A DNA stretch of 64,000 nucleotides, taken from assembly GCA_021299875.1 (NCBI GenBank), contig JAJTEW010000006.1:1-64000 (forward strand). Reading direction: 5' to 3'. Source of the stretch: Comamonadaceae bacterium (GTDB lineage: Bacteria; Pseudomonadota; Gammaproteobacteria; Burkholderiales; Burkholderiaceae_C). The position numbers and the translations under genes were made by a program. Below are positions 1 to 64,000 of the stretch, one piece after another (within the stretch, counting starts at the first letter, position 1; each line of letters opens with the position of its first letter). The notes below the pieces were generated by a model. It made no database searches. It was given only the letters and a program-made list of their open reading frames with translations, and was not told where the DNA came from.

Positions 1-1415
1 GGTGCTTCGTTGACGTTGGTCAGATTAACCGTTGCCGTAGCGTTAGAAGACAAAGAACCATCTGAAGCGCTAACGGTCAGGCTGAAGGTTCGTGTTCCTT
101 CGTAGTTCAGATCGCCCGCATCGTTGACGGTGACAGCGCCCGTAGAGGTGTTAATGGCAAAGGCAGCCTTGCCATCCCCGTCTACATCGGTATTGCCAGC
201 CGTAATGCTGTAGGTGAGGGAGTCACCTTCTGGATCGGTAGCCGTGAGTGCACCGACAGCGGTTGTGGCAACGCTGTTTTCTGCCAAAGAGAGTGTTTTG
301 CTCGACAGCGTTGGACTGCTATTGGTAGATGTGTTTGATATTGTGAAAGATTGAGTTAAATCTATCTTCGCTAATACTTGTCGGTCGTAATACCAAGATC
401 CTAAGTTAATTATGTTTCCATCAATTTCATCAAAAGCTAACCATCCACTTGGGACCAGACCATCATGCGCCGAGATAAAATATTGCCGATCTGACGTTAA
501 GCCCGAATGCGATATTTGACCATTATAGGTTACAAAAGGACCTTCATTGGCGTATGGTAGTTCTTCAGTGTAATTTGGGATGTTATCTAAATTAACTTCC
601 TTAAGATCAAGGTAATCGACCAAATCATCTGCGTCAATGATGAGGCTTAAGTCTTTTAAATCATTAAATTCGGCAATATTTGCCGAATTGCCAAACTCGT
701 CTTTAACAAGTTGTAATCTTTGATTAAAACTACTTGTTGCTGAAATGACTTGAGAGGTGTGTTCGAAAGTGTAGGCATTCAGAACGGATGAGGTCAGTGG
801 TACATGATCTTGCCACTGGTAGACCCATAACCCTGAAGAATCTCGAGATCCTGTCGCTATTTTTGTAGTTCCATCACTCAATTCAAATGCTACGAATTCA
901 TATTCGCCTTCAACTTGAATGGATGGCCCTCCCCACTCAACCAAGTATCCTTGGGGACCACCGCTGCTTGGTGAGCCTAATGAGTTATTCGAGGGGTTAA
1001 ATTTCGCTTCCCACCAAGAGTACAAATAAAGGTAGTCCCCACCAGATGTATAGCCGCCACTATTGGGTTGCCAATCGGCTGCTTTTTCACCAACATATGT
1101 TCCTGCATTAAAAAAAATTGTGCCAGTACCATTGTTGAGGTCGCCCTCTGGACCAGTTACCCATCTCCAAACTCCCTCTTCAAGGGCATCTGATCCGCCG
1201 ATGTATGTGTTGTCTGGTCGTCCACTAGCGAAAACCGTACTGTCGATAAAACTCATTTCTTGCGCTGTTGTTACAGTGGCAAGGTAGCCAGTAGTGCCAT
1301 TGAGCACGCTACCTTCGGCTAGGGTCTTAGCTTGTTGCCATGTAATGCCGCCTTGAGACACCCACTTGTAGTAATGTCCATTTGTTGAGTTGTAGTAAAC
1401 ACTTGAATCAGCCAT
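1..1415 (-). CDS. C-type lectin / cadherin-repeat adhesin, 3' part beyond the window
   Basis: Reading the minus strand from ATG at 1415 gives an uninterrupted frame of about 471 codons that leaves the window at base 1. An AAGGA ribosome site lies about 8 bases before the start. Residues 1-170 look like a C-type lectin fold (WQQAKTLAE, GYLATVTTAQE, YIGGSDALEEGVWRWV, YLVEWGG). Residues 170-330 match nothing I recognise. From about 365 there is a cadherin-type repeat (LSLAENSVATTAVGALTATD, then DGDGKAAFAI and LNYEGTRTFSLTVSASDG). There is no N-terminal signal peptide, as in large type I-secreted adhesins whose signal is C-terminal. The unseen remainder probably holds more repeats. The lectin and middle part is much more AT-rich than the rest of the window, which suggests acquisition by transfer. 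An adhesive surface role is inferred. Confidence 0.75.
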   Translation of the reverse strand, partial: MADSSVYYNSTNGHYYKWVSQGGITWQQAKTLAEGSVLNGTTGYLATVTTAQEMSFIDSTVFASGRPDNTYIGGSDALEEGVWRWVTGPEGDLNNGTGTIFFNAGTYVGEKAADWQPNSGGYTSGGDYLYLYSWWEAKFNPSNNSLGSPSSGGPQGYLVEWGGPSIQVEGEYEFVAFELSDGTTKIATGSRDSSGLWVYQWQDHVPLTSSVLNAYTFEHTSQVISATSSFNQRLQLVKDEFGNSANIAEFNDLKDLSLIIDADDLVDYLDLKEVNLDNIPNYTEELPYANEGPFVTYNGQISHSGLTSDRQYFISAHDGLVPSGWLAFDEIDGNIINLGSWYYDRQVLAKIDLTQSFTISNTSTNSSPTLSSKTLSLAENSVATTAVGALTATDPEGDSLTYSITAGNTDVDGDGKAAFAINTSTGAVTVNDAGDLNYEGTRTFSLTVSASDGSLSSNATATVNLTNVNEA

Positions 1416-1486
1416 CTCTCAATCCTTTTCGTAATCTACGTTACTGGGTCGATTACCAAGACAAATCATCTTCTCTTTTCTGTTAA

Positions 1487-1504
1487 CTTTAATATTTATT
1501 AAAG
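1487..1504. promoter_or_regulatory. AT-rich palindrome between adhesin and recombinase
   Basis: A perfect dyad, CTTTAAT-attt-ATTAAAG, lies in the 126-base divergent gap between the adhesin start (1415) and the recombinase start (1542). Its position would suit an operator or overlapping promoters for both genes. No regulator gene is visible nearby, so its function is unknown. Confidence 0.3.
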
Positions 1505-1541
1505 CGAAAATTAGTGATTTGCTGAATTTATGTAATTTATC

Positions 1542-2219
1542 ATGAATGTCGTCGGTTATATCAGAGTCTCTACGTTCACTCAAGCCAGAGAGGGCGAGTC
1601 GTTAGAAGCCCAGCGCAGTCAGGTCACCAGTTACGCCGCATCCAAGGGCTATGAACTGCCCGACGAGAACGTCTAAGTTGAAGCTGGTGTCAGCGGTAGC
1701 ACCGAGTTTCAAGACCGACCTGAGGGTTCACGTCTCTTTACCGCTTTGCAAGCTGGAGACCTGGTGATCTTTCCCAAGTTGGATCGTGCGTTTCGAAACA
1801 CCCGCAACTCACTGAATGTTCTCCATGAATTAAAGGGTCGTGGAATCTCAGTCCATTTCATCGACCTTGGAGGTGACGTGACGGGTAACGGTATCGGCGC
1901 TATCGTGTTCACCATCCTGTCTGCGTTCGCCACTTTCGAGCGTGAGAGGATTGCCACTCGGATTCGTGAGGTGAAACAGCTTAGGAAGGCTCAGGGAAAG
2001 TTCACGGGTGGCAAGCGCGCTTTCGGTGACGACGTGATCGACGGGATAAAGGTTCCCCGTGAGGACGAGCAAGCGGTGATTCGTGAAATGCAAACCATGC
2101 GACAAGCTGGCGCAGGCTACCGTGAAATTGCTGAATGGATGCATGCCACCCAAGAACGCAAGATGACTTTTATGGGTGTGAAGCGCACGCTGATCTGCGC
2201 TGATGCAGCTTGCCTCTGA
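1542..2219 (+). pseudogene. Serine recombinase (resolvase/invertase), broken by an in-frame stop
   Basis: From ATG at 1542 the product begins MNVVGYIRVST, with the catalytic serine at residue 10. It runs to a TAA at 1674-1676 and continues in the same frame to 2219, 225 codons in all. The second part carries the family's conserved regions (LVIFPKLDRAFR, then FATFERERIATRIREVKQL) and a C-terminal segment where a helix-turn-helix is expected (GYREIAEWM). The sense codon lost at 1674 was probably tyrosine (ENV-Y-VEAGVSGS), one base change away. As written, only 44 residues are made from the start; reinitiation at 1746 would lack the active serine. The family cuts and rejoins DNA at specific sites for cointegrate resolution, inversion or transposition. 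It may be a remnant of the element that brought in the adhesin. Confidence 0.8.
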
Positions 2220-2226
2220 GCCTGAA

Positions 2227-2256
2227 AAACCACTAAAGTCTGGTGTTTAGTGGTTT
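2227..2256 (+). terminator. Hairpin downstream of the recombinase remnant
   Basis: An 11-base perfect stem, AAACCACTAAA / TTTAGTGGTTT, with an 8-base loop starts 7 bases after the recombinase stop. The U-tract after it is weak, so termination is plausible but not certain. Confidence 0.45.
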
Positions 2257-2260
2257 GCCA

Positions 2261-2294
2261 AAGAAAAAGGGGCTACGTTTTCACGTAACCCCTT
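2261..2294 (-). terminator. Intrinsic terminator of tRNA-Asn
   Basis: On the minus strand a 12-base stem (AAGGGGTTACGT / ACGTAGCCCCTT, one mismatch) closes on a GAAA tetraloop and is followed by TTTCTTT. It lies 18 bases past the 3' end of tRNA-Asn, the form and place expected of a Rho-independent terminator for that gene. Confidence 0.7.
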
Positions 2295-2311
2295 GATTTC
2301 ATTCAGTATTT

Positions 2312-2387
2312 TGGCTCCTCAACCTGGGCTCGAACCAGGGACCTACGGATTAACAGTCCGGCGCTCTACCGACTGAGCTATTGAGGA
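2312..2387 (-). tRNA. tRNA-Asn (anticodon GTT)
   Basis: The minus strand folds as a 76-base tRNA. The acceptor stem pairs TCCTCAA with TTGAGGA, the D arm contains AGCTCAGTCGGTAGAGC, the anticodon loop contains CTGTTAA with anticodon GTT, the T arm contains GGTTCGAGCC, and the 3' CCA is encoded. It separates the AT-rich patch from the core thiamine genes. tRNA genes are common edges of acquired DNA, though serine recombinases do not usually target them. Confidence 0.97.
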
Positions 2388-2445
2388 ACAGCTTTCAATT
2401 ATAGAGCGATTTGGGGGCTGTTTTGAGAGAGGGCAGAAGGTTTTT

Positions 2446-3366
2446 TTACAGTCGGCCATCGATCAGTTGTTGCAACGCGCGCGCCGCTTGTTCGGGTTGG
2501 CTGTCACCGGTGATGGCGCGAACCACAGCGACCGAGCCCACACCGCTTTGCATGACTGACGGGATGCGCGCTTCGTCGATGCCGCCAATGGCCACCAAGG
2601 CATGGTGTCGCATCAGCCGTGCATAGGCATTCAGTCGAGACAGGCCTTGGGGCGCTGTGGCCATGCGTTTGAGGGTGGTCGGAAAAATCGCACCCAGCGC
2701 CAAATAGCTGGGGCTGGCCGCATCGGCGCGGAGCATTTCGGCATAGCCGTGGGTGCTCAGGCCCAGCCGCAAACCAGCCAGTCGCAGTTGTTCCAGTGGT
2801 GCATCTTGCATGTCCTCTTGGCCCAGGTGCACGCCGTAGGCGCCTTCTTCGATGGCGATTTGCCAGTGGTCGTTGATGAACAACAAGCTGTCGGTGCCGC
2901 GTACCGCTTGAACCGACAGCCGCACTTCTTGGCGGATGGCATCAGGGTCTTCAGATTTGAAGCGTAATTGCAGGGTCTTGACCCCGGCTTGCGCCATACG
3001 GCTCACCCATGGCGCATCGGGCAAAACGGCATACAAACCAAGCTTGCGCGGGCAGGCTGCAAAGGCTGGGTTTCTGGGGCCTGTCGAGAGGCCAAAGTCT
3101 TGTGGGTCGGTGGGCCAATCGGCCACAGAAAAATGCCCGGTGCGGTGGCTTTGCCGACGCCATGCCTGAGCCACGCATTGGGCGTCATGTTCCAAAAAGC
3201 CGAGCCAACGGCAAGCTTGCAACACGCCGGCGTGTGCCACATCCCAGCCGGCCGTTTGGTCTTGGGTGTGCAGCTCGTCGGTGCGGGGCTCGCCCGCGAG
3301 CATTCCAGCGTGGGTTTGGGCCAAGGCCAGTGCAATGCCCTCGGTGGTGTCAATGGCTGTGTTCAT
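2446..3366 (-). CDS. thiE: Thiamine-phosphate synthase ThiE with N-terminal extension
   Basis: ThiE joins the pyrimidine (HMP-PP) and thiazole (THZ-P) moieties to give thiamine phosphate in the cytoplasm. The TIM-barrel synthase starts near residue 107 (LGLYAVLPDAPWV). It has the family blocks TLQLRFK, FINDHWQIAIEEGAYGVHLG, YLALGAIFPTTLK and, at the phosphate-binding end, VAIGGI and GVGSVAVVRAI. I chose ATG at 3366, which overlaps the thiG stop as ATGA; an upstream in-frame extension lies inside thiG. At 306 residues it is about 100 longer than E. coli ThiE. The extra N-terminal region has no motif I can name, but similarly extended ThiE proteins are, from memory, usual in Burkholderiales. 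It is the last gene of thiO-thiS-thiG-thiE. Confidence 0.93.
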   Translation of the reverse strand: MNTAIDTTEGIALALAQTHAGMLAGEPRTDELHTQDQTAGWDVAHAGVLQACRWLGFLEHDAQCVAQAWRRQSHRTGHFSVADWPTDPQDFGLSTGPRNPAFAACPRKLGLYAVLPDAPWVSRMAQAGVKTLQLRFKSEDPDAIRQEVRLSVQAVRGTDSLLFINDHWQIAIEEGAYGVHLGQEDMQDAPLEQLRLAGLRLGLSTHGYAEMLRADAASPSYLALGAIFPTTLKRMATAPQGLSRLNAYARLMRHHALVAIGGIDEARIPSVMQSGVGSVAVVRAITGDSQPEQAARALQQLIDGRL

Positions 3367-4169
3367 GCTTGGTGCCAAAAAGGTGTGCCGAGCACCGGTG
3401 TGCTGGGCTGGGCATTGTCTTGGGCTTGCATGGCGCCCGCCAAAAAGGCGGCGCGGCCTGCTGATACGGCGTTGGCAAAAGCCTGCGCCATGCGAACCGG
3501 GTCTTGCGCCAAGGCCACGGCGGTGTTGAGCAGCACGCCGTCGTAGCCCCATTCCATGACCTGGCAGGCGTGCGAGGGCAGCCCCAGACCGGCGTCCACA
3601 ATCATGGGCACATTCAGGCGCTCCCGCAGGGTGCGCAGGGCATAGGGGTTGATGGGGCCCTTGCCGGTGCCAATGGGGGCCGCCCACGGCATGACGGCTT
3701 GGCAACCGACGTCGACCAGGCGTTGGCACAAGACCAGGTCGTCGGTGGTGTAGGGCAACACCTTGAAGCCCGAACGGATGAGCGTGGCAGCGGCCTCTGG
3801 CAGGTTCAGGGTGTCGGGCTGCAGGGTGTAGTCGTCACCGATCAGCTCGAGTTTGATCCAGTCGGTTTCAAACACTTCGCGCGCCATTTCGGCGGTGGTG
3901 ATGGCTTCTTGCACGCTGTGGCAGCCCGCCGTGTTGGGCAGGACCGGCACGCTCACCTGGCGCAGCAGGTTCCAAAAACTTTGCGAAGCTTCGTTGCCGC
4001 TGCCGGTTTGCCGGCGCAAAGAGGCGGTCAGCATGGCGGGGGTCGAGCGCTCAATGGCTTCGATCAAGACGCTGGGGGACGGGTAGCGAGAGGTGCCCAG
4101 CATCAGGCGGCTGTCAAAACGTTCGCCGTAAAGCAAGAGGGGGTCTGAGTTCAGCGCAAGGGTGTTCAT
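3363..4169 (-). CDS. thiG: Thiazole synthase ThiG
   Basis: ThiG builds the thiazole phosphate ring from deoxyxylulose phosphate, dehydroglycine and sulfur carried on ThiS thiocarboxylate. The 268-residue length is normal. Lys106 in DWIKLELIGDD is the expected Schiff-base lysine. The family blocks RLMLGTSRYPS, VLPNTAGCHS, VMPWAAPIGTGKGPINPYAL and VDAGLGLPSHA are present. The gene lies 27 bases after thiS and overlaps thiE by 4 bases. The dehydroglycine would come from the glycine oxidase encoded by thiO in the same operon, the aerobic alternative to ThiH. Confidence 0.96.
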   Translation of the reverse strand: MNTLALNSDPLLLYGERFDSRLMLGTSRYPSPSVLIEAIERSTPAMLTASLRRQTGSGNEASQSFWNLLRQVSVPVLPNTAGCHSVQEAITTAEMAREVFETDWIKLELIGDDYTLQPDTLNLPEAAATLIRSGFKVLPYTTDDLVLCQRLVDVGCQAVMPWAAPIGTGKGPINPYALRTLRERLNVPMIVDAGLGLPSHACQVMEWGYDGVLLNTAVALAQDPVRMAQAFANAVSAGRAAFLAGAMQAQDNAQPSTPVLGTPFWHQA

Positions 4170-4196
4170 GGGGTGGTCAGGGGCTTCAGCCAGGCT

Positions 4197-4409
4197 TTAG
4201 CCGCCCGTGATGGGAGAGATCAGTTCAATTTGGTCGTCATTTTGCAGCAGGTACAAAGCGTATTGGGCCCGAGGGACAAACTGCAAATTGACCGCGGCGG
4301 CAAAGGGCGGGCGTATGTCTGCCTGCGCAATCGCGTCGGCCAAGCTGGCCCCTTGCGGGAGCTCATGGGTCATGTGGTTGATGCGCACTTGAAGGGTGGG
4401 TTCAGGCAT
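4197..4409 (-). CDS. thiS: Sulfur carrier protein ThiS
   Basis: A 70-residue ubiquitin-fold sulfur carrier ending in Gly-Gly (ISPITGG), the terminus that is adenylated and turned into a thiocarboxylate for ThiG. I took ATG at 4409 (MPEPTLQVRINH). A start 10 codons upstream would give an 80-residue form whose extra MPRSSTSNSN has no counterpart in ThiS. The chosen start overlaps the thiO stop by 8 bases, consistent with translational coupling. No thiF-type activating enzyme is in the window, so adenylation must come from elsewhere, for example a MoeB-like protein. Confidence 0.92.
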   Translation of the reverse strand: MPEPTLQVRINHMTHELPQGASLADAIAQADIRPPFAAAVNLQFVPRAQYALYLLQNDDQIELISPITGG

Positions 4410-5487
4410 GTTGGAATTGGAGGTTGAACTGCGAGGCAAGGTGGGTGGTTTGGTGTTGGACCCATTCCATCACCACGTCCAGTAGGGCCGGGGAGATCAA
4501 AAAACCATGGCGGTACAGGCCGTTGATTTGCAAGGTGCGCTCTCCCAAACATCGGATGGCGGGCAGATTGTCGACCAAGGTGGGGCGCGCTTGGGTGCAG
4601 GCTTCCAAAATGCGCGCCTCGGCAAAACCAGTGTGCACCGTGTAAGCGGCGCTGAGCAACTCCAGGGTTGAGCGCACGCTGACGGCCGACAGGTCTTCGG
4701 TCTCGATTTCGGTGGCGCCGATCACGAACACGTGGTTTTCTTTGGGCGCGATGTAGATCGGGTAGCGGGGGTGGATCAAACGGGTAGGGCGTTGCAGGGT
4801 GACCTCGGGGGCATAGAGCCGCAGCACCTCGCCCCTGACACCGCGCAGTTGCGTCCATTGTTCGCGCGCGCCCAGCCCGCGGCAGTCAAAGACCCAGTCG
4901 GGTTGCCCAGGTTGGCCGGGCTGAAAGTCGTCGGGTTTGGCGGGGCTGTTCCAGCGCACATCCACGCCTTGTTGGGCCAAACCTTGGCGCAAAGACGCCA
5001 GCAACTCGCGGTTGTCGAGCTGGCCCTCGCCGGGCAAATACAAAGCTTGGTTGAAGCGCTGCGCCAAACCGGGCTCCAGCGCTTGCAGTCCTTGGGCATC
5101 GAGCCTTTGGGTGGGGGGCAATTCGGGGCATTGGTCTTGGGTGCGCAGCAACAGGCCCTCAAAGCGTTTGGCCTCGGCCGCGTCTTGTCGGTGCCACAGC
5201 ACCAAGGTACCGTTTTGTTGAAAGAACACGGGCTCGGGCAGGGCGGCGATCAACTCAGGCCAGCGCGTCAGGCCGTGACGGCCCATGCGCACCACCGGCA
5301 TTTCGGTGATGGCCGATTCGGCCAACGGTGCCAGCATGGCCGCGGCCACGCGCGCGGCCGAGCCCAGTCCTTCGGCACCAAGCGCCTCGTACACTTGCAC
5401 CCGGTGGCCTGCTTGGGCCAAGCTGTGGGCCAGCAAGCGCCCCATCAGGCCTGCGCCCAAAACCACGCTGAAAAGGGGGGAGCTCAT
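4402..5487 (-). CDS. thiO: Glycine oxidase ThiO (FAD-dependent)
   Basis: ThiO oxidises glycine to the imine (dehydroglycine) used by ThiG. The protein is a DAO-fold oxidase of 361 residues with an N-terminal dinucleotide-binding motif (VVLGAGLMGRLLAHSLA), the substrate-domain motif HPRYPIYIAPKENHVFVIGA and a C-terminal FAD block (INGLYRHGFLISPAL). I chose ATG at 5487 (MSSPLFSVVLGAG). The longer frame back to 5553 would overlap the divergent thiD. It heads thiO-thiS-thiG-thiE; the 38-base gap to thiD must carry both promoters. Confidence 0.93.
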   Translation of the reverse strand: MSSPLFSVVLGAGLMGRLLAHSLAQAGHRVQVYEALGAEGLGSAARVAAAMLAPLAESAITEMPVVRMGRHGLTRWPELIAALPEPVFFQQNGTLVLWHRQDAAEAKRFEGLLLRTQDQCPELPPTQRLDAQGLQALEPGLAQRFNQALYLPGEGQLDNRELLASLRQGLAQQGVDVRWNSPAKPDDFQPGQPGQPDWVFDCRGLGAREQWTQLRGVRGEVLRLYAPEVTLQRPTRLIHPRYPIYIAPKENHVFVIGATEIETEDLSAVSVRSTLELLSAAYTVHTGFAEARILEACTQARPTLVDNLPAIRCLGERTLQINGLYRHGFLISPALLDVVMEWVQHQTTHLASQFNLQFQHA

Positions 5488-5525
5488 GTCCAAGTGTCCA
5501 ATGGGGATCGCCGATAATTGGCGGC

Positions 5526-6374
5526 ATGAACCACCACCCACAACGCTACGCACGTGTGCTCACCATTGCCGGATCGGACAGCGGCGGCGGGGCCGGCATT
5601 CAGGCCGACTTGAAAACCTTTGCCGCTTTGGGCTGTTATGGCATGAGCGCGATCACCGCACTCACGGCGCAAAACACCGTGGGCGTGCAGGGCATCCATG
5701 CGGTACCCGCATCGTTTTTGAGGGCGCAAATTCAGTCGGTCATGGACGATATCGGGGCCGATGCCCTGAAGATTGGCATGCTGCACGAACCCGGCATTGT
5801 GGAGGTGGTGGCCTGGGCCATTGACCACTACAACATCCGCCAGGTCGTGCTTGACCCGGTCATGGTGGCCACCAGTGGTGACCGTTTGATTGCCCAAGAA
5901 ACGGTACAGGTCTTGGTACGCGAATTGTTTCCCCGCGTCACGGTGGTCACGCCCAACTTGGACGAAGCCCAGTTGTTGCTGGGGCAGCCCATTGCCAACG
6001 CGCAGGCACTGGAGGCCGCGGCGCAGGGCTTGTTGGCGATGGGCGCTCGCGCGGTGCTGCTCAAAGGCGGGCATTTGGTCAGCGATGAGGTGGTGGATGT
6101 CTTGGTTCAGGCCCAAGGGCCGACACGCCGCTTGGCTTGCGCCCGCATCCCGAGCCGCAATGTGCACGGCACCGGCTGCACGCTGTCGTCGGCCATTGCG
6201 GCGCACTTGGCATTGGGCCACGGCTTGGAAGATGCGGTCGAGCTGGCGCGCGCTTTCATTTTGAGCGCCATTGCGCAAGGCGCTCAGGTGCAGACCGGTC
6301 AGGGGCATGGACCGCTCAACCATGGTTTTTCTCCCCTGGCCATGCGCCGACTCGTTGCTGCAGAACAAGCCTGA
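5526..6374 (+). CDS. thiD: HMP / HMP-phosphate kinase ThiD
   Basis: ThiD phosphorylates hydroxymethylpyrimidine twice to HMP-PP, the second substrate of ThiE. The 282-residue ribokinase-fold protein has the N-terminal substrate motif TIAGSDSGGGAGIQADLKT, TALTAQNTVGVQ, VLDPVMVATSGDRL and the active-site loop NVHGTGCTLSSAIAAHLALG with catalytic Cys218. It is divergent from thiO with 38 bases between the starts. The 3' end faces the ferredoxin reductase gene across 75 bases that hold no clear terminator. Confidence 0.95.
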   Translation: MNHHPQRYARVLTIAGSDSGGGAGIQADLKTFAALGCYGMSAITALTAQNTVGVQGIHAVPASFLRAQIQSVMDDIGADALKIGMLHEPGIVEVVAWAIDHYNIRQVVLDPVMVATSGDRLIAQETVQVLVRELFPRVTVVTPNLDEAQLLLGQPIANAQALEAAAQGLLAMGARAVLLKGGHLVSDEVVDVLVQAQGPTRRLACARIPSRNVHGTGCTLSSAIAAHLALGHGLEDAVELARAFILSAIAQGAQVQTGQGHGPLNHGFSPLAMRRLVAAEQA

Positions 6375-6449
6375 GGCTGAGCCGCCTGCTGGGCGTGATG
6401 GGCAGATAGGGTCGTTCAGCGGTCAAAGCAGTTGTCCGGCGAGAGGGCT

Positions 6450-7487
6450 TCAAATCAGGCCCAGGCGTTGGTGCAGCAAAGTGGAAGTGGTGGTGTACTG
6501 CAGCAGGGTTTTTTCTGCAGGCCGCAGCAGGGCCACCGCACCAAACGCGGCCAGGGTGGCTTCGTGGAACCCACACAGGATGAGCTTCTTTTTACCGGGG
6601 TAGGTGTTGATGTCGCCCACGGCAAAAATGCCCGGCTCCGACGTGCCAAAGTTTTCGGTGTTGACCACCAGTTGCTTGCGCTCCATGGCCAGGCCCCATT
6701 GCGCTACTGGGCCTAATTTGGGCGACAGGCCCAGGCAGGTTTGCAGCACGTCCAGCGTCAGCCACTCGCTCTGGCCTTGGGGGTTGAGCAGTTCGAGCGC
6801 TTTCAAGCGGCCCTCTTCAGCGCGCAGGCCGGTGGGCTGCCCGGCCACAAAACGCATGCGGCCCTCTTGGCAGGCTTGGCGCATGCGGTTGATCAAATCG
6901 GGCGCAGCGCTGAACTGGTCGCGGCGGTGCAGCAGGACAACGCTGGCGGCGGCTTGCGGGCCTGCGCTCGCATCCAAGCACGCCTGCAAGGCGCTGTCGC
7001 CGTCGCCCGCCACCACCAGGTGTTGGCCGGCCCAGTGCTCGGGTGTGGGGTGTTCTGCAAAGACTTGCGTGCCTTCGAAAGGTGCCAGACCTTCTAGGAC
7101 CATGCGGCGCGGCACAAAAGCGCCCACGCCTGCGGCGATGAACAAGGTGGTGGTGACAAAGCCTTGGCCCGCATCGGTTGTCACGGCCCAGCGCTGGTCA
7201 GGCTGGCGTTCAATCTGAGTGAGCTGATGGCCCAAGTGCAGCATGGGTTGGAAAGGGGCGGCTTGTTGCTGCAAGCGCTCCACCAGTTCTTGGCCCGTGC
7301 AAAAAGGGATGCCCGGAATGTCGTAAATGGGTTTACCGGCATAAAGCTCAGCGCATTGGCCGCCCACGTGGGGCAAGGCGTCGACCACATGGCAACGAAT
7401 GCCTTGCAGGCCCAGTTGGAAGACTTGGAACAAGCCCACAGGGCCTGCGCCAACAACCAAAGCCTCGGTGTCGATGGGGGTGGACAT
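6450..7487 (-). CDS. Ferredoxin/flavodoxin-NADP reductase, thioredoxin-reductase-like
   Basis: A 345-residue two-dinucleotide-domain flavoprotein. The FAD motif GAGPVGLFQ is near residue 13, the NADPH motif VAGDGDSALQACL in the middle, and the second FAD block GIFAVGDINTYPGKKKL near the C-terminus. There is no CxxC redox pair, and the C-terminal tail (LLQYTTTSTLLHQRLGL) is typical of TrxB-type ferredoxin-NADP reductases. It moves electrons from NADPH to ferredoxin. Directly upstream on the same strand is the 7Fe ferredoxin gene, then the sulfate assimilation genes, so I infer that the pair feeds the sulfite reductase CysI. No cysJ flavoprotein is present in the window. Confidence 0.85.
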   Translation of the reverse strand: MSTPIDTEALVVGAGPVGLFQVFQLGLQGIRCHVVDALPHVGGQCAELYAGKPIYDIPGIPFCTGQELVERLQQQAAPFQPMLHLGHQLTQIERQPDQRWAVTTDAGQGFVTTTLFIAAGVGAFVPRRMVLEGLAPFEGTQVFAEHPTPEHWAGQHLVVAGDGDSALQACLDASAGPQAAASVVLLHRRDQFSAAPDLINRMRQACQEGRMRFVAGQPTGLRAEEGRLKALELLNPQGQSEWLTLDVLQTCLGLSPKLGPVAQWGLAMERKQLVVNTENFGTSEPGIFAVGDINTYPGKKKLILCGFHEATLAAFGAVALLRPAEKTLLQYTTTSTLLHQRLGLI

Positions 7488-7571
7488 GCACTGAACGAAT
7501 CAAAAATGGCCGAACGATTCGGCCATGGGCAAGAGCGTGGATGCGAGACCCGCGTGCTGAGCCCGCATGGG

Positions 7572-7901
7572 TCAGCGCACCAGCTGCGCCAATTTGCCGG
7601 TCTTGTCTTTCCAGTCGTCGGCGTCGGGCATGGGTGTTTTGCGTTTGGTGATGCTTTTCCAGCCGGGCAACACAGCCAGTTCGGCATTGAGTTGGATCAT
7701 GTGCTGCTGGTCGGCGGGCAGGTCTTCTTCGGCAAAGATGGCGTTGACCGGGCACTCGGGGATGCACACAGCGCAGTCAATGCACTCATCGGGATCGATG
7801 GTCAGGAAATTGGGGCCTTCGCGGAAGCAATCGACCGGGCAAACGTCCACACAGTCGGTGTATTTGCACTGGATGCAGGATTCGGAAACAACGTGGGTCA
7901 T
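7572..7901 (-). CDS. fdxA: 7Fe-8S ferredoxin FdxA
   Basis: A 109-residue small electron carrier. Cys9, Cys17 and Cys21-Pro fit the [3Fe-4S] site, and Cys40-x2-Cys43-x2-Cys46-x3-Cys50-Pro the [4Fe-4S] site. The C-terminal extension ([19 protein letters not shown]) is the usual FdxA tail. It sits between cysN (63 bases upstream) and its probable reductase (84 bases downstream) on the same strand. A link to sulfite reduction is inferred from position; FdxA proteins also occur in unrelated settings. Confidence 0.93.
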
Positions 7902-7964
7902 GATGGACTCGGCAATGGGTTTGGCGCTGCCCGTGCGGCGCCATGGTCCACATTTTAAGGGGAA

Positions 7965-9275
7965 TCAGTGCACCAGCACTGCGCCTGCGGTCTTGTGCGT
8001 GACGGTGTCCACCAGCACCAGTGCGCCCAGGACTCGCGATTGTTGGAAAGGCAGCGTCACCAAGGGCTCTTGCAAGGCCAGTGTGACGTGACCGATGGCG
8101 TTGGGGGGCAGCTCGGTGGCTTCCTCCTTGGCCAGCGTGTTCACGTTCAGACGGTGCTCCACGCGCTGCACTTTGGCCTTGACCCAGCGGTGACCGTGCA
8201 GGGCCCAATACACCCGGCCTGTGACCAAGGGCTCGTCGTCCATCCAGGCGATGGTGGTGCTGAGCTGGCGCTGGCCCTCAGGCGGACCTTCGGCGGCCAG
8301 CAGCCAATCGCCCCTTGACACATCCACTTCGCGGTCGAGCACGATGCCCGCACTGTGGCCCGCGGCTTGGCTTTGAGGCTGGCGCGTGGCTGAAAGCACC
8401 TGAGAGACCACCGCGGTCTGGCCGCTGGGAAAGACCTGGATGGTTTGGCCCGGCGCGATGCAGCCCGTGGCCACGCGGCCCCAAAACACACGGCGGCCTC
8501 GGGTGGTGACCCCGGAGTCGTGAAATTTTTCAACCCACTGCACCGGGAAACTGAAGGCCCCATCGGTCTCAGCAGGCGTGACAGGCAGGTTTTCGAGAGT
8601 GCTGAGAAGGCTCGGACCGGTGTAGCCACACCAGCCGGTTTGGGCATTGTTTTCCGTGGTCACCACGTTCCAGCCCTTGAGCGCCGACACGGGCACCATG
8701 GCGCTGACTTGGATGCCCGCTTCTTTGGCAAAGCGGTGCAAGGCATTGGCGATGTGGGTGTAGGCCAAGACGGGGTCGACCACGGCATCGAGTTTGTTGA
8801 TGGCAAACACGACAGATGGCACGCGCAGCAGGTTGACCAGCAGCGAATGGCGGCGGGTTTGCGGCAGCAGTTGCAGCTCGGGGTTGGCCCAGTCGAGCTT
8901 GATGGCGTCCACCAGCACCACGGCGGCGTCGGCGTTCGATGCGGCGGTGACCATGTTGCGGGTGTACTGCTCGTGGCCGGGTGCGTCGCCGATGATGAAC
9001 TTGCGCGAGGAGGTCGCGAAGTAGCGGTAGGCCACATCGATGGTGATGCCTTGCTCGCGCTCAGCGCTCAGGCCGTCGGTCAGCAGGGCCAGATCGGTTT
9101 CACCCGAACGTTGCACACCAGCCAGGTGGTCTTGCAGCACGGCTTTGGTGTCGACCAGCAGGCGGCCAATCAGCGTGCTTTTGCCGTCATCGACCGAGCC
9201 GCAGGTGATGAATCGCAACGCGGTTTGCGTGTTGCTTGCAGAGGACTTGGCGAAAAAGTGTTGTTCGGTATGCAT
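7965..9275 (-). CDS. cysN: Sulfate adenylyltransferase subunit 1 CysN
   Basis: CysN is the GTPase subunit that drives CysD to form adenosine 5'-phosphosulfate (APS) from ATP and sulfate. It is a translation-factor-like GTPase of 436 residues with the P-loop GSVDDGKST at about 26-34, DAPGHEQYTRNM near 97 and the G4 motif NKLD. Beta-barrel domains follow. There is no C-terminal APS-kinase domain, which fits an APS-reducing rather than PAPS-reducing pathway. It starts 16 bases after cysD. Confidence 0.95.
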   Translation of the reverse strand: MHTEQHFFAKSSASNTQTALRFITCGSVDDGKSTLIGRLLVDTKAVLQDHLAGVQRSGETDLALLTDGLSAEREQGITIDVAYRYFATSSRKFIIGDAPGHEQYTRNMVTAASNADAAVVLVDAIKLDWANPELQLLPQTRRHSLLVNLLRVPSVVFAINKLDAVVDPVLAYTHIANALHRFAKEAGIQVSAMVPVSALKGWNVVTTENNAQTGWCGYTGPSLLSTLENLPVTPAETDGAFSFPVQWVEKFHDSGVTTRGRRVFWGRVATGCIAPGQTIQVFPSGQTAVVSQVLSATRQPQSQAAGHSAGIVLDREVDVSRGDWLLAAEGPPEGQRQLSTTIAWMDDEPLVTGRVYWALHGHRWVKAKVQRVEHRLNVNTLAKEEATELPPNAIGHVTLALQEPLVTLPFQQSRVLGALVLVDTVTHKTAGAVLVH

Positions 9276-9291
9276 GTGGGGTTCCTTGTGA

Positions 9292-10242
9292 TCAGAAATA
9301 GCCGTCTTTTTTGCGCTTCTCCATCGACGCCTCAGACGTCTTGTCGTCCATGCGGGTCGCGCCGCGCTCGCTCACATCGGCGGCCAGCGTCTCGATCACG
9401 ATTTGCTCGGGCGTGGCGGCTGTGCTTTCCACTGGGCAGGTGCAGGTGATGTCGCCCACGGTGCGAAAGCGCACGTCGCGCACCACCACCGTTTCACCCT
9501 CTTTGGGCGGGGTCAACGCGGTCACGGGCACCAGCAGGCCCCGGCGGTCGACCACCTCACGCGGGTGGGTGTAATAAAGAGATGGCAGTGCAATGCGTTC
9601 GCGTGCAATGTATTGCCACACATCCAGCTCGGTCCAGTTGCTGATGGGGAACACACGAAAGTGCTCGCCCGGCTGCAGCTTGTGGTTGAACAAGGTCCAC
9701 AACTCGGGCCGCTGCGCTTTGGGTTGCCACTGGCCAAAGCCGTCTCGGTGGCTGAAGATGCGCTCTTTGGCACGGGCTTTTTCTTCATCTCGGCGGGCGC
9801 CGCCGATCAGCGCGTCAAAACGGAATTCTTCAATCGCTTCGAGCAGCGTGACCGATTGGTGCACGTTGCGGCTCTCCCCCGGATGGGCCAGACGCACGGT
9901 GCCGCGCTTCATCGAGTCTTCGACGCTGCGCACGATGAGTTCTGCACCCAGTTCTTGGGCTCGCGCGTCGCGAAAGTCGGTGACTTCCTCGAAGTTGTGC
10001 CCGGTGTCGATCATCAGGAGCGGGTAAGGAATGCGGCCGTTACCGGTGGGGCTGGTTTTGCCGCCGAAGGCTTTTTCGGCGCACTTGAGCAAGACCAGCG
10101 AATCCTTGCCCCCCGAAAACAGCAGGGTGGGGCGCTCAAAGGCGGCCGCGACTTCGCGCAGGATGAAGATGGTTTCTTCTTCCAGCGCATCCAGGTGCGC
10201 GTTGCTCAGGGTATGCCGTTCGGTGGGTGTGGTGGCGGTCAT
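9292..10242 (-). CDS. cysD: Sulfate adenylyltransferase subunit 2 CysD
   Basis: CysD is the catalytic ATP-sulfurylase subunit of the PP-loop superfamily. It has the PP-loop LLFSGGKDSLVLLKCAEKA near residue 42, then PLLMIDTGHNFEEV, IGGARRDEEKARAKER and FPISNWTELDVWQYI. I chose ATG at 10242 (MTATTPTERHTLSNAHLDAL), giving 316 residues; the longer frame back to 10692 runs through cysH and a repeat and is not credible. The ribosome site is weak (GAGAAA). A REPIN-like palindrome ends 18 bases before the start. Confidence 0.95.
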   Translation of the reverse strand: MTATTPTERHTLSNAHLDALEEETIFILREVAAAFERPTLLFSGGKDSLVLLKCAEKAFGGKTSPTGNGRIPYPLLMIDTGHNFEEVTDFRDARAQELGAELIVRSVEDSMKRGTVRLAHPGESRNVHQSVTLLEAIEEFRFDALIGGARRDEEKARAKERIFSHRDGFGQWQPKAQRPELWTLFNHKLQPGEHFRVFPISNWTELDVWQYIARERIALPSLYYTHPREVVDRRGLLVPVTALTPPKEGETVVVRDVRFRTVGDITCTCPVESTAATPEQIVIETLAADVSERGATRMDDKTSEASMEKRKKDGYF

Positions 10243-10260
10243 GGTTTTCTCATTTCTTTT

Positions 10261-10333
10261 GGAGGTGCCCACCCCTGTGGGCGGTGCTTCTTTTTTGGGG
10301 ATGGGGAATCGCCCACAGGGTGGGCTCCTACAG
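10261..10333. repeat. REPIN-like inverted repeat pair 1 (cysH-cysD gap)
   Basis: Two REP-like units in opposite orientation fill the gap. On the plus strand, GGAGGTGCCCACCCCTGTGG begins at 10261. On the minus strand, CTGTAGGAGCCCACCCTGTG reads from about 10333. Each unit is itself palindromic (CCCACC...GTGGGC), and the pair can form one long hairpin. The pattern resembles Pseudomonas REP units (GTAGGAG plus a short stem). No RAYT transposase is in the window. Confidence 0.75.
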
Positions 10334-10351
10334 GGATGGGTTCGACGGTTT

Positions 10352-11137
10352 TCAGGGCTTGACGTGCAGCCCGCACTCCTTGGCCGCCTCGTCCTCCCAC
10401 CACCAGCGCCCGGCGCGGAACTCTTCGCCCAGACTGATGGCGCGGGTGCAGGGGGCGCAGCCGATGCTCGGAAAGAACTGGTCGTGCAGCGGGTTGTAGT
10501 CCACCTGGTGCTCGGCGATGTAGTGCCACACATCGCCCCAGGTCCAGCGGGCCAGGGGGTTGAGTTTGCAAAGCCCTGCGCTGGGACTGGCCGGCATGAT
10601 CTGGTGGGCGGTCTGCCATTCACTTTGGTCGATGAGGGGCACCTCGGCACGGGCGCTGGATTGTTCTTGGCGCAAGCCGGTGATCCAGGCACGTTGACCT
10701 TTCAATGCGCGGGCCAGGGGAGCCATTTTTCGAACGCCGCAGCAGGCCTTGCGTTGCTCGATGCTTTGGTACATCGCGTCCTGGCCGTTTTGGCGCACGA
10801 ACTGCATGACCGATTCGTGAGCGGGGCGGTGCACCACAATGGGCGCACGCGAATGGGCCTGCGTGCGTTCCAGCAGGGCCAGGGTTTCGGTGTGCAGTGC
10901 GCCGGTCTCCAGCACAAACACCGGGATGTCCAATTGCAGCGCATTGATGAGGTGGGTGATCACCACATCTTCGGCGCCCAGGCTGGAGGCTTGGGTGACG
11001 GGTGCGAAATCGGCGGCGGCGTGTTGCAGCAGCGCTTGGGTCTCGGCCAACTTCAAGCCAAAGTCAGGGCTGGCTTTGGCGTGCAAGTCCCTGGCTTTGG
11101 CCGGGGCGTTACGAGGGGAAAAATGGCTGGAGGTCAT
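10352..11137 (-). CDS. cysH: Assimilatory APS reductase CysH (4Fe-4S type)
   Basis: This enzyme reduces APS to sulfite with thioredoxin or glutathione as donor. The 261-residue protein has two cysteine pairs, KACCGVRK near 132 and SIGCAPCTRAI near 226, which mark the iron-sulfur APS reductases and are absent from PAPS reductases such as E. coli CysH. Other family blocks are ASSLGAEDVVITHLI, VFVLETGALHTET, WITGLRQEQS and NPLARWTWGDVWHYI. I chose ATG at 11137 (MTSSHFSPRN). No clear Shine-Dalgarno site is visible, only an A-rich run after the repeat upstream. Confidence 0.94.
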   Translation of the reverse strand: MTSSHFSPRNAPAKARDLHAKASPDFGLKLAETQALLQHAAADFAPVTQASSLGAEDVVITHLINALQLDIPVFVLETGALHTETLALLERTQAHSRAPIVVHRPAHESVMQFVRQNGQDAMYQSIEQRKACCGVRKMAPLARALKGQRAWITGLRQEQSSARAEVPLIDQSEWQTAHQIMPASPSAGLCKLNPLARWTWGDVWHYIAEHQVDYNPLHDQFFPSIGCAPCTRAISLGEEFRAGRWWWEDEAAKECGLHVKP

Positions 11138-11149
11138 GGTCTTGTGTTT

Positions 11150-11226
11150 TTTGTAGAAGCCCACCCCGTGGGCGATGGTGCGTGGTCCATTGCGGGACAT
11201 CGCCCACAGGGGTGGGCTCCTAGAGG
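11150..11226. repeat. REPIN-like inverted repeat pair 2 (DUF934-cysH gap)
   Basis: The plus strand reads TGTAGAAGCCCACCCCGTGG then GCGATGG; the minus strand from about 11226 reads CCTCTAGGAGCCCACCCCTG then TGGGCGATG. The two units form a near-perfect inverted pair that ends 3 bases from the DUF934 stop and 12 bases from the cysH start. It is the best preserved of the three copies. Confidence 0.8.
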
Positions 11227-11229
11227 GTT

Positions 11230-11607
11230 TTAGGCCGCCTTGGCAAAGGGTGGTTCCGTTTCGACAGCAGAGCCTTGGTAAAAGCCAGCAAAGCGGTCGA
11301 ACTGGCGTTGCGCCGCAGAGGCGTCGACGCCTTCGCGCAGCACGGCCACATCAAAACCGGTGCGCTGCATGGGCACCAATTGGTCGATCAGCACGTCGCC
11401 TGTGGCCCGCAGTTCGCCCGCAAAGCCCAATCGGCGGCGCAACAAAAAGGCTTGGCTGTAGGCGCGGCCGTCGGTGAATTTGGGGAACTGCAGGTCGATG
11501 CGGGTCACGCCGCTCAGGTTGAGGGTGCGCGGGTCCACGTGGTTGGCCAAGGTGATGACCGTGGGCGATTCAACGGTTTGGTGTTCTTGGGCAGATAGGA
11601 TGAGCAT
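11230..11607 (-). CDS. DUF934 family protein in the sulfite reductase operon
   Basis: A 125-residue cytoplasmic protein with the features of DUF934: IDLQFPKFTDGRAYSQAFLL, RRRLGFAGELRATGDVLIDQ and QRTGFDVAVL. The family occurs almost always next to cysI/cysH in proteobacteria and is often labelled an oxidoreductase, but no reaction is established. I started it at ATG 11607 (MLILSAQEH); a longer form from 11634 would begin inside the upstream repeat. It lies between cysI and cysH, with a REPIN-like element on each side. Confidence 0.88.
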   Translation of the reverse strand: MLILSAQEHQTVESPTVITLANHVDPRTLNLSGVTRIDLQFPKFTDGRAYSQAFLLRRRLGFAGELRATGDVLIDQLVPMQRTGFDVAVLREGVDASAAQRQFDRFAGFYQGSAVETEPPFAKAA

Positions 11608-11620
11608 GGTCGGTCTTTTT

Positions 11621-11682
11621 TTTGAGGAGTCCACCCCGTGGGCGAAGGCCTGTGTACGTGGTCAGGGTGGGCTCCTACAAGG
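11621..11682. repeat. REPIN-like inverted repeat pair 3, degenerate (cysI-DUF934 gap)
   Basis: The plus strand has GAGGAGTCCACCCCGTGGGC then GAAGG. The minus strand from about 11682 has CTTGTAGGAGCCCACCCTGA, whose inner half is diverged. The pair fills the gap between the cysI stop (11689) and the DUF934 start (11607). Confidence 0.65.
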
Positions 11683-11688
11683 GGGGAT

Positions 11689-13506
11689 TCAGACAGTGGT
11701 TATTGGTGAAGGGTGGCGTGCCGAATGGGCTGCCGCTTTGAACGGGTCTTGGCCCACGCGGCGCAGGGTTTCAATGAAGTATTCGTGGCGGTCTTGGGCA
11801 GGTTGGCGAAGCGCTTTGTAGGTGTCCAGCACCGCTTCGATGACGTCGGGGACCTCGAGCGAAGAAAACGAGGGACCCACCACTTTGCCGGGTGTGGTGG
11901 GGCCTGAGAGCGCTTTGCCATCCGATCCGCCGAGCGTGACTTGGTACCACTCCTTGCCATCTTTGTCGACGCCCAAAATGCCGATGTGGCCCGAGTGGTG
12001 GTGACCACAGGAGTTGATGCAGCCGCTGATGTGGAAGTCGATGTGGCCCAGGTCGTGCAATTCGTCCAGATCTTGGTAACGCTCGGTGATGGCGGCGGCC
12101 AAGGGCAAGGAACGGGCATTGGCCAGGGCGCAATAGTCGCCGCCCGGGCAGGCGATCATGTCGGTCAAAAGGCCAATGTTGGGCTGGGCCAAGCCCAGGG
12201 CCTTGGCTTCAAGCCACAGGGCGTGCAACCGATCAAGACGCACCCAAGGCAGCACCAGGTTTTGGCTGTGTGTGACGCGGGCTTCGCCAGCCGAATAGCG
12301 TGCCACCAAGTCGGCTGCCGCTTCCAGTTGGTCTGCGCTGGCGTCGCCTGGGGCTTGCCCCGGGCGCTTGAACGACAGGCTGACGGCGCGCAGGGTCGGG
12401 TTTTGGTGCGGCTTGACGTTTTGTGCCATCCAGCGGGCAAAGGCCGGCTGTTGGGCCGCTTGGATGCCGATGTCGGCTTCAGCCTTGGCGAGCCCGTCGG
12501 CACTGGCTGCGGGCAAATCCATCTGGGGTGCTGCAAAGCAGGTGGCGACGCGGTCGAACTCGGCTTGTGGAATGGTGTGCAAGCCGCCGTCCTTGTCCAA
12601 GATGTCTTGGTACTCGGCCTCGACCTCGTCAAAATAGCGCTGGCCTTCGGCCCTCACCAAAATCTTGATGCGGGCCTTGTAAATGTTGTCGCGGCGGCCC
12701 CAGCGGTTGTATACGCGGATCACGGCTTCGAGGTAGTTCATGATCTGGTTCCAGGGCAAGAACTCGCGGATGACCGAGCCCACCGTGGGTGTGCGGCCCA
12801 TGCCGCCGCCCACTTGCACCTTGAAGCCCACTTCACCCGCCGCGTTTTTGACCATTTGCAGGCCCACGTCGTGCCAGCCAATGGCGGCGCGGTCTTCGGC
12901 TGCGCCGGTGATGGCGATCTTGAATTTACGCGGCAAAAAAGCGAACTCGGGGTGCAGCGTGCTCCACTGGCGGATCAACTCGGCGTAGGGGCGGGGATCG
13001 ACCACCTCGTCCACGGCCACACCGGCCAGCTCGTCGGTGGTGGTGTTACGGATGCAGTTGCCGCTGGTCTGGATGCCGTGCAGGTTCACTGTGGCCAGCA
13101 GGTCCATCACGTCGGCCGATTTGGCCAGCGGGATCCAGTTGAATTGCACGTTTTGGCGGGTGGTGAAGTGGCCAACGTTGGTGGTCAGTTTCGGTGAAAC
13201 CTTGGACGAAGGGCCGTCGATTTTGTCTTGCGTGGCTTGGGCATTGGCCAGCAAGGCGGCGTCGGGTGTGTCGTACTCGCGGGCGATTTGGGCCAGCACT
13301 TGGAGCTGGGGGGCCGAGATTTCGCCATAAGGCACCGCCACGCGCAGCATGGGGGCATAACGCTGCACGTACCAGCCGTTTTGCAGCCTCAGGGGCTTGA
13401 ACTCATCGGCACTCAGCTGGCCGGCCTGAAAGCGCTCGAGCTGGTCACGGTGTTGGGCGGCACGGGCGCGCACGAACTGGTGGTCAAATTCGGTGTACTG
13501 GTACAT
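11689..13506 (-). CDS. cysI: Sulfite reductase hemoprotein CysI (single-subunit, ferredoxin-type)
   Basis: CysI reduces sulfite to sulfide with six electrons at a siroheme-[4Fe-4S] centre. The 605-residue nitrite/sulfite reductase has the cluster ligands in ACPGGDYCALA (about 453-459) and HISGCINSCGHHHSGHIG (about 494-498). Sirohaem-binding arginines are expected around TSGNCIRNTTTDELAG and HSQNLVLPWVRL. No cysJ follows. Electrons are more likely supplied by the FdxA/ferredoxin-reductase genes at the far end of the same gene run. It is the first gene of the minus-strand series. Its leader holds a terminator-like hairpin only 12 bases before the start codon. Confidence 0.92.
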   Translation of the reverse strand: MYQYTEFDHQFVRARAAQHRDQLERFQAGQLSADEFKPLRLQNGWYVQRYAPMLRVAVPYGEISAPQLQVLAQIAREYDTPDAALLANAQATQDKIDGPSSKVSPKLTTNVGHFTTRQNVQFNWIPLAKSADVMDLLATVNLHGIQTSGNCIRNTTTDELAGVAVDEVVDPRPYAELIRQWSTLHPEFAFLPRKFKIAITGAAEDRAAIGWHDVGLQMVKNAAGEVGFKVQVGGGMGRTPTVGSVIREFLPWNQIMNYLEAVIRVYNRWGRRDNIYKARIKILVRAEGQRYFDEVEAEYQDILDKDGGLHTIPQAEFDRVATCFAAPQMDLPAASADGLAKAEADIGIQAAQQPAFARWMAQNVKPHQNPTLRAVSLSFKRPGQAPGDASADQLEAAADLVARYSAGEARVTHSQNLVLPWVRLDRLHALWLEAKALGLAQPNIGLLTDMIACPGGDYCALANARSLPLAAAITERYQDLDELHDLGHIDFHISGCINSCGHHHSGHIGILGVDKDGKEWYQVTLGGSDGKALSGPTTPGKVVGPSFSSLEVPDVIEAVLDTYKALRQPAQDRHEYFIETLRRVGQDPFKAAAHSARHPSPITTV

Positions 13507-13518
13507 GGTGGGTGATGC

Positions 13519-13554
13519 AAAAAAGCCGTGGCCGTCTCGCCGACAGGGCCACGG
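13519..13554 (-). promoter_or_regulatory. Terminator-like hairpin in the cysI leader (candidate attenuator)
   Basis: On the minus strand, CCGTGGCC pairs perfectly with GGCCACGG around a 13-base loop that can itself pair GTC with GAC. CTTTTTTG follows and the cysI ATG comes 12 bases later. An upstream leader segment CGACAG (13564-13569) is complementary to CTGTCG in the loop (13541-13546), so an alternative antiterminator pairing is possible. The stem and U-tract are seen; attenuation is inferred. Confidence 0.5.
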
Positions 13555-13590
13555 AGTGTCACGCTGTCGTTGGGGCGATCGAAAGCCCTG

Positions 13591-13618
13591 AATGTAGGCA
13601 ACTCTTATTCCAAAACAA
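13591..13618 (-). promoter_or_regulatory. Possible cysI promoter
   Basis: The minus strand has TTGTTT, a 16-base spacer and TACATT, ending about 85 bases before the cysI ATG. The match to sigma-70 boxes is moderate. It would start transcription upstream of the leader hairpin. Confidence 0.35.
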
Positions 13619-13738
13619 ACGACTTTTTAGTTGGGCTCATATTCTTTTGATGCATAAGAGCGGCTTGTGCACCGCTGCTGAGCAGGTGGTTTTGAGCGCC
13701 ATGCGGGTCTGGGCCACGCTTTGTGCAGCTGGTCAGCG

Positions 13739-13767
13739 CCATTGGCCGACTTGTTTCGGGCTATAAT
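13739..13767 (+). promoter_or_regulatory. rpsO promoter
   Basis: A perfect TATAAT -10 box lies at 13762-13767. The -35 region at the standard 17-base spacing (CCATTG) is poor. Transcription would begin near 13774, about 108 bases before the rpsO ATG. Confidence 0.55.
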
Positions 13768-13881
13768 CGACCTGTTTTGCGACTTGCAGAACGCACGCCA
13801 TCCGCTTTTCCGGCAGTTGGCGCAAGTCATTGACCCGCCCAAATCCTTCACCGGACGCCAGCGAAACAACAAGGAAACACC

Positions 13882-14148
13882 ATGATTGCATCCTCCATCA
13901 AGGCCGAGGTCGTCAAAGCCAACGCACGCGCTGCCAACGACACCGGGTCCCCCGAAGTCCAGGTGGCGTTGCTGACAGCCCGCATCAACGAGCTGACACC
14001 CCACTTCAAAACACACGCCAAAGACCATCACGGTCGCCGCGGTTTGCTGCGCATGGTGAGCCGTCGCCGCAAGCTGCTGGACTACCTCAAGTCCCGTGAT
14101 GCAGACCGTTACGTTGCACTGATCGCCAAACTTGGCCTGCGCAAGTAA
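13882..14148 (+). CDS. rpsO: 30S ribosomal protein S15
   Basis: S15 binds 16S rRNA early in assembly of the small-subunit platform. The 88-residue length is normal. The conserved core is present: [48 protein letters not shown] and [24 protein letters not shown] precedes the ATG. The rpsO-pnp order is widely conserved; here a strong terminator separates the two genes. Confidence 0.98.
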
Positions 14149-14163
14149 TCGTCTCTCCAGATG

Positions 14164-14212
14164 AAAAGCGCCTGAGTTAGTTCACTAGCTCAGGCGCTTT
14201 ATTCTTTTTTTC
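14164..14212 (+). terminator. Intrinsic terminator after rpsO
   Basis: A 12-base perfect stem, AAGCGCCTGAG extended by flanking A/T pairs and its complement CTCAGGCGCTT, is followed by ATTCTTTTTTTCT. It begins 16 bases after the rpsO stop. Some read-through into pnp is likely, as in other bacteria. Confidence 0.9.
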
Positions 14213-14245
14213 TTCGGAATTTGACAGGGCGATCTCGCGCTGTGT

Positions 14246-14283
14246 CATTCCACAAGGCTTTGAATGCAAGGTTTTGTGGAATG
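14246..14283 (+). promoter_or_regulatory. Stem-loop in the pnp leader
   Basis: CATTCCACAA pairs perfectly with TTGTGGAATG around an 18-base loop, 73 bases before the pnp ATG. A TTGACA hexamer at 14221 may be the -35 of a pnp promoter, although the -10 at correct spacing is poor. In E. coli a leader hairpin cut by RNase III mediates pnp autoregulation; this element is in the matching place. Function is inferred. Confidence 0.5.
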
Positions 14284-14356
14284 GCATCGAGTTCAGAGCG
14301 TCAAATCCGGGCCCACAGTGCAGCCTCATGCGCTTTTGTTTTCAGGAGTTCTGAAC

Positions 14357-16462
14357 ATGTCTATTTTTAATAAAGTCACTAAAACATTCCAATGGGGCCA
14401 GCACACGGTCAAGATGGAAACCGGCGAAGTCGCCCGCCAAGCTGGCGGTGCGGTGTTGCTCGACATGGAAGGCACCGTGGTGCTCGCCACCGTCGTGGGT
14501 TCCAAGATCGCCAAAGCCGGTCAAGATTTCTTCCCCCTCACCGTCGATTACATCGAGAAGACTTACGCTGCGGGCAAAATCCCCGGCAGCTTTTTCAAGC
14601 GTGAAGCCAAGCCCAGCGAGCACGAGACCTTGACCAGCCGTCTGATTGACCGCCCCATCCGTCCGCTGTTCCCCGAAGGTTTCTACAACGACGTGCACGT
14701 GGTCATCCACACCGTGTCGTTGAACCCTGAGGTCGATGCGGACATCGCCGCCATGATCGCGGTGTCGGCTGCGCTGTCCATCTCGGGCATCCCGTTCAAC
14801 GGCCCCATCGGCGCCGCGCGCGTGGGTTACATCAACGGTGAGTACGTGCTCAACCCCGGTCAGACCCAGCGCAAAGACAGCGTGATGGATTTGGTCGTGG
14901 CCGGTACGGAAGCCGCTGTGCTGATGGTCGAATCCGAAGCCCTGCAACTGTCGGAAGAAATCATGTTGGGCGGAGTGGTTTATGGCCACGAGCAATCGGC
15001 GATTGCCATCAATGCCATCCACGAGCTGGTGCGCGAAGCCGGCAAGCCGGTCTGGGACTGGCAAGCGCCTGCCCGCGACACGACTTTTGAAGCCAAGCTG
15101 GCCACACTTGCCGAAGAAAAACTGCGTGCGGCTTACCAAATCCGCAACAAACAAGCCCGCACCCACGCTTGCCGCGAAGCCTATGCTTCGGTCAAAGTCG
15201 CTTTGGCCGAAGAGGGTGTGGCTTTTGACGGCGTCAAGCTCGATGGCCTGATGTTCGAGATCGAAGCGCGCATTGTGCGCAGTCAGATTTTGGCCGGTGA
15301 GCCCCGCATCGATGGCCGCGACACCCGCACGGTGCGCCCCATCGAAATCCGCAACAGCGTGCTGCCCCGCACCCACGGCTCGGCCCTGTTCACGCGCGGC
15401 GAAACCCAGGCTTTGGTGATCACCACTTTGGGCACCGAGCGCGATGCGCAGCGCATTGACGCACTGGCTGGCGAGTTCGAAGACCGCTTCATGTTCCACT
15501 ACAACATGCCTCCCTTTGCCACCGGCGAAGTGGGCCGCATGGGCTCGACCAAGCGCCGCGAAATCGGCCACGGCCGTTTGGCCAAGCGTGCTTTGGCTGC
15601 GGTGCTGCCGAGCAAAGAAGAGTTCCCCTACACGGTGCGTGTGGTGTCCGAAATCACCGAATCGAACGGCTCTTCTTCCATGGCTTCGGTCTGTGGCGGC
15701 TGCTTGTCGATGATGGACGCCGGTGTGCCGATGAAAGCCCACGTGGCCGGTATCGCCATGGGCCTGATCAAAGAAGACAACCGTTTTGCGGTGTTGACCG
15801 ACATTTTGGGTGACGAAGATCACTTGGGCGACATGGACTTCAAAGTCGCGGGTACCACCCACGGCATCACCGCGTTGCAGATGGACATCAAGATTCAGGG
15901 CATCACCAAAGAAATCATGCAAGTCGCTTTGGCCCAAGCCAAAGAAGCGCGCATGCACATTCTGGGCAAGATGCAAGAAGCGATGAGCCAAGCCAACACC
16001 GAAGTGTCTGATTTCGCACCCAAGCTCTTCACCATGAAGATCAACCCCGAGAAAATCCGTGATGTGATCGGCAAGGGCGGCGCGACCATCCGCGCCCTGA
16101 CCGAAGAAACCGGTTGCCAGATCAACATCTCGGAAGACGGCACGATCACCATCGCCGCCACCGACGGCGAGAAGGCCGAGATCGCCAAGAAACGCATCGA
16201 GCAGATCACCGCTGAAGTCGAAATCGGCAAGGTCTACGAAGGCCCTGTGACCAAGATCCTGGACTTCGGCGCCCTGATCAACCTGTTGCCTGGCAAAGAT
16301 GGTCTGTTGCACATCAGCCAGATTGCCCACGAGCGCGTCGAAAAAGTGACCGATTACCTGAGCGAAGGCCAAATCGTCAAGGTCAAGGTCATGGAAACCG
16401 ACGAAAAAGGCCGCATCAAGCTGTCGATGAAGGCTTTGTTGGACCGTCCTGCTCAGGGCTAA
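14357..16462 (+). CDS. pnp: Polynucleotide phosphorylase
   Basis: A phosphorolytic 3'-5' exoribonuclease of the RNA degradosome. The 701-residue protein has two RNase PH domains (about 1-215 and 310-550), a KH domain (about 555-615, with the loop [12 protein letters not shown]) and an S1 domain (about 620-695, [20 protein letters not shown]). Catalytic-core motifs are [20 protein letters not shown] and [19 protein letters not shown] chose ATG at 14357 ([14 protein letters not shown]), preceded by CAGGAG; the longer frame from 14264 reads through the leader hairpin. Confidence 0.97.
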
Positions 16463-16513
16463 TGAACGCGTGTGTCATGGGGCATCAACCCCCCGGCACC
16501 CTGTGGACTCACC

Positions 16514-17524
16514 ATGAACGTCATTGAAATCCAAAGTTTCGGCGCCCCAGCGGTGTTGGTGCCCGGCACCCGTCCTGAGCCCGTGGCCGGGGCAGGGGAG
16601 TTGCTCATTCGCGTCTCGGCCAGCGGCATCAACCGCCCCGATGTGCTGCAACGCACCGGCAACTACCCCGTCCCACCGGGTGCTTCAGACATTCCCGGCC
16701 TTGAGGTGGCGGGTGTGGTGGTGTCGGGCGATGCAGCAGCCATGGCTGCTGCGGGTTTTTCGGTGGGCGACCGTGTGTGCGCCTTGGTGGCGGGTGGCGG
16801 TTATGCGCAGCTGTGCGTGGCCCCGGTGGCCCAGTGTTTGCCCGTGCCCAAAGGCCTGACGGATACCGAAGCCGCTTCGCTGCCCGAGACCTTCTTCACC
16901 GTGTGGAGCAATGTGTTTGATAGGGGTCGTTTGCAAGCGGGTGAGACCCTGTTGATTCAGGGGGGCACCAGCGGCATTGGCGTTACAGCCATTCAGATGG
17001 CCAAGGCCGCCGGTGCCACGGTGATCGTCACGGCCGGTTCTGACGCCAAATGCCAGGCATGCTTGGACTTGGGCGCTGACCACGCTATCAATTACAAAAC
17101 CACCGATTTCGTGGCCGAGGCCAAACGCATTACGGGGGGTCTGGGTGTGAATGTGATCCTCGACATGGTGGCGGGCGACTATGTGGCGCGCGAAGTGGAG
17201 GCCTTGGCCGAAGACGGCCGCTTGGTCATCATTGCGGTGCAAGGTGGCGTCAAAGCCGAGTTCAATGCCGGCATGGTGCTGCGCCGCCGCTTGTCCATCA
17301 CGGGCTCCACATTGCGGCCTCGTCCCGTGGCGTTCAAGGCGGCCATTGCCCAGTCCTTGCGTCAGACGGTCTGGCCTTGGATCGAGTCAGGGCACATCAA
17401 GCCGGTCATTCACAGCGTGTTTGGCGCCATGGATGCGGCGGGCGATCTGCCGTCCGGTGCGGCTCAAGCCCACGCCTTGATGGAGAGCAACCAGCACATC
17501 GGTAAATTGGTGGTGACCTGGTGA
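16514..17524 (+). CDS. NAD(P)H quinone oxidoreductase, PIG3/zeta-crystallin family
   Basis: A 336-residue zinc-free medium-chain oxidoreductase. The N-terminal GroES-like part has ASGINRPDVLQRTGNYPVPP and PGLEVAGVV. The Rossmann motif is LIQGGTSGIGVTAIQMAKAA, followed by CLDLGADHAINY and LDMVAGDYVAREVEAL. The family reduces quinones with NADPH; the physiological substrate is unknown. I used ATG at 16514 (MNVIEIQSFG). The stop overlaps the tpiA start (TGATG), so the two are probably translated together. Confidence 0.9.
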   Translation: MNVIEIQSFGAPAVLVPGTRPEPVAGAGELLIRVSASGINRPDVLQRTGNYPVPPGASDIPGLEVAGVVVSGDAAAMAAAGFSVGDRVCALVAGGGYAQLCVAPVAQCLPVPKGLTDTEAASLPETFFTVWSNVFDRGRLQAGETLLIQGGTSGIGVTAIQMAKAAGATVIVTAGSDAKCQACLDLGADHAINYKTTDFVAEAKRITGGLGVNVILDMVAGDYVAREVEALAEDGRLVIIAVQGGVKAEFNAGMVLRRRLSITGSTLRPRPVAFKAAIAQSLRQTVWPWIESGHIKPVIHSVFGAMDAAGDLPSGAAQAHALMESNQHIGKLVVTW

Positions 17525-18276
17525 TGAGCAAGCCTCTCAAGTTGATGGTCGGCAACTGGAAGATGCATGGCGATTTGTCAGCCAATGCGGCTTTTGTCGC
17601 CGGTCTGACGGCAGAGGTATCAGAACTTTCATGCCGCGCGGCCTTGTGTGTGCCGACGGTTTACCTGGCGCAAATGCAGGACCTGTTGGCCGCTTCACCG
17701 GTTGAGTTGGGTGCGCAAGATGTTTCGGCGCACGAGGCGGGAGCCTACACGGGTGAGGTGTCTGCCCAGATGCTGCGTGACTTTTCGGTGCGTTATGCCA
17801 TCGTGGGCCATTCAGAGCGTCGCCTCTTTCATGCCGAGACAGACGCCTTGGTGGCGGTCAAAGTACAACGCGCTCTGGCTGTGGGCATCACGCCCATTGT
17901 GTGTGTCGGCGAAAGTTTGACCGAGCGTGAAGCGGGGCAGACCGAGGCGGTGGTCAAACGTCAACTGGCGGCAGTGATCCAAGCCAATGGCCACTGCATC
18001 AGTGAAATCGTGGTGGCTTATGAGCCCGTTTGGGCGATTGGCACGGGCCTGACCGCTTCGCCTGAGCAGGCCCAGCAAGTGCACGCAGTGTTGCGCACCC
18101 AATTGTTGGCGGCGTCCTCGCATGCCGATCGTGTGGCTGTTTTGTATGGCGGCAGCATGACGCCCCACAATGCGGCCGACTTGTTGGCCCAGCCCGATGT
18201 GGACGGTGGTTTGATCGGCGGTGCATCTCTCAAGGCGCCCGATTTTTTATCCTTGCTGAAAGCCGCATCCCGCTGA
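17524..18276 (+). CDS. tpiA: Triosephosphate isomerase
   Basis: It interconverts dihydroxyacetone phosphate and glyceraldehyde 3-phosphate. The 250-residue TIM barrel has the substrate Asn-Lys pair in GNWKMHG, the electrophilic His in VGHSERR, the catalytic Glu in VVAYEPVWAIGTG and the phosphate loops YGGSM and GLIGGASL. I took ATG at 17524; a GTG one codon earlier is also in frame. Confidence 0.96.
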   Translation: MSKPLKLMVGNWKMHGDLSANAAFVAGLTAEVSELSCRAALCVPTVYLAQMQDLLAASPVELGAQDVSAHEAGAYTGEVSAQMLRDFSVRYAIVGHSERRLFHAETDALVAVKVQRALAVGITPIVCVGESLTEREAGQTEAVVKRQLAAVIQANGHCISEIVVAYEPVWAIGTGLTASPEQAQQVHAVLRTQLLAASSHADRVAVLYGGSMTPHNAADLLAQPDVDGGLIGGASLKAPDFLSLLKAASR

Positions 18277-18315
18277 GCTTTCAATGACATTTTTTAGATT
18301 TTTCGGAGAACTCTG

Positions 18316-18702
18316 ATGAGCATGATGTTGACTTTGATTTTGGTGGTTCAAATGTTGTCGGCCTTGGCCATGATTGGCTTGATCCTGATCCAGCACGGCA
18401 AAGGTGCGGACATGGGTGCGGCCTTTGGCAGCAGTGGTTCGGGCAGTTTGTTTGGTGCCACAGGCGGTGCCAACTTCATGTCCAGGACCACGGCGGTGTT
18501 GGCTTTTGTATTCTTTGCATGCACGCTGTCCTTGGCCTACTTCGGTAATCTGACGCCCACCTCGTCTGGCAGCGTCCTCGAAGGTGCCACGGTCAGCACG
18601 CCTGCTGCGCCGGTTGACGCCAGCCCTGCTGCGCAGATCCCTGGCAACACGCCTGCGCCTGCTGCTGACAAGAGCGTGCCCCCTGCAATCCCTGCGAAAT
18701 GA
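18316..18702 (+). CDS. secG: Preprotein translocase subunit SecG
   Basis: SecG is the small integral-membrane subunit of SecYEG and stimulates export. Residues 3-25 and 55-76 form two membrane segments joined by the family loop LIQHGKGADMGAAFGSSGSG. At 128 residues it is slightly long because of a Pro/Ala/Ser-rich tail. The order tpiA-secG-tRNA-Leu-nuoA is, from memory, common in betaproteobacteria. A GGAG site precedes the ATG. Confidence 0.95.
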   Translation: MSMMLTLILVVQMLSALAMIGLILIQHGKGADMGAAFGSSGSGSLFGATGGANFMSRTTAVLAFVFFACTLSLAYFGNLTPTSSGSVLEGATVSTPAAPVDASPAAQIPGNTPAPAADKSVPPAIPAK

Positions 18703-18856
18703 GCCCCCAAAGCGGTCTGAGTTGGGCTTTGCTGCTCTGCACAAATTTGCAGCTTTATTGAAGGAAACGGGGCTTTTTTCAGAGTAAAATCAGAGTCTGT
18801 TCGGTGAGCGATACGCACTCTAGGTGCCCCTCATGCAAGCCGATCTTGTGTATCCA

Positions 18857-18941
18857 GCCGTCGTGGTGAAATTGGTAGACACGCTATCTTGAGGGGGTAG
18901 TGGCGAAAGCTGTGCGAGTTCGAGTCTCGCCGACGGCACCA
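18857..18941 (+). tRNA. tRNA-Leu (anticodon GAG)
   Basis: An 85-base class II tRNA with acceptor pairing GCCGTCG / CGACGGC, D arm TGGTGAAATTGGTAGACACG, anticodon loop TTGAGGG (anticodon GAG), a long variable arm (TGGCGAAAGCTGT), T arm GAGTTCGAGTCTC and encoded CCA. It ends 66 bases before nuoA on the same strand, with no terminator in between, so it may be processed from the nuo transcript. Confidence 0.97.
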
Positions 18942-19007
18942 GACAAACAGAAGCGCTCGGGCTCAAGGCTTGGGCGAGTCATTCGGTCATTAACCGGCAG
19001 TCTCGAA

Positions 19008-19367
19008 ATGAACCTCGAACAGTACCTTCCGATTCTCTTGTTCATTTTGGTCGGCATTGCTGTCGGCATCATTCCCCAGGTTTTGGGCTACATCCTTGGC
19101 CCCAACCGACCTGATGCGGAAAAAAATTCCCCTTATGAGTGCGGATTCGAGGCTTTTGAAGACGCTCGAATGAAATTCGACGTCCGCTACTACCTGGTCG
19201 CCATTCTTTTCATCTTGTTCGATCTCGAAATCGCCTTCCTGTTTCCTTGGGCTCTGGCGCTCAAAGAGGTGGGCATGACCGGTTTCATTGGGGCGGTGGT
19301 CTTTTTAAATATTCTGGTCGTAGGTTTCATCTACGAGTGGAAAAAAGGCGCCCTCGATTGGGAATGA
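19008..19367 (+). CDS. nuoA: NADH-quinone oxidoreductase subunit A
   Basis: A small membrane subunit of complex I (119 residues, three membrane segments) at the junction of membrane and peripheral arms. The conserved loop [21 protein letters not shown], read in two parts around YECGFE, is diagnostic and is followed by [14 protein letters not shown] chose ATG at 19008 ([10 protein letters not shown]); the longer frame runs back into tRNA-Leu. It is the first gene of the unbroken nuoA-N operon. Confidence 0.96.
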
Positions 19368-19409
19368 CCTTTCTAAGTGCACAGCAAACAGCCTGTTTGA
19401 GGATTCAAA

Positions 19410-19889
19410 ATGATTGAAGGCGTGATGAAGGAAGGCTTTGTCACCACGAGTTACGACTCGGTGGTGAACTGGGCCAAAACCGGTTCGCTTTGGCCCATGA
19501 CCTTTGGTTTGGCCTGCTGCGCGGTGGAGATGATGCATGCGGCGGCTGCGCGCTATGACTTGGGTCGTTTTGGTGCCGAGGTGTTCCGCGCCAGTCCGCG
19601 CCAAGCCGACTTGATGATCGTGGCCGGTACGCTGTGCAACAAAATGGCACCCGCTTTGCGCAAGGTGTATGACCAGATGTCCGAGCCGCGTTGGGTCATC
19701 TCGATGGGTTCTTGCGCCAACGGGGGTGGCTATTACCACTACAGTTACTCGGTGGTGCGTGGATGTGACCGGATTGTGCCGGTGGACGTGTATGTGCCGG
19801 GTTGCCCACCCACCGCCGAAGCCTTGATTTACGGCATCATGCAGCTGCAACAAAAAATTCGGCGCACGCACACCATTGCGCGTGCCTGA
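19410..19889 (+). CDS. nuoB: NADH-quinone oxidoreductase subunit B
   Basis: NuoB carries cluster N2, the last iron-sulfur centre before quinone. The 159-residue protein has the ligands in [36 protein letters not shown] and [14 protein letters not shown], including the adjacent Cys-Cys pair. It starts 42 bases after nuoA. Confidence 0.97.
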
Positions 19890-19900
19890 GGGGAATGACG

Positions 19901-20509
19901 ATGACTTCTTTCGCCATTCGACCCGAAGATTTGCGCGATACCCTGACCACCATCCTGGGTGACAAGGCCCACACCATCGGCCTCGCTTTGGGCGAGGTGA
20001 CGGTTCAGGTGGGTGCGGCTCAGTACCTGGATGTGATGACCTGCTTGCGTGATGCGCCGGGTTGCCAGTTTGAGCAACTCATCGATTTGGCCGGTGTGGA
20101 TTACTCGGCCTACCGTGAAGTGGGCACCGATGGCCCGCGTTTTGGTGTCACGGTGCATTTGCTGTCGGTCAGCCTCAACCAGCGCGTGCGGGTCAAGGTG
20201 CTGTGCCCCGATGACGATTTGCCCTTGGTGGATTCGGTCAATGCCCTGTGGAATTCGGCCAATTGGTACGAGCGCGAAGCCTTTGACCTCTATGGCATCG
20301 TGTTTGAGGGTCACAACGACCTTCGTCGCATCTTGACCGACTACGGCTTCATTGGCCACCCGTTCCGCAAAGACTTTCCGCTCTCGGGCCACGTTGAAAT
20401 GCGTTATGACGCTGAGCGCCAGCGTGTGATTTATGAACCCGTGAGCATTGAGCCCCGTGAAATCACGCCACGCATCATCCGCGAAGACAACTACGGAGGC
20501 CTGAACTGA
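19901..20509 (+). CDS. nuoC: NADH-quinone oxidoreductase subunit C
   Basis: A hydrophilic connecting subunit of 202 residues. The family block [20 protein letters not shown] is followed by [20 protein letters not shown]. Two ATGs, at 19895 and 19901, are in frame; GAGGGG at 19888-19893 gives proper spacing only to 19901, so I used that. It is not fused to nuoD, unlike in E. coli. Confidence 0.94.
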
Positions 20510-20510
20510 C

Positions 20511-21764
20511 ATGGCCGAAATCAAGAATTACACCCTGAACTTCGGTCCCCAGCACCCGGCCGCGCACGGTGTGCTGCGCCTGGTTCTCGAGTTGGATGGC
20601 GAGGTGGTGCAGCGGGCCGACCCGCACATTGGCTTGTTGCACCGGGCGACTGAAAAGCTGGCCGAAAGCAAAACCTACATCCAGTCGCTGCCTTACATGG
20701 ACCGTCTCGACTACGTGTCCATGATGTGCAACGAGCACGCTTACTGCTTGGCCATCGAAAAGATGTTGGGCCTTGAAGTGCCCAAGCGCGCCCAGTACAT
20801 CCGCGTGATGTTCGCCGAAATCACCCGCGTGCTGAACCATTTGATGTGGCTCGGCTCACCCGGGAACGATTGCGGCAGCTCCACCGTCTTGATCTACACC
20901 TTCCGCGAACGTGAAGACCTGTTTGACCTGTACGAGGCCGTCTCGGGCGCCCGCATGCACGCTGCCTATTTCCGTCCCGGTGGCGTCTACCGCGACTTGC
21001 CCGACAGCATGCCGCAGTACAAGGTCAGCAAGATCAAAAATGCCAAGGCGATCGAACAACTCAACAAGAACCGCCAAGGTTCCATGTTGGACTTCATTGA
21101 CGACTTCACACAACGCTTTCCGAAGTGCATCGACGAATACGAAACCTTGCTCACCGACAACCGCATCTGGAAACAGCGCACGGTGGGTGTGGGCGTGGTG
21201 TCGCCAGAGCGTGCCCTCAATTTGGGCATGACCGGCCCCATGTTGCGTGGCTCTGGCGTGGCTTGGGACTTGCGCAAAAAGCAACCCTATGACGCCTATG
21301 ACCAGGTGGAGTTCGATGTGCCCGTGGGCAAGACCGGCGACAGTTACGACCGCTACCTGGTGCGCATGGCCGAGATGCGCGAGTCCAACCGCATCATCGC
21401 GCAATGCGTCAAATGGCTGCGTGCCAACCCTGGCCCCGTCATCACCGACAACCACAAGATTGCACCGCCTTCGCGCGAAGGCATGAAGTCCAACATGGAA
21501 GACTTGATCCACCATTTCAAGCTCTTCACCGAAGGTTTTCATGTGCCCGAGGGCGAGGCCTATGCCGCTGTCGAACACCCCAAAGGCGAGTTCGGCATTT
21601 ACATGGTGAGCGATGGGGCCAACAAGCCTTACCGCCTCAAAATTCGCGCCCCGGGCTTTGCCCATTTGGCCACCCTCGATGAAATGGCCCGTGGCCACAT
21701 GCTGGCCGACGCGGTCGCGATCATCGGGACCATGGACATTGTTTTTGGAGAGATTGACCGATGA
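20511..21764 (+). CDS. nuoD: NADH-quinone oxidoreductase subunit D
   Basis: The 49-kDa-type subunit that forms the quinone site with NuoB (417 residues). It has [20 protein letters not shown], the quinone-site [28 protein letters not shown] and the C-terminal [20 protein letters not shown] and DIVFGEIDR. It begins one base after the nuoC stop. Confidence 0.97.
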
Positions 21765-22249
21765 TCTCTGATGCCACCAGAGCACGCTTTGCGCGTGAAG
21801 TTGCCAAGTTCCCTGCGGATCAAAAGCAGTCGGCCGTCATGGCTTGTCTGTCGATCGTTCAGCAAGAACTGGGCTGGGTCAGCCCCGACAGTGAGCAAGT
21901 CGTGGCCGAGGTGTTGGGCATGCCCGTGATGGCCGTGCACGAAGTCACCACCTTCTACAACATGTACAACCAAAAGCCGGTGGGCAAGTTCAAGCTGAAC
22001 GTTTGCACCAACCTGCCTTGCCAGTTGCGTGGCGGTGCACAGGCACTGGCCCACCTGGAGCACAAGCTGGGCGTGCACGTGGGCGAGACCACTGCCGACG
22101 GCCTGTTCACTTTGCAGCCCAGCGAGTGCCAAGGTGCATGCGCCGATGCGCCGGTGTTGCTGGTGAATGACCGCCACATGTGCAGCTTCATGAGCCATGA
22201 AAAACTCGACCAACTCGTTGACAGCCTGAAGAAAGCCGAGGCCGCCTGA
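21761..22249 (+). CDS. nuoE: NADH-quinone oxidoreductase subunit E
   Basis: A 162-residue 24-kDa-type subunit with a thioredoxin-like fold carrying the [2Fe-2S] cluster N1a. Ligands lie in [11 protein letters not shown] and [18 protein letters not shown]. The helical N-terminal part has [19 protein letters not shown]. The start overlaps the nuoD stop by 4 bases (ATGA). Confidence 0.96.
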
Positions 22250-23625
22250 TGAACGTCGAACAAATCCTGAGCCAATTCCAAGCCACGGGCGTGGAAAGCT
22301 GCTTCCATGACCGCCACATCAACCCGCAAATTTATGCCGGTCTGAATGGCAAGAACTGGGGCATTCAAGACTACGAAGCACGCGGTGGCTATGCGGCCTT
22401 GCGCAAAATTTTGGGCAAAGACGGCGGCGAGGGTCTGACGCAAGACCAGGTGATTGCCACCGTCAAAGAGTCCGGCCTGCGCGGTCGCGGCGGTGCGGGC
22501 TTCCCCACGGGCCTGAAGTGGAGCTTCATGCCACGCCAGTTCCCGGGTCAAAAGTACCTGGTGTGCAATTCGGACGAAGGCGAGCCGGGCACTTGCAAAG
22601 ACCGCGACATCATGGAGTACAACCCCCACACCGTGATCGAGGGCATGATCATCGCCGCCTACGCCATGGGCATCAGCGTGGGTTACAACTACATCCACGG
22701 CGAAATTTTCCACACCTACGAGCGCTTTGAAGAAGCCCTTGAACAAGCCCGCGCAGCAGGCTACTTGGGCGACAACATCCTGGGCAGCACGTTCAGCTTC
22801 CAGTTGCACGCCTCGCACGGTTTTGGCGCCTACATTTGCGGCGAAGAAACCGCTTTGCTCGAATCGCTGGAGGGCAAAAAAGGCCAACCCCGTTTCAAGC
22901 CACCGTTTCCCGCCAGCTTTGGCCTGTACGGCAAGCCCACCACCATCAACAACACAGAAACTTTCGCGGCAGTGCCTTGGATCATCCGCAACGGTGGTCA
23001 GGCCTACCTCGAGTGCGGCAAGCCCAACAACGGTGGCACCAAAATTTTCTCGGTCAGCGGTGACGTGGAGCGCCCCGGCAACTACGAAGTGCCCATGGGC
23101 ACACCGTTTTCTAAGCTGCTTGAACTTGCCGGTGGCGTGCGCGGTGGCCGTCAACTCAAAGCGGTGATCCCTGGTGGTTCGTCCTCTCCCGTCATCCCGG
23201 CCGAGTTGATGATGAAGCTCACCATGGACTACGACAGCATCGCCAAAGAAGGCGGTTCGATGTTGGGTTCGGGTGCGGTGATTGTCATGGACGAGACGCG
23301 TTGCATGGTCAAGGCTTTGGCCCGTCTGTCTTACTTTTACTCGCACGAGTCTTGCGGTCAGTGCACCCCTTGCCGCGAAGGCACAGGCTGGCTCTGGCGC
23401 ATGGTGGACCGCATTGAACATGGCCAGGGCCGCGCCAGCGACATCGACATGCTCGACAGCGTGGCCGGCAACATCATGGGCCGCACGATTTGCGCCTTGG
23501 GCGACGCAGCGGCCATGCCCGTGCGCGGCATGCTCAAGCATTTCCGTCACGAATTTGTACACCTCATCGAGCACAAGACCTCCCTGGTCGATGCCGATGC
23601 AACAGCGGTGAAGACCCATGGTTGA
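22249..23625 (+). CDS. nuoF: NADH-quinone oxidoreductase subunit F
   Basis: The NADH-oxidising flavoprotein subunit (458 residues). NADH/FMN-binding blocks are [36 protein letters not shown] and [15 protein letters not shown]. The [4Fe-4S] N3 ligands are in [16 protein letters not shown] with a further Cys in [13 protein letters not shown]. The start overlaps the last base of nuoE; the end overlaps nuoG by 8 bases. Confidence 0.97.
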
Positions 23626-25726
23626 AATAGAACTCGACGGTCAGAAAGTGGAAGTTGCCGAAGGCAGCATGGTCATGCATGCGGCTGAAAAAGCGGGCAC
23701 CTACATCCCCCATTTCTGCTACCACAAGAAACTCTCCATCGCGGCCAACTGCCGCATGTGCCTGGTCGAGGTCGAAAAGGCCCCCAAGCCCATGCCCGCC
23801 TGCGCCACGCCCGTGACCCAAGGCATGATCGTGCGCACCAAGAGCGATCGGGCGATTGCCGCCCAAAAGTCGGTCATGGAGTTTTTGCTCATCAACCACC
23901 CGCTCGATTGCCCTATTTGTGACCAAGGCGGTGAGTGCCAGTTGCAAGATTTGGCGGTGGGTTACGGCGGCAGCACCTCGCGTTACGAAGAAGAAAAGCG
24001 CGTGGTTTTCCACAAAGAGGTCGGTCCGCTGATCTCGATGGAAGAGATGAGCCGCTGCATCCACTGCACACGCTGCGTGCGCTTTGGCCAAGAAGTGGCC
24101 GGTGCCATGGAGTTGGGCATGTCACACCGCGGTGAGCACGCCGAGATCGAAACCTTCTTGGGCCAGACGATCGATTCCGAATTGTCGGGCAACATGATCG
24201 ACATTTGCCCAGTGGGTGCCTTGACCAGCAAGCCCTTCCGCTACCATGCCCGCACCTGGGAGTTGTCGCGCCGCAAGTCAGTGGCCGCACACGACTCATC
24301 GGGTGCCAACCTGATCGTGCAGGTCAAAAACAACCAGGTCATGCGCGTTGTGCCCCTGGAAAATGAAGACGTCAACGAGTGCTGGATCGCAGACCGCGAC
24401 CGTTTCTCTTATGAAGCCTTGAACGGCCCTGACCGCTTGAGCCGCCCCATGCTCAAGCAGGGCGGTAAATGGAAAGAAGTCGACTGGCAAACCGCATTGG
24501 AATACGTGGCCAATGGCCTGCGCAACATCCAGCGCGACCACGGTGCCAACAGCATCGGTGCTCTGGTCAGCCCACACAGCACCGTCGAAGAGTTGTACCT
24601 GGCTGGCACCCTGATGCGCGGCCTGGGCTCGGACAACATCGATCACCGTTTGCGCCACGCCGAGTTTGCCGCTGCCCAAGGCGTGCGCACATTGGGCACT
24701 TCCATTGCATCACTGAGCACATTGCAGCGCGTGCTGGTCGTGGGTTCCAACCTGCGCAAAGACCACCCGCTGTTTGCATTGCGCTTGCGCCACGCCGTGC
24801 GCCATGGCGCGCAGCTCCATGTCATCACAACACCAACGGCTTTCGGCCACGCCGACGCTTGGGCCATGCCCGTAGCGCAGGCGGTGTTGTCAGACGCTTC
24901 AGGCTGGGCGCAGGCCTTGGCCGATGTGGCTGCAGCCATCGCGGCAGAGAAGGGCGTTAACGCGCCAGCTGCTGGCAACCCCACAGCGCAAGCACAAGCC
25001 ATCGCCAAATCCCTGTTGGGCGGCGAGCGCAAAGCCGTTTTGTTGGGCAACGCTGCAGCGCATGCGTCCAACGCGTCCAGCCTCTTGGCCCTGGCCAACT
25101 GGATCGCCGAACAAACCGGTGCAAGCGTCGGTTACCTGACCGAAGCGGCCAACACCGTGGGTGCGCAGTGGGTGGGTGCCCAGCCGCAAACCGGCGGCAA
25201 GCACGCAGGCCACATGTTGGCCGGTGGCCTCAAGGCCGCGATCTTGCTGAACACCGAACCCGAGTTCGACAGCGCGGCCGGTGCCGCCGCAGTGCACAGT
25301 TTGGGTCAGGCCGAGATGGTGGTCACACTCAGCCCGTTCAAGGCCAACATGGCTTTCAGCGATGTGCTCTTGCCCATCGCGCCCTTCACCGAAACATCGG
25401 GCAGCTTCGTCAACGCCGAAGGTCGCCTGCAAAGCTTCCATGCCGTGGTCAAGCCACTGGCCGAGACCCGTCCCGCTTGGAAAGTGTTGCGGGTGCTGGC
25501 CAATTTGCTCGACATCCCGGGTGTGGCTTTTGAAACCTCGCAAGACGTTTTGGCTCGCGCCACCGCCAAGCCGATGACCGCATCCAACGCGACGCTTGCC
25601 GCGATCACCTTGACCGCCGCGACAGCGGCTCCCGTGAGCGCTTCGATTTACCAACTCGACGGCATGGTTCGCCGCGCGCCGTCATTGCAGTTGACCGCAG
25701 ACGCCCGCCAGGAGGTGACCGCATGA
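23618..25726 (+). CDS. nuoG: NADH-quinone oxidoreductase subunit G
   Basis: The large iron-sulfur subunit (702 residues). The N-terminal ferredoxin domain holds the [2Fe-2S] ligands ([27 protein letters not shown]). His/Cys-type N5 ligands lie in [20 protein letters not shown] and N4 ligands in [13 protein letters not shown] and [11 protein letters not shown] molybdopterin-oxidoreductase-like domain without a cofactor follows from about residue 220. The C-terminal third is alanine-rich and poorly conserved. Confidence 0.96.
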
Positions 25727-26805
25727 TTGACGCGCTGTACAACGGCGGCCTGAACCTGGTGGCTGCCAACTGGTGGGCCACCTTGGTCTGGCCGGTGCTG
25801 TGGATCTTGATCAAGATCGTCGCCATCTTGGCACCGCTGATGGGTGCGGTCGCTTACCTGACTTTGTGGGAGCGCAAGCTCTTGGGCTTCATGCAAGTGC
25901 GCCATGGCCCCAACCGCGTCGGACCGATGGGTTTGCTGCAACCGATCGCCGATGCGATCAAGCTGTTGACCAAAGAATTGATCAACCCCACTGCGGCCAG
26001 CATGGGCCTGTTTCGCTTGGGTCCGATCATGGCCATCATGCCGGCCTTGGCCGCTTGGGTGGTGATTCCCTTTGGTCCCGACCAAGCCCTGGCGAATGTC
26101 AACGCCGGCTTGTTGCTGGTCATGGCGATCACCTCCATTGAGGTGTATGGCGTGATCATCGCGGGTTGGGCCTCCAACTCGAAATACGCCTTTTTGGGTG
26201 CCCTGCGTGCTTCAGCGCAGATGGTCAGTTACGAGATTGCCATGGGCTTTTGCTTCTTGGTGGTCTTGATGGTGTCGGGCAGCATGAACCTGACTGAGAT
26301 CGTCATGTCCCAAGGCAAGGGCGCTGCGGCCGACATGGGTCTGGGCTTGTTCTCTTGGAACTGGTTGCCGCTGTTGCCCATTTTCATCGTCTACCTGATC
26401 TCGGGTGTCGCTGAAACCAACCGCCACCCGTTTGACGTGGTCGAGGGCGAGGCCGAAATCGTGGCTGGTCACATGGTCGAATACTCCGGCATGGGCTTTG
26501 CCATTTTCTTCTTGGCCGAATACGCCAGCATGTGGTTGGTGTCCATCTTGGCTGTGATCATGTTCTTGGGCGGCTGGTTGTCGCCCATCGACCACGCCTT
26601 GTTCAACATGGTGCCGGGCTGGATTTGGCTGGGCCTCAAGACATTCTTGGTGGTCTCCATGTTCATCTGGATTCGCGCCACTTTCCCGCGCTTTCGCTAT
26701 GACCAGATCATGCGTTTGGGTTGGAAGATTTTCATCCCCGTCACCTTGGTGTGGCTGCTGATCGTGGGTGCATGGTTGCACTCGCCTTGGAACATCTGGC
26801 TTTGA
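25723..26805 (+). CDS. nuoH: NADH-quinone oxidoreductase subunit H
   Basis: An eight-helix membrane subunit (360 residues) that lines the quinone entry. Diagnostic loops are [39 protein letters not shown] and [20 protein letters not shown]. The start overlaps the nuoG stop by 4 bases. Confidence 0.97.
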
Positions 26806-26818
26806 GCGGTTCACGAAC

Positions 26819-27328
26819 ATGACAACAATGACGGTTTCCTCTTTTTCGATCAAAGACTTCCTCAAGAGCTTCATGCTGGTGGAGTTGCTCAAGGGCATGG
26901 CCCTGACGGGGCGTTACGCGTTTGCGCGCAAGGTCACGGTGCAGTTTCCGGAAGAGAAAACGCCGCTGTCACCACGTTTCCGTGGCCTGCATGCTCTGCG
27001 CCGTTACGACAACGGCGAAGAGCGGTGCATTGCCTGCAAGTTGTGTGAAGCCGTTTGCCCTGCAATGGCCATCACCATTGAAGCCGGTCAACGCGAAGAC
27101 GGCTCGCGCCGCACCACACGCTACGACATCGATTTGACCAAGTGCATCTTCTGCGGCTTTTGCGAGGAAAGCTGTCCGGTGGATTCGATTGTCGAGACCC
27201 ACATTCTGGAATACCACGGTGAAAAACGCGGTGACCTGTACTTCACCAAAGACATGTTATTGGCCGTGGGCGACCGTTACGAAAAAGAGATCGCTGCCGC
27301 CAAGGCCGCTGATGCGCCTTACCGTTGA
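26819..27328 (+). CDS. nuoI: NADH-quinone oxidoreductase subunit I
   Basis: A TYKY-type subunit (169 residues) with two [4Fe-4S] clusters, N6a and N6b, in [18 protein letters not shown] and [18 protein letters not shown]. An amphipathic N-terminal helix contacts the membrane arm. I chose ATG at 26819 ([14 protein letters not shown]); a second ATG three codons on is possible. Confidence 0.96.
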
Positions 27329-27365
27329 ACGCTGCCCAGTCCTGAACATTTAAAAAGACCACGCT

Positions 27366-28016
27366 ATGGACGTCAAGACCGGTTTCTTCTACCTCTTCTC
27401 GGTGGTGCTGCTGTTTGCAGCATTCCGGGTGGTGACTGCACGCAACCCAGTGCACGCTGTGCTCTACCTGATGTTGGCTTTTTCGCAAGCGTCGGCGGTT
27501 TGGCTGCTCCTCAATGCCGAATTTTTGGCCTTCGTTTTGGTCTTGGTGTATTTGGGCGCCGTGATGGTGTTGTTCCTTTTTGTGGTGATGATGTTGGACA
27601 TCAGCATCGACGCTGTGCGCCAAGGTTTCTGGAGGAACTTTCCGTTGGCCGCCACCCTGGGTGCCATTGTGGCTTTGGAGATGGCGGCTGTGCTGCTCTC
27701 AGGTTTTCGTTTGTCTGAAGCGCCGGCCATGGCCCCGGGTGCTGTTCCGGTGGACAACGGCAAAGCCTTGGGCATCTTGCTTTACACCGAATACCTGATG
27801 CCGATCCAAATCGCAGCGGCCATCTTGTTGGTGGCCATGATTGCGGCCATCGCCTTGACCTTGCGCACCCGCAAGGACAGCAAAGCCATCGACCCGTCCA
27901 TTCAAGTCAAAGTGCGTGCGGCTGACCGCATGCAGTTGGTCAAGATGGCGCCGACCCAAGCGGCCCCGGCACCCCAAGCACCCACTGAAACGGCAGATGC
28001 AGAGGTGAAAAAATGA
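27366..28016 (+). CDS. nuoJ: NADH-quinone oxidoreductase subunit J
   Basis: A 216-residue membrane subunit with five predicted helices (for example [20 protein letters not shown]) followed by a charged, Ala/Pro-rich cytoplasmic tail of about 40 residues. The stop overlaps the nuoK start (ATGATGA). Confidence 0.95.
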
Positions 28017-28324
28017 TGACACTGACCTTGGGACACTTTTTATCGCTCGGCGCCATGCTGTTTGCGTTGTCCGTGATCGGCATCTTCTTGAACCGCAAGA
28101 ACCTGATCGTCTTGCTCATGGCCATCGAGCTGATGCTGTTGGCCGTGAACATGAACTTTGTGGCCTTTTCCCATTACCTGGGTGACATGCACGGTCAGGT
28201 CTTTGTGTTTTTCATCTTGACCGTGGCGGCTGCTGAGTCGGCCATTGGCCTGGCCATTTTGGTGCTGCTGTTCCGCAACAAGAGCAACATCAATGTGGAC
28301 GAACTCAATTCGCTCAAGGGTTAA
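28016..28324 (+). CDS. nuoK: NADH-quinone oxidoreductase subunit K
   Basis: A small proton-channel-related membrane subunit (102 residues, three helices). Conserved acidic residues lie in [20 protein letters not shown] and [20 protein letters not shown]. Tandem ATGs at 28013 and 28016 are both possible; 28016 gives the usual family length. Confidence 0.96.
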
Positions 28325-28330
28325 TACAAC

Positions 28331-30364
28331 ATGAGTCAAACCCTCAACGCCAGCACCCTGCTGGCCGTTCCCCTCGCGCCTTTGGCGGGCTCGCTGTTGG
28401 CGGGCATTTTGGGCACCCAATTCGGTGGCAACTGGATCGGTCGCCGCTTGTCACACACGTTCACCATCCTGGGTGTGTTGGTGGCCTTCATCTTGTCGGC
28501 CATGACGCTGAACAGCGTCATCAACGGCGCCCGCTTCAACGAAACGCTCTACACCTGGATGGTGGTGGGTGGCCTGAAGATGGAAATCGGCTTCATGGTC
28601 GACAGCCTGACGGCCATGATGATGTGTGTGGTGACCTTTGTTTCACTTATGGTGCACATCTACACCATTGGCTACATGGACGAAGACGAAGGCTACAACC
28701 GCTTTTTTGCCTACATCTCTTTGTTCACCTTCTCCATGTTGATGCTCGTCATGAGCAACAACTTGCTGCAGTTGTTCTTTGGTTGGGAAGCCGTGGGCCT
28801 GGTGTCTTATTTGCTGATTGGCTTTTGGTACAACAAGCCCACCGCCATTTTCGCCAACATGAAGGCTTTCCTGGTCAACCGTGTGGGTGACTTCGGCTTC
28901 ATCATCGGCATTGGCCTGATCGCGGCTTATACCGGCACACTCAACTACACCGAGTTGTTTGCCAAGGCCCAAGAGCTGGCTGCCATCGATTTCCCCTGGT
29001 ACATCTTTGGCCTGGACGCCATGCTGATCACGGTGATCTGCATTTGCCTCTTCATCGGCGCCATGGGCAAGTCAGCCCAGTTCCCGCTGCACGTGTGGCT
29101 GCCAGACTCCATGGAAGGCCCCACGCCCATCTCGGCGCTGATCCACGCCGCCACCATGGTGACGGCGGGCATCTTCATGGTGGCGCGCATGTCGCCGCTG
29201 TTCGAGTTGTCCGATTCGGCGCTCAACTTCATGATGTTGATTGGTGCGATAACGGCGCTGTTCATGGGCTTTTTGGGCATCATCCAGAACGACATCAAGC
29301 GCGTGGTGGCTTATTCCACCTTGTCACAGCTCGGCTACATGACGGTGGCCCTGGGTGCATCGGCTTATTCGGTGGCCGTGTTTCACTTGATGACGCACGC
29401 CTTCTTCAAAGCGCTGCTCTTCCTCGGGGCAGGCTCGGTCATCATGGGCATGCACCACAACCAGGACATCCGCTACATGGGCGGTCTGCGCAAGTACATG
29501 CCCATCACCTGGATCACGTCGCTGCTGGGCTCGCTCGCCTTGATCGGCACGCCTTTGTTCGCGGGTTTTTACTCCAAGGACAGCATCATCGAAGCCGTGC
29601 ACTTGAGCACCTTGCCCGCCGCTGGCTTTGCCAATTTTGCGGTGTTGGCAGGCGTGTTTGTCACGGCTTTCTATTCGTTCCGCATGTACTTCTTGGTCTT
29701 CCACGGCCCAGAGCGCTACGACCAAAACCCGGATGCGCACCATGGCCATGATGACCACCACGGCCATGATGACCACGCCCAAAATAAACCCCACGAGTCA
29801 CCTTGGGTGGTGACGGTGCCCTTGGTCTTGCTGGCCATTCCTTCGGTGGTGATTGGTTACATGACGATCGGCCCCATGCTGTATGGCGACTTCTTCAAAG
29901 ACGTCGTCTTCATCGACGCCGCCAAGCATCCCGCGATGCAGCAATTGGGTGAGTTGTTCCACGGCCCGGTGGCCATGGCGATTCACGGCCTGAGCATGGC
30001 GCCGTTCTGGCTGGCTTTGGCCGGTGTGGTGACCGCCTGGTACATGTACTTGGTCAACCCCAAGGTGCCTGCATTCTTCGCCCGCGCATTGCGTCCGCTG
30101 ATTGTGGTGCTGGAGAACAAGTACTACATGGACTGGATCAACGAAAACATCTTGGCCAAGGGTGCGCGTGGTTTGGGCATGGGTCTGTGGAAGGTGGGCG
30201 ACCGTGCCATCATCGACGGCTTCTTTGTCAATGGCTCTTGGAAGCTCGTCGGCTTGGTTTCGAGCGTGGTCCGCTGGTTCCAGTCGGGTTTCCTGTACCA
30301 CTACGCCCTGGTCATGATTTTGGGTGTGTTCGTGCTGATGACGTATTTCGTCTGGCTCGCTTAA
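28331..30364 (+). CDS. nuoL: NADH-quinone oxidoreductase subunit L
   Basis: The distal antiporter-like proton pump of complex I (677 residues) with the long lateral helix near the C-terminus. The core has FFGWEAVGLVSYLLIGFWY, MGKSAQFPLHVWLPDSMEGP, TPISALIHAATMVTAGIFMV and KRVVAYSTLSQLGYM. A His/Asp-rich loop near residue 475 (AHHGHDDHHGHDDHAQNKPH) comes from a duplicated 18-base unit. Confidence 0.97.
   Translation: MSQTLNASTLLAVPLAPLAGSLLAGILGTQFGGNWIGRRLSHTFTILGVLVAFILSAMTLNSVINGARFNETLYTWMVVGGLKMEIGFMVDSLTAMMMCVVTFVSLMVHIYTIGYMDEDEGYNRFFAYISLFTFSMLMLVMSNNLLQLFFGWEAVGLVSYLLIGFWYNKPTAIFANMKAFLVNRVGDFGFIIGIGLIAAYTGTLNYTELFAKAQELAAIDFPWYIFGLDAMLITVICICLFIGAMGKSAQFPLHVWLPDSMEGPTPISALIHAATMVTAGIFMVARMSPLFELSDSALNFMMLIGAITALFMGFLGIIQNDIKRVVAYSTLSQLGYMTVALGASAYSVAVFHLMTHAFFKALLFLGAGSVIMGMHHNQDIRYMGGLRKYMPITWITSLLGSLALIGTPLFAGFYSKDSIIEAVHLSTLPAAGFANFAVLAGVFVTAFYSFRMYFLVFHGPERYDQNPDAHHGHDDHHGHDDHAQNKPHESPWVVTVPLVLLAIPSVVIGYMTIGPMLYGDFFKDVVFIDAAKHPAMQQLGELFHGPVAMAIHGLSMAPFWLALAGVVTAWYMYLVNPKVPAFFARALRPLIVVLENKYYMDWINENILAKGARGLGMGLWKVGDRAIIDGFFVNGSWKLVGLVSSVVRWFQSGFLYHYALVMILGVFVLMTYFVWLA
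29741..29776 (+). repeat. Tandem 18-base duplication in nuoL
   Basis: CATGGCCATGATGACCAC (29741-29758) is followed at once by CACGGCCATGATGACCAC (29759-29776), one base different. The frame is kept and the repeats encode HHGHDD-type residues in a loop of NuoL. Confidence 0.8.
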
Positions 30365-30386
30365 CGGTTTTGAGGACAAAATAAAA

Positions 30387-31862
30387 ATGGGATTGTTAAG
30401 CCTTGCCATCTGGATGCCGATTGCGTTCGGCGTCGTCTTGCTGGCCTTCGGTCGCGACAGTCAAGCGGGCGCTGTGCGCTGGCTGGCGTTGGTCGGTGCG
30501 GTCGCCAGTTTGCTGGTCACACTGCCCCTGATTTCGGGCTTTCAGCTCGGCACATCAGAGATGCAGTTTGTTGAGCAATTCTCTTGGATTGAGCGCTTCA
30601 ATGTGCACTACCACTTGGGCGTGGACGGCATCTCGCTTTGGCTGGTGCCTCTGACGGCCTTCATCAATGTGGTGGTGGTCATTGCGGGCTGGGAGGTCAT
30701 CACCCGCAAGGTCAACCAGTACATGGCCGCTTTCCTGATCCTGTCGGGCTTGATGATCGGCGTATTCAGTGCGCTGGACGGCATCTTGTTCTATGTCTTC
30801 TTTGAAGCCACTTTGATTCCGATGTACCTGATCATCGGCATCTGGGGCGGTCCCAACAAGATTTACGCCGCTTTCAAGTTCTTTTTGTACACCTTGCTCG
30901 GCTCTTTGCTGATGCTGATCGCCTTGATTTACCTGTACATCGCATCCGGCGGCAGCTTTGACATCTTGACCTGGCACAAGCTGCCCTTGGCGGGTGGTGT
31001 TCAGACCTTGTTGTTCTTTGCGTTTTTTGCGGCCTTTGCCGTCAAGGTGCCCATGTGGCCGGTGCACACCTGGTTGCCCGATGTGCACGTAGAAGCGCCC
31101 ACAGGCGGCTCTGCCGTGCTGGCGGCCATCATGCTGAAGCTGGGCGCCTATGGCTTCCTCAGGTTTTCGATGCCCATCGCCCCAGATGCGGCCCGTGAAT
31201 GGGGCATGCTGATCGTGGTCTTGTCCTTGGTGGCTGTGGTCTATGTGGGCTTGGTGGCCATGGTGCAGCAAGACATGAAGAAGCTGGTGGCTTATTCGTC
31301 GGTGGCGCACATGGGTTTTGTGACATTGGGCTTTTTCATCTTCAACCCGCTGGGTGTGTCCGGTGGCATTGTGCAGATGATCGCGCACGGCTTTGTCTCG
31401 GCCGCCATGTTCCTGTGCATCGGGGTCTTGTACGACCGCGTGCACTCGCGTGAAATCGCCAGTTACGGCGGTGTGGTCAACACCATGCCCAAGTTTGCCG
31501 CCTTTGCCTTGTTGTTTGCCATGGCCAATGCCGGTCTGCCTGGCACCGCTGGCTTTGTGGGCGAGTGGATGGTCATTTTGGGCGCCGTCAAGTTCAACTT
31601 CTGGATCGGCTTGTTGGCCGCCTCGGCCTTGATTTTTGGCGCGGCATACACTTTGTGGATGTTCAAGCGCGTCTACCTCGGCCCGGTGACCAATGAGGAC
31701 GTCAAAGGCCTGGTCGACATCAACGCCCGTGAATTCCTGATGCTGAGCCTGCTGGCCGTGGCCGTGCTTTACATGGGCATTTACCCCAAACCGTTCACCG
31801 ATGTGATGGATGCCTCGGTCTTGGACTTGCTCCAGCACGTGGCTGCGTCCAAGTTGCCTTGA
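30387..31862 (+). CDS. nuoM: NADH-quinone oxidoreductase subunit M
   Basis: The second antiporter-like pump subunit (491 residues, about 14 helices). Conserved blocks are HLGVDGISLWLVPLTAFI, YVFFEATLIPMYLIIGIWGG, KVPMWPVHTWLPDVHVEAPT and DMKKLVAYSSVAHMGFV, holding the expected Glu and Lys residues. Confidence 0.97.
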   Translation: MGLLSLAIWMPIAFGVVLLAFGRDSQAGAVRWLALVGAVASLLVTLPLISGFQLGTSEMQFVEQFSWIERFNVHYHLGVDGISLWLVPLTAFINVVVVIAGWEVITRKVNQYMAAFLILSGLMIGVFSALDGILFYVFFEATLIPMYLIIGIWGGPNKIYAAFKFFLYTLLGSLLMLIALIYLYIASGGSFDILTWHKLPLAGGVQTLLFFAFFAAFAVKVPMWPVHTWLPDVHVEAPTGGSAVLAAIMLKLGAYGFLRFSMPIAPDAAREWGMLIVVLSLVAVVYVGLVAMVQQDMKKLVAYSSVAHMGFVTLGFFIFNPLGVSGGIVQMIAHGFVSAAMFLCIGVLYDRVHSREIASYGGVVNTMPKFAAFALLFAMANAGLPGTAGFVGEWMVILGAVKFNFWIGLLAASALIFGAAYTLWMFKRVYLGPVTNEDVKGLVDINAREFLMLSLLAVAVLYMGIYPKPFTDVMDASVLDLLQHVAASKLP

Positions 31863-31913
31863 GCAACACGCCCCAGACCGTTTCGCCTGAACTGAAGAAT
31901 TGAGAGAACACAG

Positions 31914-33401
31914 ATGATGGACAACTCCAGCTGGATGACGATGTATCCGGAGATCGTGTTGCTGGTCATGGCCTGCGTGGTGACACTGGCCGACCTCTTC
32001 GTGAAAAGCCCCAAGCGCACCGGCACCTATGTGCTGACGCTGGCCTCTTTGGCGGGCGTGGCTTTGCTGCACGCTTTTTACGCCGATGCGGGCCAGACTT
32101 TGTACGGCTTTGGCCGCATGGTGGTCAGCGACCCGATGGGCCATTGGCTCAAGTGCTTTGCCACGATTGCGGTGATGGTGACTCTGGTGTACTCGCGCCC
32201 CTATGCCGCTGACCGCGACATGATGCGCGGCGGTGAAATCTTCAGCCTGAGCCTGTTCGCCCTGCTGGGCATGAGCATGATGATTTCGGGCCAAAACTTC
32301 ATCGTGATCTACCTGGGGTTGGAGTTGTTGACCCTGTCGAGCTACGCCCTGGTGGCACTGCGACGCGACCACACCCAAGCCACCGAAGCGGCCATGAAGT
32401 ACTTTGTGTTGGGCGCCATGGCCTCGGGTTTCTTGCTCTACGGCATGTCCATGATGTATGGCGCAACCGGCAGCTTGGAACTGTCGGCGGTGCTCAAGGC
32501 CATTGCTTCTGGTCAGGTCAACCACCAAGTGTTGGTGTTCGGTTTGGTCTTCATCGTGGCGGGCTTGGCGTTCAAGATTGGTGCCGTACCCTTCCACATG
32601 TGGATTCCCGACGTCTACCAAGGTGCACCGACAGCGGCCACTTTGATGATCGGTGGCGCGCCCAAGTTGGCCGCGTTTGCCATTTTGGTGCGATTGTTGG
32701 TGGAGGGCATGCTGCCCTTGGCCTTTGACTGGCAACAAATGTTGGCCCTGCTGGCGATTGGCTCTTTGCTGATTGGTAACTTGGCGGCCATCGCCCAGAC
32801 CAACCTCAAGCGCATGTTGGCCTATTCGACCATCTCTCAAATGGGTTTTGTGCTGTTGGGCTTTGTGGCGGGCGTGATCAACGGCGAAACCACCTTGGCC
32901 GCCAACGCCTACAGCTCGGCCATGTTCTACATGGTGTCCTATGTGCTGACCACGCTGGCGGCCTTCGGCATCATCATGCTGCTGGCCCGGCAAGGCTTTG
33001 AGAGCGAAGAGATCACCGATCTGGCAGGACTCAACCACCGCAGCCCCTTGTATGCGGGCGTGATGGCGATCTGCCTGTTCTCGATGGCAGGCATCCCGCC
33101 CATGGTGGGCTTTTATGCCAAGTTGTCGGTGTTGCAGTCTTTGGTGGCCTCCGGGCAGGCTTTCTACATGGGCTTGGCCATCTTTGCGGTCATCATGTCG
33201 CTGATTGGTGCTTTCTATTACCTGCGTGTGGTCAAAGTCATGTACTTTGATGAGCCGGTCACGGCCACCACCGTCTCGGCCTCACTCGATGTGCGCTTGG
33301 TCTTGTCCACCAACGGTTTGCTGGTTCTGCTGCTGGGCATTTTCCCTGGCGCTCTCATGGCTTTGTGCGCCGACTCGATCGTGCGTATGCTGGCGGTCTG
33401 A
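31914..33401 (+). CDS. nuoN: NADH-quinone oxidoreductase subunit N
   Basis: The third antiporter-like pump subunit (495 residues) and last core nuo gene. It has [60 protein letters not shown] and [20 protein letters not shown]. It starts 51 bases after nuoM and lies 18 bases before the DUF2818 gene. Confidence 0.97.
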
Positions 33402-33419
33402 GCGCCCCAACACAGCAGC

Positions 33420-33722
33420 ATGAACACCTCCACACAAATCGTCGGTTTGATCCTTTTGGCTTTGGTGGCGGCCAATGTGCCCTTCATCAACCAACGCATT
33501 TTGTTGTTGGGACCACAGCGGCTTACAAAGCCTTTGGTTTGGCGTTTAGGCGAATTGGTGCTGTTGTACTTCGTGGTGGGCGGTGTGGGCCTGGCCTTGG
33601 AAAACCATGCTGGCCAAATCGCGCCTCAAGGCTGGGAGTTTTATGCGGTGACCGGCACCATGTTCGTCACCTTGGCTTTTCCGGGTTTTGTTTACCGCTA
33701 CCTGATGCACCGCAAACACTGA
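33420..33722 (+). CDS. DUF2818 family membrane protein downstream of nuoN
   Basis: A 100-residue protein with three hydrophobic segments (about 6-24, 44-62 and 75-95). It has the DUF2818 features VAANVPFINQRILL and a final GFVYRYLMHRKH. The family is, from memory, found mainly in Burkholderiales immediately after nuoN. Function is unknown; an accessory role for complex I is inferred from position only. Confidence 0.88.
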   Translation: MNTSTQIVGLILLALVAANVPFINQRILLLGPQRLTKPLVWRLGELVLLYFVVGGVGLALENHAGQIAPQGWEFYAVTGTMFVTLAFPGFVYRYLMHRKH

Positions 33723-33750
33723 GCGCAGCAAAGCCCTCAACCTTGTTGGC

Positions 33751-34335
33751 ATGTCTGACGACCATCTGATCGAACACCGGGTTCAGCGCGAAGAACTCTT
33801 GCGCGGGCATTTTTTGCATGTGCTGCGCGACACCGTGCAACTGCCCAACCAAAACCTCGCCACCCGTGAATACGTGGTGCACCCTGGTGCGGTGATGGTC
33901 ATCCCGATGCTCGACACCCCAGACGGTCTGCGCTTGGTGATGGAACGGCAATTTCGTTACCCCGTGAGGCAGGTCATGACCGAGTTTCCGGCCGGCAAGC
34001 TCGACCCCGGTGAGGACCCTTGGCTGTGCGCTCAGCGTGAGCTTTTGGAGGAAACCGGCTATACCGCCAACCAATGGGCACGCGCAGGGGTGTTGCACCC
34101 GGTCATCGCGTACTCCACTGAGGTGATTGAGATTTGGTTTGCGAAAGACCTGACTCTGGGAGAGCGGCAACTGGACACGGACGAGTTTTTGGATGTGTTC
34201 ACCGCCACACCGGCTGAACTCATGATGGCTTGCCAGCAAGGCCTTTTGACCGACGCCAAAACCCTGACGGGTTTACTTTGGTTGCAAAATGTGCAATCGG
34301 GCCTGTGGCCCCTGCAGTGGCAAACCATCGCCTGA
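33751..34335 (+). CDS. NUDIX hydrolase, ADP-ribose pyrophosphatase-like
   Basis: A 194-residue protein with a full Nudix box near residues 85-107: G-K-L-D-P-G-E, then seven residues, then RELLEETGY. The N-terminal beta strands before it (VVHPGAVMVIPML, LVMERQFRYPVRQV) are typical of ADP-ribose pyrophosphatases. It would hydrolyse a nucleoside diphosphate derivative to nucleotide and phosphate sugar; ADP-ribose is the probable substrate by resemblance. It follows DUF2818 by 28 bases. Confidence 0.9.
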   Translation: MSDDHLIEHRVQREELLRGHFLHVLRDTVQLPNQNLATREYVVHPGAVMVIPMLDTPDGLRLVMERQFRYPVRQVMTEFPAGKLDPGEDPWLCAQRELLEETGYTANQWARAGVLHPVIAYSTEVIEIWFAKDLTLGERQLDTDEFLDVFTATPAELMMACQQGLLTDAKTLTGLLWLQNVQSGLWPLQWQTIA

Positions 34336-34375
34336 AGGTTTGACCTCCATGCCCGCAACACGCTGACCACCCCCC

Positions 34376-34915
34376 ATGAAAGTCCTCGACTTGCAATGCC
34401 GCCTGGGCCACAGCTTTGAAGGCTGGTTTGGCTCTCAATCTGAGTACGACGCCCAGCGCGAGCGGGGCTTGGTCACGTGTCCGGTGTGCAACGACAGCGA
34501 GATCACCAAAATGCTCTCGGCCCCGCGGCTGAACTTGGGCCATGGCACCCCCCCGGTTTTGCCGCAAGGGCAGGGTGATGGGCCCAAAGGCGCTGAGGCT
34601 TTGCCTGCCAAGCACCCCGAAACGCCCTCAGTGGGGGATGGCGCTGCTGATTCTGCGGGGCAGCCCGAGTCGTCTCAGCCCAGTTTGCAACAGGTCCAAG
34701 CGGCCATGATGAACATGGTGCGCCACGTCATGGCCAACACCGAAGACGTGGGCAGCCAGTTTGCCGAAGAGGCCCGCAAAATCCACTATGGTGAACGCGA
34801 AGAACGCAGCATCCGCGGCCAAGCCACCCGCGCAGAAACCGAAGCCTTGATCGACGAAGGCATCGATGTCATGGCTTTGCCCGTGCCAGAAAACCTCAAG
34901 GGGCCGCTGCAGTGA
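34376..34915 (+). CDS. DUF1178 family protein
   Basis: A 179-residue protein. The N-terminus (MKVLDLQCRLGHSFEGWFGS, then LVTCPVCNDSEITKMLSAPR) looks like a zinc ribbon with Cys8, His12 and a CxxC pair. A low-complexity linker follows. A helical C-terminal part contains EEARKIHYGEREERSIRGQA, the DUF1178 signature. Function is unknown. It lies between the NUDIX gene and arfB on the same strand. Confidence 0.88.
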   Translation: MKVLDLQCRLGHSFEGWFGSQSEYDAQRERGLVTCPVCNDSEITKMLSAPRLNLGHGTPPVLPQGQGDGPKGAEALPAKHPETPSVGDGAADSAGQPESSQPSLQQVQAAMMNMVRHVMANTEDVGSQFAEEARKIHYGEREERSIRGQATRAETEALIDEGIDVMALPVPENLKGPLQ

Positions 34916-34933
34916 CTGCAGGTGCTGCGCCGC

Positions 34934-35335
34934 ATGAAGCACGCCCTGCACATCGATGACGCCGAGATCGAACTGACCGCCATCCGCTCGCAAGGGCCAG
35001 GTGGGCAGAACGTCAACAAAGTCTCCAGTGCGATCCAGCTGCGTTTTGATTTGCTGGGCTCCTCCTTGCCCGACGATGTCAAGCAGCGCTGGCTCCAGTC
35101 GGGTGACAGCCGCTTGACCTTGGACGGGGAATTCATCCTGAAGGCTCAGCGCCACCGCACGCAGGAAGCCAACCGCGCCGATGCCTTGGCGCGTCTTTAT
35201 GAAACGCTGGACCTGTACGCCAAGCCTCCGAAACCCCGCAAGGCCACCAAGCCCACTTACGGTTCTGTGCAAAGGCGGCTGGAGGGCAAAGCAATGAAGT
35301 CGAAAATCAAGGCCTCAAGGCAGGCAAGAGATTGA
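34934..35335 (+). CDS. arfB: Alternative ribosome-rescue factor / peptidyl-tRNA hydrolase ArfB
   Basis: ArfB releases nascent chains from ribosomes stalled on mRNA without a stop codon. The 133-residue protein has the release-factor GGQ motif in IRSQGPGGQNVNKVSSAIQL and the basic C-terminal tail (RRLEGKAMKSKIKASRQ) that enters the empty mRNA channel. It has no stop-codon recognition domain. I chose ATG at 34934, with AGGTG 10 bases before; a GTG at 34922 would add four residues. Confidence 0.93.
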   Translation: MKHALHIDDAEIELTAIRSQGPGGQNVNKVSSAIQLRFDLLGSSLPDDVKQRWLQSGDSRLTLDGEFILKAQRHRTQEANRADALARLYETLDLYAKPPKPRKATKPTYGSVQRRLEGKAMKSKIKASRQARD

Positions 35336-35478
35336 GGTTCTGCTGCGAGACGAGCCAGGATAGTCATCATCGACCATGGCTTCAAGGGGTTGAGGTCTAT
35401 GCCGTTTCAAGACGATCGAGTGCGGCCAGTGCTCGGCCTGATCGCCAGTGGCAGCCATGGCTCGGTGGTTTGAGCCTG

Positions 35479-36501
35479 TCATTGTTCAACAAGGAAAGCC
35501 CCGATCTCATGGAGGAGGCGATCTCTGGCGTGTTCCAGGTGCAGCAAGTGTGTGCCTCGATCAAGAGTGACGAGTCGCTTCTTGGATGCTCGCAGAGCAT
35601 TCATCAGTGAAGCGGCGTCCATATCGCTCGAGAGTCTGTCCTGCGCACCCCGGAGCAGGAGCGTGTCACACCCGACCCGTCCCGCATCGAACAAGGCCGA
35701 TCCTTGAGAGACGGCCAAGGCATCCACCATGGGTCCAAGCGGTGCGCGAAAGCCCCCCCATGCATGGAAGTCGTCTGAGGCCATCAGCGCCTGCTCAGCT
35801 GCAGCCAGCGCTTCAGGGCTGCGAAAGCGGCTGGCATTTTCCTGGTCAATCTCCCAATCCCAGTTTCGCGCCAAATCTCCAGGCTTGAACAAGACATGGC
35901 CCCCGTGTTTGGGGTTGATGTGCCCGGGCGAAGCTGGGTCATGCGCATCCCCGGCCGCACCGGTGCAGGGCTTCCAGACCGGCGCGTACAGAACCAACTT
36001 GCGGACCAGGCCGGGATGGCGCAGGGCATAGTTGACACTGCGCGCTGTTCCCCATGAATACCCCAGTAAATCGACCTGCGCTGCGCCTTCCTCACCCAGG
36101 ACGAATCGAACAACATCTTCGAGATCAGCCACCGCATCACGCATGCAACCCAGGGAGGGTGTGGACTCCGCTGCTGGTCGGCCCATGAAAGGGGGGCGAC
36201 TGGACAGGCCATACCCGCGCAAGTCAAACAGGTAGACCCGAAAGCCTTGGGCGGCAAGCGCCTGCTGCATGGAGTAGCCGGGAACGTCCAGAATGGCCGA
36301 GGCAGGCTGAAAGAAGCCATGAACCAAAACCAATGGGGTTCGCCCAAGAGGTCCTCGGGCACGCACATACAGCTTCTGGCCTTCTGCCAAGGTACTCGGG
36401 ATGAACCACTCCGAGGGCTCAAGGCTGACAGGCGTCTCGTCGTCGGCTGCGTTGCCGACGGCCTTGGCGTCATCCATGGCGGTCGTGGCAAACGAACTCA
36501 C
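35479..36501 (-). CDS. Alpha/beta hydrolase
   Basis: A 340-residue cytoplasmic alpha/beta hydrolase with oxyanion-hole region LVLVHGFFQPASAI, nucleophile serine in the elbow DLLGYSWGTARS and the late catalytic histidine in RGTHLLHLEHARD. It starts with GTG at 36501, overlapping the stop of the upstream Bug protein gene (GTGA). The substrate is unknown. Coupling to a solute-binding protein and a divergent LysR regulator suggests catabolism of a carboxylate or ester. Confidence 0.85.
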   Translation of the reverse strand: MSSFATTAMDDAKAVGNAADDETPVSLEPSEWFIPSTLAEGQKLYVRARGPLGRTPLVLVHGFFQPASAILDVPGYSMQQALAAQGFRVYLFDLRGYGLSSRPPFMGRPAAESTPSLGCMRDAVADLEDVVRFVLGEEGAAQVDLLGYSWGTARSVNYALRHPGLVRKLVLYAPVWKPCTGAAGDAHDPASPGHINPKHGGHVLFKPGDLARNWDWEIDQENASRFRSPEALAAAEQALMASDDFHAWGGFRAPLGPMVDALAVSQGSALFDAGRVGCDTLLLRGAQDRLSSDMDAASLMNALRASKKRLVTLDRGTHLLHLEHARDRLLHEIGAFLVEQ

Positions 36502-37469
36502 TCTGCTTGTACCCCTGCCGTGCGCATGGCTTCGGCAATCAGTGGCGTCTCACGTTCTAGCGCTGCCTTGAATTGCGCCGGGGTGTTGCCCATGGCCGAC
36601 CAGCCGAACCGTGCCAGAAAGTCTTGCATGGGTTTCTCCGCAAGAACTTTGACCACCCCATCTCGCACTTTGTTGACGACCTCCACCGGCGTGCCGGCGG
36701 GAGCAGCCAGCGCCACCCAGCTCGGGACCGAAAAAGTGCCTTCGGTGAAACCCAGCTCGGCGTAGGTCGGCACGTCAGGCAGGGCCGCAGAACGCTGGCC
36801 TCCGCCCACCGCCACAATCTTGCCCAGGCCTTTGGCCTGTATGTCGAGCGCTGCTGGAACCCCCGCAATGGTCATCTGAATATGGCCGCCCATGAAATCC
36901 TGCACGGCAGGAGCGCCACCCCGGTAGCCCACGATGGTCATGTTGGCACGGGTCTTTTGCGCCAATGCCGCTGCGATCAGGTGTGGGTAAGTCCCGGAGC
37001 CCCAGGTGCCAAAGCTGATGGGCGGGCTTTTAGGGCCAAGGTCCTTGATCGAGGCAACACCCGCGTCGTTGCGCAGCACCAGCACAGGTGGAGTACTGGC
37101 CACTTGAGTAATGGGAGCGAAATCCTTTAGGGGATCGTAGGGCAGATTCTTGAAGAGCCGAGGCAAATAGGTGAACGAGTCTGGGAGAGTGAACAGCAGC
37201 GTATGGCCATCGGCTGCGGACTTGGCCACTTCAGCAGCCCCCAGGCTGCTGCTGGCTCCGGGCTTGTTGTCCACGACCACGGCCTGCCCGAATTGCTCGG
37301 CCAACCCCCTGGCCACCTGACGTGCGGCAGCATCCACTGGCCCGCCAGCCGGATACGGAACCACGATGCGGACCGTCTTGCTCGGGTAACTTGCGGCCGT
37401 CTGTGCGTGTGTGGCACTAGTGGCCAGCACGGAAGCAGCCAGAGCCCAATGGATGAGACGTCGAACCAT
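36498..37469 (-). CDS. Bug-family tripartite tricarboxylate transporter binding protein
   Basis: A periplasmic solute-binding protein of 323 residues with a Sec signal peptide (RLIHWALAASVLATSATHAQ, cut after AQ). Family blocks are YPSKTVRIVVPYPAGGPVDA, VVVDNKPGASSSLGAAEVAK, YRGGAPAVQDFMGGHIQM and LPDVPTYAELGF. No TctA or TctB membrane genes are nearby, as usual for the expanded Bug family of Burkholderiales. The ligand is unknown. AGGAGA precedes the ATG. Confidence 0.92.
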   Translation of the reverse strand: MVRRLIHWALAASVLATSATHAQTAASYPSKTVRIVVPYPAGGPVDAAARQVARGLAEQFGQAVVVDNKPGASSSLGAAEVAKSAADGHTLLFTLPDSFTYLPRLFKNLPYDPLKDFAPITQVASTPPVLVLRNDAGVASIKDLGPKSPPISFGTWGSGTYPHLIAAALAQKTRANMTIVGYRGGAPAVQDFMGGHIQMTIAGVPAALDIQAKGLGKIVAVGGGQRSAALPDVPTYAELGFTEGTFSVPSWVALAAPAGTPVEVVNKVRDGVVKVLAEKPMQDFLARFGWSAMGNTPAQFKAALERETPLIAEAMRTAGVQAE

Positions 37470-37531
37470 GATTGTCTCCTGATGGTGGTATCAGGTTCAC
37501 ATGGTAGGACCCACCTTTCATTTGTGTGAGC

Positions 37532-37565
37532 GATTGCACAGCTAGCAATCATCGATATGATCGAT
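37532..37565. promoter_or_regulatory. Candidate LysR operator in the Bug/LysR divergent gap
   Basis: A perfect dyad GATTGC-acagcta-GCAATC (37532-37550) contains the LysR-type T-N11-A pattern. One base on, a second dyad ATCGAT-atg-ATCGAT (37551-37565) follows. Both lie in the 136-base gap between the divergent starts, the normal place for a LysR activator site. Confidence 0.6.
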
Positions 37566-37605
37566 GGAAATAGGTGGATCAAAACTGAGCAAGTGAATCA
37601 AGACA

Positions 37606-38559
37606 ATGGGAATAGATGTCTCGCTCCTTCAGGTGGTTCGGGCCTTGGCTCGGCACGGAACGGTCACTGCCGCTGCAGCCCACCTGGGGCTCACGCAGTC
37701 CACGGTCAGCTACGCGCTCGCACGCCTGCGTGCGCATTACAACGATCCCTTGTTTGTACCCGCAGGCAAGCAGTTGACCCGCACGCCGCTGGCCTCGCGT
37801 TTGATTGAAGAGGCGGAGCGGATTCTTCAGGACTTCGAGCGGATCGAATCGCTGACCGAGACTTTCGACCCCCGGCGGTCAAGGCGCAGGTTTCGCATTC
37901 ACATGATCGATGTGGCCGAAGTGTTGATTCTTCCCGGCCTGATGCACCGGCTCAGCGAAGAAAGTCTGCCGGTGGAAATTGATGTGGTGAGGATTCCAGG
38001 CGTCGAAGTTTGGGGCGAGCTCGAGTCGGGCAGGCTCGACTTGGTGATCGGGACGCCATGGAAATCGCCGCCAACGCTGTTTCGGCAAAAGTTGTTGGCA
38101 GAGCACTACGTCGGGATTGCGCGCAAGGGACATCCTCTACAGCATCAGCTGGAGTCGCTGGAGGGCTACCTTCGCTGTTCACACTGTGTCGTCAAGCCCA
38201 GGGGCCCAACTCTTGGGCGGATGGAGGCCGCCCTGGCGTCGCTGTATCCAGAACGCCGTGTCCCGCTGCAGGTCATGGACTTTTTGTCAGTACCGTCCAT
38301 CGTGGCCAGCACAGACATGGTGGCTGCTGTACCCTCAACTTTAGTGGCTCTTCACCCCAACAGAGACCAACTGCAGGTCTTCAAGTTGCCCATAGCCCAG
38401 ACGGGTTTCGTCGTGATGCAGCACTGGCACAAGCGTGTGCAATCCGACATGGCCAACGTTTGGTTGCGTCAGTTGTTAAAGGACTTGACGGCCAGTTATG
38501 CATCCCTGCCCAACACCTTCGCTACAGACATGGATGATGTGCAACGGCTAGGCGCTTGA
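37606..38559 (+). CDS. LysR-family transcriptional regulator
   Basis: A 317-residue regulator. An N-terminal winged helix-turn-helix (RALARHGTVTAAAAHLGLTQ, STVSYALARLRAHY) is followed by the linker helix and a periplasmic-binding-like effector domain (from about residue 95, with RFRIHMIDVAEVLILPGLM and DLVIGTPW). It is divergent from the Bug-hydrolase pair and probably controls it in response to the transported compound. It ends 18 bases from the convergent miaA stop. Confidence 0.93.
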   Translation: MGIDVSLLQVVRALARHGTVTAAAAHLGLTQSTVSYALARLRAHYNDPLFVPAGKQLTRTPLASRLIEEAERILQDFERIESLTETFDPRRSRRRFRIHMIDVAEVLILPGLMHRLSEESLPVEIDVVRIPGVEVWGELESGRLDLVIGTPWKSPPTLFRQKLLAEHYVGIARKGHPLQHQLESLEGYLRCSHCVVKPRGPTLGRMEAALASLYPERRVPLQVMDFLSVPSIVASTDMVAAVPSTLVALHPNRDQLQVFKLPIAQTGFVVMQHWHKRVQSDMANVWLRQLLKDLTASYASLPNTFATDMDDVQRLGA

Positions 38560-38577
38560 CGAGCATCAAGCCATCGA

Positions 38578-39567
38578 TCAAACCCCAGGTTTGCCTGTAT
38601 CCAAATGCATCGCTGCAGTCATCATTTGCGCCAGTGCTTCCGGTCCATCGGACGCCACCACCACCCGATCCGGCATGCTGCGCAGCCAAGTGATTTGCCG
38701 CTTGGCCAGTTGGCGCGTGGCGAAGATGCCGCGCGCCAAGATATCGGCTTCGCGCCAGTTTGCGTCCAGGCCTTCCCACGCTTGTCGGTAACCCACGCAG
38801 CGCATCGAAGGCAAGTTGGGGTGCAAGTCGCCGCGTGCCTTGAGTTGCCGCACTTCGTCCAAAAAGCCGGTGGCCATCATTTGCTCAAATCGCAGCGCGA
38901 TGCGTTGGTGCAGCCAGGCGCGGTCGGCTGGCTCCAGGCTGATGACGGGGATGTGCCAGTCGGGTGCATGGGCTTTGGCGCTTTGGTGAAAAGACGTGAG
39001 GGTCTGGCCGGTGGCGGTCCAGACTTCAAGAGCGCGGCCAATGCGCTGACTGTCGTGCGGGGCCAGTCGGGCGGCCGTCTGCGGGTCCACCTGGGCCAGC
39101 TTGGCGTGCAGGGCAGGCCAGCCGATGAGTTCGGCTTCATGATGAATCTGGGCGCGGATCTCGGGGTCGGCTGAGGGGATGTCGTTCAAGCCTTCGAGCA
39201 GGGCTTTCAGGTACAGCATCGTGCCGCCCACCAAAAGCGGCGTTTTGCCGCGGGTACGGATGTCCTGAATCAGCCGAGAGGCGTCTTTGGCGAACTCGGC
39301 AGCGCTGTAGCTTTGCAGAGGGTCCAGCGTGTCAATCAGGTGGTGGGGTACGGTGGCCTGTTCTTCGCGACTGGGTTTGGCCGTGCCAATGTCCATGCCC
39401 CGGTAAACCAGGGCCGAATCAACACTGATGATTTCTGCGCCGCCATGGGGCCGCAGGCTTTGCGCCAAGGCCAGGGCGGCTGCCGTTTTGCCACTGGCGG
39501 TGGGGCCGACGATGGCAATGGCGTCCACCGGGCGCTGTGGGGCACCGCGCACGTTGGAGGCGTTCAT
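38578..39567 (-). CDS. miaA: tRNA dimethylallyltransferase MiaA
   Basis: MiaA adds an isopentenyl group to A37 of tRNAs that read UNN codons. The 329-residue protein has the P-loop [17 protein letters not shown] near residue 18, [40 protein letters not shown] and [16 protein letters not shown] chose ATG at 39567, overlapping the MFS gene stop as ATGA. The longer frame upstream lies in the MFS gene. Confidence 0.96.
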
Positions 39568-40790
39568 GGCGTGGCCTTGTCGGGTGAGGTCTGCACATCG
39601 GAGTGCCCATGCCGTTGCACCAAGGTCCAGGCGACGATGCTGATGAACACGCTCCACAGCAGCAGGCCGTGGGCCAAGGCAAAGACGGGCTCGTCCATTT
39701 GTGTGCCCAGCCAGCCTCCCATGAAGAAAGCGCCCAGCATCATCAAAAAGCCGTTCAGCGCCGAGGCCGTTCCAGCGTGTTGCGGAAACGGCCCGACCGC
39801 ACCGCTTTGACCGCAAGACTGGTGCACGCCGTGTCCCAACATGAACAGGTAAATGGGGCCCATCACACTGGCTGCGCCATACCAGTCCTGGCCTTGGCCT
39901 GCGTAGGCCAAAGCGGCCATGCTGACCCCACCCGCCAAGGTGAGGCAGGCGGCAACGCCCACGGTGCGTTGCACGCTGGTGCGCCGGAGCATCCAGCGGC
40001 ACCAGAAGGTGCCCACGATGTAGGACAGCGACATGCTGAGCATGAAAAACCCATAGGCCGTGGTGCTGTAGTCCATGCTGCGCGTGAACACAAACGCCGA
40101 ACAGGCCAAAAAGGTGAACAGGCCCAGGTAGGCGCTCGAAGACAAGGCGCACCAGGCACGGAAAGTGGGATGGCGCAAGATGTCGCGGTTGGCCATCCAC
40201 AGCTGGCGCAGCTGCAGGGCGTCGGGGTTGGGCCGCGCCAGGGTTTCTTCAAAGCGCCACAGCAGCAGACCGAAGGTGAGGGCGCCAAACGAGGCCAGAC
40301 TGAGCAGGGCCACACGCCAGCCCAGCCAGTCGGTCAGCACGCCGCCCATGGGCGCGCAGGTGCAGGCGATGATGCCCAGGCCCGTGAGCGCTTGCGACAT
40401 GACGTTGGCCCCTTGGGCTGGAGCATACAGGTCGCGCACCACGGCGCGTGCGGCCATGACACCTGCGCCCATGGCCACACCTTGCAGGGCACGGCCTGCA
40501 ATCAGCCAGGCCATGCTGGGGGCCAGCGCACAGGCCACCGAGGCCAGCACGTAAGCGCCCATGCCCCACAACAAAATGGGTCTGCGACCAAAGCGGTCAG
40601 ACAACGGTCCCCACACCAGTTGCGACAGGCCAAACGCCAGCAGCAGGGCCGTGAGTGTGAGCTGGGCTTGGCCCATGCCCGCGGCAAAGCCTTCGGTGAT
40701 GGCCGGTAGCGCGGGCAGATAGAGGTCGGTCGTGACGGGTTGCAGGCCGAGCAATAGGGCCAGCAGCAGCACGATGAGTTTTTGCGACAT
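39564..40790 (-). CDS. MFS multidrug exporter, Bcr/CflA-like
   Basis: A 408-residue major facilitator with about 12 hydrophobic segments. The N-terminal motifs [18 protein letters not shown] and [18 protein letters not shown] and the helix-5 motif [16 protein letters not shown] are typical of the drug/H+ antiporter family that includes Bcr and CflA. The substrate is not predictable. It separates mutL from miaA, which are neighbours in many bacteria, and overlaps miaA by 4 bases. Confidence 0.88.
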
Positions 40791-40820
40791 GCTGCTTATG
40801 CGGTGTTTTCTTCGTGAAGC

Positions 40821-40905
40821 GCATTGGGCGAGGCCGGTGCGTGGCTGCCCTCATACTCGCTTCGCTCGCCAAATCGGGCAGTCCACACACCGGCCTCGCC
40901 CATTG
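40821..40905. repeat. Long palindrome with 30-base arms between mutL and the MFS gene
   Basis: The arm at 40821-40850 (GCATTGGGCGAGGCCGGTGC then GTGGCTGCCC) is almost perfectly complementary to 40876-40905 (GGGCAGTCCACACACCGGCC then TCGCCCATTG). The 25-base spacer contains CTCGCTTCGCTCG, which can fold too. It fills most of the 145-base gap after the mutL stop and ends 31 bases from the MFS start. It looks like a mobile intergenic repeat or strong terminator; there is no U-tract. Confidence 0.8.
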
Positions 40906-40935
40906 CTTTGTGGTCGTTCAAAGTGAGGTGTTCCA

Positions 40936-42921
40936 TTAGCGGCCCCGCAAGAACAAAGCATCCAGATCGCGCATGCCCATTTGCCGCCAGGTGGGGCGGC
41001 CGTGGTTGCATTGGTCTGACCTCTCGGTCTCTTCCATTTGACGCAGCAGGCCGTTCATCTCGTCCAGTGTCAGGCGGCGGTTGGCGCGCACCGCGCCGTG
41101 GCAGGCCATGGTGGCCAGGATTTCGTTTTGGGCGCGTTGCACCACGGTGCTGGCGTCGTGTTGCGCCAGTTCGGCCAGCACGCTGCGGGCGAGCTCCACC
41201 GCATCGCCTTGGGCCAGGCTGGTGGGCACAGCGCGCACGGCCAAAGTTTTGGCCGACAGCGGAAAGATTTCCAGGCCGAGTTGCGCCAGTGCCTCGGCGC
41301 AGGCCTCTGCAGTGGCCACTTCGGTTGGGTTGGCGGCAAAGGTGGCCGGGATCAAAAGCGGTTGGCTGGCGATGCGCGGGCCTTCGCTGCCTGCGGCATT
41401 GAGTTGGTTTTTCAGGCGCTCATACACGATGCGCTCGTGCGCGGCGTGCATGTCCACCACCACCAAGCCTTGTTTGTTTTCGGCCAAGATGTAAACGCCA
41501 TGCAGCTGCGCGATGGCGCGGCCCAGAGGCCAGTCACCTTCGGGCAGCGGTGGTGGCGTATCCACACCCTTGTAGGCGCTTGCCCCTGCAAGCGAAGGGT
41601 CTCCGTTCGCGAAAGGCACGGGCCAATCGACGGGGCGGGCTTCCTGTGCAGTGAGCGCTTCGCCACGCCCAGGCGGGTTCCACAGCGCCTTCAGATCCGC
41701 CATGGCCTGCTCACCGTCCACGCGGGGGCGCACAAAGTCGGCGGGTTTGTAGCTGGGTGCCGAAAAAGTCGAAGGGCCAGAGCGCTCGAAAGCCATGCCG
41801 CCTTGCTGCCAGCTGGCCGATTCGGGCAGGGCTTTGGGCGCAGAGGCTTTCAGGTCAAAAGCGCTGTCGGCGTCGTTGGGTGCATCGGTCAGCAGGTGGG
41901 CGCGCGGCGCGGCCAGCGCGTTCTCAAGGGCATGCCGCACGGCTTGGTGCACGGCACGGCTGTCTCTGAAACGCACTTCGATTTTGGTCGGGTGCACGTT
42001 CACATCGACCAGCGTTGGGTCGATCTGCATGAACAGCGCGTAGGCCGGTTGTTTGTGGCCGTGCAGCACGTCTTCGTAAGCGCTGCGCGCGCCGTGCATG
42101 ACCACTTTGTCGCGCACAAAGCGGCCGTTCACATAAGCAAACTGGTGGTCGGGACGTGAGCGGGCAGCGTCTGGCAAACCAGCACGGCCGATCACTTTGA
42201 GCGGACCCGCGTTGTAGGCCACGGGGATGGATTGCGCCACGAAGTCTTCGCCCAATACATCGGCCAAGCGTTGTTCCAGGCCCGAAGCGCCGGGGTGCAC
42301 GCGCCACTGCTCGACCAGTTTGCCTTCATGCCAAATGGCGAAGCCGACGTCGGGGCGGGCCAATGCGTGGCGGCGCACAGCTTCGATGCAATGGGCCAGC
42401 TCGGTGCTGTCGCTTTTCAAAAATTTGCGGCGGGCAGGGGTCGAGAAGAACAGCTCTTTGACCTCCACGGTGGTGCCCACGGCACGGGCGGCTGGGCGGA
42501 TTTCGCCCGTGCGGCCATCCAAGGCAAAGGCAGTGGCCTGGCCATCCATGCGCGAGAGCAAGGTCAGCTCGGACACCGAATGGATGGCCGCCAAGGCTTC
42601 CCCCCGAAAGCCCATGGTCATCACCGATTCGAGGTCGTCGAGGTTACCGATCTTGCTGGTGGCGTGGCGTTTGAGGGCGGTGGCCAGCTCGTCGGGGGCA
42701 ATGCCACCGCCGTCGTCTTCCACCGAGATCAGCCGGGTGCCGCCACCCATCAGGCGCAGCGTGATGCTTTGCGCGCCAGCATCTATGGCGTTGTCCACCA
42801 ACTCGCGCACCACCGAAGCCGGGCGCTCGACCACCTCGCCTGCGGCGATCTGGCTGATCAGTTCATCGGGGAGTTCGCGGATGGGGCGGCGCGCGGGAGC
42901 CGGGGTCTGTTGGGAAGTCAC
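40936..42921 (-). CDS. mutL: DNA mismatch repair protein MutL
   Basis: MutL couples mismatch recognition by MutS to strand removal. The 661-residue protein has the GHKL ATPase blocks ISQIAAGEVVERPASVVREL, VEDDGGGIAPDEL and TMGFRGEALAAIHSVSEL. A proline-rich linker (about 335-470) leads to a C-terminal dimer domain with the endonuclease motif DMHAAHERIVYE (D-x-H-A-x2-E-x4-E) and QCNHGRPTW. Nicking activity is therefore expected, unlike E. coli MutL, which relies on MutH. Confidence 0.96.
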   Translation of the reverse strand: MTSQQTPAPARRPIRELPDELISQIAAGEVVERPASVVRELVDNAIDAGAQSITLRLMGGGTRLISVEDDGGGIAPDELATALKRHATSKIGNLDDLESVMTMGFRGEALAAIHSVSELTLLSRMDGQATAFALDGRTGEIRPAARAVGTTVEVKELFFSTPARRKFLKSDSTELAHCIEAVRRHALARPDVGFAIWHEGKLVEQWRVHPGASGLEQRLADVLGEDFVAQSIPVAYNAGPLKVIGRAGLPDAARSRPDHQFAYVNGRFVRDKVVMHGARSAYEDVLHGHKQPAYALFMQIDPTLVDVNVHPTKIEVRFRDSRAVHQAVRHALENALAAPRAHLLTDAPNDADSAFDLKASAPKALPESASWQQGGMAFERSGPSTFSAPSYKPADFVRPRVDGEQAMADLKALWNPPGRGEALTAQEARPVDWPVPFANGDPSLAGASAYKGVDTPPPLPEGDWPLGRAIAQLHGVYILAENKQGLVVVDMHAAHERIVYERLKNQLNAAGSEGPRIASQPLLIPATFAANPTEVATAEACAEALAQLGLEIFPLSAKTLAVRAVPTSLAQGDAVELARSVLAELAQHDASTVVQRAQNEILATMACHGAVRANRRLTLDEMNGLLRQMEETERSDQCNHGRPTWRQMGMRDLDALFLRGR

Positions 42922-42976
42922 CTGGAGATTTTAGGGTGTCCGGTGACGGGGGGAGTCCGGGGATAATCTGGACATC

Positions 42977-43606
42977 TTGCTGCAACTCGTTGATTTCATC
43001 CTCCATGTCGACCGCTACCTGGAGGCCTTTGTGGCCCAACACGGGGCCTGGGTTTATGCCTTGTTGTTTCTGATCATTTTTGTCGAGACGGGTGTGGTGG
43101 TCATGCCCTTTTTGCCGGGCGACTCCTTGCTCTTCATTGTGGGCGCCATGTGCGGCGCAGGCTTGATGAGTTTGCCCTTGGTCATGGGTTTGTTGTTGGC
43201 CGCAGCCATATTGGGTGACCAGACCAATTACACGATTGGGCGTTTCTTTGGACCCCGGGTGTTTCAGTGGGAAGAGTCGCGGTTTTTCAGCCGCCGGGGC
43301 TTTGACCAGGCCCACGCTTTTTACGAAAAATACGGCGGCATCACCATCATCTTGGCGCGATTCATGCCTTTTGTGCGCACCTTTGTGCCCTTTGTGGCGG
43401 GCGTGGCCGAGATGACGCGCAGCAAATTCACCTTCTTCAATGTGGTGGGTGCGGTGATCTGGGTGGTGGGCTTGTTGTCGGTGGGTTACCTGTTTGGCAA
43501 TCTGCCCATCGTGCAAGAGCACCTGAGCAAGATCATTTGGGCCTTGATCATTGTGCCGGGCTTGATCGCTGTGATTGGGGCCTGGAAGGCGCGTCAAGCA
43601 CCTTGA
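42977..43606 (+). CDS. DedA/VTT-family membrane protein, non-ATG start
   Basis: A 209-residue inner-membrane protein. DedA blocks are ETGVVVMPFLPGDSLLFIVG, LGDQTNYTIGRFFGP, ARFMPFVRTFVPFVAGVAEM and VGAVIWVVGLLSVGYLFG. The family is linked to membrane lipid flipping and envelope homeostasis. The frame has no ATG or GTG between an in-frame TGA at 42944 and the homologous N-terminus. TTG at 42977 or CTG at 42968 must start it. No Shine-Dalgarno site is properly placed. Confidence 0.9.
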   Translation: MLQLVDFILHVDRYLEAFVAQHGAWVYALLFLIIFVETGVVVMPFLPGDSLLFIVGAMCGAGLMSLPLVMGLLLAAAILGDQTNYTIGRFFGPRVFQWEESRFFSRRGFDQAHAFYEKYGGITIILARFMPFVRTFVPFVAGVAEMTRSKFTFFNVVGAVIWVVGLLSVGYLFGNLPIVQEHLSKIIWALIIVPGLIAVIGAWKARQAP

Positions 43607-43621
43607 GCACCCCGTCTGGGG

Positions 43622-45037
43622 CTAGATGCCCCGGTGCCTGGCCAGCGGCGGGTTGCGCGCAAAGTACTGCTGGATGCCCCGCATCAAGGCTTCGGTCAGT
43701 TGCTTTTGATAGGCCTCGCTGCGCAGCTTTTCTTCTTCCTCCGGGTTGCTGATGAAGGCCGTCTCTACCAGCACGCTGGGAATGTCGGGGGCTTTGAGCA
43801 CGGCAAAACCGGCTTGCTCCACGCGCGGTTTGTGCAGCCGTCCCACGCTGCCGATTTCTCGCAGCAGGCTGCCACCCAACTGCAAGCTGTCTTTGATTTG
43901 CGCGGCCGTGCTCATGTCGAGCAAGGCGCGTTGCACCTGGTTGTCATGACCGCCCAAGTTCATGCCGCCGATCAAATCGGCCTTGTTTTCTTTCTGGGCC
44001 ATCCACCGCGCTGCGGCGCTGGTGGCCGCGCCTTGACTGAGTGCAAACACGCTGGCGCCTCGCGCTTGGGGTGTGAAAAAGGCGTCGGCATGGATGCTGA
44101 CAAACAGGTCGGCCTGGACACGCTGGGCTTTTTGTACCCGCACGTGCAGGGGGATGAAAAAGTCGGCGTCCCGTGTCAGGTAAGCGCGCATGGGGTTGCC
44201 GTTGACACTGCTGGCATTGATGCGGTCGCGCAGCATTTTGGCGATGTTGAGCACCACGTCTTTTTCTCGGGTGCCCCCAGGACCAATGGCCCCCGGGTCT
44301 TCACCACCGTGGCCGGGGTCCAATGCGACGACGATGAGCCGGTCGGTCCGATCGGCCGGTGCCGTCTTGCTGGGTCGACCCGGGGCGTCCATGAACGTGT
44401 CGGGCGCAGCGTGCATGTCCTGACGCCGAGTAGAGGTCGCGGGCGGCGGGGGCAAGGGCATGGCTGGGCCAGTAGCGGACTGGCTTTGCCGGGCGATCAG
44501 TTCGCCCAAAGGGTCGTTGACCGCGGCGGGTGAAGAGGGCAGTGCCAAGGCGGCTCCGGGCGCAGAGGGCAAAGAGGGCGCGGTACGCTGTTGGATCAAC
44601 TGCTCAAGCGGGTCCACGGCTTGCACGGGGTAGAGGTCCAGCACCAGCCGGTGGGCATAGGGTGTCACCGGCGTGAGGCTGAACACCTGGGGTGTGATCG
44701 GGTGCTTGAGGTCGATCACCAGGCGCACCACATTGGCGCTGTATTGGGCCACCCGAATGCCGGCGATGTTCGGGTCAGACGCTTGCACTTTGCCCACCAG
44801 CTCACGCAGAGCGGCGTTCAGTTGCAGGCCTTCAATGTCCACCGCCAAGCGAGGAGGGGAGGCCACAAAGGTTTGTGTGGTTTTGAGCGGGGTGTCCGAT
44901 TCGAGCGTGACGCGGCTGTAATCGGGGGCAGGCCAAATGCGCACGGCCAGCATGTTGGCCCCCCGGGCCAACTGAGCGGCTCCCAAGCTCAAGGCCAAAA
45001 AACCCGCCTTCAGCAGACGGCGGCGGTCACCGCGCAT
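43622..45037 (-). CDS. amiC: N-acetylmuramoyl-L-alanine amidase AmiC, Tat-type signal
   Basis: A periplasmic zinc amidase that cleaves septal peptidoglycan during cell separation. I chose ATG at 45037. The N-terminus MRGDRRRLLKAGFLALSLGA is a twin-arginine-type signal, matching the Tat export of E. coli AmiC. An AMIN domain (about 30-130) targets the septum, a Pro/Ala-rich linker follows, and the Amidase_3 domain (about 235-460) has the zinc ligands in ALDPGHGGEDPGA, GTREKDVVLN and SIHADAF and the catalytic Glu in LVETAFISNPEEE. It overlaps the tsaE 3' end by 11 bases. Confidence 0.93.
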   Translation of the reverse strand: MRGDRRRLLKAGFLALSLGAAQLARGANMLAVRIWPAPDYSRVTLESDTPLKTTQTFVASPPRLAVDIEGLQLNAALRELVGKVQASDPNIAGIRVAQYSANVVRLVIDLKHPITPQVFSLTPVTPYAHRLVLDLYPVQAVDPLEQLIQQRTAPSLPSAPGAALALPSSPAAVNDPLGELIARQSQSATGPAMPLPPPPATSTRRQDMHAAPDTFMDAPGRPSKTAPADRTDRLIVVALDPGHGGEDPGAIGPGGTREKDVVLNIAKMLRDRINASSVNGNPMRAYLTRDADFFIPLHVRVQKAQRVQADLFVSIHADAFFTPQARGASVFALSQGAATSAAARWMAQKENKADLIGGMNLGGHDNQVQRALLDMSTAAQIKDSLQLGGSLLREIGSVGRLHKPRVEQAGFAVLKAPDIPSVLVETAFISNPEEEEKLRSEAYQKQLTEALMRGIQQYFARNPPLARHRGI

Positions 45038-45449
45038 CGACGCCTCCTGTGGCGCTGGTGTCTGAGTTGGACAGGGACATGGACATGGACATGGCATTCA
45101 GCCAAGCTTGTCCGGCTGGTGTGGCCGCATGGATGCGCACGCGGCGTTGGTCTTCGTCAAGAGCCTCCAGCGCAATCACCCAGTCAGGGGGCGGCAGTTG
45201 CCCTGCCACTTTGTCAGGCCACTCCATCAGCTTCAAACCCGGTCCGACAAAGATGTCGCGAAAGCCCGCGTCTTCCCATTCCTGCGGGTCGTTGAAACGG
45301 TAAAAGTCAAAATGCCATATGGGCCAGGCGCTGTCGCCCGTGCCCGCCTGATGCGGCTCGACCACGGCATAGGTCGGGCTTTTGATGCGGCCCGTGACCC
45401 CGGCGGCACGCAGCAGGTGGCGCACCAAGGCGGTTTTGCCCGCGCCCAA
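45027..45449 (-). pseudogene. tsaE: tRNA t6A synthesis ATPase TsaE, N-terminus missing
   Basis: TsaE works with TsaB and TsaD to make t6A37 in tRNA. The family core is intact: GRIKSPTYAVVEPHQ, IWHFDFYRFNDPQEWEDAGF and LMEWPDKVAG. The only start codon in frame is TTG at 45449, giving MGAGKT, inside the Walker A loop (GNLGAGKT). The frame stays open upstream (AQIWLRGNLGAGKT) but before that reads antisense to queG and has no ATG, GTG or TTG back to a TGA. About 30 N-terminal residues normal for the family are absent. tsaE is essential in many bacteria, so a deletion or an assembly fault at the palindrome 45462-45471 must be considered. Confidence 0.75.
45075..45092 (-). repeat. Hexanucleotide repeat in the tsaE 3' end
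   Basis: Three perfect copies of GGACAT on the plus strand, with partial copies on each side. In TsaE they encode the run AMSMSMSLS. Copy-number change would keep the frame. Confidence 0.75.
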
Positions 45450-46512
45450 GTTGCCGCGCAGCCAGATCTGGGCGCGAGAGTTGGGATTGTCCCAAATTGG
45501 CGTGAGCGGTATCGATTTGTCCTCGGCAGAGCCCGGATTACAGGCTTGGTTGGAGGCGGGTTTTCACGGCAGCATGGCGTACATGGAAAGGCACGGCATG
45601 AAGCGCGCCCGTCCGGCCGAGCTGGTGCCGGGCACGGTGAGCGTGATCACCGCCCGCATGGACTACCTGCCTGCGAACACGCCGCCCGACTGGCTGTCCC
45701 TTGAAACCGCCCGCAGCCTGCAGCCTGGCGAGGCGGTGGTCTCGCTCTATGCCCGGGGGCGTGATTACCACAAGGTTTTGCGCAGTCGCCTGCAAAAACT
45801 GCAGGAACGCATCGCCCAAGCGATTGGCCCCTTTGGCCACCGCGTGTTCACCGATTCGGCCCCGGTCATGGAGGCCGAGCTGGCCACCCGCAGCGGCCTG
45901 GGCTGGCGCGGCAAACACACGCTGGTCCTCTCACGCGAAGCCGGGTCGATGTTTTTTCTGGGCGAATTGTTTGTCGACTTGGCCCTGCCCGAGACGCCCG
46001 CCGCATCGGCGCATTGCGGCCAGTGCACCGCTTGCATGGACCTGTGCCCCACCCAGGCCATCGTCGGGCCCTACCAGTTGGATGCGCGGCGCTGCATTTC
46101 TTATTGGACGATCGAGCACGCCGGTCCGATTGACGAAGCTTTGCGCCCCCTGATCGGCAACCGCATTTACGGCTGCGACGACTGCCAACTGGCTTGCCCA
46201 TGGAACAAGTTTGCCCAGCTCAGCCCCTTGCCCGATTGGGAAACGCGCGAGGGGTTGGGCGCGGGTCGCATCGCAGAGCTGATGTCTTGGAGCGAGAGCG
46301 AATTTTTGCGCCGAACAGAGGGCAGCGCGATTCGGCGCATGGGTCACGCCCGATGGTTGCGCAACTTGGCTTTGGCGGCTGGCAATGCGCTGACTTCTGC
46401 TCAGCTGTCCATCGATGCGCGTTGGGCTTTGAATCAGGCCTTGATCGCCTTGGTTGAGCACCCTGACCCTGTGGTTCAAGAGCAGGTGACTTGGTCGTTG
46501 GCGCGCTTTTGA
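45385..46512 (+). CDS. queG: Epoxyqueuosine reductase QueG, abnormal N-terminus
   Basis: QueG reduces epoxyqueuosine to queuosine in tRNA using cobalamin and two [4Fe-4S] clusters. The cluster motifs CGQCTACMDLCPTQAI and GCDDCQLACPWNKFAQLSPL and the core RARPAELVPGTVSVITARM are intact. Family homology begins only at about residue 26 (IWARELGLSQIGVSGIDLS). The residues before it (from ATG 45385, or TTG 45382) are the antisense of tsaE and resemble no QueG. The natural first 20 or so residues are missing, at the same point where tsaE breaks. The catalytic domain could still fold. Confidence 0.85.
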   Translation: MRPVTPAARSRWRTKAVLPAPKLPRSQIWARELGLSQIGVSGIDLSSAEPGLQAWLEAGFHGSMAYMERHGMKRARPAELVPGTVSVITARMDYLPANTPPDWLSLETARSLQPGEAVVSLYARGRDYHKVLRSRLQKLQERIAQAIGPFGHRVFTDSAPVMEAELATRSGLGWRGKHTLVLSREAGSMFFLGELFVDLALPETPAASAHCGQCTACMDLCPTQAIVGPYQLDARRCISYWTIEHAGPIDEALRPLIGNRIYGCDDCQLACPWNKFAQLSPLPDWETREGLGAGRIAELMSWSESEFLRRTEGSAIRRMGHARWLRNLALAAGNALTSAQLSIDARWALNQALIALVEHPDPVVQEQVTWSLARF

Positions 46513-46525
46513 ACATTCGGCTTGT

Positions 46526-47413
46526 TCATGGTGGTGAAGCGCGCTGACCAAACCACGCTGCCAAGCTCATTTTTCGCAGGGACTCAGTGGTTCTGATTTG
46601 AGGATTGGAGGGCGGTGTCATGCGTTGTAATCTTTCTTGTTCTTCAACGCCTGAGCGGGTCGCTGTGAAGACATCCTCCCAGGTGCTTTGTGGTGCAAAG
46701 TGGGGGCCTAAAAGTTGTCCGATGAACCAGGTGTTTTTCTCATGGTAACTGCAACCAAAGGAGTTTCGGTCGGCGGCTGAAGCTGACAAGACCATTCTGT
46801 TCGGACCTTGCAGCGCGTCAACGAAAGAGCCCGAGTAGCAAGCCGACAACAAAAGTGTGACTTGGGTGCGGGGGTGAAGTTGGTCCAACCAAGTCTTGAG
46901 TTGGGCGGTGCGAAGGGGTGGGTGGTATTGGTTGCCAATGTTGACCGACAAAACCCCTGGTGAGCCATGTGTCGAAACCAAGACCGTCAAGGACATCGGT
47001 TGCGCCTGAGACCAGGCGGCCAAATGGCGAAAAACCCGCTCCAAATTGGGCGTTGTCGCAAAAGGAAATTGCAGTTGCTGCGTTTCGATTTGGTTGCTCA
47101 ACAGAATGGAAACCGTCTTGGGCTGGAAGGATTGCAGGCTTTTTTCCATCGACAAGATGTCTCTTTGAAAAACCAATGACTGCGAATGTTGCGCCGAGCC
47201 CACGAACACGTGTTTGTGCTCGTCTGCGGCCTGTTGCCGCCATTGTGATTCAACCTGTTGAAGCTGTTGCTGTAACAAGGCATCCGACTGTTTTTTGGCC
47301 TCTTCTTTTTGTGGGGTCAGTGCACAGGCTGCCAAGGCGCTGATCAAGCCCATCAAAAGACAACTGCGTCCAACCCCCATCAACGCTTGAGACCAGGTTT
47401 TATGGAAATTCAT
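46526..47413 (-). CDS. C13-family (legumain/caspase-like) cysteine peptidase lipoprotein
   Basis: A 295-residue protein with a lipoprotein signal ending LMGLISALAACAL (lipobox LAAC). A short coiled-coil-like stretch (EEAKKQSDALLQQQLQQVES) follows. The catalytic domain has the clan CD layout: hydrophobic strand then His-Gly (LTVLVSTHGSPG, about residue 148) and a second strand then Ala-Cys (VTLLLSACYSGSF, about 192). This matches peptidase family C13. I chose ATG at 47413 (MNFHKTWSQALM). The target in the envelope is unknown. It is convergent with queG, 13 bases apart. Confidence 0.82.
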   Translation of the reverse strand: MNFHKTWSQALMGVGRSCLLMGLISALAACALTPQKEEAKKQSDALLQQQLQQVESQWRQQAADEHKHVFVGSAQHSQSLVFQRDILSMEKSLQSFQPKTVSILLSNQIETQQLQFPFATTPNLERVFRHLAAWSQAQPMSLTVLVSTHGSPGVLSVNIGNQYHPPLRTAQLKTWLDQLHPRTQVTLLLSACYSGSFVDALQGPNRMVLSASAADRNSFGCSYHEKNTWFIGQLLGPHFAPQSTWEDVFTATRSGVEEQERLQRMTPPSNPQIRTTESLRKMSLAAWFGQRASPP

Positions 47414-47483
47414 CGGTGTTTCCTTTGGCAGGATGGCTGAAGTAGAGCAGATACTGTGAATTCTAAAGATCGCTGAGCCGTCT

Positions 47484-48389
47484 TCAGCGCAGCACGCCCA
47501 GTGCAAAAGGCAGGCTCAGCATGCCGCCCAGGGTGGACAGGGTGACCAAGCCCGCGACATAGGGCCCGTTGTAGCCCATGCGTGCGGCCAACACATAACA
47601 GGTCGATGCCGTGGGCAGCGCTGAAAAAGCCAACAAGATGGTGGACTGCACCGTGTCAAGCCGGAACAGCAGACACATGCCCAATGCGATCAAAGGCATG
47701 ACCAGGTGTTTGATCGTCAGCACACAAGCGCCCAACAACTTGCCTTGTCGCAAAGAGTCCAGCTGCATGCCTGCACCGGCGGCCATCAAGCCCAGCGCCA
47801 AAGACGCCGAGCCAATGCGGCTGACGCTGGGCTCGATCCAAGCGGGCAACCGAAAGCCCAGCAAATTGGCCACCAAGCCAGACGCCGTGGCGATGATCAG
47901 CGGGTTGCGCAGCAGCTCACGGACAAAGCCGGTTTTGGCCTGGCGCGCCATGGGCCAGACCGCGCCAATATTGAACAAGGGCACACAAAAACCAATCAGC
48001 ACGGCGATGAGCAGCAAGCCCTGAGGTCCTGCCAAGCGCTCGGCCAGTGCCAAACCAATGAAGGAGTTGAAGCGAAAGGCCACCTGGGCACTGGCGGCGT
48101 GGTCGCGCCGGTCCAAACGGGGGCCAATGAGGGGCCAATAGGGCAGACTGTAAGACAGCAAAATGGTGCATGCCGCCAGGCTCAAGCCCGCGCCGATCAG
48201 GCTGGAGGCGGCCACCACATCGAGTGGGCTTTTCACAATCGAGTGAAACAGCAGCACCGGAAACAAGAAAAAATAAACCAGGCTATCGACTTGTTGCCAC
48301 ACCGAACGGTTCAGGGCCGTGAAGCGGCAAATCAAATAGCCGCACAAGATCAAGGAAAAATCAGGGAAGAGAAGTTCAGCAAAGTTCAC
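47484..48389 (-). CDS. AEC-family transporter (auxin efflux carrier-like)
   Basis: A 301-residue membrane protein with about ten hydrophobic segments (for example DSLVYFFLFPVLLFHSIVKS and FSALPTASTCYVLAARMGYN). These features match AEC/BASS-like permeases for organic acids or related solutes. Start is uncertain: GTG at 48389 (NFAELLFPDFSLILCGYLI follows) matches the usual family N-terminus, but no good ribosome site is visible; an in-frame upstream start at 48425 would add 12 residues. It is divergent from a Bug protein gene. Confidence 0.85.
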   Translation of the reverse strand: MNFAELLFPDFSLILCGYLICRFTALNRSVWQQVDSLVYFFLFPVLLFHSIVKSPLDVVAASSLIGAGLSLAACTILLSYSLPYWPLIGPRLDRRDHAASAQVAFRFNSFIGLALAERLAGPQGLLLIAVLIGFCVPLFNIGAVWPMARQAKTGFVRELLRNPLIIATASGLVANLLGFRLPAWIEPSVSRIGSASLALGLMAAGAGMQLDSLRQGKLLGACVLTIKHLVMPLIALGMCLLFRLDTVQSTILLAFSALPTASTCYVLAARMGYNGPYVAGLVTLSTLGGMLSLPFALGVLR

Positions 48390-48542
48390 ACTGCTAGGAT
48401 AACAAAGCCTGGGCCGGGCCAGCACTGGGCCCTGTCACTGGGGTTCGGGTGTTGGTATATTGGCTGGCTGAGTGGGACTGCCTCTGTTTGGCCTCCTACC
48501 TCTTTGTCCCTATGATGGACCCCTTTTTCAGGAGTTTTTTAC

Positions 48543-49517
48543 ATGAAGCGTCTTTCTTTTGTTTCTGTCGCTGGATTGGCCGCGACCGTCTTGGCCAGCG
48601 GCAGTGTTTGGGCGCAGGCTTATCCCAACAAAACCATCCGTTTGCAAGTGCCGTTTGCACCTGGCGGCACAACCGACATCGTGGCCCGCGTGATTGCCGA
48701 GCCCTTGGGCAAAGTTTTGGGTCAAAGCGTCATCGTTGAAAACAAAGCCGGTGGCGGTGGTGTGGTCGGGGCAACTGAAACCGCACGGACTGCACCCGAC
48801 GGCTATAACTTGGGCATGGCCACGGTGTCGACCACGGCCGCCAACCCAGCCATCAACCCCAAGATTCCGTACAACGTCCTGACCGACTTCACCCCCATCA
48901 TCAACATCGCGGCCACACCCAACGTGATCGCAGTGCACCCCAGTTTTCCGGCCAAGGACTACGCAGGCTTTTTGGCCGAAGTCCGTAAAAATCCCGGCAA
49001 GTACTCTTATGCCTCATCGGGCACAGGCGGCATTGGTCACCTGCAAACCGAGTTGTGGAAGAGCCTGACCGGCACCTTCATCACCCATATCCCCTACCGC
49101 GGTGCAGGCCCAGCCCTGAACGACACCGTGGCTGGCCAAGTGCCGATCATTTTTGACAACCTGCCTTCGGCTTTGCCGTTCATCCAATCTGGCCGTTTGG
49201 TGCCCATCGTGGTCGCCGCGCCCCAGCGCCTGACACAGCTGCCCAACGTGCCCACCTTCAAGGAAGTGGGTTTGGAGCCGGTCAACCGCATGGCTTACTA
49301 CGGCATCTTGGGACCCAAGAACTTGCCCAAGGAAGTGGTTGACAAAATCAGTGCTGGCGTGAAAAAAGCCCTGCAAGAGTCGGGTGTGACCAAGCGCATC
49401 AACGACACCGGCTCTTTGGTGGTGGCCAACACGCCGGAAGAGTTCACGGCCCAGATCAAGGCCGAGTTCGAGGTGTACAAGAAAGTCGTTGACCAGCAAA
49501 AACTCAAGCTGGACTGA
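48543..49517 (+). CDS. Bug-family tripartite tricarboxylate transporter binding protein (second)
   Basis: A periplasmic binding protein of 324 residues. The Sec signal peptide [20 protein letters not shown] precedes [20 protein letters not shown]. Other blocks are [60 protein letters not shown] and [15 protein letters not shown]. The ligand is unknown. AGGAG is 10 bases before the ATG. It is separate from the Bug gene at 36498 and clearly different in sequence. Confidence 0.93.
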
Positions 49518-49526
49518 TGCCAGTCC

Positions 49527-50435
49527 ATGCACGAGAGCAGCCAGAATGCCATTGACGGCTTTGCCGAGGCGCTCTGGCTGGAGGACGGACTGGCCATCCA
49601 CACCTTGGCCGCTTACCGTCAAGACCTGTCCCTCTTCGCCACCTGGCTTTTTTTAGCGCACAAGCTGGCGCTGGAGGCGACCCAAGAACACCACCTGCAG
49701 GCTTACTTTGCCGAGCGCCATGGCCAAACCAAGGCCACATCGGCCAACCGCAGGCTCAGCGTGTTCAAGCGCTTTTTCCGTTGGGCATTGCGTGAGCGCC
49801 GCACGTCGGTTGATCCCACTTTGCGCCTGTTGGCCGCCAAACAAGCGCTGCGTGTGCCCAAGACTTTGGGTGAGTCCCAAGTGGACGCTTTGTTGTGTGC
49901 GCCGGATGTGGACACCCATCTGGGTTTGCGGGACCGCGCCATGTTGGAGCTGATGTATGCCAGCGGCTTGCGCGTGAGCGAGTTGGTCGACCTCAAAACG
50001 CTGCATGTGTCCTTGAACGAAGGTGTGCTGCGCATCATGGGCAAGGGCAGCAAAGAACGCTTGGTGCCTTTTGGCGAAGAGGCGCGTGAATGGCTGCAGC
50101 GTTACATGGCGCAGGCCAGGCCCGCCATGTTGGGCCAGCGGCAGACCGAAGACCTCTTCATCACCACCAGCGGCCCCAAGCCCGGCACAGGCATGTCGCG
50201 CGTCATGTTTTGGAATTTGGTTAAGCGTTACGCGATCGAGGCGGGCATCACCGCGCCGCTGTCACCGCACACCTTGCGCCACGCCTTTGCGACGCACTTG
50301 CTCAACCACGGCGCCGATTTGCGGGCGGTACAAATGCTGCTGGGCCATGCCGACATTTCGACCACCACCATTTACACCCATGTGGCGCGTGAACGCCTCA
50401 AGACCCTGCACGCCCAGCACCACCCCAGGGGGTGA
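49527..50435 (+). CDS. xerD: Tyrosine recombinase XerD
   Basis: XerD, with XerC, resolves chromosome dimers at dif. The 302-residue protein has an N-terminal SAM-like core-binding domain (about 5-100) and a catalytic domain with the complete RKHRHY set: Arg in YASGLRVSELVDLK, Lys in MGKGSKERLVPF, His and Arg in LSPHTLRHAFATHLLNHGAD, His in LLGHADISTT and the nucleophile in TIYTHVARERL. Housekeeping context and full length make a phage integrase unlikely. Confidence 0.93.
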   Translation: MHESSQNAIDGFAEALWLEDGLAIHTLAAYRQDLSLFATWLFLAHKLALEATQEHHLQAYFAERHGQTKATSANRRLSVFKRFFRWALRERRTSVDPTLRLLAAKQALRVPKTLGESQVDALLCAPDVDTHLGLRDRAMLELMYASGLRVSELVDLKTLHVSLNEGVLRIMGKGSKERLVPFGEEAREWLQRYMAQARPAMLGQRQTEDLFITTSGPKPGTGMSRVMFWNLVKRYAIEAGITAPLSPHTLRHAFATHLLNHGADLRAVQMLLGHADISTTTIYTHVARERLKTLHAQHHPRG

Positions 50436-51332
50436 TCAGTCCAGCCGCGCGACCGTGACGGCCACTTCCAAGGTGTGCGCACCACCGCCTTGCAGCACGC
50501 CGCGCAGCGGCGAGACATCGGCAAAGTCGCGGCCCACAGCCAAACGCACATAGTCAACGCCTGGGCTGGCCCATCCTGTTCGGTTGTTCGTGGGGTCCAA
50601 GTCCAGCCAGCCTTGGCAGGCGTGGGTGGCCAGCTCGGGCAGGTAAACCGAGGCCCAAGCATGAGAAGCATCGCTGCCCAATAAACGGGGCTGGCCAGGC
50701 GGGGGTTGGGTCAGCAGGTAGCCGCTGACATAGTGGGCGGGCAAGCCGAGCGAGCGCAGGCAAGCCACCAAAATATGGGCAAAGTCTTGGCACACGCCGC
50801 GTTGCTGGGCCAGCGCTTCGAGGGCCGGGGTGTTGATGTCGGTGCTGGCGGTTTCATAGCGCAAGTCGCGGTGCATGCGCGCCGTGAGTTCTTGGGCGGC
50901 TTGCACCAAGGGGCGACCGGGTGTGAAGCTGCTTTGCGCATAGGCCAAAAACGCTTCGTGCACCGGTGCATGGTGTGAGCCAAACACACAGCGGCTGTGC
51001 ACGTCGCCCGCTTGGCCTGCCCGGTAACGAAAATGTTCGCGCACCGATTCCCAGCTTTGGGCGCTGGTGGCTTCGGGTGTTTCGTGGGTTTCAACCTCAC
51101 TGCAGGCCCGCACCCACAAGCCGTCGTGCGGGTGTGTCAATGCCCAATAGGCGCGGTGGTTCAAAAAAGCGTCGATGTTGTGCTGCACCGTGGCAACCGG
51201 TTCGATTTGTAAGGTGTGGTGAATGACTTTTTGGCAAGGGGTGTTGGCCGCTTGCAGGTGCGCCACATGCTGCGCGGTTTGCACGGCGGGGCTGTAGCGG
51301 TAGCGGGTGTCGTGGGTGATGGACAGGCGCAT
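50436..51332 (-). CDS. Transglutaminase-like protein with N-terminal beta domain
   Basis: A 298-residue cytoplasmic protein. Residues 1-90 form the bacterial transglutaminase-like N-terminal domain (MRLSITHDTRYRYSPAVQTA), followed by the TGc papain-like domain with the catalytic triad Cys in RGVCQDFAHILVACLRSLGL, His in DASHAWASVYLPEL and Asp in GWLDLDPTNN. Such proteins probably hydrolyse or transfer amide bonds. It is third in a minus-strand set after a DUF2126 transglutaminase and an ATP-grasp/alpha-E fusion. I chose ATG at 51332; the longer frame overlaps the fusion gene. Confidence 0.9.
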   Translation of the reverse strand: MRLSITHDTRYRYSPAVQTAQHVAHLQAANTPCQKVIHHTLQIEPVATVQHNIDAFLNHRAYWALTHPHDGLWVRACSEVETHETPEATSAQSWESVREHFRYRAGQAGDVHSRCVFGSHHAPVHEAFLAYAQSSFTPGRPLVQAAQELTARMHRDLRYETASTDINTPALEALAQQRGVCQDFAHILVACLRSLGLPAHYVSGYLLTQPPPGQPRLLGSDASHAWASVYLPELATHACQGWLDLDPTNNRTGWASPGVDYVRLAVGRDFADVSPLRGVLQGGGAHTLEVAVTVARLD

Positions 51333-51346
51333 AGGGTTTCGGCTTA

Positions 51347-54016
51347 TCAGACACTGACGCTGAAGCGGGCTTCGCCGCTGTGCGTGAAAAACAGGGCGCA
51401 CAGCTGGTCCGAGACTTGCCTGGCTGCGCTTTCGCAATCGTTCAAAGTGTTTTGCAATGGCAAAGGCGGGTCGTTGTCGCTCAAGGCTGCGCCGACAGGC
51501 CAGAGCGACGCGGCGTTGACGCCATGCCAATCGGGCAAACCTTGGGCCAAAGCCAAGGTGGCCCCATCGGCCAGCGTGCCCATGCGCCGCAGACGACCGC
51601 GCAAGGTGTGCGCCACCCAGCCGAGCGACCGCGGGTTGTCCGGATCGGTCACCAGCAGTTCGATCAGGGCTTGGGGTGTTCGGCTTTGTTGGTGTTGGGC
51701 ATGGAAACTGATGGTGCTGTCAAACAGCTCGAGCACCGCATCGAACCCGGCTTGCTCGGCGATCAGGCCCAACTGCACTGCTTCGCTCAAGGCGTGGGAT
51801 AAAAACGCCAGGCGTTCAATGTGGCGACCCATCGAGAGAAAACGCCAACCGTCGTCACGGCTCATGCGGTCGGTTTGTGCCCCTGTGAGGGCGGCCAGCA
51901 TTTGGCTGGTGTCTGCCAAGAGACCTTGCACCGATGCGGTATCAAGGACGGTGCCCCGTTGTGCGCTCGGCGTTTCAGGTGCACTCAGGTCTTCGTGCGG
52001 TTTGAAAAATCGCGCTTCGGCCTGCTCGAGCAACCGCCAGTGCTCGGGCGACAGGCGCTCACGCACCGAGGCCGCGGCCAGTCGTACCGAGCGCAAGTTG
52101 AAGCCGACGCTGGTGGCCAGCTCTTGGTCCCACAGCCCCGCGATCAGGGAGCGCTCAAACACCCGGTGCGCTTGGCCTGCAGGGGGCACACCGGCCGGCA
52201 CCAAGCCATGGTGGGTGGCCATGCGGGTGATGAAGTTCAGCAGACAAGGCAGGTTCTGGTTTTCTCCGTTCAGAACTTCCAGACCCAGACGCACCAAGCG
52301 CAAGGTGTTTTCGGTGCGTTCGGTATAACGACCCATCCAGAACAGGTTTTCTGCGGCACGGCTCGTGACCAGGCGCTGGCGCTGTGCGCTGGCATCGCTG
52401 GCGGTCGGTATGCGGCTGGTGGCCGAGGGCGGGGCAGGCGGTGTGGACTGGGATGGCGTTTGCACCCACACGTCGGCGCTGGAGCCGCCGCGTTGCATCG
52501 TGGCGATGCCTTCGCGTGTGCCCAAGCGGGCCAAGCCGCCGGGCAAGACTTGCCAACCGCCTTGCGCATCGGTGACGGCAAAGACCCGCAACACCACCGG
52601 TCGCGACCCGATGCTGGAGTCGCCATCGGTTCGGGCTTGCCAAGTGGGTTGGTGCGACAAGGGCAACCACGACTGCAGCGTGTGGGCGTCGGGGTCGCGC
52701 AAGATGCGGCCTGCCCATTCGTTCTGCTCTTGGCGTGACAGGCTGTGGCCCAGCACGGGCTCAAAGCTTTGACGGTCGGTGTGGTACGGGTAAGTGGGTT
52801 TGATCACGCAGCTGGGGATGCGGGGCAACACGTCTTGCAGCGCAGCAGCTTCGCCGCACCACCAGCTGGGGATGGCGGGAAGCACCAGCGCTTGGCCCAA
52901 CAGGGTTTTGGCCAGTGCCGGCATGAAACCCAGCAGCGCGTTCGATTCCAAAAACCCCGAGCCAGGGGTGTTGGCCACCAGGACGTTGCCGCTGCGCACC
53001 GCCTGCAGCAGACCGGGCACACCCAAGCTGGACTCAGCGCGCAGCTCCAGCGGGTCCAGCCAGTCGTCGTCCACGCGTTTGAGCAAGCCGTGCACTGGCT
53101 GCAGGCCTTGCAAGGTTTTGAGGTACAGCTTTTGGTCGCGCACCGTCAGGTCGTTGCCCTGCACCAAGCTCAGGCCCAGATAGCGGGCCAGGTAAGCGTG
53201 TTCAAAATAGGTTTCGTTGTAGGGGCCGGGGGTCAAGAGCGCGATGTGCGCCAAGGCACCGGCTGGGCTTCTGGCCTTGATCCCGTCGATCAGCGTGCGG
53301 TAGGTCTGTGCCAGGCGCTGCACGGGCATGGCCTCAAAGGCTTGCGGAAATTGCCGCGACACGATCTGCCGGTTTTCGATCAAGTAGCCCAAACCCGAAG
53401 GCGCTTGTGTGCGCTGGGACAGCAGCCACCAAAGGCCGTCCGGCCCACGCGCCAAATCAAACGCGGCCAAGGACAAAAAACGCCCACCCACCGGGGCCAC
53501 GCCGTGCATGGCGGGCAAATACGCCGGGTGGCCTTGCACCAAAGCAGCGGGCAGTTGGCCACTCAGCACCAGTTGCTGCGGCCCATAGGCGTCGGCCATG
53601 ATGTTTTCCAGCAATTGCATGCGCTGCAGCACGCCCGATTCAATCTGCTGCCAATCGTTGTGGCCCAGCATGAGCGGGAACAAATCCAGCGACCAAGGGC
53701 GTTGCGGTTGGTCGGCGGCGGCGTACACGTTGTAGGTGATGCCGTTGTCGCGCACTTGCCGCTGCACGTGTTGCATTTGGGTGTTCAGCTCGGCTTCGCA
53801 GGCCTGCGCTGACTTGTCCAGTGGGTCGATGAAGCGCTGCCACAGGCTGCTCACGGTCTGCGTCGCCAGGGGGAGGCTGGGAGTTGGGTTGGGCGGGGTG
53901 ACCGCGCCCCGCAGCTCGTCCCAATGCCCAGCGGGTGCCCGCTCTTGCTCAAGCGCCAACCAGTTCAGGGTGTGCGCTTCGTGGGTGGTGTTCGGTGATT
54001 GCGAAGGCCCATTCAT
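51347..54016 (-). CDS. Circularly permuted ATP-grasp fused to alpha-E domain
   Basis: An 889-residue fusion. Residues 80-540 form a circularly permuted type 2 ATP-grasp ligase (DUF404/DUF407 type), with DNGITYNVYAAADQPQRPWS, LLTPGPYNETYFEHAYLARY, RVDDDWLDPLELRAESSLGV and LPGGLARLGTREGI. From about residue 550 an alpha-helical alpha-E domain (DUF403) starts at SRAAENLFWMGRYTERTENT. Stand-alone versions of both halves occur in this window at 60384-62827. ATP-grasp enzymes ligate carboxylates to amines; substrate and product here are unknown. It overlaps the DUF2126 gene by 4 bases. Confidence 0.9.
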   Translation of the reverse strand: MNGPSQSPNTTHEAHTLNWLALEQERAPAGHWDELRGAVTPPNPTPSLPLATQTVSSLWQRFIDPLDKSAQACEAELNTQMQHVQRQVRDNGITYNVYAAADQPQRPWSLDLFPLMLGHNDWQQIESGVLQRMQLLENIMADAYGPQQLVLSGQLPAALVQGHPAYLPAMHGVAPVGGRFLSLAAFDLARGPDGLWWLLSQRTQAPSGLGYLIENRQIVSRQFPQAFEAMPVQRLAQTYRTLIDGIKARSPAGALAHIALLTPGPYNETYFEHAYLARYLGLSLVQGNDLTVRDQKLYLKTLQGLQPVHGLLKRVDDDWLDPLELRAESSLGVPGLLQAVRSGNVLVANTPGSGFLESNALLGFMPALAKTLLGQALVLPAIPSWWCGEAAALQDVLPRIPSCVIKPTYPYHTDRQSFEPVLGHSLSRQEQNEWAGRILRDPDAHTLQSWLPLSHQPTWQARTDGDSSIGSRPVVLRVFAVTDAQGGWQVLPGGLARLGTREGIATMQRGGSSADVWVQTPSQSTPPAPPSATSRIPTASDASAQRQRLVTSRAAENLFWMGRYTERTENTLRLVRLGLEVLNGENQNLPCLLNFITRMATHHGLVPAGVPPAGQAHRVFERSLIAGLWDQELATSVGFNLRSVRLAAASVRERLSPEHWRLLEQAEARFFKPHEDLSAPETPSAQRGTVLDTASVQGLLADTSQMLAALTGAQTDRMSRDDGWRFLSMGRHIERLAFLSHALSEAVQLGLIAEQAGFDAVLELFDSTISFHAQHQQSRTPQALIELLVTDPDNPRSLGWVAHTLRGRLRRMGTLADGATLALAQGLPDWHGVNAASLWPVGAALSDNDPPLPLQNTLNDCESAARQVSDQLCALFFTHSGEARFSVSV

Positions 54017-57000
54017 CGGTTCATTGTCGTTGATCCACAGCGACGCAAATCCAGCGTGTAAGGGAACTCCGGGCTGGCGTGCAGCAGGCCGTTGGGTTGC
54101 AGGGTGGGCTGTTGTGTCATCGCCCCGGGCGTGTGGCCCATGCGGAAGAAGCGGGCCAGGCGGCGGCTTTCGGCTTCGTAGGCGTTGACCGGGAAGCTGT
54201 CGTAATGGCGGCCACCGGGATGCACCACGTGGTATTGACAGCCGCCCAGAGAGCGCTTCATCCAGGTGTCCACCAGGTCCACCGTCAGCGGCGCATGCAC
54301 GCCGATGCTCGGGTGCAGCGACGAGGGCGGGTTCCAGGCTTTGTAGCGCACGCTGGCCACGTACTCGCCCACCACGCCAGTGGGCTGCAGGGGCAGGGGG
54401 TGGCCGTTCACGGTGACGGTGTGGCGCGCCGGGTTCATGCCGCTCACATGCACCTCGATGCGCTCGAGCGACGAGTCCACATAACGGGCGGTGCCGCCCG
54501 CACTGCTTTCTTCGCCCATGACGTGCCAGGGCTCCAGCGCGTTGCGCAACGTGACGACCGCGCCATCGACCCGGACCTGCCCGACCAGCGGGAAGCGGAA
54601 CTCGAAATGCGGCGCAAACCAGCTCGGGTCAAAGTGAAAGCCCGCATCCCCCAGCTCGGTCAGCACATCGTCAAAGTCTTTGTGGATCCAGTGCGGCAGC
54701 ATGAAGCGGTCGTGCAGCTCGGTGCCCCAACGGGTCACGGGTGCTGAATAGGGCGCACCCCAAAAGCGCGCCACCAGCGCGCGCAGCAGCAACTGCTGCA
54801 CGATGCTCATGCGGGCGTGCGGCGGCATCTCAAACGCCCGCAACTCCAGCAGACCCAGCCGCCCGGTGCTGCTGTCGGGGGAGTACATCTTGTCGATGCA
54901 AAACTCGCTGCGGTGGGTGTTGCCCGTGACGTCCACCAGGATGTTGCGCAGGCTGCGGTCCACCACCCAAGGCGGCATGTCTTTGCCATGGTTTTGCCGA
55001 TGGCGCACGATCTCGCGCAGGGCGATTTCCAGCTCATAGACCTGGTCATTGCGCGCTTCGTCCACGCGCGGGGATTGGCTGGTGGGGCCGATGAACAGGC
55101 CGCTGAACAAATAACTCAAGCTCGGGTGGTTGTGCCAATAAAGGATGAGGCTGGCCAGCAATTCGGGGCGGCGCAAAAACGGGCTGTCTGCCGGTGTGGC
55201 CCCGCCCATCACCATGTGGTTGCCGCCACCCGTGCCCGCGTGGCGGCCGTCGGTCATGAACTTCTCGGCCGACAGGTGCGTCTCGAAAGCGGCCTGGTAC
55301 AAAAACTCGGTGTGGTCCACCAGCTCGGTCCAGTTGTGGGCCGGGTGGATGTTGACCTCGATCACGCCGGGATCGGGAGTGACTTGCAGCAGTTTGAGGC
55401 GCGGGTCTCGTGGGGGCGGGTAGCCTTCCATGACGATCTTCATGCCCAGCTGCCGCGCCGTGGCTTCGACCGCGCTGACCAGCGACAGGTAGTCTTCGAG
55501 GCGCGCCAGCGGCGGCATGAAGACATAAAGAACGCCGGATTTCATGCCAGACTTTTCGCCTTTTTTCAGGGCCTCGGCTTCGGCTTTGGGACCGTTGGCG
55601 CGGATCGGGTCGCGCACTTCCACGCACAAGGCGGTGCGTACCACCGAGGGGTCCGACTTGAACTTGGAGGGAACGGCTTGCGCAGCCACTGCCGTGTGGG
55701 TTGCGCTGCCTTGAGGGCTTGCCGTGGTGTGCCTGGGCTGCATCGCGACTGGGGGCGCTGTGGGCAAAGCCGTGCGCGGGGCAAACGGATCGAGCCCGGT
55801 CATGTGCCAGCGGTCTGTCGGCGCGGCCCAGGGCAGCGAGTCCAACGGCAGACGCCAACCCATGGGGGAGTCGCCGGGCATCAGGTACATGCGCTCATCG
55901 CGCACAAACCAACGACCGGTTTGCCACTGGATTCGCTGCCCTGGACCGCTCTGTTCGGGCGTGACGGTTTCAACTGCTTGCAAGGGCAGCACATAGCCCA
56001 CCGCCGAGTCCAGACCCTGGCTGAAGATGCGGCGCAGGCGGATGCGCTCCATTTCGTCGTCCAGACGGGCGTCAAAGGGATCCACATTCACCGGCAATCG
56101 GCGTTCGCGCCACAGGTAGTACCAGGTGTCTTCGTAGCCCGGCAGCACGGTGTCAGCGGGCAGGCCCAGTTGCTGTGTCAGGGTCTGCAAGAAACGTTTG
56201 GCGTCGGCGCTGGTGTAGCGGCTGGGTTCGCGTTCGTCGGCCAACACGGCGGGGTCTTGCCAGCAGGGCGTGCCGTCGGCGCGCCAGTAAATGGACAGCG
56301 CCCAGCGTGGCAGCTGCTCACCTGGGTACCACTTGCCTTGACCAAAGTGCAAAAAACCACCTTGCCCGTATTGCTGGCGCAGCTTGTGCACCAGTTCGGT
56401 GGCCAGCCCCCGCTTGGTGGGCCCCAAGGCATCGGTGTTCCACTCGGCTCCGTCACGGTTTTGGGTGGACACAAAGGTGGGCTCGCCGCCCATGGTCAGG
56501 CGCACGTCTTGCGCCACGAGTTGCGCGTCCACGCGATCGCCCAGCGCCAAGACTTCGGCCCATTGCGCATCGCTGTAGGGTTTGGTCACGCGGGGGGACT
56601 CGTGGATGCGGGTCACGCTCATCTTGTGGTGGAACTCGACTTCGGCTTCGTCCATCAAGCCTTCGATCGGCGCGGCAGCAGACGGCTGCGGTGTGCAAGC
56701 CAGTGGAATGTGACCTTCGCCCGCCAGCAGGCCCGAAGTCGGGTCCAGCCCGACCCAGCCAGCGCCGGGCAAATACACCTCGCACCAGGCGTGCAGGTCG
56801 GTGAAATCGACTTCGGTGCCGCTCGGGCCATCGAGTGATTTCACGTCGGGCGCCAGCTGAATCAAATAGCCCGAGACAAAGCGGGCGGCGATGTTCATGT
56901 GGCGAAACAGCTGCACCAGCAGCCATGCCGAGTCGCGGCAGGAGCCGCTTTTGAGGGTCAGCGTTTCTTCGGGCGTTTGCACCCCCGGCTCCATGCGGAT

Positions 57001-57477
57001 GGTGTAGCGGATGTCCTGGTGCAGGCGCTGATTTGTCTGCACCAAAAATTCGATGGTGCGCTGGCGTTGGCGGTTGAGGCTGGCCAGGTATTTTTTGAAC
57101 AAGGGCGTTTTGGAGTCCTTGTCCAGATACGACTGGAGTTCTTCACGCACCGTGTCGGCGTATTTGAAGGGCACCTCTTCGGCCGAAGGCTCTAGAAAAA
57201 AATCAAAAGGATTGAACACGGCCATTTCGGTGACCAGGTCCACGGTCACTTTGAAGGCGCTGGTTTTTTGAGGGAACACCAAGCGCGCTTGGTAGTTGGC
57301 AAAAGCGTCTTGCTGCCAGTTGATGAAGTGCTCTGCGGGTTCCACCTGGAGGCTGTAGCTCAGGATGCGGCTGCGGCTGTGCGGCGCGGGGCGCAGGCGG
57401 ATGACTTGGGGGCCGAGCTGCACGGGACGGTCGTAGGTGTAGTGGGTGACGTGGTGCAGGGCAACGTGTATCGACAT
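54013..57477 (-). CDS. Large transglutaminase with DUF2126 domain
   Basis: A 1154-residue protein. The N-terminal beta domain (MSIHVALHHVTHYTYDRPVQ) precedes a TGc domain with Cys in LKSGSCRDSAWLLVQLF, His in DFTDLHAWCEVYLPGAGWVG and Asp in LDPTSGLLAGEGHIPLA. From about residue 320 the DUF2126 region follows, with TMGGEPTFVSTQNRDGAEWN, HFGQGKWYPGEQLPRWAL and GTGGGNHMVMGGATPADSPF, a segment resembling glutamine-synthetase-fold amidoligases. I chose ATG at 57477. The reaction is unproven. It is the first of three overlapping or closely spaced minus-strand genes. Confidence 0.9.
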   Translation of the reverse strand: MSIHVALHHVTHYTYDRPVQLGPQVIRLRPAPHSRSRILSYSLQVEPAEHFINWQQDAFANYQARLVFPQKTSAFKVTVDLVTEMAVFNPFDFFLEPSAEEVPFKYADTVREELQSYLDKDSKTPLFKKYLASLNRQRQRTIEFLVQTNQRLHQDIRYTIRMEPGVQTPEETLTLKSGSCRDSAWLLVQLFRHMNIAARFVSGYLIQLAPDVKSLDGPSGTEVDFTDLHAWCEVYLPGAGWVGLDPTSGLLAGEGHIPLACTPQPSAAAPIEGLMDEAEVEFHHKMSVTRIHESPRVTKPYSDAQWAEVLALGDRVDAQLVAQDVRLTMGGEPTFVSTQNRDGAEWNTDALGPTKRGLATELVHKLRQQYGQGGFLHFGQGKWYPGEQLPRWALSIYWRADGTPCWQDPAVLADEREPSRYTSADAKRFLQTLTQQLGLPADTVLPGYEDTWYYLWRERRLPVNVDPFDARLDDEMERIRLRRIFSQGLDSAVGYVLPLQAVETVTPEQSGPGQRIQWQTGRWFVRDERMYLMPGDSPMGWRLPLDSLPWAAPTDRWHMTGLDPFAPRTALPTAPPVAMQPRHTTASPQGSATHTAVAAQAVPSKFKSDPSVVRTALCVEVRDPIRANGPKAEAEALKKGEKSGMKSGVLYVFMPPLARLEDYLSLVSAVEATARQLGMKIVMEGYPPPRDPRLKLLQVTPDPGVIEVNIHPAHNWTELVDHTEFLYQAAFETHLSAEKFMTDGRHAGTGGGNHMVMGGATPADSPFLRRPELLASLILYWHNHPSLSYLFSGLFIGPTSQSPRVDEARNDQVYELEIALREIVRHRQNHGKDMPPWVVDRSLRNILVDVTGNTHRSEFCIDKMYSPDSSTGRLGLLELRAFEMPPHARMSIVQQLLLRALVARFWGAPYSAPVTRWGTELHDRFMLPHWIHKDFDDVLTELGDAGFHFDPSWFAPHFEFRFPLVGQVRVDGAVVTLRNALEPWHVMGEESSAGGTARYVDSSLERIEVHVSGMNPARHTVTVNGHPLPLQPTGVVGEYVASVRYKAWNPPSSLHPSIGVHAPLTVDLVDTWMKRSLGGCQYHVVHPGGRHYDSFPVNAYEAESRRLARFFRMGHTPGAMTQQPTLQPNGLLHASPEFPYTLDLRRCGSTTMNR

Positions 57478-57684
57478 ATCTTGTTCAGCGCAACAGGGGC
57501 TGCACGCATGACAAATGCAGCTTGGGCGATTACAACTAGCAAGACACGCGCCAGCAAAGCTGCGCCGGTTCATCCAAGCCAGAGCCCTTCAAAGTGCTGG
57601 CGAACAGCCGCTGCGTGTGAAGACAAGCGGGCCAAGACCCGCCCATCCCATCAACAGCCAATTCAGGGAGGCTGACGTGAAGCG

Positions 57685-60318
57685 ATGCTGCACCAGAGCG
57701 CTCGATCTGTTGACCGTGGGTGTCCAGGGGGCATGCCCATGATGGCCATGAGCTGGGCACGTGTTTTGGGGGTGAGCCTCTTGGCTTGGAGCTTGGGGGT
57801 GGCCCTTCAGTTGCAACAAACGGCTTTGTGGCCCACGCTGCTGTACGCCTTTGGGCTGGCCCTGTCGTGCGCTGTGGCTTGGGCCCTGCGGCAAGCCGCT
57901 TTGGGGCACCGACTGGCCATGCTGGCTTGGGGTTTGCTGTGGGCTTGGTCGGCTTTTGCTGTGACCGGCTTGCACGCCCAGGCGCGCTCATGGGCCATGT
58001 CGGCGTCTTTGGAGGGGCAAGAGTTGGACGTGGTGGGCGTGGTGCAAGCCATGCCCCAAAGGCAAGACCTGGGTTGGCGCTTTCGTTTTCGGATCGAACA
58101 AGCTTGGCGGGTGGATGCAGCGGGCGTGGTGCAGCCCGTGGACCTGTCACGCGACTTGCCCGCGCTGGCCTATTTGGGTTGGTACGCTCAGGACGCTGCA
58201 CACGACAGCGGCTGGCAACTGACGGCCTTGCCCGAGCCGGTGCAGGCTGGTGAGCGCTGGCGATTGCGGGTGCGCCTGAAAGCGCCGCACGGCCACATGA
58301 ACCCGCGTGGTTTTGACTACGAATTGTGGCTGTGGGAGCAGGGCATCCACGCCACAGGCCATGTGCGTACCCGGGCCAAAGACCCGCCGCCAGTGCGGTT
58401 GGGCCGCACCTGGATGCACCCCATCGAGGGCTGGCGCCAAACGGTGCGCGACCGTTTGTTGACGCACTTGGCGGGGCCTGGCACCGATGCCGATGCCGCC
58501 AAGCGTGCCGGGGTGTTGGCGGCCCTGGTGTTGGGCGATCAGGCGGCCATTGACCGCAGCGATTGGGATGTGTTCAGGGCCACGGGGGTGGCGCACTTGA
58601 TGAGCATTTCCGGCTTGCATGTGACCATGTTTGCCTGGTTGGCCGCTGCCCTGGTGGGTTGGGCTTGGCGGCGATCGGCCTTGTGGGGTGTTTCTGGCCC
58701 CACGAAATGGCCTGCGGTGCACGTGGGCGCCGTGGCGGGTTTGTTTTTGGCCGGCTTTTATGCCTTGTTCAGTGGTTGGGGATTGCCTGCGCAACGCACT
58801 TTGCTGATGCTGGGGGTGGTGGTGGTGCTCAGGGTCTCGGCCCGGCACTGGCATGGCGCTTTGGTTTGGCTGATGGCGTGTGCTGTGGTGCTGGCCTGGG
58901 ACCCTTGGGCTTTGCTACAGCCCGGTTTTTGGTTGAGTTTTGTGGCCGTTGGGGTGTTGATGGCTTCTGACCCGTATGGTCAGCGACCAGCCGCAGACGC
59001 ACCAGAAGGGGGTGCGAGCAACGCACCGACTTGGCGTGACGGTGCCAAGGCTCACGCCTTTTGGCACCGCTTCGGTGCATGGGTGTATTCGGGGTGGCTC
59101 GCTGGGGTGTGGCCCAAGCTTGGGTCCTTGCTGCGCGAGCAAGCCAAGATCACTTTGGCGTTGGCACCGTTGACCCTGCTGTTTTTTGGGCAGGTGTCTT
59201 TGGTGGGTTTGTTGGCCAATGTGTTGGCCATTCCCTGGGTGACCTTGGTCATCACGCCGCTGGCGCTGCTGGGGGTGATGAACCCTGGATTTTGGGACTT
59301 GGCCTCATGGGCCTTGCAGCCTTTGTCGGTCCTGTTGGCTTGGCTGTCTGCCTGGCCGCTGGCCAGCGTCTCCAGCGCCATGCCGCCCTGGAGTTTGGCC
59401 CTGCTGGCGCTGACGGGGGCTTGGGGCTTGGTGCTGCGCATGCCTCTGTCTTGGAAGCTGCTGTGCTTGCCCCTGCTTTGGCCCGTCTTGTTTTGGTCGC
59501 CGCCACGTCCGGTGCACGGTCAGTTTGAGTTGTTGGCCGCCGATGTGGGGCAGGGCAATGCGGTCTTGGTGCGCACCGCCAAGCACAGCCTTTTGTACGA
59601 CGCGGGACCACGTTATTCCGCTGAAAGCGATGCAGGACACCGCGTGCTGGTGCCCTTGTTGGCCCAAATGGGCGAGCGGCTGGCTGTGCTGATGCTCAGC
59701 CACCGGGACAGCGACCACACGGGCGGCGCGGCTGCGGTGCTGGCCATGCAGCCCCAAGCGGCGCTGTGGTCTTCACTCGAAGACGAGCACCCTTTGCATG
59801 CCCTCAGACCGGGTTGGACCCGTTGCCATGCGGGGCAGTCCTGGGTGTGGGATGGGGTTGTCTTTGAGGTGTTGCATCCGCCGCCTTCGGCCTTGCAGCC
59901 GAAAAAGCCCAAGCCCAACGAAGTCAGTTGCGTGTTGCGCATCGGCACCCCGCAGGGCAGCGCCTTGCTGGCCGGAGACATCGAGGCCCGGCAAGAGTGG
60001 TCGCTGGTCAACCTTGGTTTGAGCCCGGTGGATGTGTTGCTGGCCCCGCACCATGGCAGCAAAACCTCGTCGAGCCAGCCCTTTTTGCAGGCCTTGCAGC
60101 CCCGGATCGTGCTGGTGCAGGCGGGTTACCGCAACCGGTTTGGCCACCCGGCGCCTGAGGTGGTGGCGCGTTATGCCCAACAAGGCAGCCAACTGGTCGA
60201 GAGCACCCGTTGCGGTGCGGCCACCTGGCGCAGCCAAGCCCCTGCGCAGGTGCAGTGCGAACGGGCCGAGCGGCAACGGTATTGGCACCGCAAAGGGGTG
60301 CAACCCGTCCCACCTTGA
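57685..60318 (+). CDS. comEC: DNA internalization / competence protein ComEC (Rec2)
   Basis: ComEC forms the inner-membrane channel for single-stranded DNA uptake in natural transformation. The 877-residue protein has an N-terminal membrane and soluble domain (about 20-230), a Competence domain with many helices (HLMSISGLHVTMFAWLAAAL onward) and a C-terminal metallo-beta-lactamase-like domain (LLAADVGQGNAVLV, LMLSHRDSDHTGG, LLAPHHGSKTSSS). Start could be ATG 57685 (GGGAGG 12 bases before) or ATG 57733. It lies between the two ATP-grasp clusters without obvious functional relation. Confidence 0.92.
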   Translation: MLHQSARSVDRGCPGGMPMMAMSWARVLGVSLLAWSLGVALQLQQTALWPTLLYAFGLALSCAVAWALRQAALGHRLAMLAWGLLWAWSAFAVTGLHAQARSWAMSASLEGQELDVVGVVQAMPQRQDLGWRFRFRIEQAWRVDAAGVVQPVDLSRDLPALAYLGWYAQDAAHDSGWQLTALPEPVQAGERWRLRVRLKAPHGHMNPRGFDYELWLWEQGIHATGHVRTRAKDPPPVRLGRTWMHPIEGWRQTVRDRLLTHLAGPGTDADAAKRAGVLAALVLGDQAAIDRSDWDVFRATGVAHLMSISGLHVTMFAWLAAALVGWAWRRSALWGVSGPTKWPAVHVGAVAGLFLAGFYALFSGWGLPAQRTLLMLGVVVVLRVSARHWHGALVWLMACAVVLAWDPWALLQPGFWLSFVAVGVLMASDPYGQRPAADAPEGGASNAPTWRDGAKAHAFWHRFGAWVYSGWLAGVWPKLGSLLREQAKITLALAPLTLLFFGQVSLVGLLANVLAIPWVTLVITPLALLGVMNPGFWDLASWALQPLSVLLAWLSAWPLASVSSAMPPWSLALLALTGAWGLVLRMPLSWKLLCLPLLWPVLFWSPPRPVHGQFELLAADVGQGNAVLVRTAKHSLLYDAGPRYSAESDAGHRVLVPLLAQMGERLAVLMLSHRDSDHTGGAAAVLAMQPQAALWSSLEDEHPLHALRPGWTRCHAGQSWVWDGVVFEVLHPPPSALQPKKPKPNEVSCVLRIGTPQGSALLAGDIEARQEWSLVNLGLSPVDVLLAPHHGSKTSSSQPFLQALQPRIVLVQAGYRNRFGHPAPEVVARYAQQGSQLVESTRCGAATWRSQAPAQVQCERAERQRYWHRKGVQPVPP

Positions 60319-60383
60319 TCCGCCCTGGGGTGAATTTCGGGGTGGGTATACATCTTGCTAAACCTGAACAGGAGTGAAGACCC

Positions 60384-61836
60384 ATGCGCCAATTCGATGA
60401 GATGTACAGCCGCCTGCCTGAAGCGGCACAAGACGGGGAGGTCAGAGAGCACTACCGAACCTATGCCCGCTGGTTGCAAGCGCAAGACAGCCAAACCATG
60501 GCAGCGCGCCGGGATGATTTTCAGACGGGTGGGCATCACCTTTGCCGTGTATGGCGACAAAGACGAAGACGCGAACACGGACGAGGGGGGTACCGAGCGC
60601 CTGATCCCGTTTGACCTGATCCCTCGCGTGATCGCCGCGCCCGATTGGACAAGCATGGAAGCCGGGCTGGTGCAACGCGTCACGGCTTTGAACCGCTTCA
60701 TCCACGATGTGTACCACGAGCAAGAAATTTTGAAGGCTGGCGTGATCCCGCGTGAGCAGATTGAGCGCAACGCGCAATTTCGCCCTGAAATGGTGGGCGT
60801 GAATGTGCCCAACCACATTTATTCGCACATCAGCGGCATCGACATCGTGCGGGCCCCCGACGCACAAGGCAAGGGCGAGTACTACGTGCTGGAAGACAAC
60901 CTGCGTGTGCCCAGCGGTGTGAGTTACATGCTGGAAGACCGCAAGATGATGATGCGGCTATTCCCGAAGTTGTTCAGCCAGCACCGCGTGGCCCCGGTGG
61001 CGCATTACCCCGATTTGCTGCTCGAGACTCTGCGCGCCTCCAGCCCCGCCACCACGGCCGAGCCCACGGTGGTGGTGCTCACCCCCGGCATGTACAACAG
61101 TGCTTACTTTGAGCACGCGTTTTTGGCCCAGCAAATGGGGGTGGAGTTGGTCGAAGGGCAAGACCTGTTTGTCAAAGACCAATTTGTCTACATGCGCACC
61201 ACACGCGGCCCCAAGCGGGTGGATGTGATCTACCGCCGGGTAGACGATGACTTTTTAGACCCACAAGTTTTCCGCTCCACCTCCACTCTGGGGTGTGCCG
61301 GCTTGATGGACGCCTACAAAGCGGGCCACGTGGCCATTTGCAACGCGGTGGGTACCGGGGTGGCCGACGACAAGTCGGTCTACCCCTATGTGCCCGACAT
61401 GATCAAGTTTTATTTGGGCGAAGAACCCATCCTGAAAAACGTGCCGACCTTTCAGTGCCGCAAGCCCGACGACTTGCAGTACACCTTGGCCCACCTGAAA
61501 GACCTGGTGGTCAAGGAGGTGCACGGCGCGGGCGGCTACGGCATGCTGGTGGGTCCAGCCTCGACCCAAGAAGAAATTGAGCGCTTTCGCGCGGCCTTGC
61601 TGGCCAACCCCGAGGGCTACATCGCGCAGCCCACGCTCAGTTTGTCCACTTGCCCGACCTATGTGGACAGTGGCATTGCCCCGCGCCACATCGACCTGCG
61701 CCCCTTTGTGCTGAGTGGCCGCACGGTGCAAATGGTGCCCGGGGGCCTGACGCGTGTGGCGTTAAAAGAAGGTTCTTTGGTGGTGAACTCGTCACAGGGC
61801 GGCGGCACCAAAGACACCTGGATTTTGCAGGACTGA
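60384..61836 (+). pseudogene. Circularly permuted ATP-grasp protein, frameshifted near the 5' end
   Basis: The family N-terminus is read from ATG 60384 (MRQFDEMYSRLPEAAQDGEV, then REHYRTYARWL) with AGGAG 10 bases before it. After RR near 60510 homology continues in the next frame (MIFRRVGITFAVYGD) to the stop at 61836. The total of 1453 bases is one more than a multiple of three. The rest is intact: LEDNLRVPSGVSYMLEDRKM, VVLTPGMYNSAYFEHAFLAQ, YRRVDDDFLDPQVFRSTSTL, VKEVHGAGGYGMLVGP and MVPGGLTRVALKEGSLVVNS. Relatives have about four more residues at the shift, so an 11-base deletion between ATGA repeats is likely. Internal initiation at ATG 60513 would lose about 45 residues. Confidence 0.85.
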
Positions 61837-61849
61837 CAAGGAAATCACC

Positions 61850-62827
61850 ATGCTTTCAAGAACCGCCGACCACTTGTTCTGGATGTCCCGCTACATGGAG
61901 CGGGCCGAAAACACCGCACGCATGCTCAATGTGAGCTATGAGACCTCGCTCTTGCCCCAGTCGGCCGCCGCCGTCGAAGCCGGTTGGGAGGGTCTTTTGT
62001 CCATCAGCGAGTTGTTGCCGTCCTACCTGGCGCTGTACAAAAACATCAACCCCCGCGATGTGATGGCCTTCATGGTGCGCGACGAGAGCAACCCCTCGTC
62101 CATTCTGTCTTGCCTGCGTGCAGCGCGAGAAAACGCCCGCGCTGTGCGCGGCACCCTGACCACCGAAGTGTGGGAGACGCAAAACCAGACTTGGCTGGAG
62201 GTCAATCGCATGCTCAAAAGCGGCGATTTTGAGCGCGACCCGGGTCAATTTTTTGAATGGGTGAAGTTTCGCTCTCACCTGTCACGCGGCGTGACGGTGG
62301 GCACCATGCTGATGGACGAGTCGCTGTACTTCATGCGCATGGGCACATTTTTGGAGCGGGCCGACAACACGGCGCGTTTGGTGGACGTGAAATTCCACGC
62401 CATGCAAAACGACTTTTTTGGCGCGCCGCAATACGGCGCCCCTGAGACAGAAAGCGCGCAGGAATACGACTTCTACCACTGGAGCGCCATCTTGCGCAGC
62501 GTGAGCGGATTTGAGGTCTACCGCAAGGTCTACCGCGACGTGATTCGCCCCGAGCGGGTCGCCGAATTGCTGATCTTGCGGCCCGACATGCCACGCTCTT
62601 TACTGGCCAGCCTGAACGAGGTGGTGTCGAATTTGAAGCTGGTCTCGCACGACGCCGACAGCGACACCTTGCGCCAGGCGGGCCGTTTGCGCTCGGAGTT
62701 GGCCTTTGGCCGCATTGACGAAATCTTGGCCACCGGCCTGCATGCCTACCTGACACAGTTTCTCGAACGGGTGAATGTGCTGGGTGGGCGCATCAGCCGA
62801 GAGTTTTTGATGCCTCAGGCGGCCTGA
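61850..62827 (+). CDS. Alpha-E domain protein (DUF403)
   Basis: A 325-residue all-helical protein beginning MLSRTADHLFWMSRYMERAE, the alpha-E signature, with a second copy-like segment GTFLERADNTARLVDVKFHA and the motif FMVRDESNPSSILSCLRAAR. The family is always tied to circularly permuted ATP-grasp genes and is thought to help make or bind the ligated product; its activity is unknown. It starts 13 bases after the ATP-grasp stop. Confidence 0.92.
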   Translation: MLSRTADHLFWMSRYMERAENTARMLNVSYETSLLPQSAAAVEAGWEGLLSISELLPSYLALYKNINPRDVMAFMVRDESNPSSILSCLRAARENARAVRGTLTTEVWETQNQTWLEVNRMLKSGDFERDPGQFFEWVKFRSHLSRGVTVGTMLMDESLYFMRMGTFLERADNTARLVDVKFHAMQNDFFGAPQYGAPETESAQEYDFYHWSAILRSVSGFEVYRKVYRDVIRPERVAELLILRPDMPRSLLASLNEVVSNLKLVSHDADSDTLRQAGRLRSELAFGRIDEILATGLHAYLTQFLERVNVLGGRISREFLMPQAA

Positions 62828-62828
62828 T

Positions 62829-64000
<1,172 letters not shown>

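Follow-up and report, generated by a model that had tools for sequence, protein, structure and literature searches.

The genome of a Comamonadaceae bacterium encodes five enzymes around comEC and, on another contig behind mutS, the proteasome homologue Anbu. With somewhat better than even confidence, we interpret these six genes as one split, nitrogen-controlled system for making and breaking amide bonds. The window analyzed is a 64,000-nucleotide stretch of contig JAJTEW010000006.1 (assembly GCA_021299875.1). The interpretation builds on genes, domains, active-site residues kept or lost, promoter-like elements, the split layout, and the co-occurrence of Anbu with alpha-E proteins, all of which were observed. 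We refer to the plus-strand ATP-grasp and alpha-E genes as set A and to the minus-strand DUF2126, fusion, and small transglutaminase genes as set B (Table 1).

Table 1. Features of the locus in the window and the Anbu gene elsewhere in the genome
Feature	Position	Strand	Evidence
Small transglutaminase-like protein, Cys-His-Asp triad present	50436..51332	-	Pfam; 3isr E 1.3e-9
Circularly permuted ATP-grasp/alpha-E fusion (predicted pseudo-ligase)	51347..54016	-	Pfam CP_ATPgrasp_2 3e-133, Alpha-E 3.5e-56
DUF2126 protein (transglutaminase-like domain, then predicted glutamine-synthetase-like amidoligase domain)	54013..57477	-	Pfam Bact_transglu_N, Transglut_core, DUF2126 1328 bits
Sigma-54 type -24/-12 element TGGCGCGTGTCTTGCT	57538..57553	-	10/11 positions; 76 nt ahead of DUF2126 ATG
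comEC, conserved upstream neighbor of plus set	57685..60318	+	TIGR00361
Weak sigma-54-like element GGGTATACATCTTGCT	60344..60359	+	8/11 (manual count); 40 nt ahead of ATP-grasp ATG
Plus-set circularly permuted ATP-grasp, predicted active-type ligase	60384..61836	+	Pfam 2.4e-165; 3n6x E 1.9e-201
Plus-set alpha-E protein	61850..62827	+	Pfam 1.9e-95, 320 bits
Anbu, 275 aa	contig C8:31544-32371		11 nt behind mutS; matches structures 5loy, 5nyw, 5nyj, 5nyf, 5lox

All six gene products of a first-pass annotation, comEC and the two sets around it, were recovered by Pfam and TIGR profiles. The minus-strand genes are as closely packed as it had described, with a 4-nt overlap between the DUF2126 and fusion genes and a 14-nt gap between the fusion and the small transglutaminase. 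The DUF2126 start was placed at 57477 from the conserved N terminus; for the small transglutaminase, ATG 51332 is the most likely start, rather than the TTG at 51530 that opens its reading frame. Whole-genome searches identified exactly two alpha-E and two circularly permuted ATP-grasp domains, every one inside the window, and the ATP-grasp, alpha-E, transglutaminase, and Anbu families are all encoded within this one genome. Directly after the set A alpha-E gene lies an xth-like gene, and no transglutaminase gene of its own adjoins alpha-E in the window. The genome's third transglutaminase core, on contig C19, was considered as this missing partner and rejected, as its identity to either type is only ~31% over ~100 residues.

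The two ATP-grasp domains differ, so the "double" set of the first-pass annotation is not a simple duplicate. The domain in the fusion lacks predicted catalytic residues that the plus ATP-grasp has. Specifically, E180 and N182 (the ExN pair) are missing from 35/35 fusions within the family, 19/19 from other families (20 order-level fusions were obtained, one cut by a contig end), and 30/30 sampled across the phylum (both positions readable in all 30, later positions gapped in three rows). The Gly-rich loop motif is also missing, with single glycines kept in at most 10/35, 3/20, and 3/30 of these groups. In the plus ATP-grasp, the ExN pair, Gly-rich loop, Lys, and RxDDD motif occur in all 44 relatives and in the window's main frame. 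Residue counts apply to sequences at 75% query coverage, which retained 44 of 46 ATP-grasps, 35 of 36 fusions, and 16 of 36 DUF2126 proteins, matches to the last being split by the search. Because the ExN pair is absent from every fusion compared, we predict from these alignments that the fusion is a pseudo-ligase and the plus protein an active-type ligase. The role of the pair is assumed by analogy with the ligands of eukaryotic (human) glutathione synthetase; its assignment uses the motif (E-D-N in LEDNLRxPSG) together with the resemblance of the fusion fold to 2hgs and 1m0w. An hhalign comparison with E. coli Gss (probability 0.03) did not place the metal ligands of the ATP-grasp. The sole match in a profile search of the PDB was 3n6x, a circularly permuted ATP-grasp from Methylobacillus flagellatus, which is matched by both the plus protein and the fusion (E 4.5e-74 for the latter); unlike 3n6x, the fusion has neither the Gly-rich loop nor the ExN pair.

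Both transglutaminase domains of the window contain the Cys-His-Asp triad. Among relatives of the small protein, Cys and His are each kept in 36/36 and Asp in 35/36, and the DUF2126 triad is kept in 16/16, these being the 16 of 36 that passed the coverage filter. Loss of catalytic residues on alignment, which the first-pass annotation had named as grounds for dropping the idea of a bond-making and bond-cleaving locus, thus affects the fusion ATP-grasp, and spares the plus ATP-grasp and both transglutaminases. The C terminus of DUF2126 has a modeled glutamine-synthetase fold, with glutamine and gamma-glutamylmethylamide synthetases as fold neighbors, and is predicted to be a glutamine-synthetase-like amidoligase domain. 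The model is weak (pLDDT 67), which counts against the one-system reading, and the best 50 matches from Foldseek alone included no glutamine synthetase. Diphtheria-toxin rows in that list were treated as noise (probability at most 0.16, TM-score to the query 0.06 to 0.08). Overall, only the plus ATP-grasp and the C-terminal domain of DUF2126 are predicted to look like ligases.

The plus ATP-grasp gene begins at ATG 60384, in a frame that differs from that of its main open reading frame, and the frame shifts near 60505-60530, after ~40 codons. By codon count the gene is ~11 nt shorter than that of a congener (L072). Set A may therefore be impaired in this genome, unless the shift is an assembly error, and the case for a working set A in this strain is weaker for it. 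The frameshift could indicate that set A is decaying here and that the locus is being lost, which we consider unlikely: the frames of alpha-E, the fusion, DUF2126, the transglutaminase, and Anbu are all open, the ATP-grasp gene is in frame in relatives L072/L235 and L234, and the genome is a 22-contig draft.

The absence of Anbu noted in the first-pass annotation holds for the window and not for the genome: a genome search located the gene beside mutS on C8, whereas ATP-grasp and alpha-E lie behind comEC on C21. The four-gene Anbu operon is not formed in this genome; a split variant occurs instead. Thr1, Asp17, and Lys32, active-site residues according to PMC6376114, are kept in all 32 Anbu genes compared, including this one. 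Among 100 genomes of the family, 80 have both Anbu and alpha-E and 13 have neither, with alpha-E alone in six and Anbu alone in one. In these genomes the pairing of comEC-ATP-grasp-alpha-E with mutS-Anbu replaces the four-gene operon. comEC lies upstream of alpha-E (same strand, within 16 kb) in 60/73 genomes with a solo alpha-E and no linked Anbu, versus 0/11 with linked Anbu; Anbu follows mutS on the same strand, no more than 4 kb from the MutS_V start, in 55/70 unlinked and 0/11 linked cases. Counting against one system are the 15/70 unlinked Anbu genes away from mutS, the 13/73 genomes without linked Anbu that also lack the comEC block, and the six genomes with alpha-E and no Anbu.

That Anbu belongs with these genes, as had been proposed, is supported by its presence in the genome and by its joint presence and absence with alpha-E. 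MutS DNA was obtained for 67 of the 100 genomes, in a sampling that favored linked and alpha-E-less genomes; on the MutS tree built from these, nine independent pairs differ in alpha-E. Anbu changes in the same direction in a median of seven of these and in the opposite direction in none, with two showing no Anbu difference (p 0.008 to 0.0625). In Limnohabitans sp. 15K, fusion, transglutaminase, alpha-E, ATP-grasp, DUF2126, Anbu, and mutS are all found within 13.4 kb. The joint gain and loss and this reunion argue for a single substrate on which the ligases and the proteasome-like particle both act. In a tree of 45 Anbu genes, all 34 detached genes fall in one well-supported group joined by a single linked gene (G037), and the other 10 linked genes lie outside it. 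The tree is unrooted, so gain and loss are indistinguishable, and a long-branch warning applies among the linked rows. A single origin of detached Anbu was considered and not adopted; a constraint separating all detached from all linked genes was not rejected (p-AU 0.35). Among the literature matches listed, nothing ties Anbu to mutS or comEC.

Sigma-54 elements are strongly enriched ahead of both sets. They precede DUF2126 in 76/116 cases (2.2 in shuffled sequence) and the plus-type ATP-grasp in 34/42 (shuffled 0.6), and persist after thinning of near-copies (60/92 and 30/38). In relatives of the ATP-grasp they occupy the same distance as GGGTATACATCTTGCT in the window. Only genes with 150 nt of upstream sequence and a start that aligned to within 12 residues of the query's were counted; the frameshift removed the ATP-grasp of the window itself. 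When DUF2126 is not behind alpha-E (a same-strand alpha-E start within 1.5 kb upstream), 75/93 carry the element, versus 1/23 when it is. The element was found in 0/12 comEC upstream regions. Two results count against the one-system reading: two small control sets exceeded chance (fusion 1/5, xth 1/4), and only 2/32 Anbu genes have sigma-54-like sites ahead of them. Separate, unrelated regulation, which the first-pass annotation took as damaging to its proposal, was not found between the two sets, as both have sigma-54 type elements across relatives; Anbu is without one.

The partner of sigma-54 here would presumably be NtrC. NtrC-like sites matching 11/12 positions precede DUF2126 in 5/116 and the ATP-grasp in 4/42 cases (shuffled 0.15 and 0.1); at 10/12 the excess is modest, with 18/116 (shuffled 5.5) and 8/42 (1.5). 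In L234, an 11/12 site lies midway between divergent promoters. No site matching at least 10/12 positions was identified upstream of DUF2126 in the window, which counts against the one-system reading, and a palindrome-like GGCACC...GGTGCA upstream of the plus ATP-grasp was rejected as an NtrC site for its wrong spacing. In published work, the Burkholderia cenocepacia cluster is listed as a common target of NtrC and sigma-54, transcripts of I35_5080-83 are 6- to 9-fold lower in an ntrC mutant, and Pseudomonas putida PP_2686-2688 are induced under nitrogen limitation. The P. putida induction reaches 14- to 20-fold in an rpoN mutant and 11- to 15-fold in the wild type (PMC7801951, Table 2). This result argues against a strict requirement for sigma-54 in that species and slightly lowered our confidence in the one-system reading.

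Of the 100 family genomes, 66 encode DUF2126 and 86 encode alpha-E; in the order, alpha-E is present in 81/150 genomes. A solo alpha-E accompanies DUF2126 in 64/66 genomes; of the two exceptions, one is a 65% complete genome, and the second has its plus ATP-grasp cut by a contig end. DUF2126 is missing from 20/84 genomes with set A, which counts against one system, and from 9/11 linked Anbu operons. The named Pseudomonas loci carry DUF2126-fusion-transglutaminase, and set A genes are absent from the stretch examined. These distributions, and the sigma-54 element that each set has of its own, could indicate two separate pathways in a shared neighborhood, set A acting with Anbu and set B through a ligase and hydrolases of its own, each toward a separate product. 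We consider that improbable, if slightly less so than decay of set A, given the near-constant company of set A in DUF2126 genomes, the sharing of one gene row by the two sets in many loci (e.g., L076, L077, L108, and L254), the fusion's lack of an intact ATP-grasp of its own, and the lack of an own transglutaminase in most split-layout copies of set A. We instead regard set B as an add-on to set A. Some loci appear under two names (e.g., L072/L235, L122/L258, and L121/L273).

Retention of comEC-ATP-grasp-alpha-E and mutS-Anbu across dozens of genera, with any other flanking family in at most nine of the loci compared, might suggest a role in DNA uptake or repair. This appears very improbable, as the ATP-grasp is served by a separate sigma-54 element that lies between it and comEC, which has none, and linked operons have neither comEC nor mutS as neighbor; function through these two genes was rejected as the main mechanism on these points. 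In addition, relative L234 lacks comEC at the locus, and outside the family comEC is upstream in only 2/67 genomes (order-level count from 80 genomes with solo-type alpha-E, one weak match, G209, omitted). comEC is probably not part of the mechanism.

Under the one-system reading, sigma-54 promoters would switch the genes on at nitrogen shortage, and amide bonds would be made and broken on a peptide or protein. The C-terminal domain of DUF2126 and the plus ATP-grasp could each use ATP to activate a carboxylate for linkage to an amine. The fusion would not ligate, its dead ATP-grasp and alpha-E domains perhaps holding the substrate or a partner. Transglutaminase-type domains may hydrolyze or transfer amides, and Anbu, expressed from a mutS unit without a sigma-54 element, may trim or degrade the product.

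With somewhat less than even probability, the products are small peptide-like metabolites rather than modified proteins, such as a nitrogen-storage or amidated compound recycled by Anbu and the transglutaminases, an idea compatible with one system. Fold neighbors of these proteins, glutathione, glutathionylspermidine, glutamine, and gamma-glutamylmethylamide synthetases, make small molecules, and marine metagenomes link the domains to urea metabolism. Conversely, a particle with a proteasome fold would be an unusual tool for acting on a small molecule, and Fuchs et al. 2017 rate a peptide-synthesis role as less likely. Iyer 2008 places the DUF2126-type ligase domain in the carboxylate-amine ligase superfamily of PafA and reports no Pup-like ORF adjoining the family, the latter in keeping with small metabolites. 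A proteobacterial counterpart of pupylation (PafA ligase, Pup, proteasome) seems quite unlikely. Two ligases, induced through sigma-54 when nitrogen is short, would add a non-ribosomal amide tag to proteins, the dead fusion would read or present it, transglutaminases would remove it, and Anbu, always on from the mutS unit, would degrade tagged proteins and free nitrogen. Unlike pupylation, the window system has no known Pup or AAA partner and a different proteolytic subunit.

The ATP-grasp, alpha-E, and Anbu families are shared with the Anbu operon (e.g., P. putida PP_2685-2688 and Yersinia bercovieri). The window system differs in the placement of Anbu behind mutS and of ATP-grasp/alpha-E behind comEC, in the lack of an own transglutaminase in set A, and in the added DUF2126 set. 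By layout, we also take Mycobacterium to be comparable, with two sets in one genome, DUF2126/fusion/transglutaminase and ATP-grasp/alpha-E/transglutaminase (Rv2566-Rv2569c and Rv2409c-Rv2411c). B. cenocepacia I35_5080-83 (DUF404/407, DUF403, a transglutaminase, and a large transglutaminase protein) shares families with the window; there they form one cluster, versus two divergent sets around comEC here.

The conserved amidoligase/transglutaminase system of the first-pass annotation is thus real, its families confirmed and kept across relatives. To call it an undescribed pathway was too strong, as a system of this kind was predicted in 2009, according to citing papers, and the nitrogen response of its relatives is published for P. 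putida and B. cenocepacia. The accessible literature reports no product for these families. The candidate ligases are now narrowed to the plus ATP-grasp and DUF2126, with the fusion a predicted non-ligase, nitrogen limitation is indicated as the condition for tests, and membership of genes despite distance (the comEC-linked set and mutS-linked Anbu) becomes testable. A ligase-like protein without predicted catalytic residues in all relatives makes this widespread system easier to test. A circularly permuted ATP-grasp gene is also among the association hits in a Sinorhizobium paper (PMC8407117).

Pfam and NCBIfam scans bore out the claim of six gene products made for this locus in the first-pass annotation: all six were confirmed in the window (see table). 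The starts of the DUF2126, small transglutaminase and plus-strand ATP-grasp genes were set by conserved N-termini. By a genome-wide domain search, alpha-E and ATP-grasp each occur twice, always inside the window. The closest named DUF2126 matches, from Limnohabitans sp. 15K (90%) and L. radicicola (89%), point to Limnohabitans as the likely relative.

Features of the locus and related sites (window coordinates unless a contig is named)
Feature	Position	Strand	Remarks
DUF2126 protein	start ATG 57477	minus	first transcribed; N-terminal transglutaminase-like domain, then DUF2126 (1328 bits)
Fusion of circularly permuted ATP-grasp and alpha-E		minus	second in transcription order
Small transglutaminase-like protein	start ATG 51332	minus	third in transcription order
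comEC		plus	followed by stand-alone ATP-grasp, then stand-alone alpha-E
Stand-alone ATP-grasp	start ATG 60384	plus
Stand-alone alpha-E		plus
xth-like gene		opposite to alpha-E	beyond alpha-E by one base; named by eye
Alpha-E/xth-like junction	62827-62829		convergent, one-base gap
Sigma-54 type site of DUF2126	TGGCGCGTGTCTTGCT		10 of 11
Sigma-54-like site of ATP-grasp	60344		degenerate, 8 of 11
Third transglutaminase-core protein	G000:C19:111265-111951 (L010 7266-7952)		228 aa; GWC and HGYAD motifs

In the plus-strand ATP-grasp gene, the initial codons (MRQFDEMYSRLPEAAQ...) and the remainder lie in different frames, and a codon count by hand makes the gene ~11 nt shorter near 60505-60530 than in a congener locus (L072). 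The same gene is in frame there (L072/L235) and in Limnohabitans sp. 15K (L234). The break may reflect a true deletion, or a misassembly of this 22-contig draft. Next to the small transglutaminase gene, positions 48543-50435 hold a receptor gene of the tripartite-tricarboxylate type and a xerD-like recombinase, both named by eye; the recombinase has no match in the L072 locus.

The genome-wide search for Anbu proposed in the first-pass annotation succeeded: the single PF00227 match, on contig C8 outside the window, is Anbu. The gene (275 aa, N-terminus MTYCVAV) follows mutS on the same strand with 11 nt spacing, and its product matches the sequences of all five Anbu structures in the PDB list. 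Thr1, Asp17 and Lys32, the residues listed in PMC6376114, are kept in 32/32 Anbu genes compared, including this one. The genome encodes three transglutaminase cores. The third, on contig C19, lies apart from the system beside an MBL-fold-like gene (by eye), and was rejected as a partner of the plus-strand set (set A), being unlike both the small and DUF2126 types.

We searched 100 family genomes (99 genera) and found DUF2126 in 66, alpha-E in 86, Anbu in 81, ComEC in 94 and MutS in 98. Gene positions define two layouts. In 11 genomes Anbu is linked, <5 kb from a stand-alone alpha-E gene; in none of the 11 does comEC precede alpha-E or mutS precede Anbu. Of the other 73 genomes with stand-alone alpha-E, 49 carry a same-strand comEC no more than 5 kb upstream, and the number grows to 60 if the limit is set at 16 kb. 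Unlinked Anbu is downstream of mutS (same strand, <=4 kb from the MutS_V start) in 55/70 genomes, and 47 family genomes have both traits. No further flanking family recurs in more than nine of the compared loci. Across the order we compared 150 genomes, of which 80 have stand-alone-type alpha-E and 71 of those also have comEC. An upstream comEC at a distance of up to 16 kb occurs in 4/4 family members versus 2/67 others, so linkage to comEC characterizes this family. In a tree of 45 Anbu genes, all 34 detached genes and one linked gene form a well supported group, with the remaining ten linked genes outside it. That one linked gene (L097, genome G037) has the deviating order Anbu, ATP-grasp, alpha-E, as if Anbu had been re-linked to set A. 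The minus-strand set (set B) is found divergent from comEC, as here, in a shared row with set A, or at another site.

Both Anbu and alpha-E are present in 80 of the 100 genomes, alpha-E only in 6, Anbu only in 1 and neither in 13 (Fisher p 5e-11, without correction for descent). No ComEC match was obtained either in the sole genome with Anbu only (G016), as if the stretch with alpha-E and comEC were missing. As a descent-aware test, we took independent pairs on supported branches of a MutS tree of 67 genomes. Nine pairs differ in alpha-E. In a median of 7 of them Anbu differs in parallel, in 0 it differs in the reverse direction, and 2 show no Anbu difference (sign test: median p 0.016, range 0.008-0.0625). 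As 64/66 DUF2126 genomes have stand-alone alpha-E, whereas 20/84 stand-alone alpha-E genomes lack DUF2126, set B has the look of an add-on. In Limnohabitans sp. 15K, the fusion, transglutaminase, alpha-E, ATP-grasp, DUF2126, Anbu and mutS genes lie together (locus 2473-15888); comEC has no match in the 21 kb of sequence retrieved. From the co-occurrence, the paired test and this clustering, we lean toward a single system comprising Anbu and the alpha-E and DUF2126 sets, a judgment that takes in sigma-54/nitrogen control and amide-bond function jointly.

The -24/-12 element TGGCAC-N5-TTGC[AT] (at least 9 of 11 positions, within 200 nt upstream) precedes 76/116 DUF2126 genes (shuffled mean 2.2) and 34/42 plus-type ATP-grasp genes (0.6), or 60/92 and 30/38 after thinning of near-copies. 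Control counts are 5/109 for the small transglutaminase (shuffled 2.2), 1/84 for alpha-E (1.7), 2/32 for Anbu (0.35), 1/5 for the fusion (0.05), 1/4 for xth (0.08), 0/12 for comEC and 0/8 for mutS. As a natural control, DUF2126 genes behind alpha-E (same strand, start within 1.5 kb upstream) have the element in 1/23 cases, and otherwise in 75/93. NtrC-like sites at 11 of 12 are enriched but rare (DUF2126 5/116, ATP-grasp 4/42) and absent from five control sets; Limnohabitans sp. 15K has one halfway between divergent promoters. In the window, no NtrC-like site of at least 10 of 12 was found upstream of DUF2126. A perfect 10 of 10 sigma-54 core (TGGCACCCGCTTTGCG) occurs away from this locus at 19645-19660.

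Published data already show that systems of this kind respond to nitrogen. In B. cenocepacia, I35_5080-83 are listed as common targets of NtrC and sigma-54, and mutation of ntrC lowers them 6- to 9-fold (PMC5491218). In P. putida, nitrogen limitation raises PP_2686-2688 11- to 15-fold in wild type and 17- to 37-fold in relA/spoT mutant cells; an rpoN mutant still shows a 14- to 20-fold rise (PMC7801951), which argues against a strict sigma-54 reading; the authors assign the operon to NtrB/NtrC control (PMC7801951). The Anbu gene PP_2685 changes just 1.1- to 4.8-fold, far below the three other genes of its operon (PMC7801951 Table 2). Urea metabolism has been tied to these domains in marine metagenomes (PMC3597751). 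In the portions of the literature searched, we found no prior mention of an element at both sets across the family and no description of the predicted pseudo-ligase of the fusion or of the mutS/comEC split.

We propose that the ligases and transglutaminases would be induced when nitrogen runs short, and that Anbu, which lacks the sigma-54 element and often lies downstream of mutS, would be present at all times. The weak PP_2685 response fits such a constant supply. The putative reaction and product we infer from folds only. Published work on Y. bercovieri showed phosphate release from ATP by its ATP-grasp but detected no peptidase activity of Anbu (PMC6376114), and Fuchs et al. judged peptide synthesis less likely (PMC5666114).

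One order genome (G127, contig C33) has four alpha-E matches, three within ~10 kb. In two family genomes (G050:C38 and G063:C39), an extra open frame of 748-751 aa, matching DUF2126 in two separate regions, is a divergent DUF2126 paralogue.
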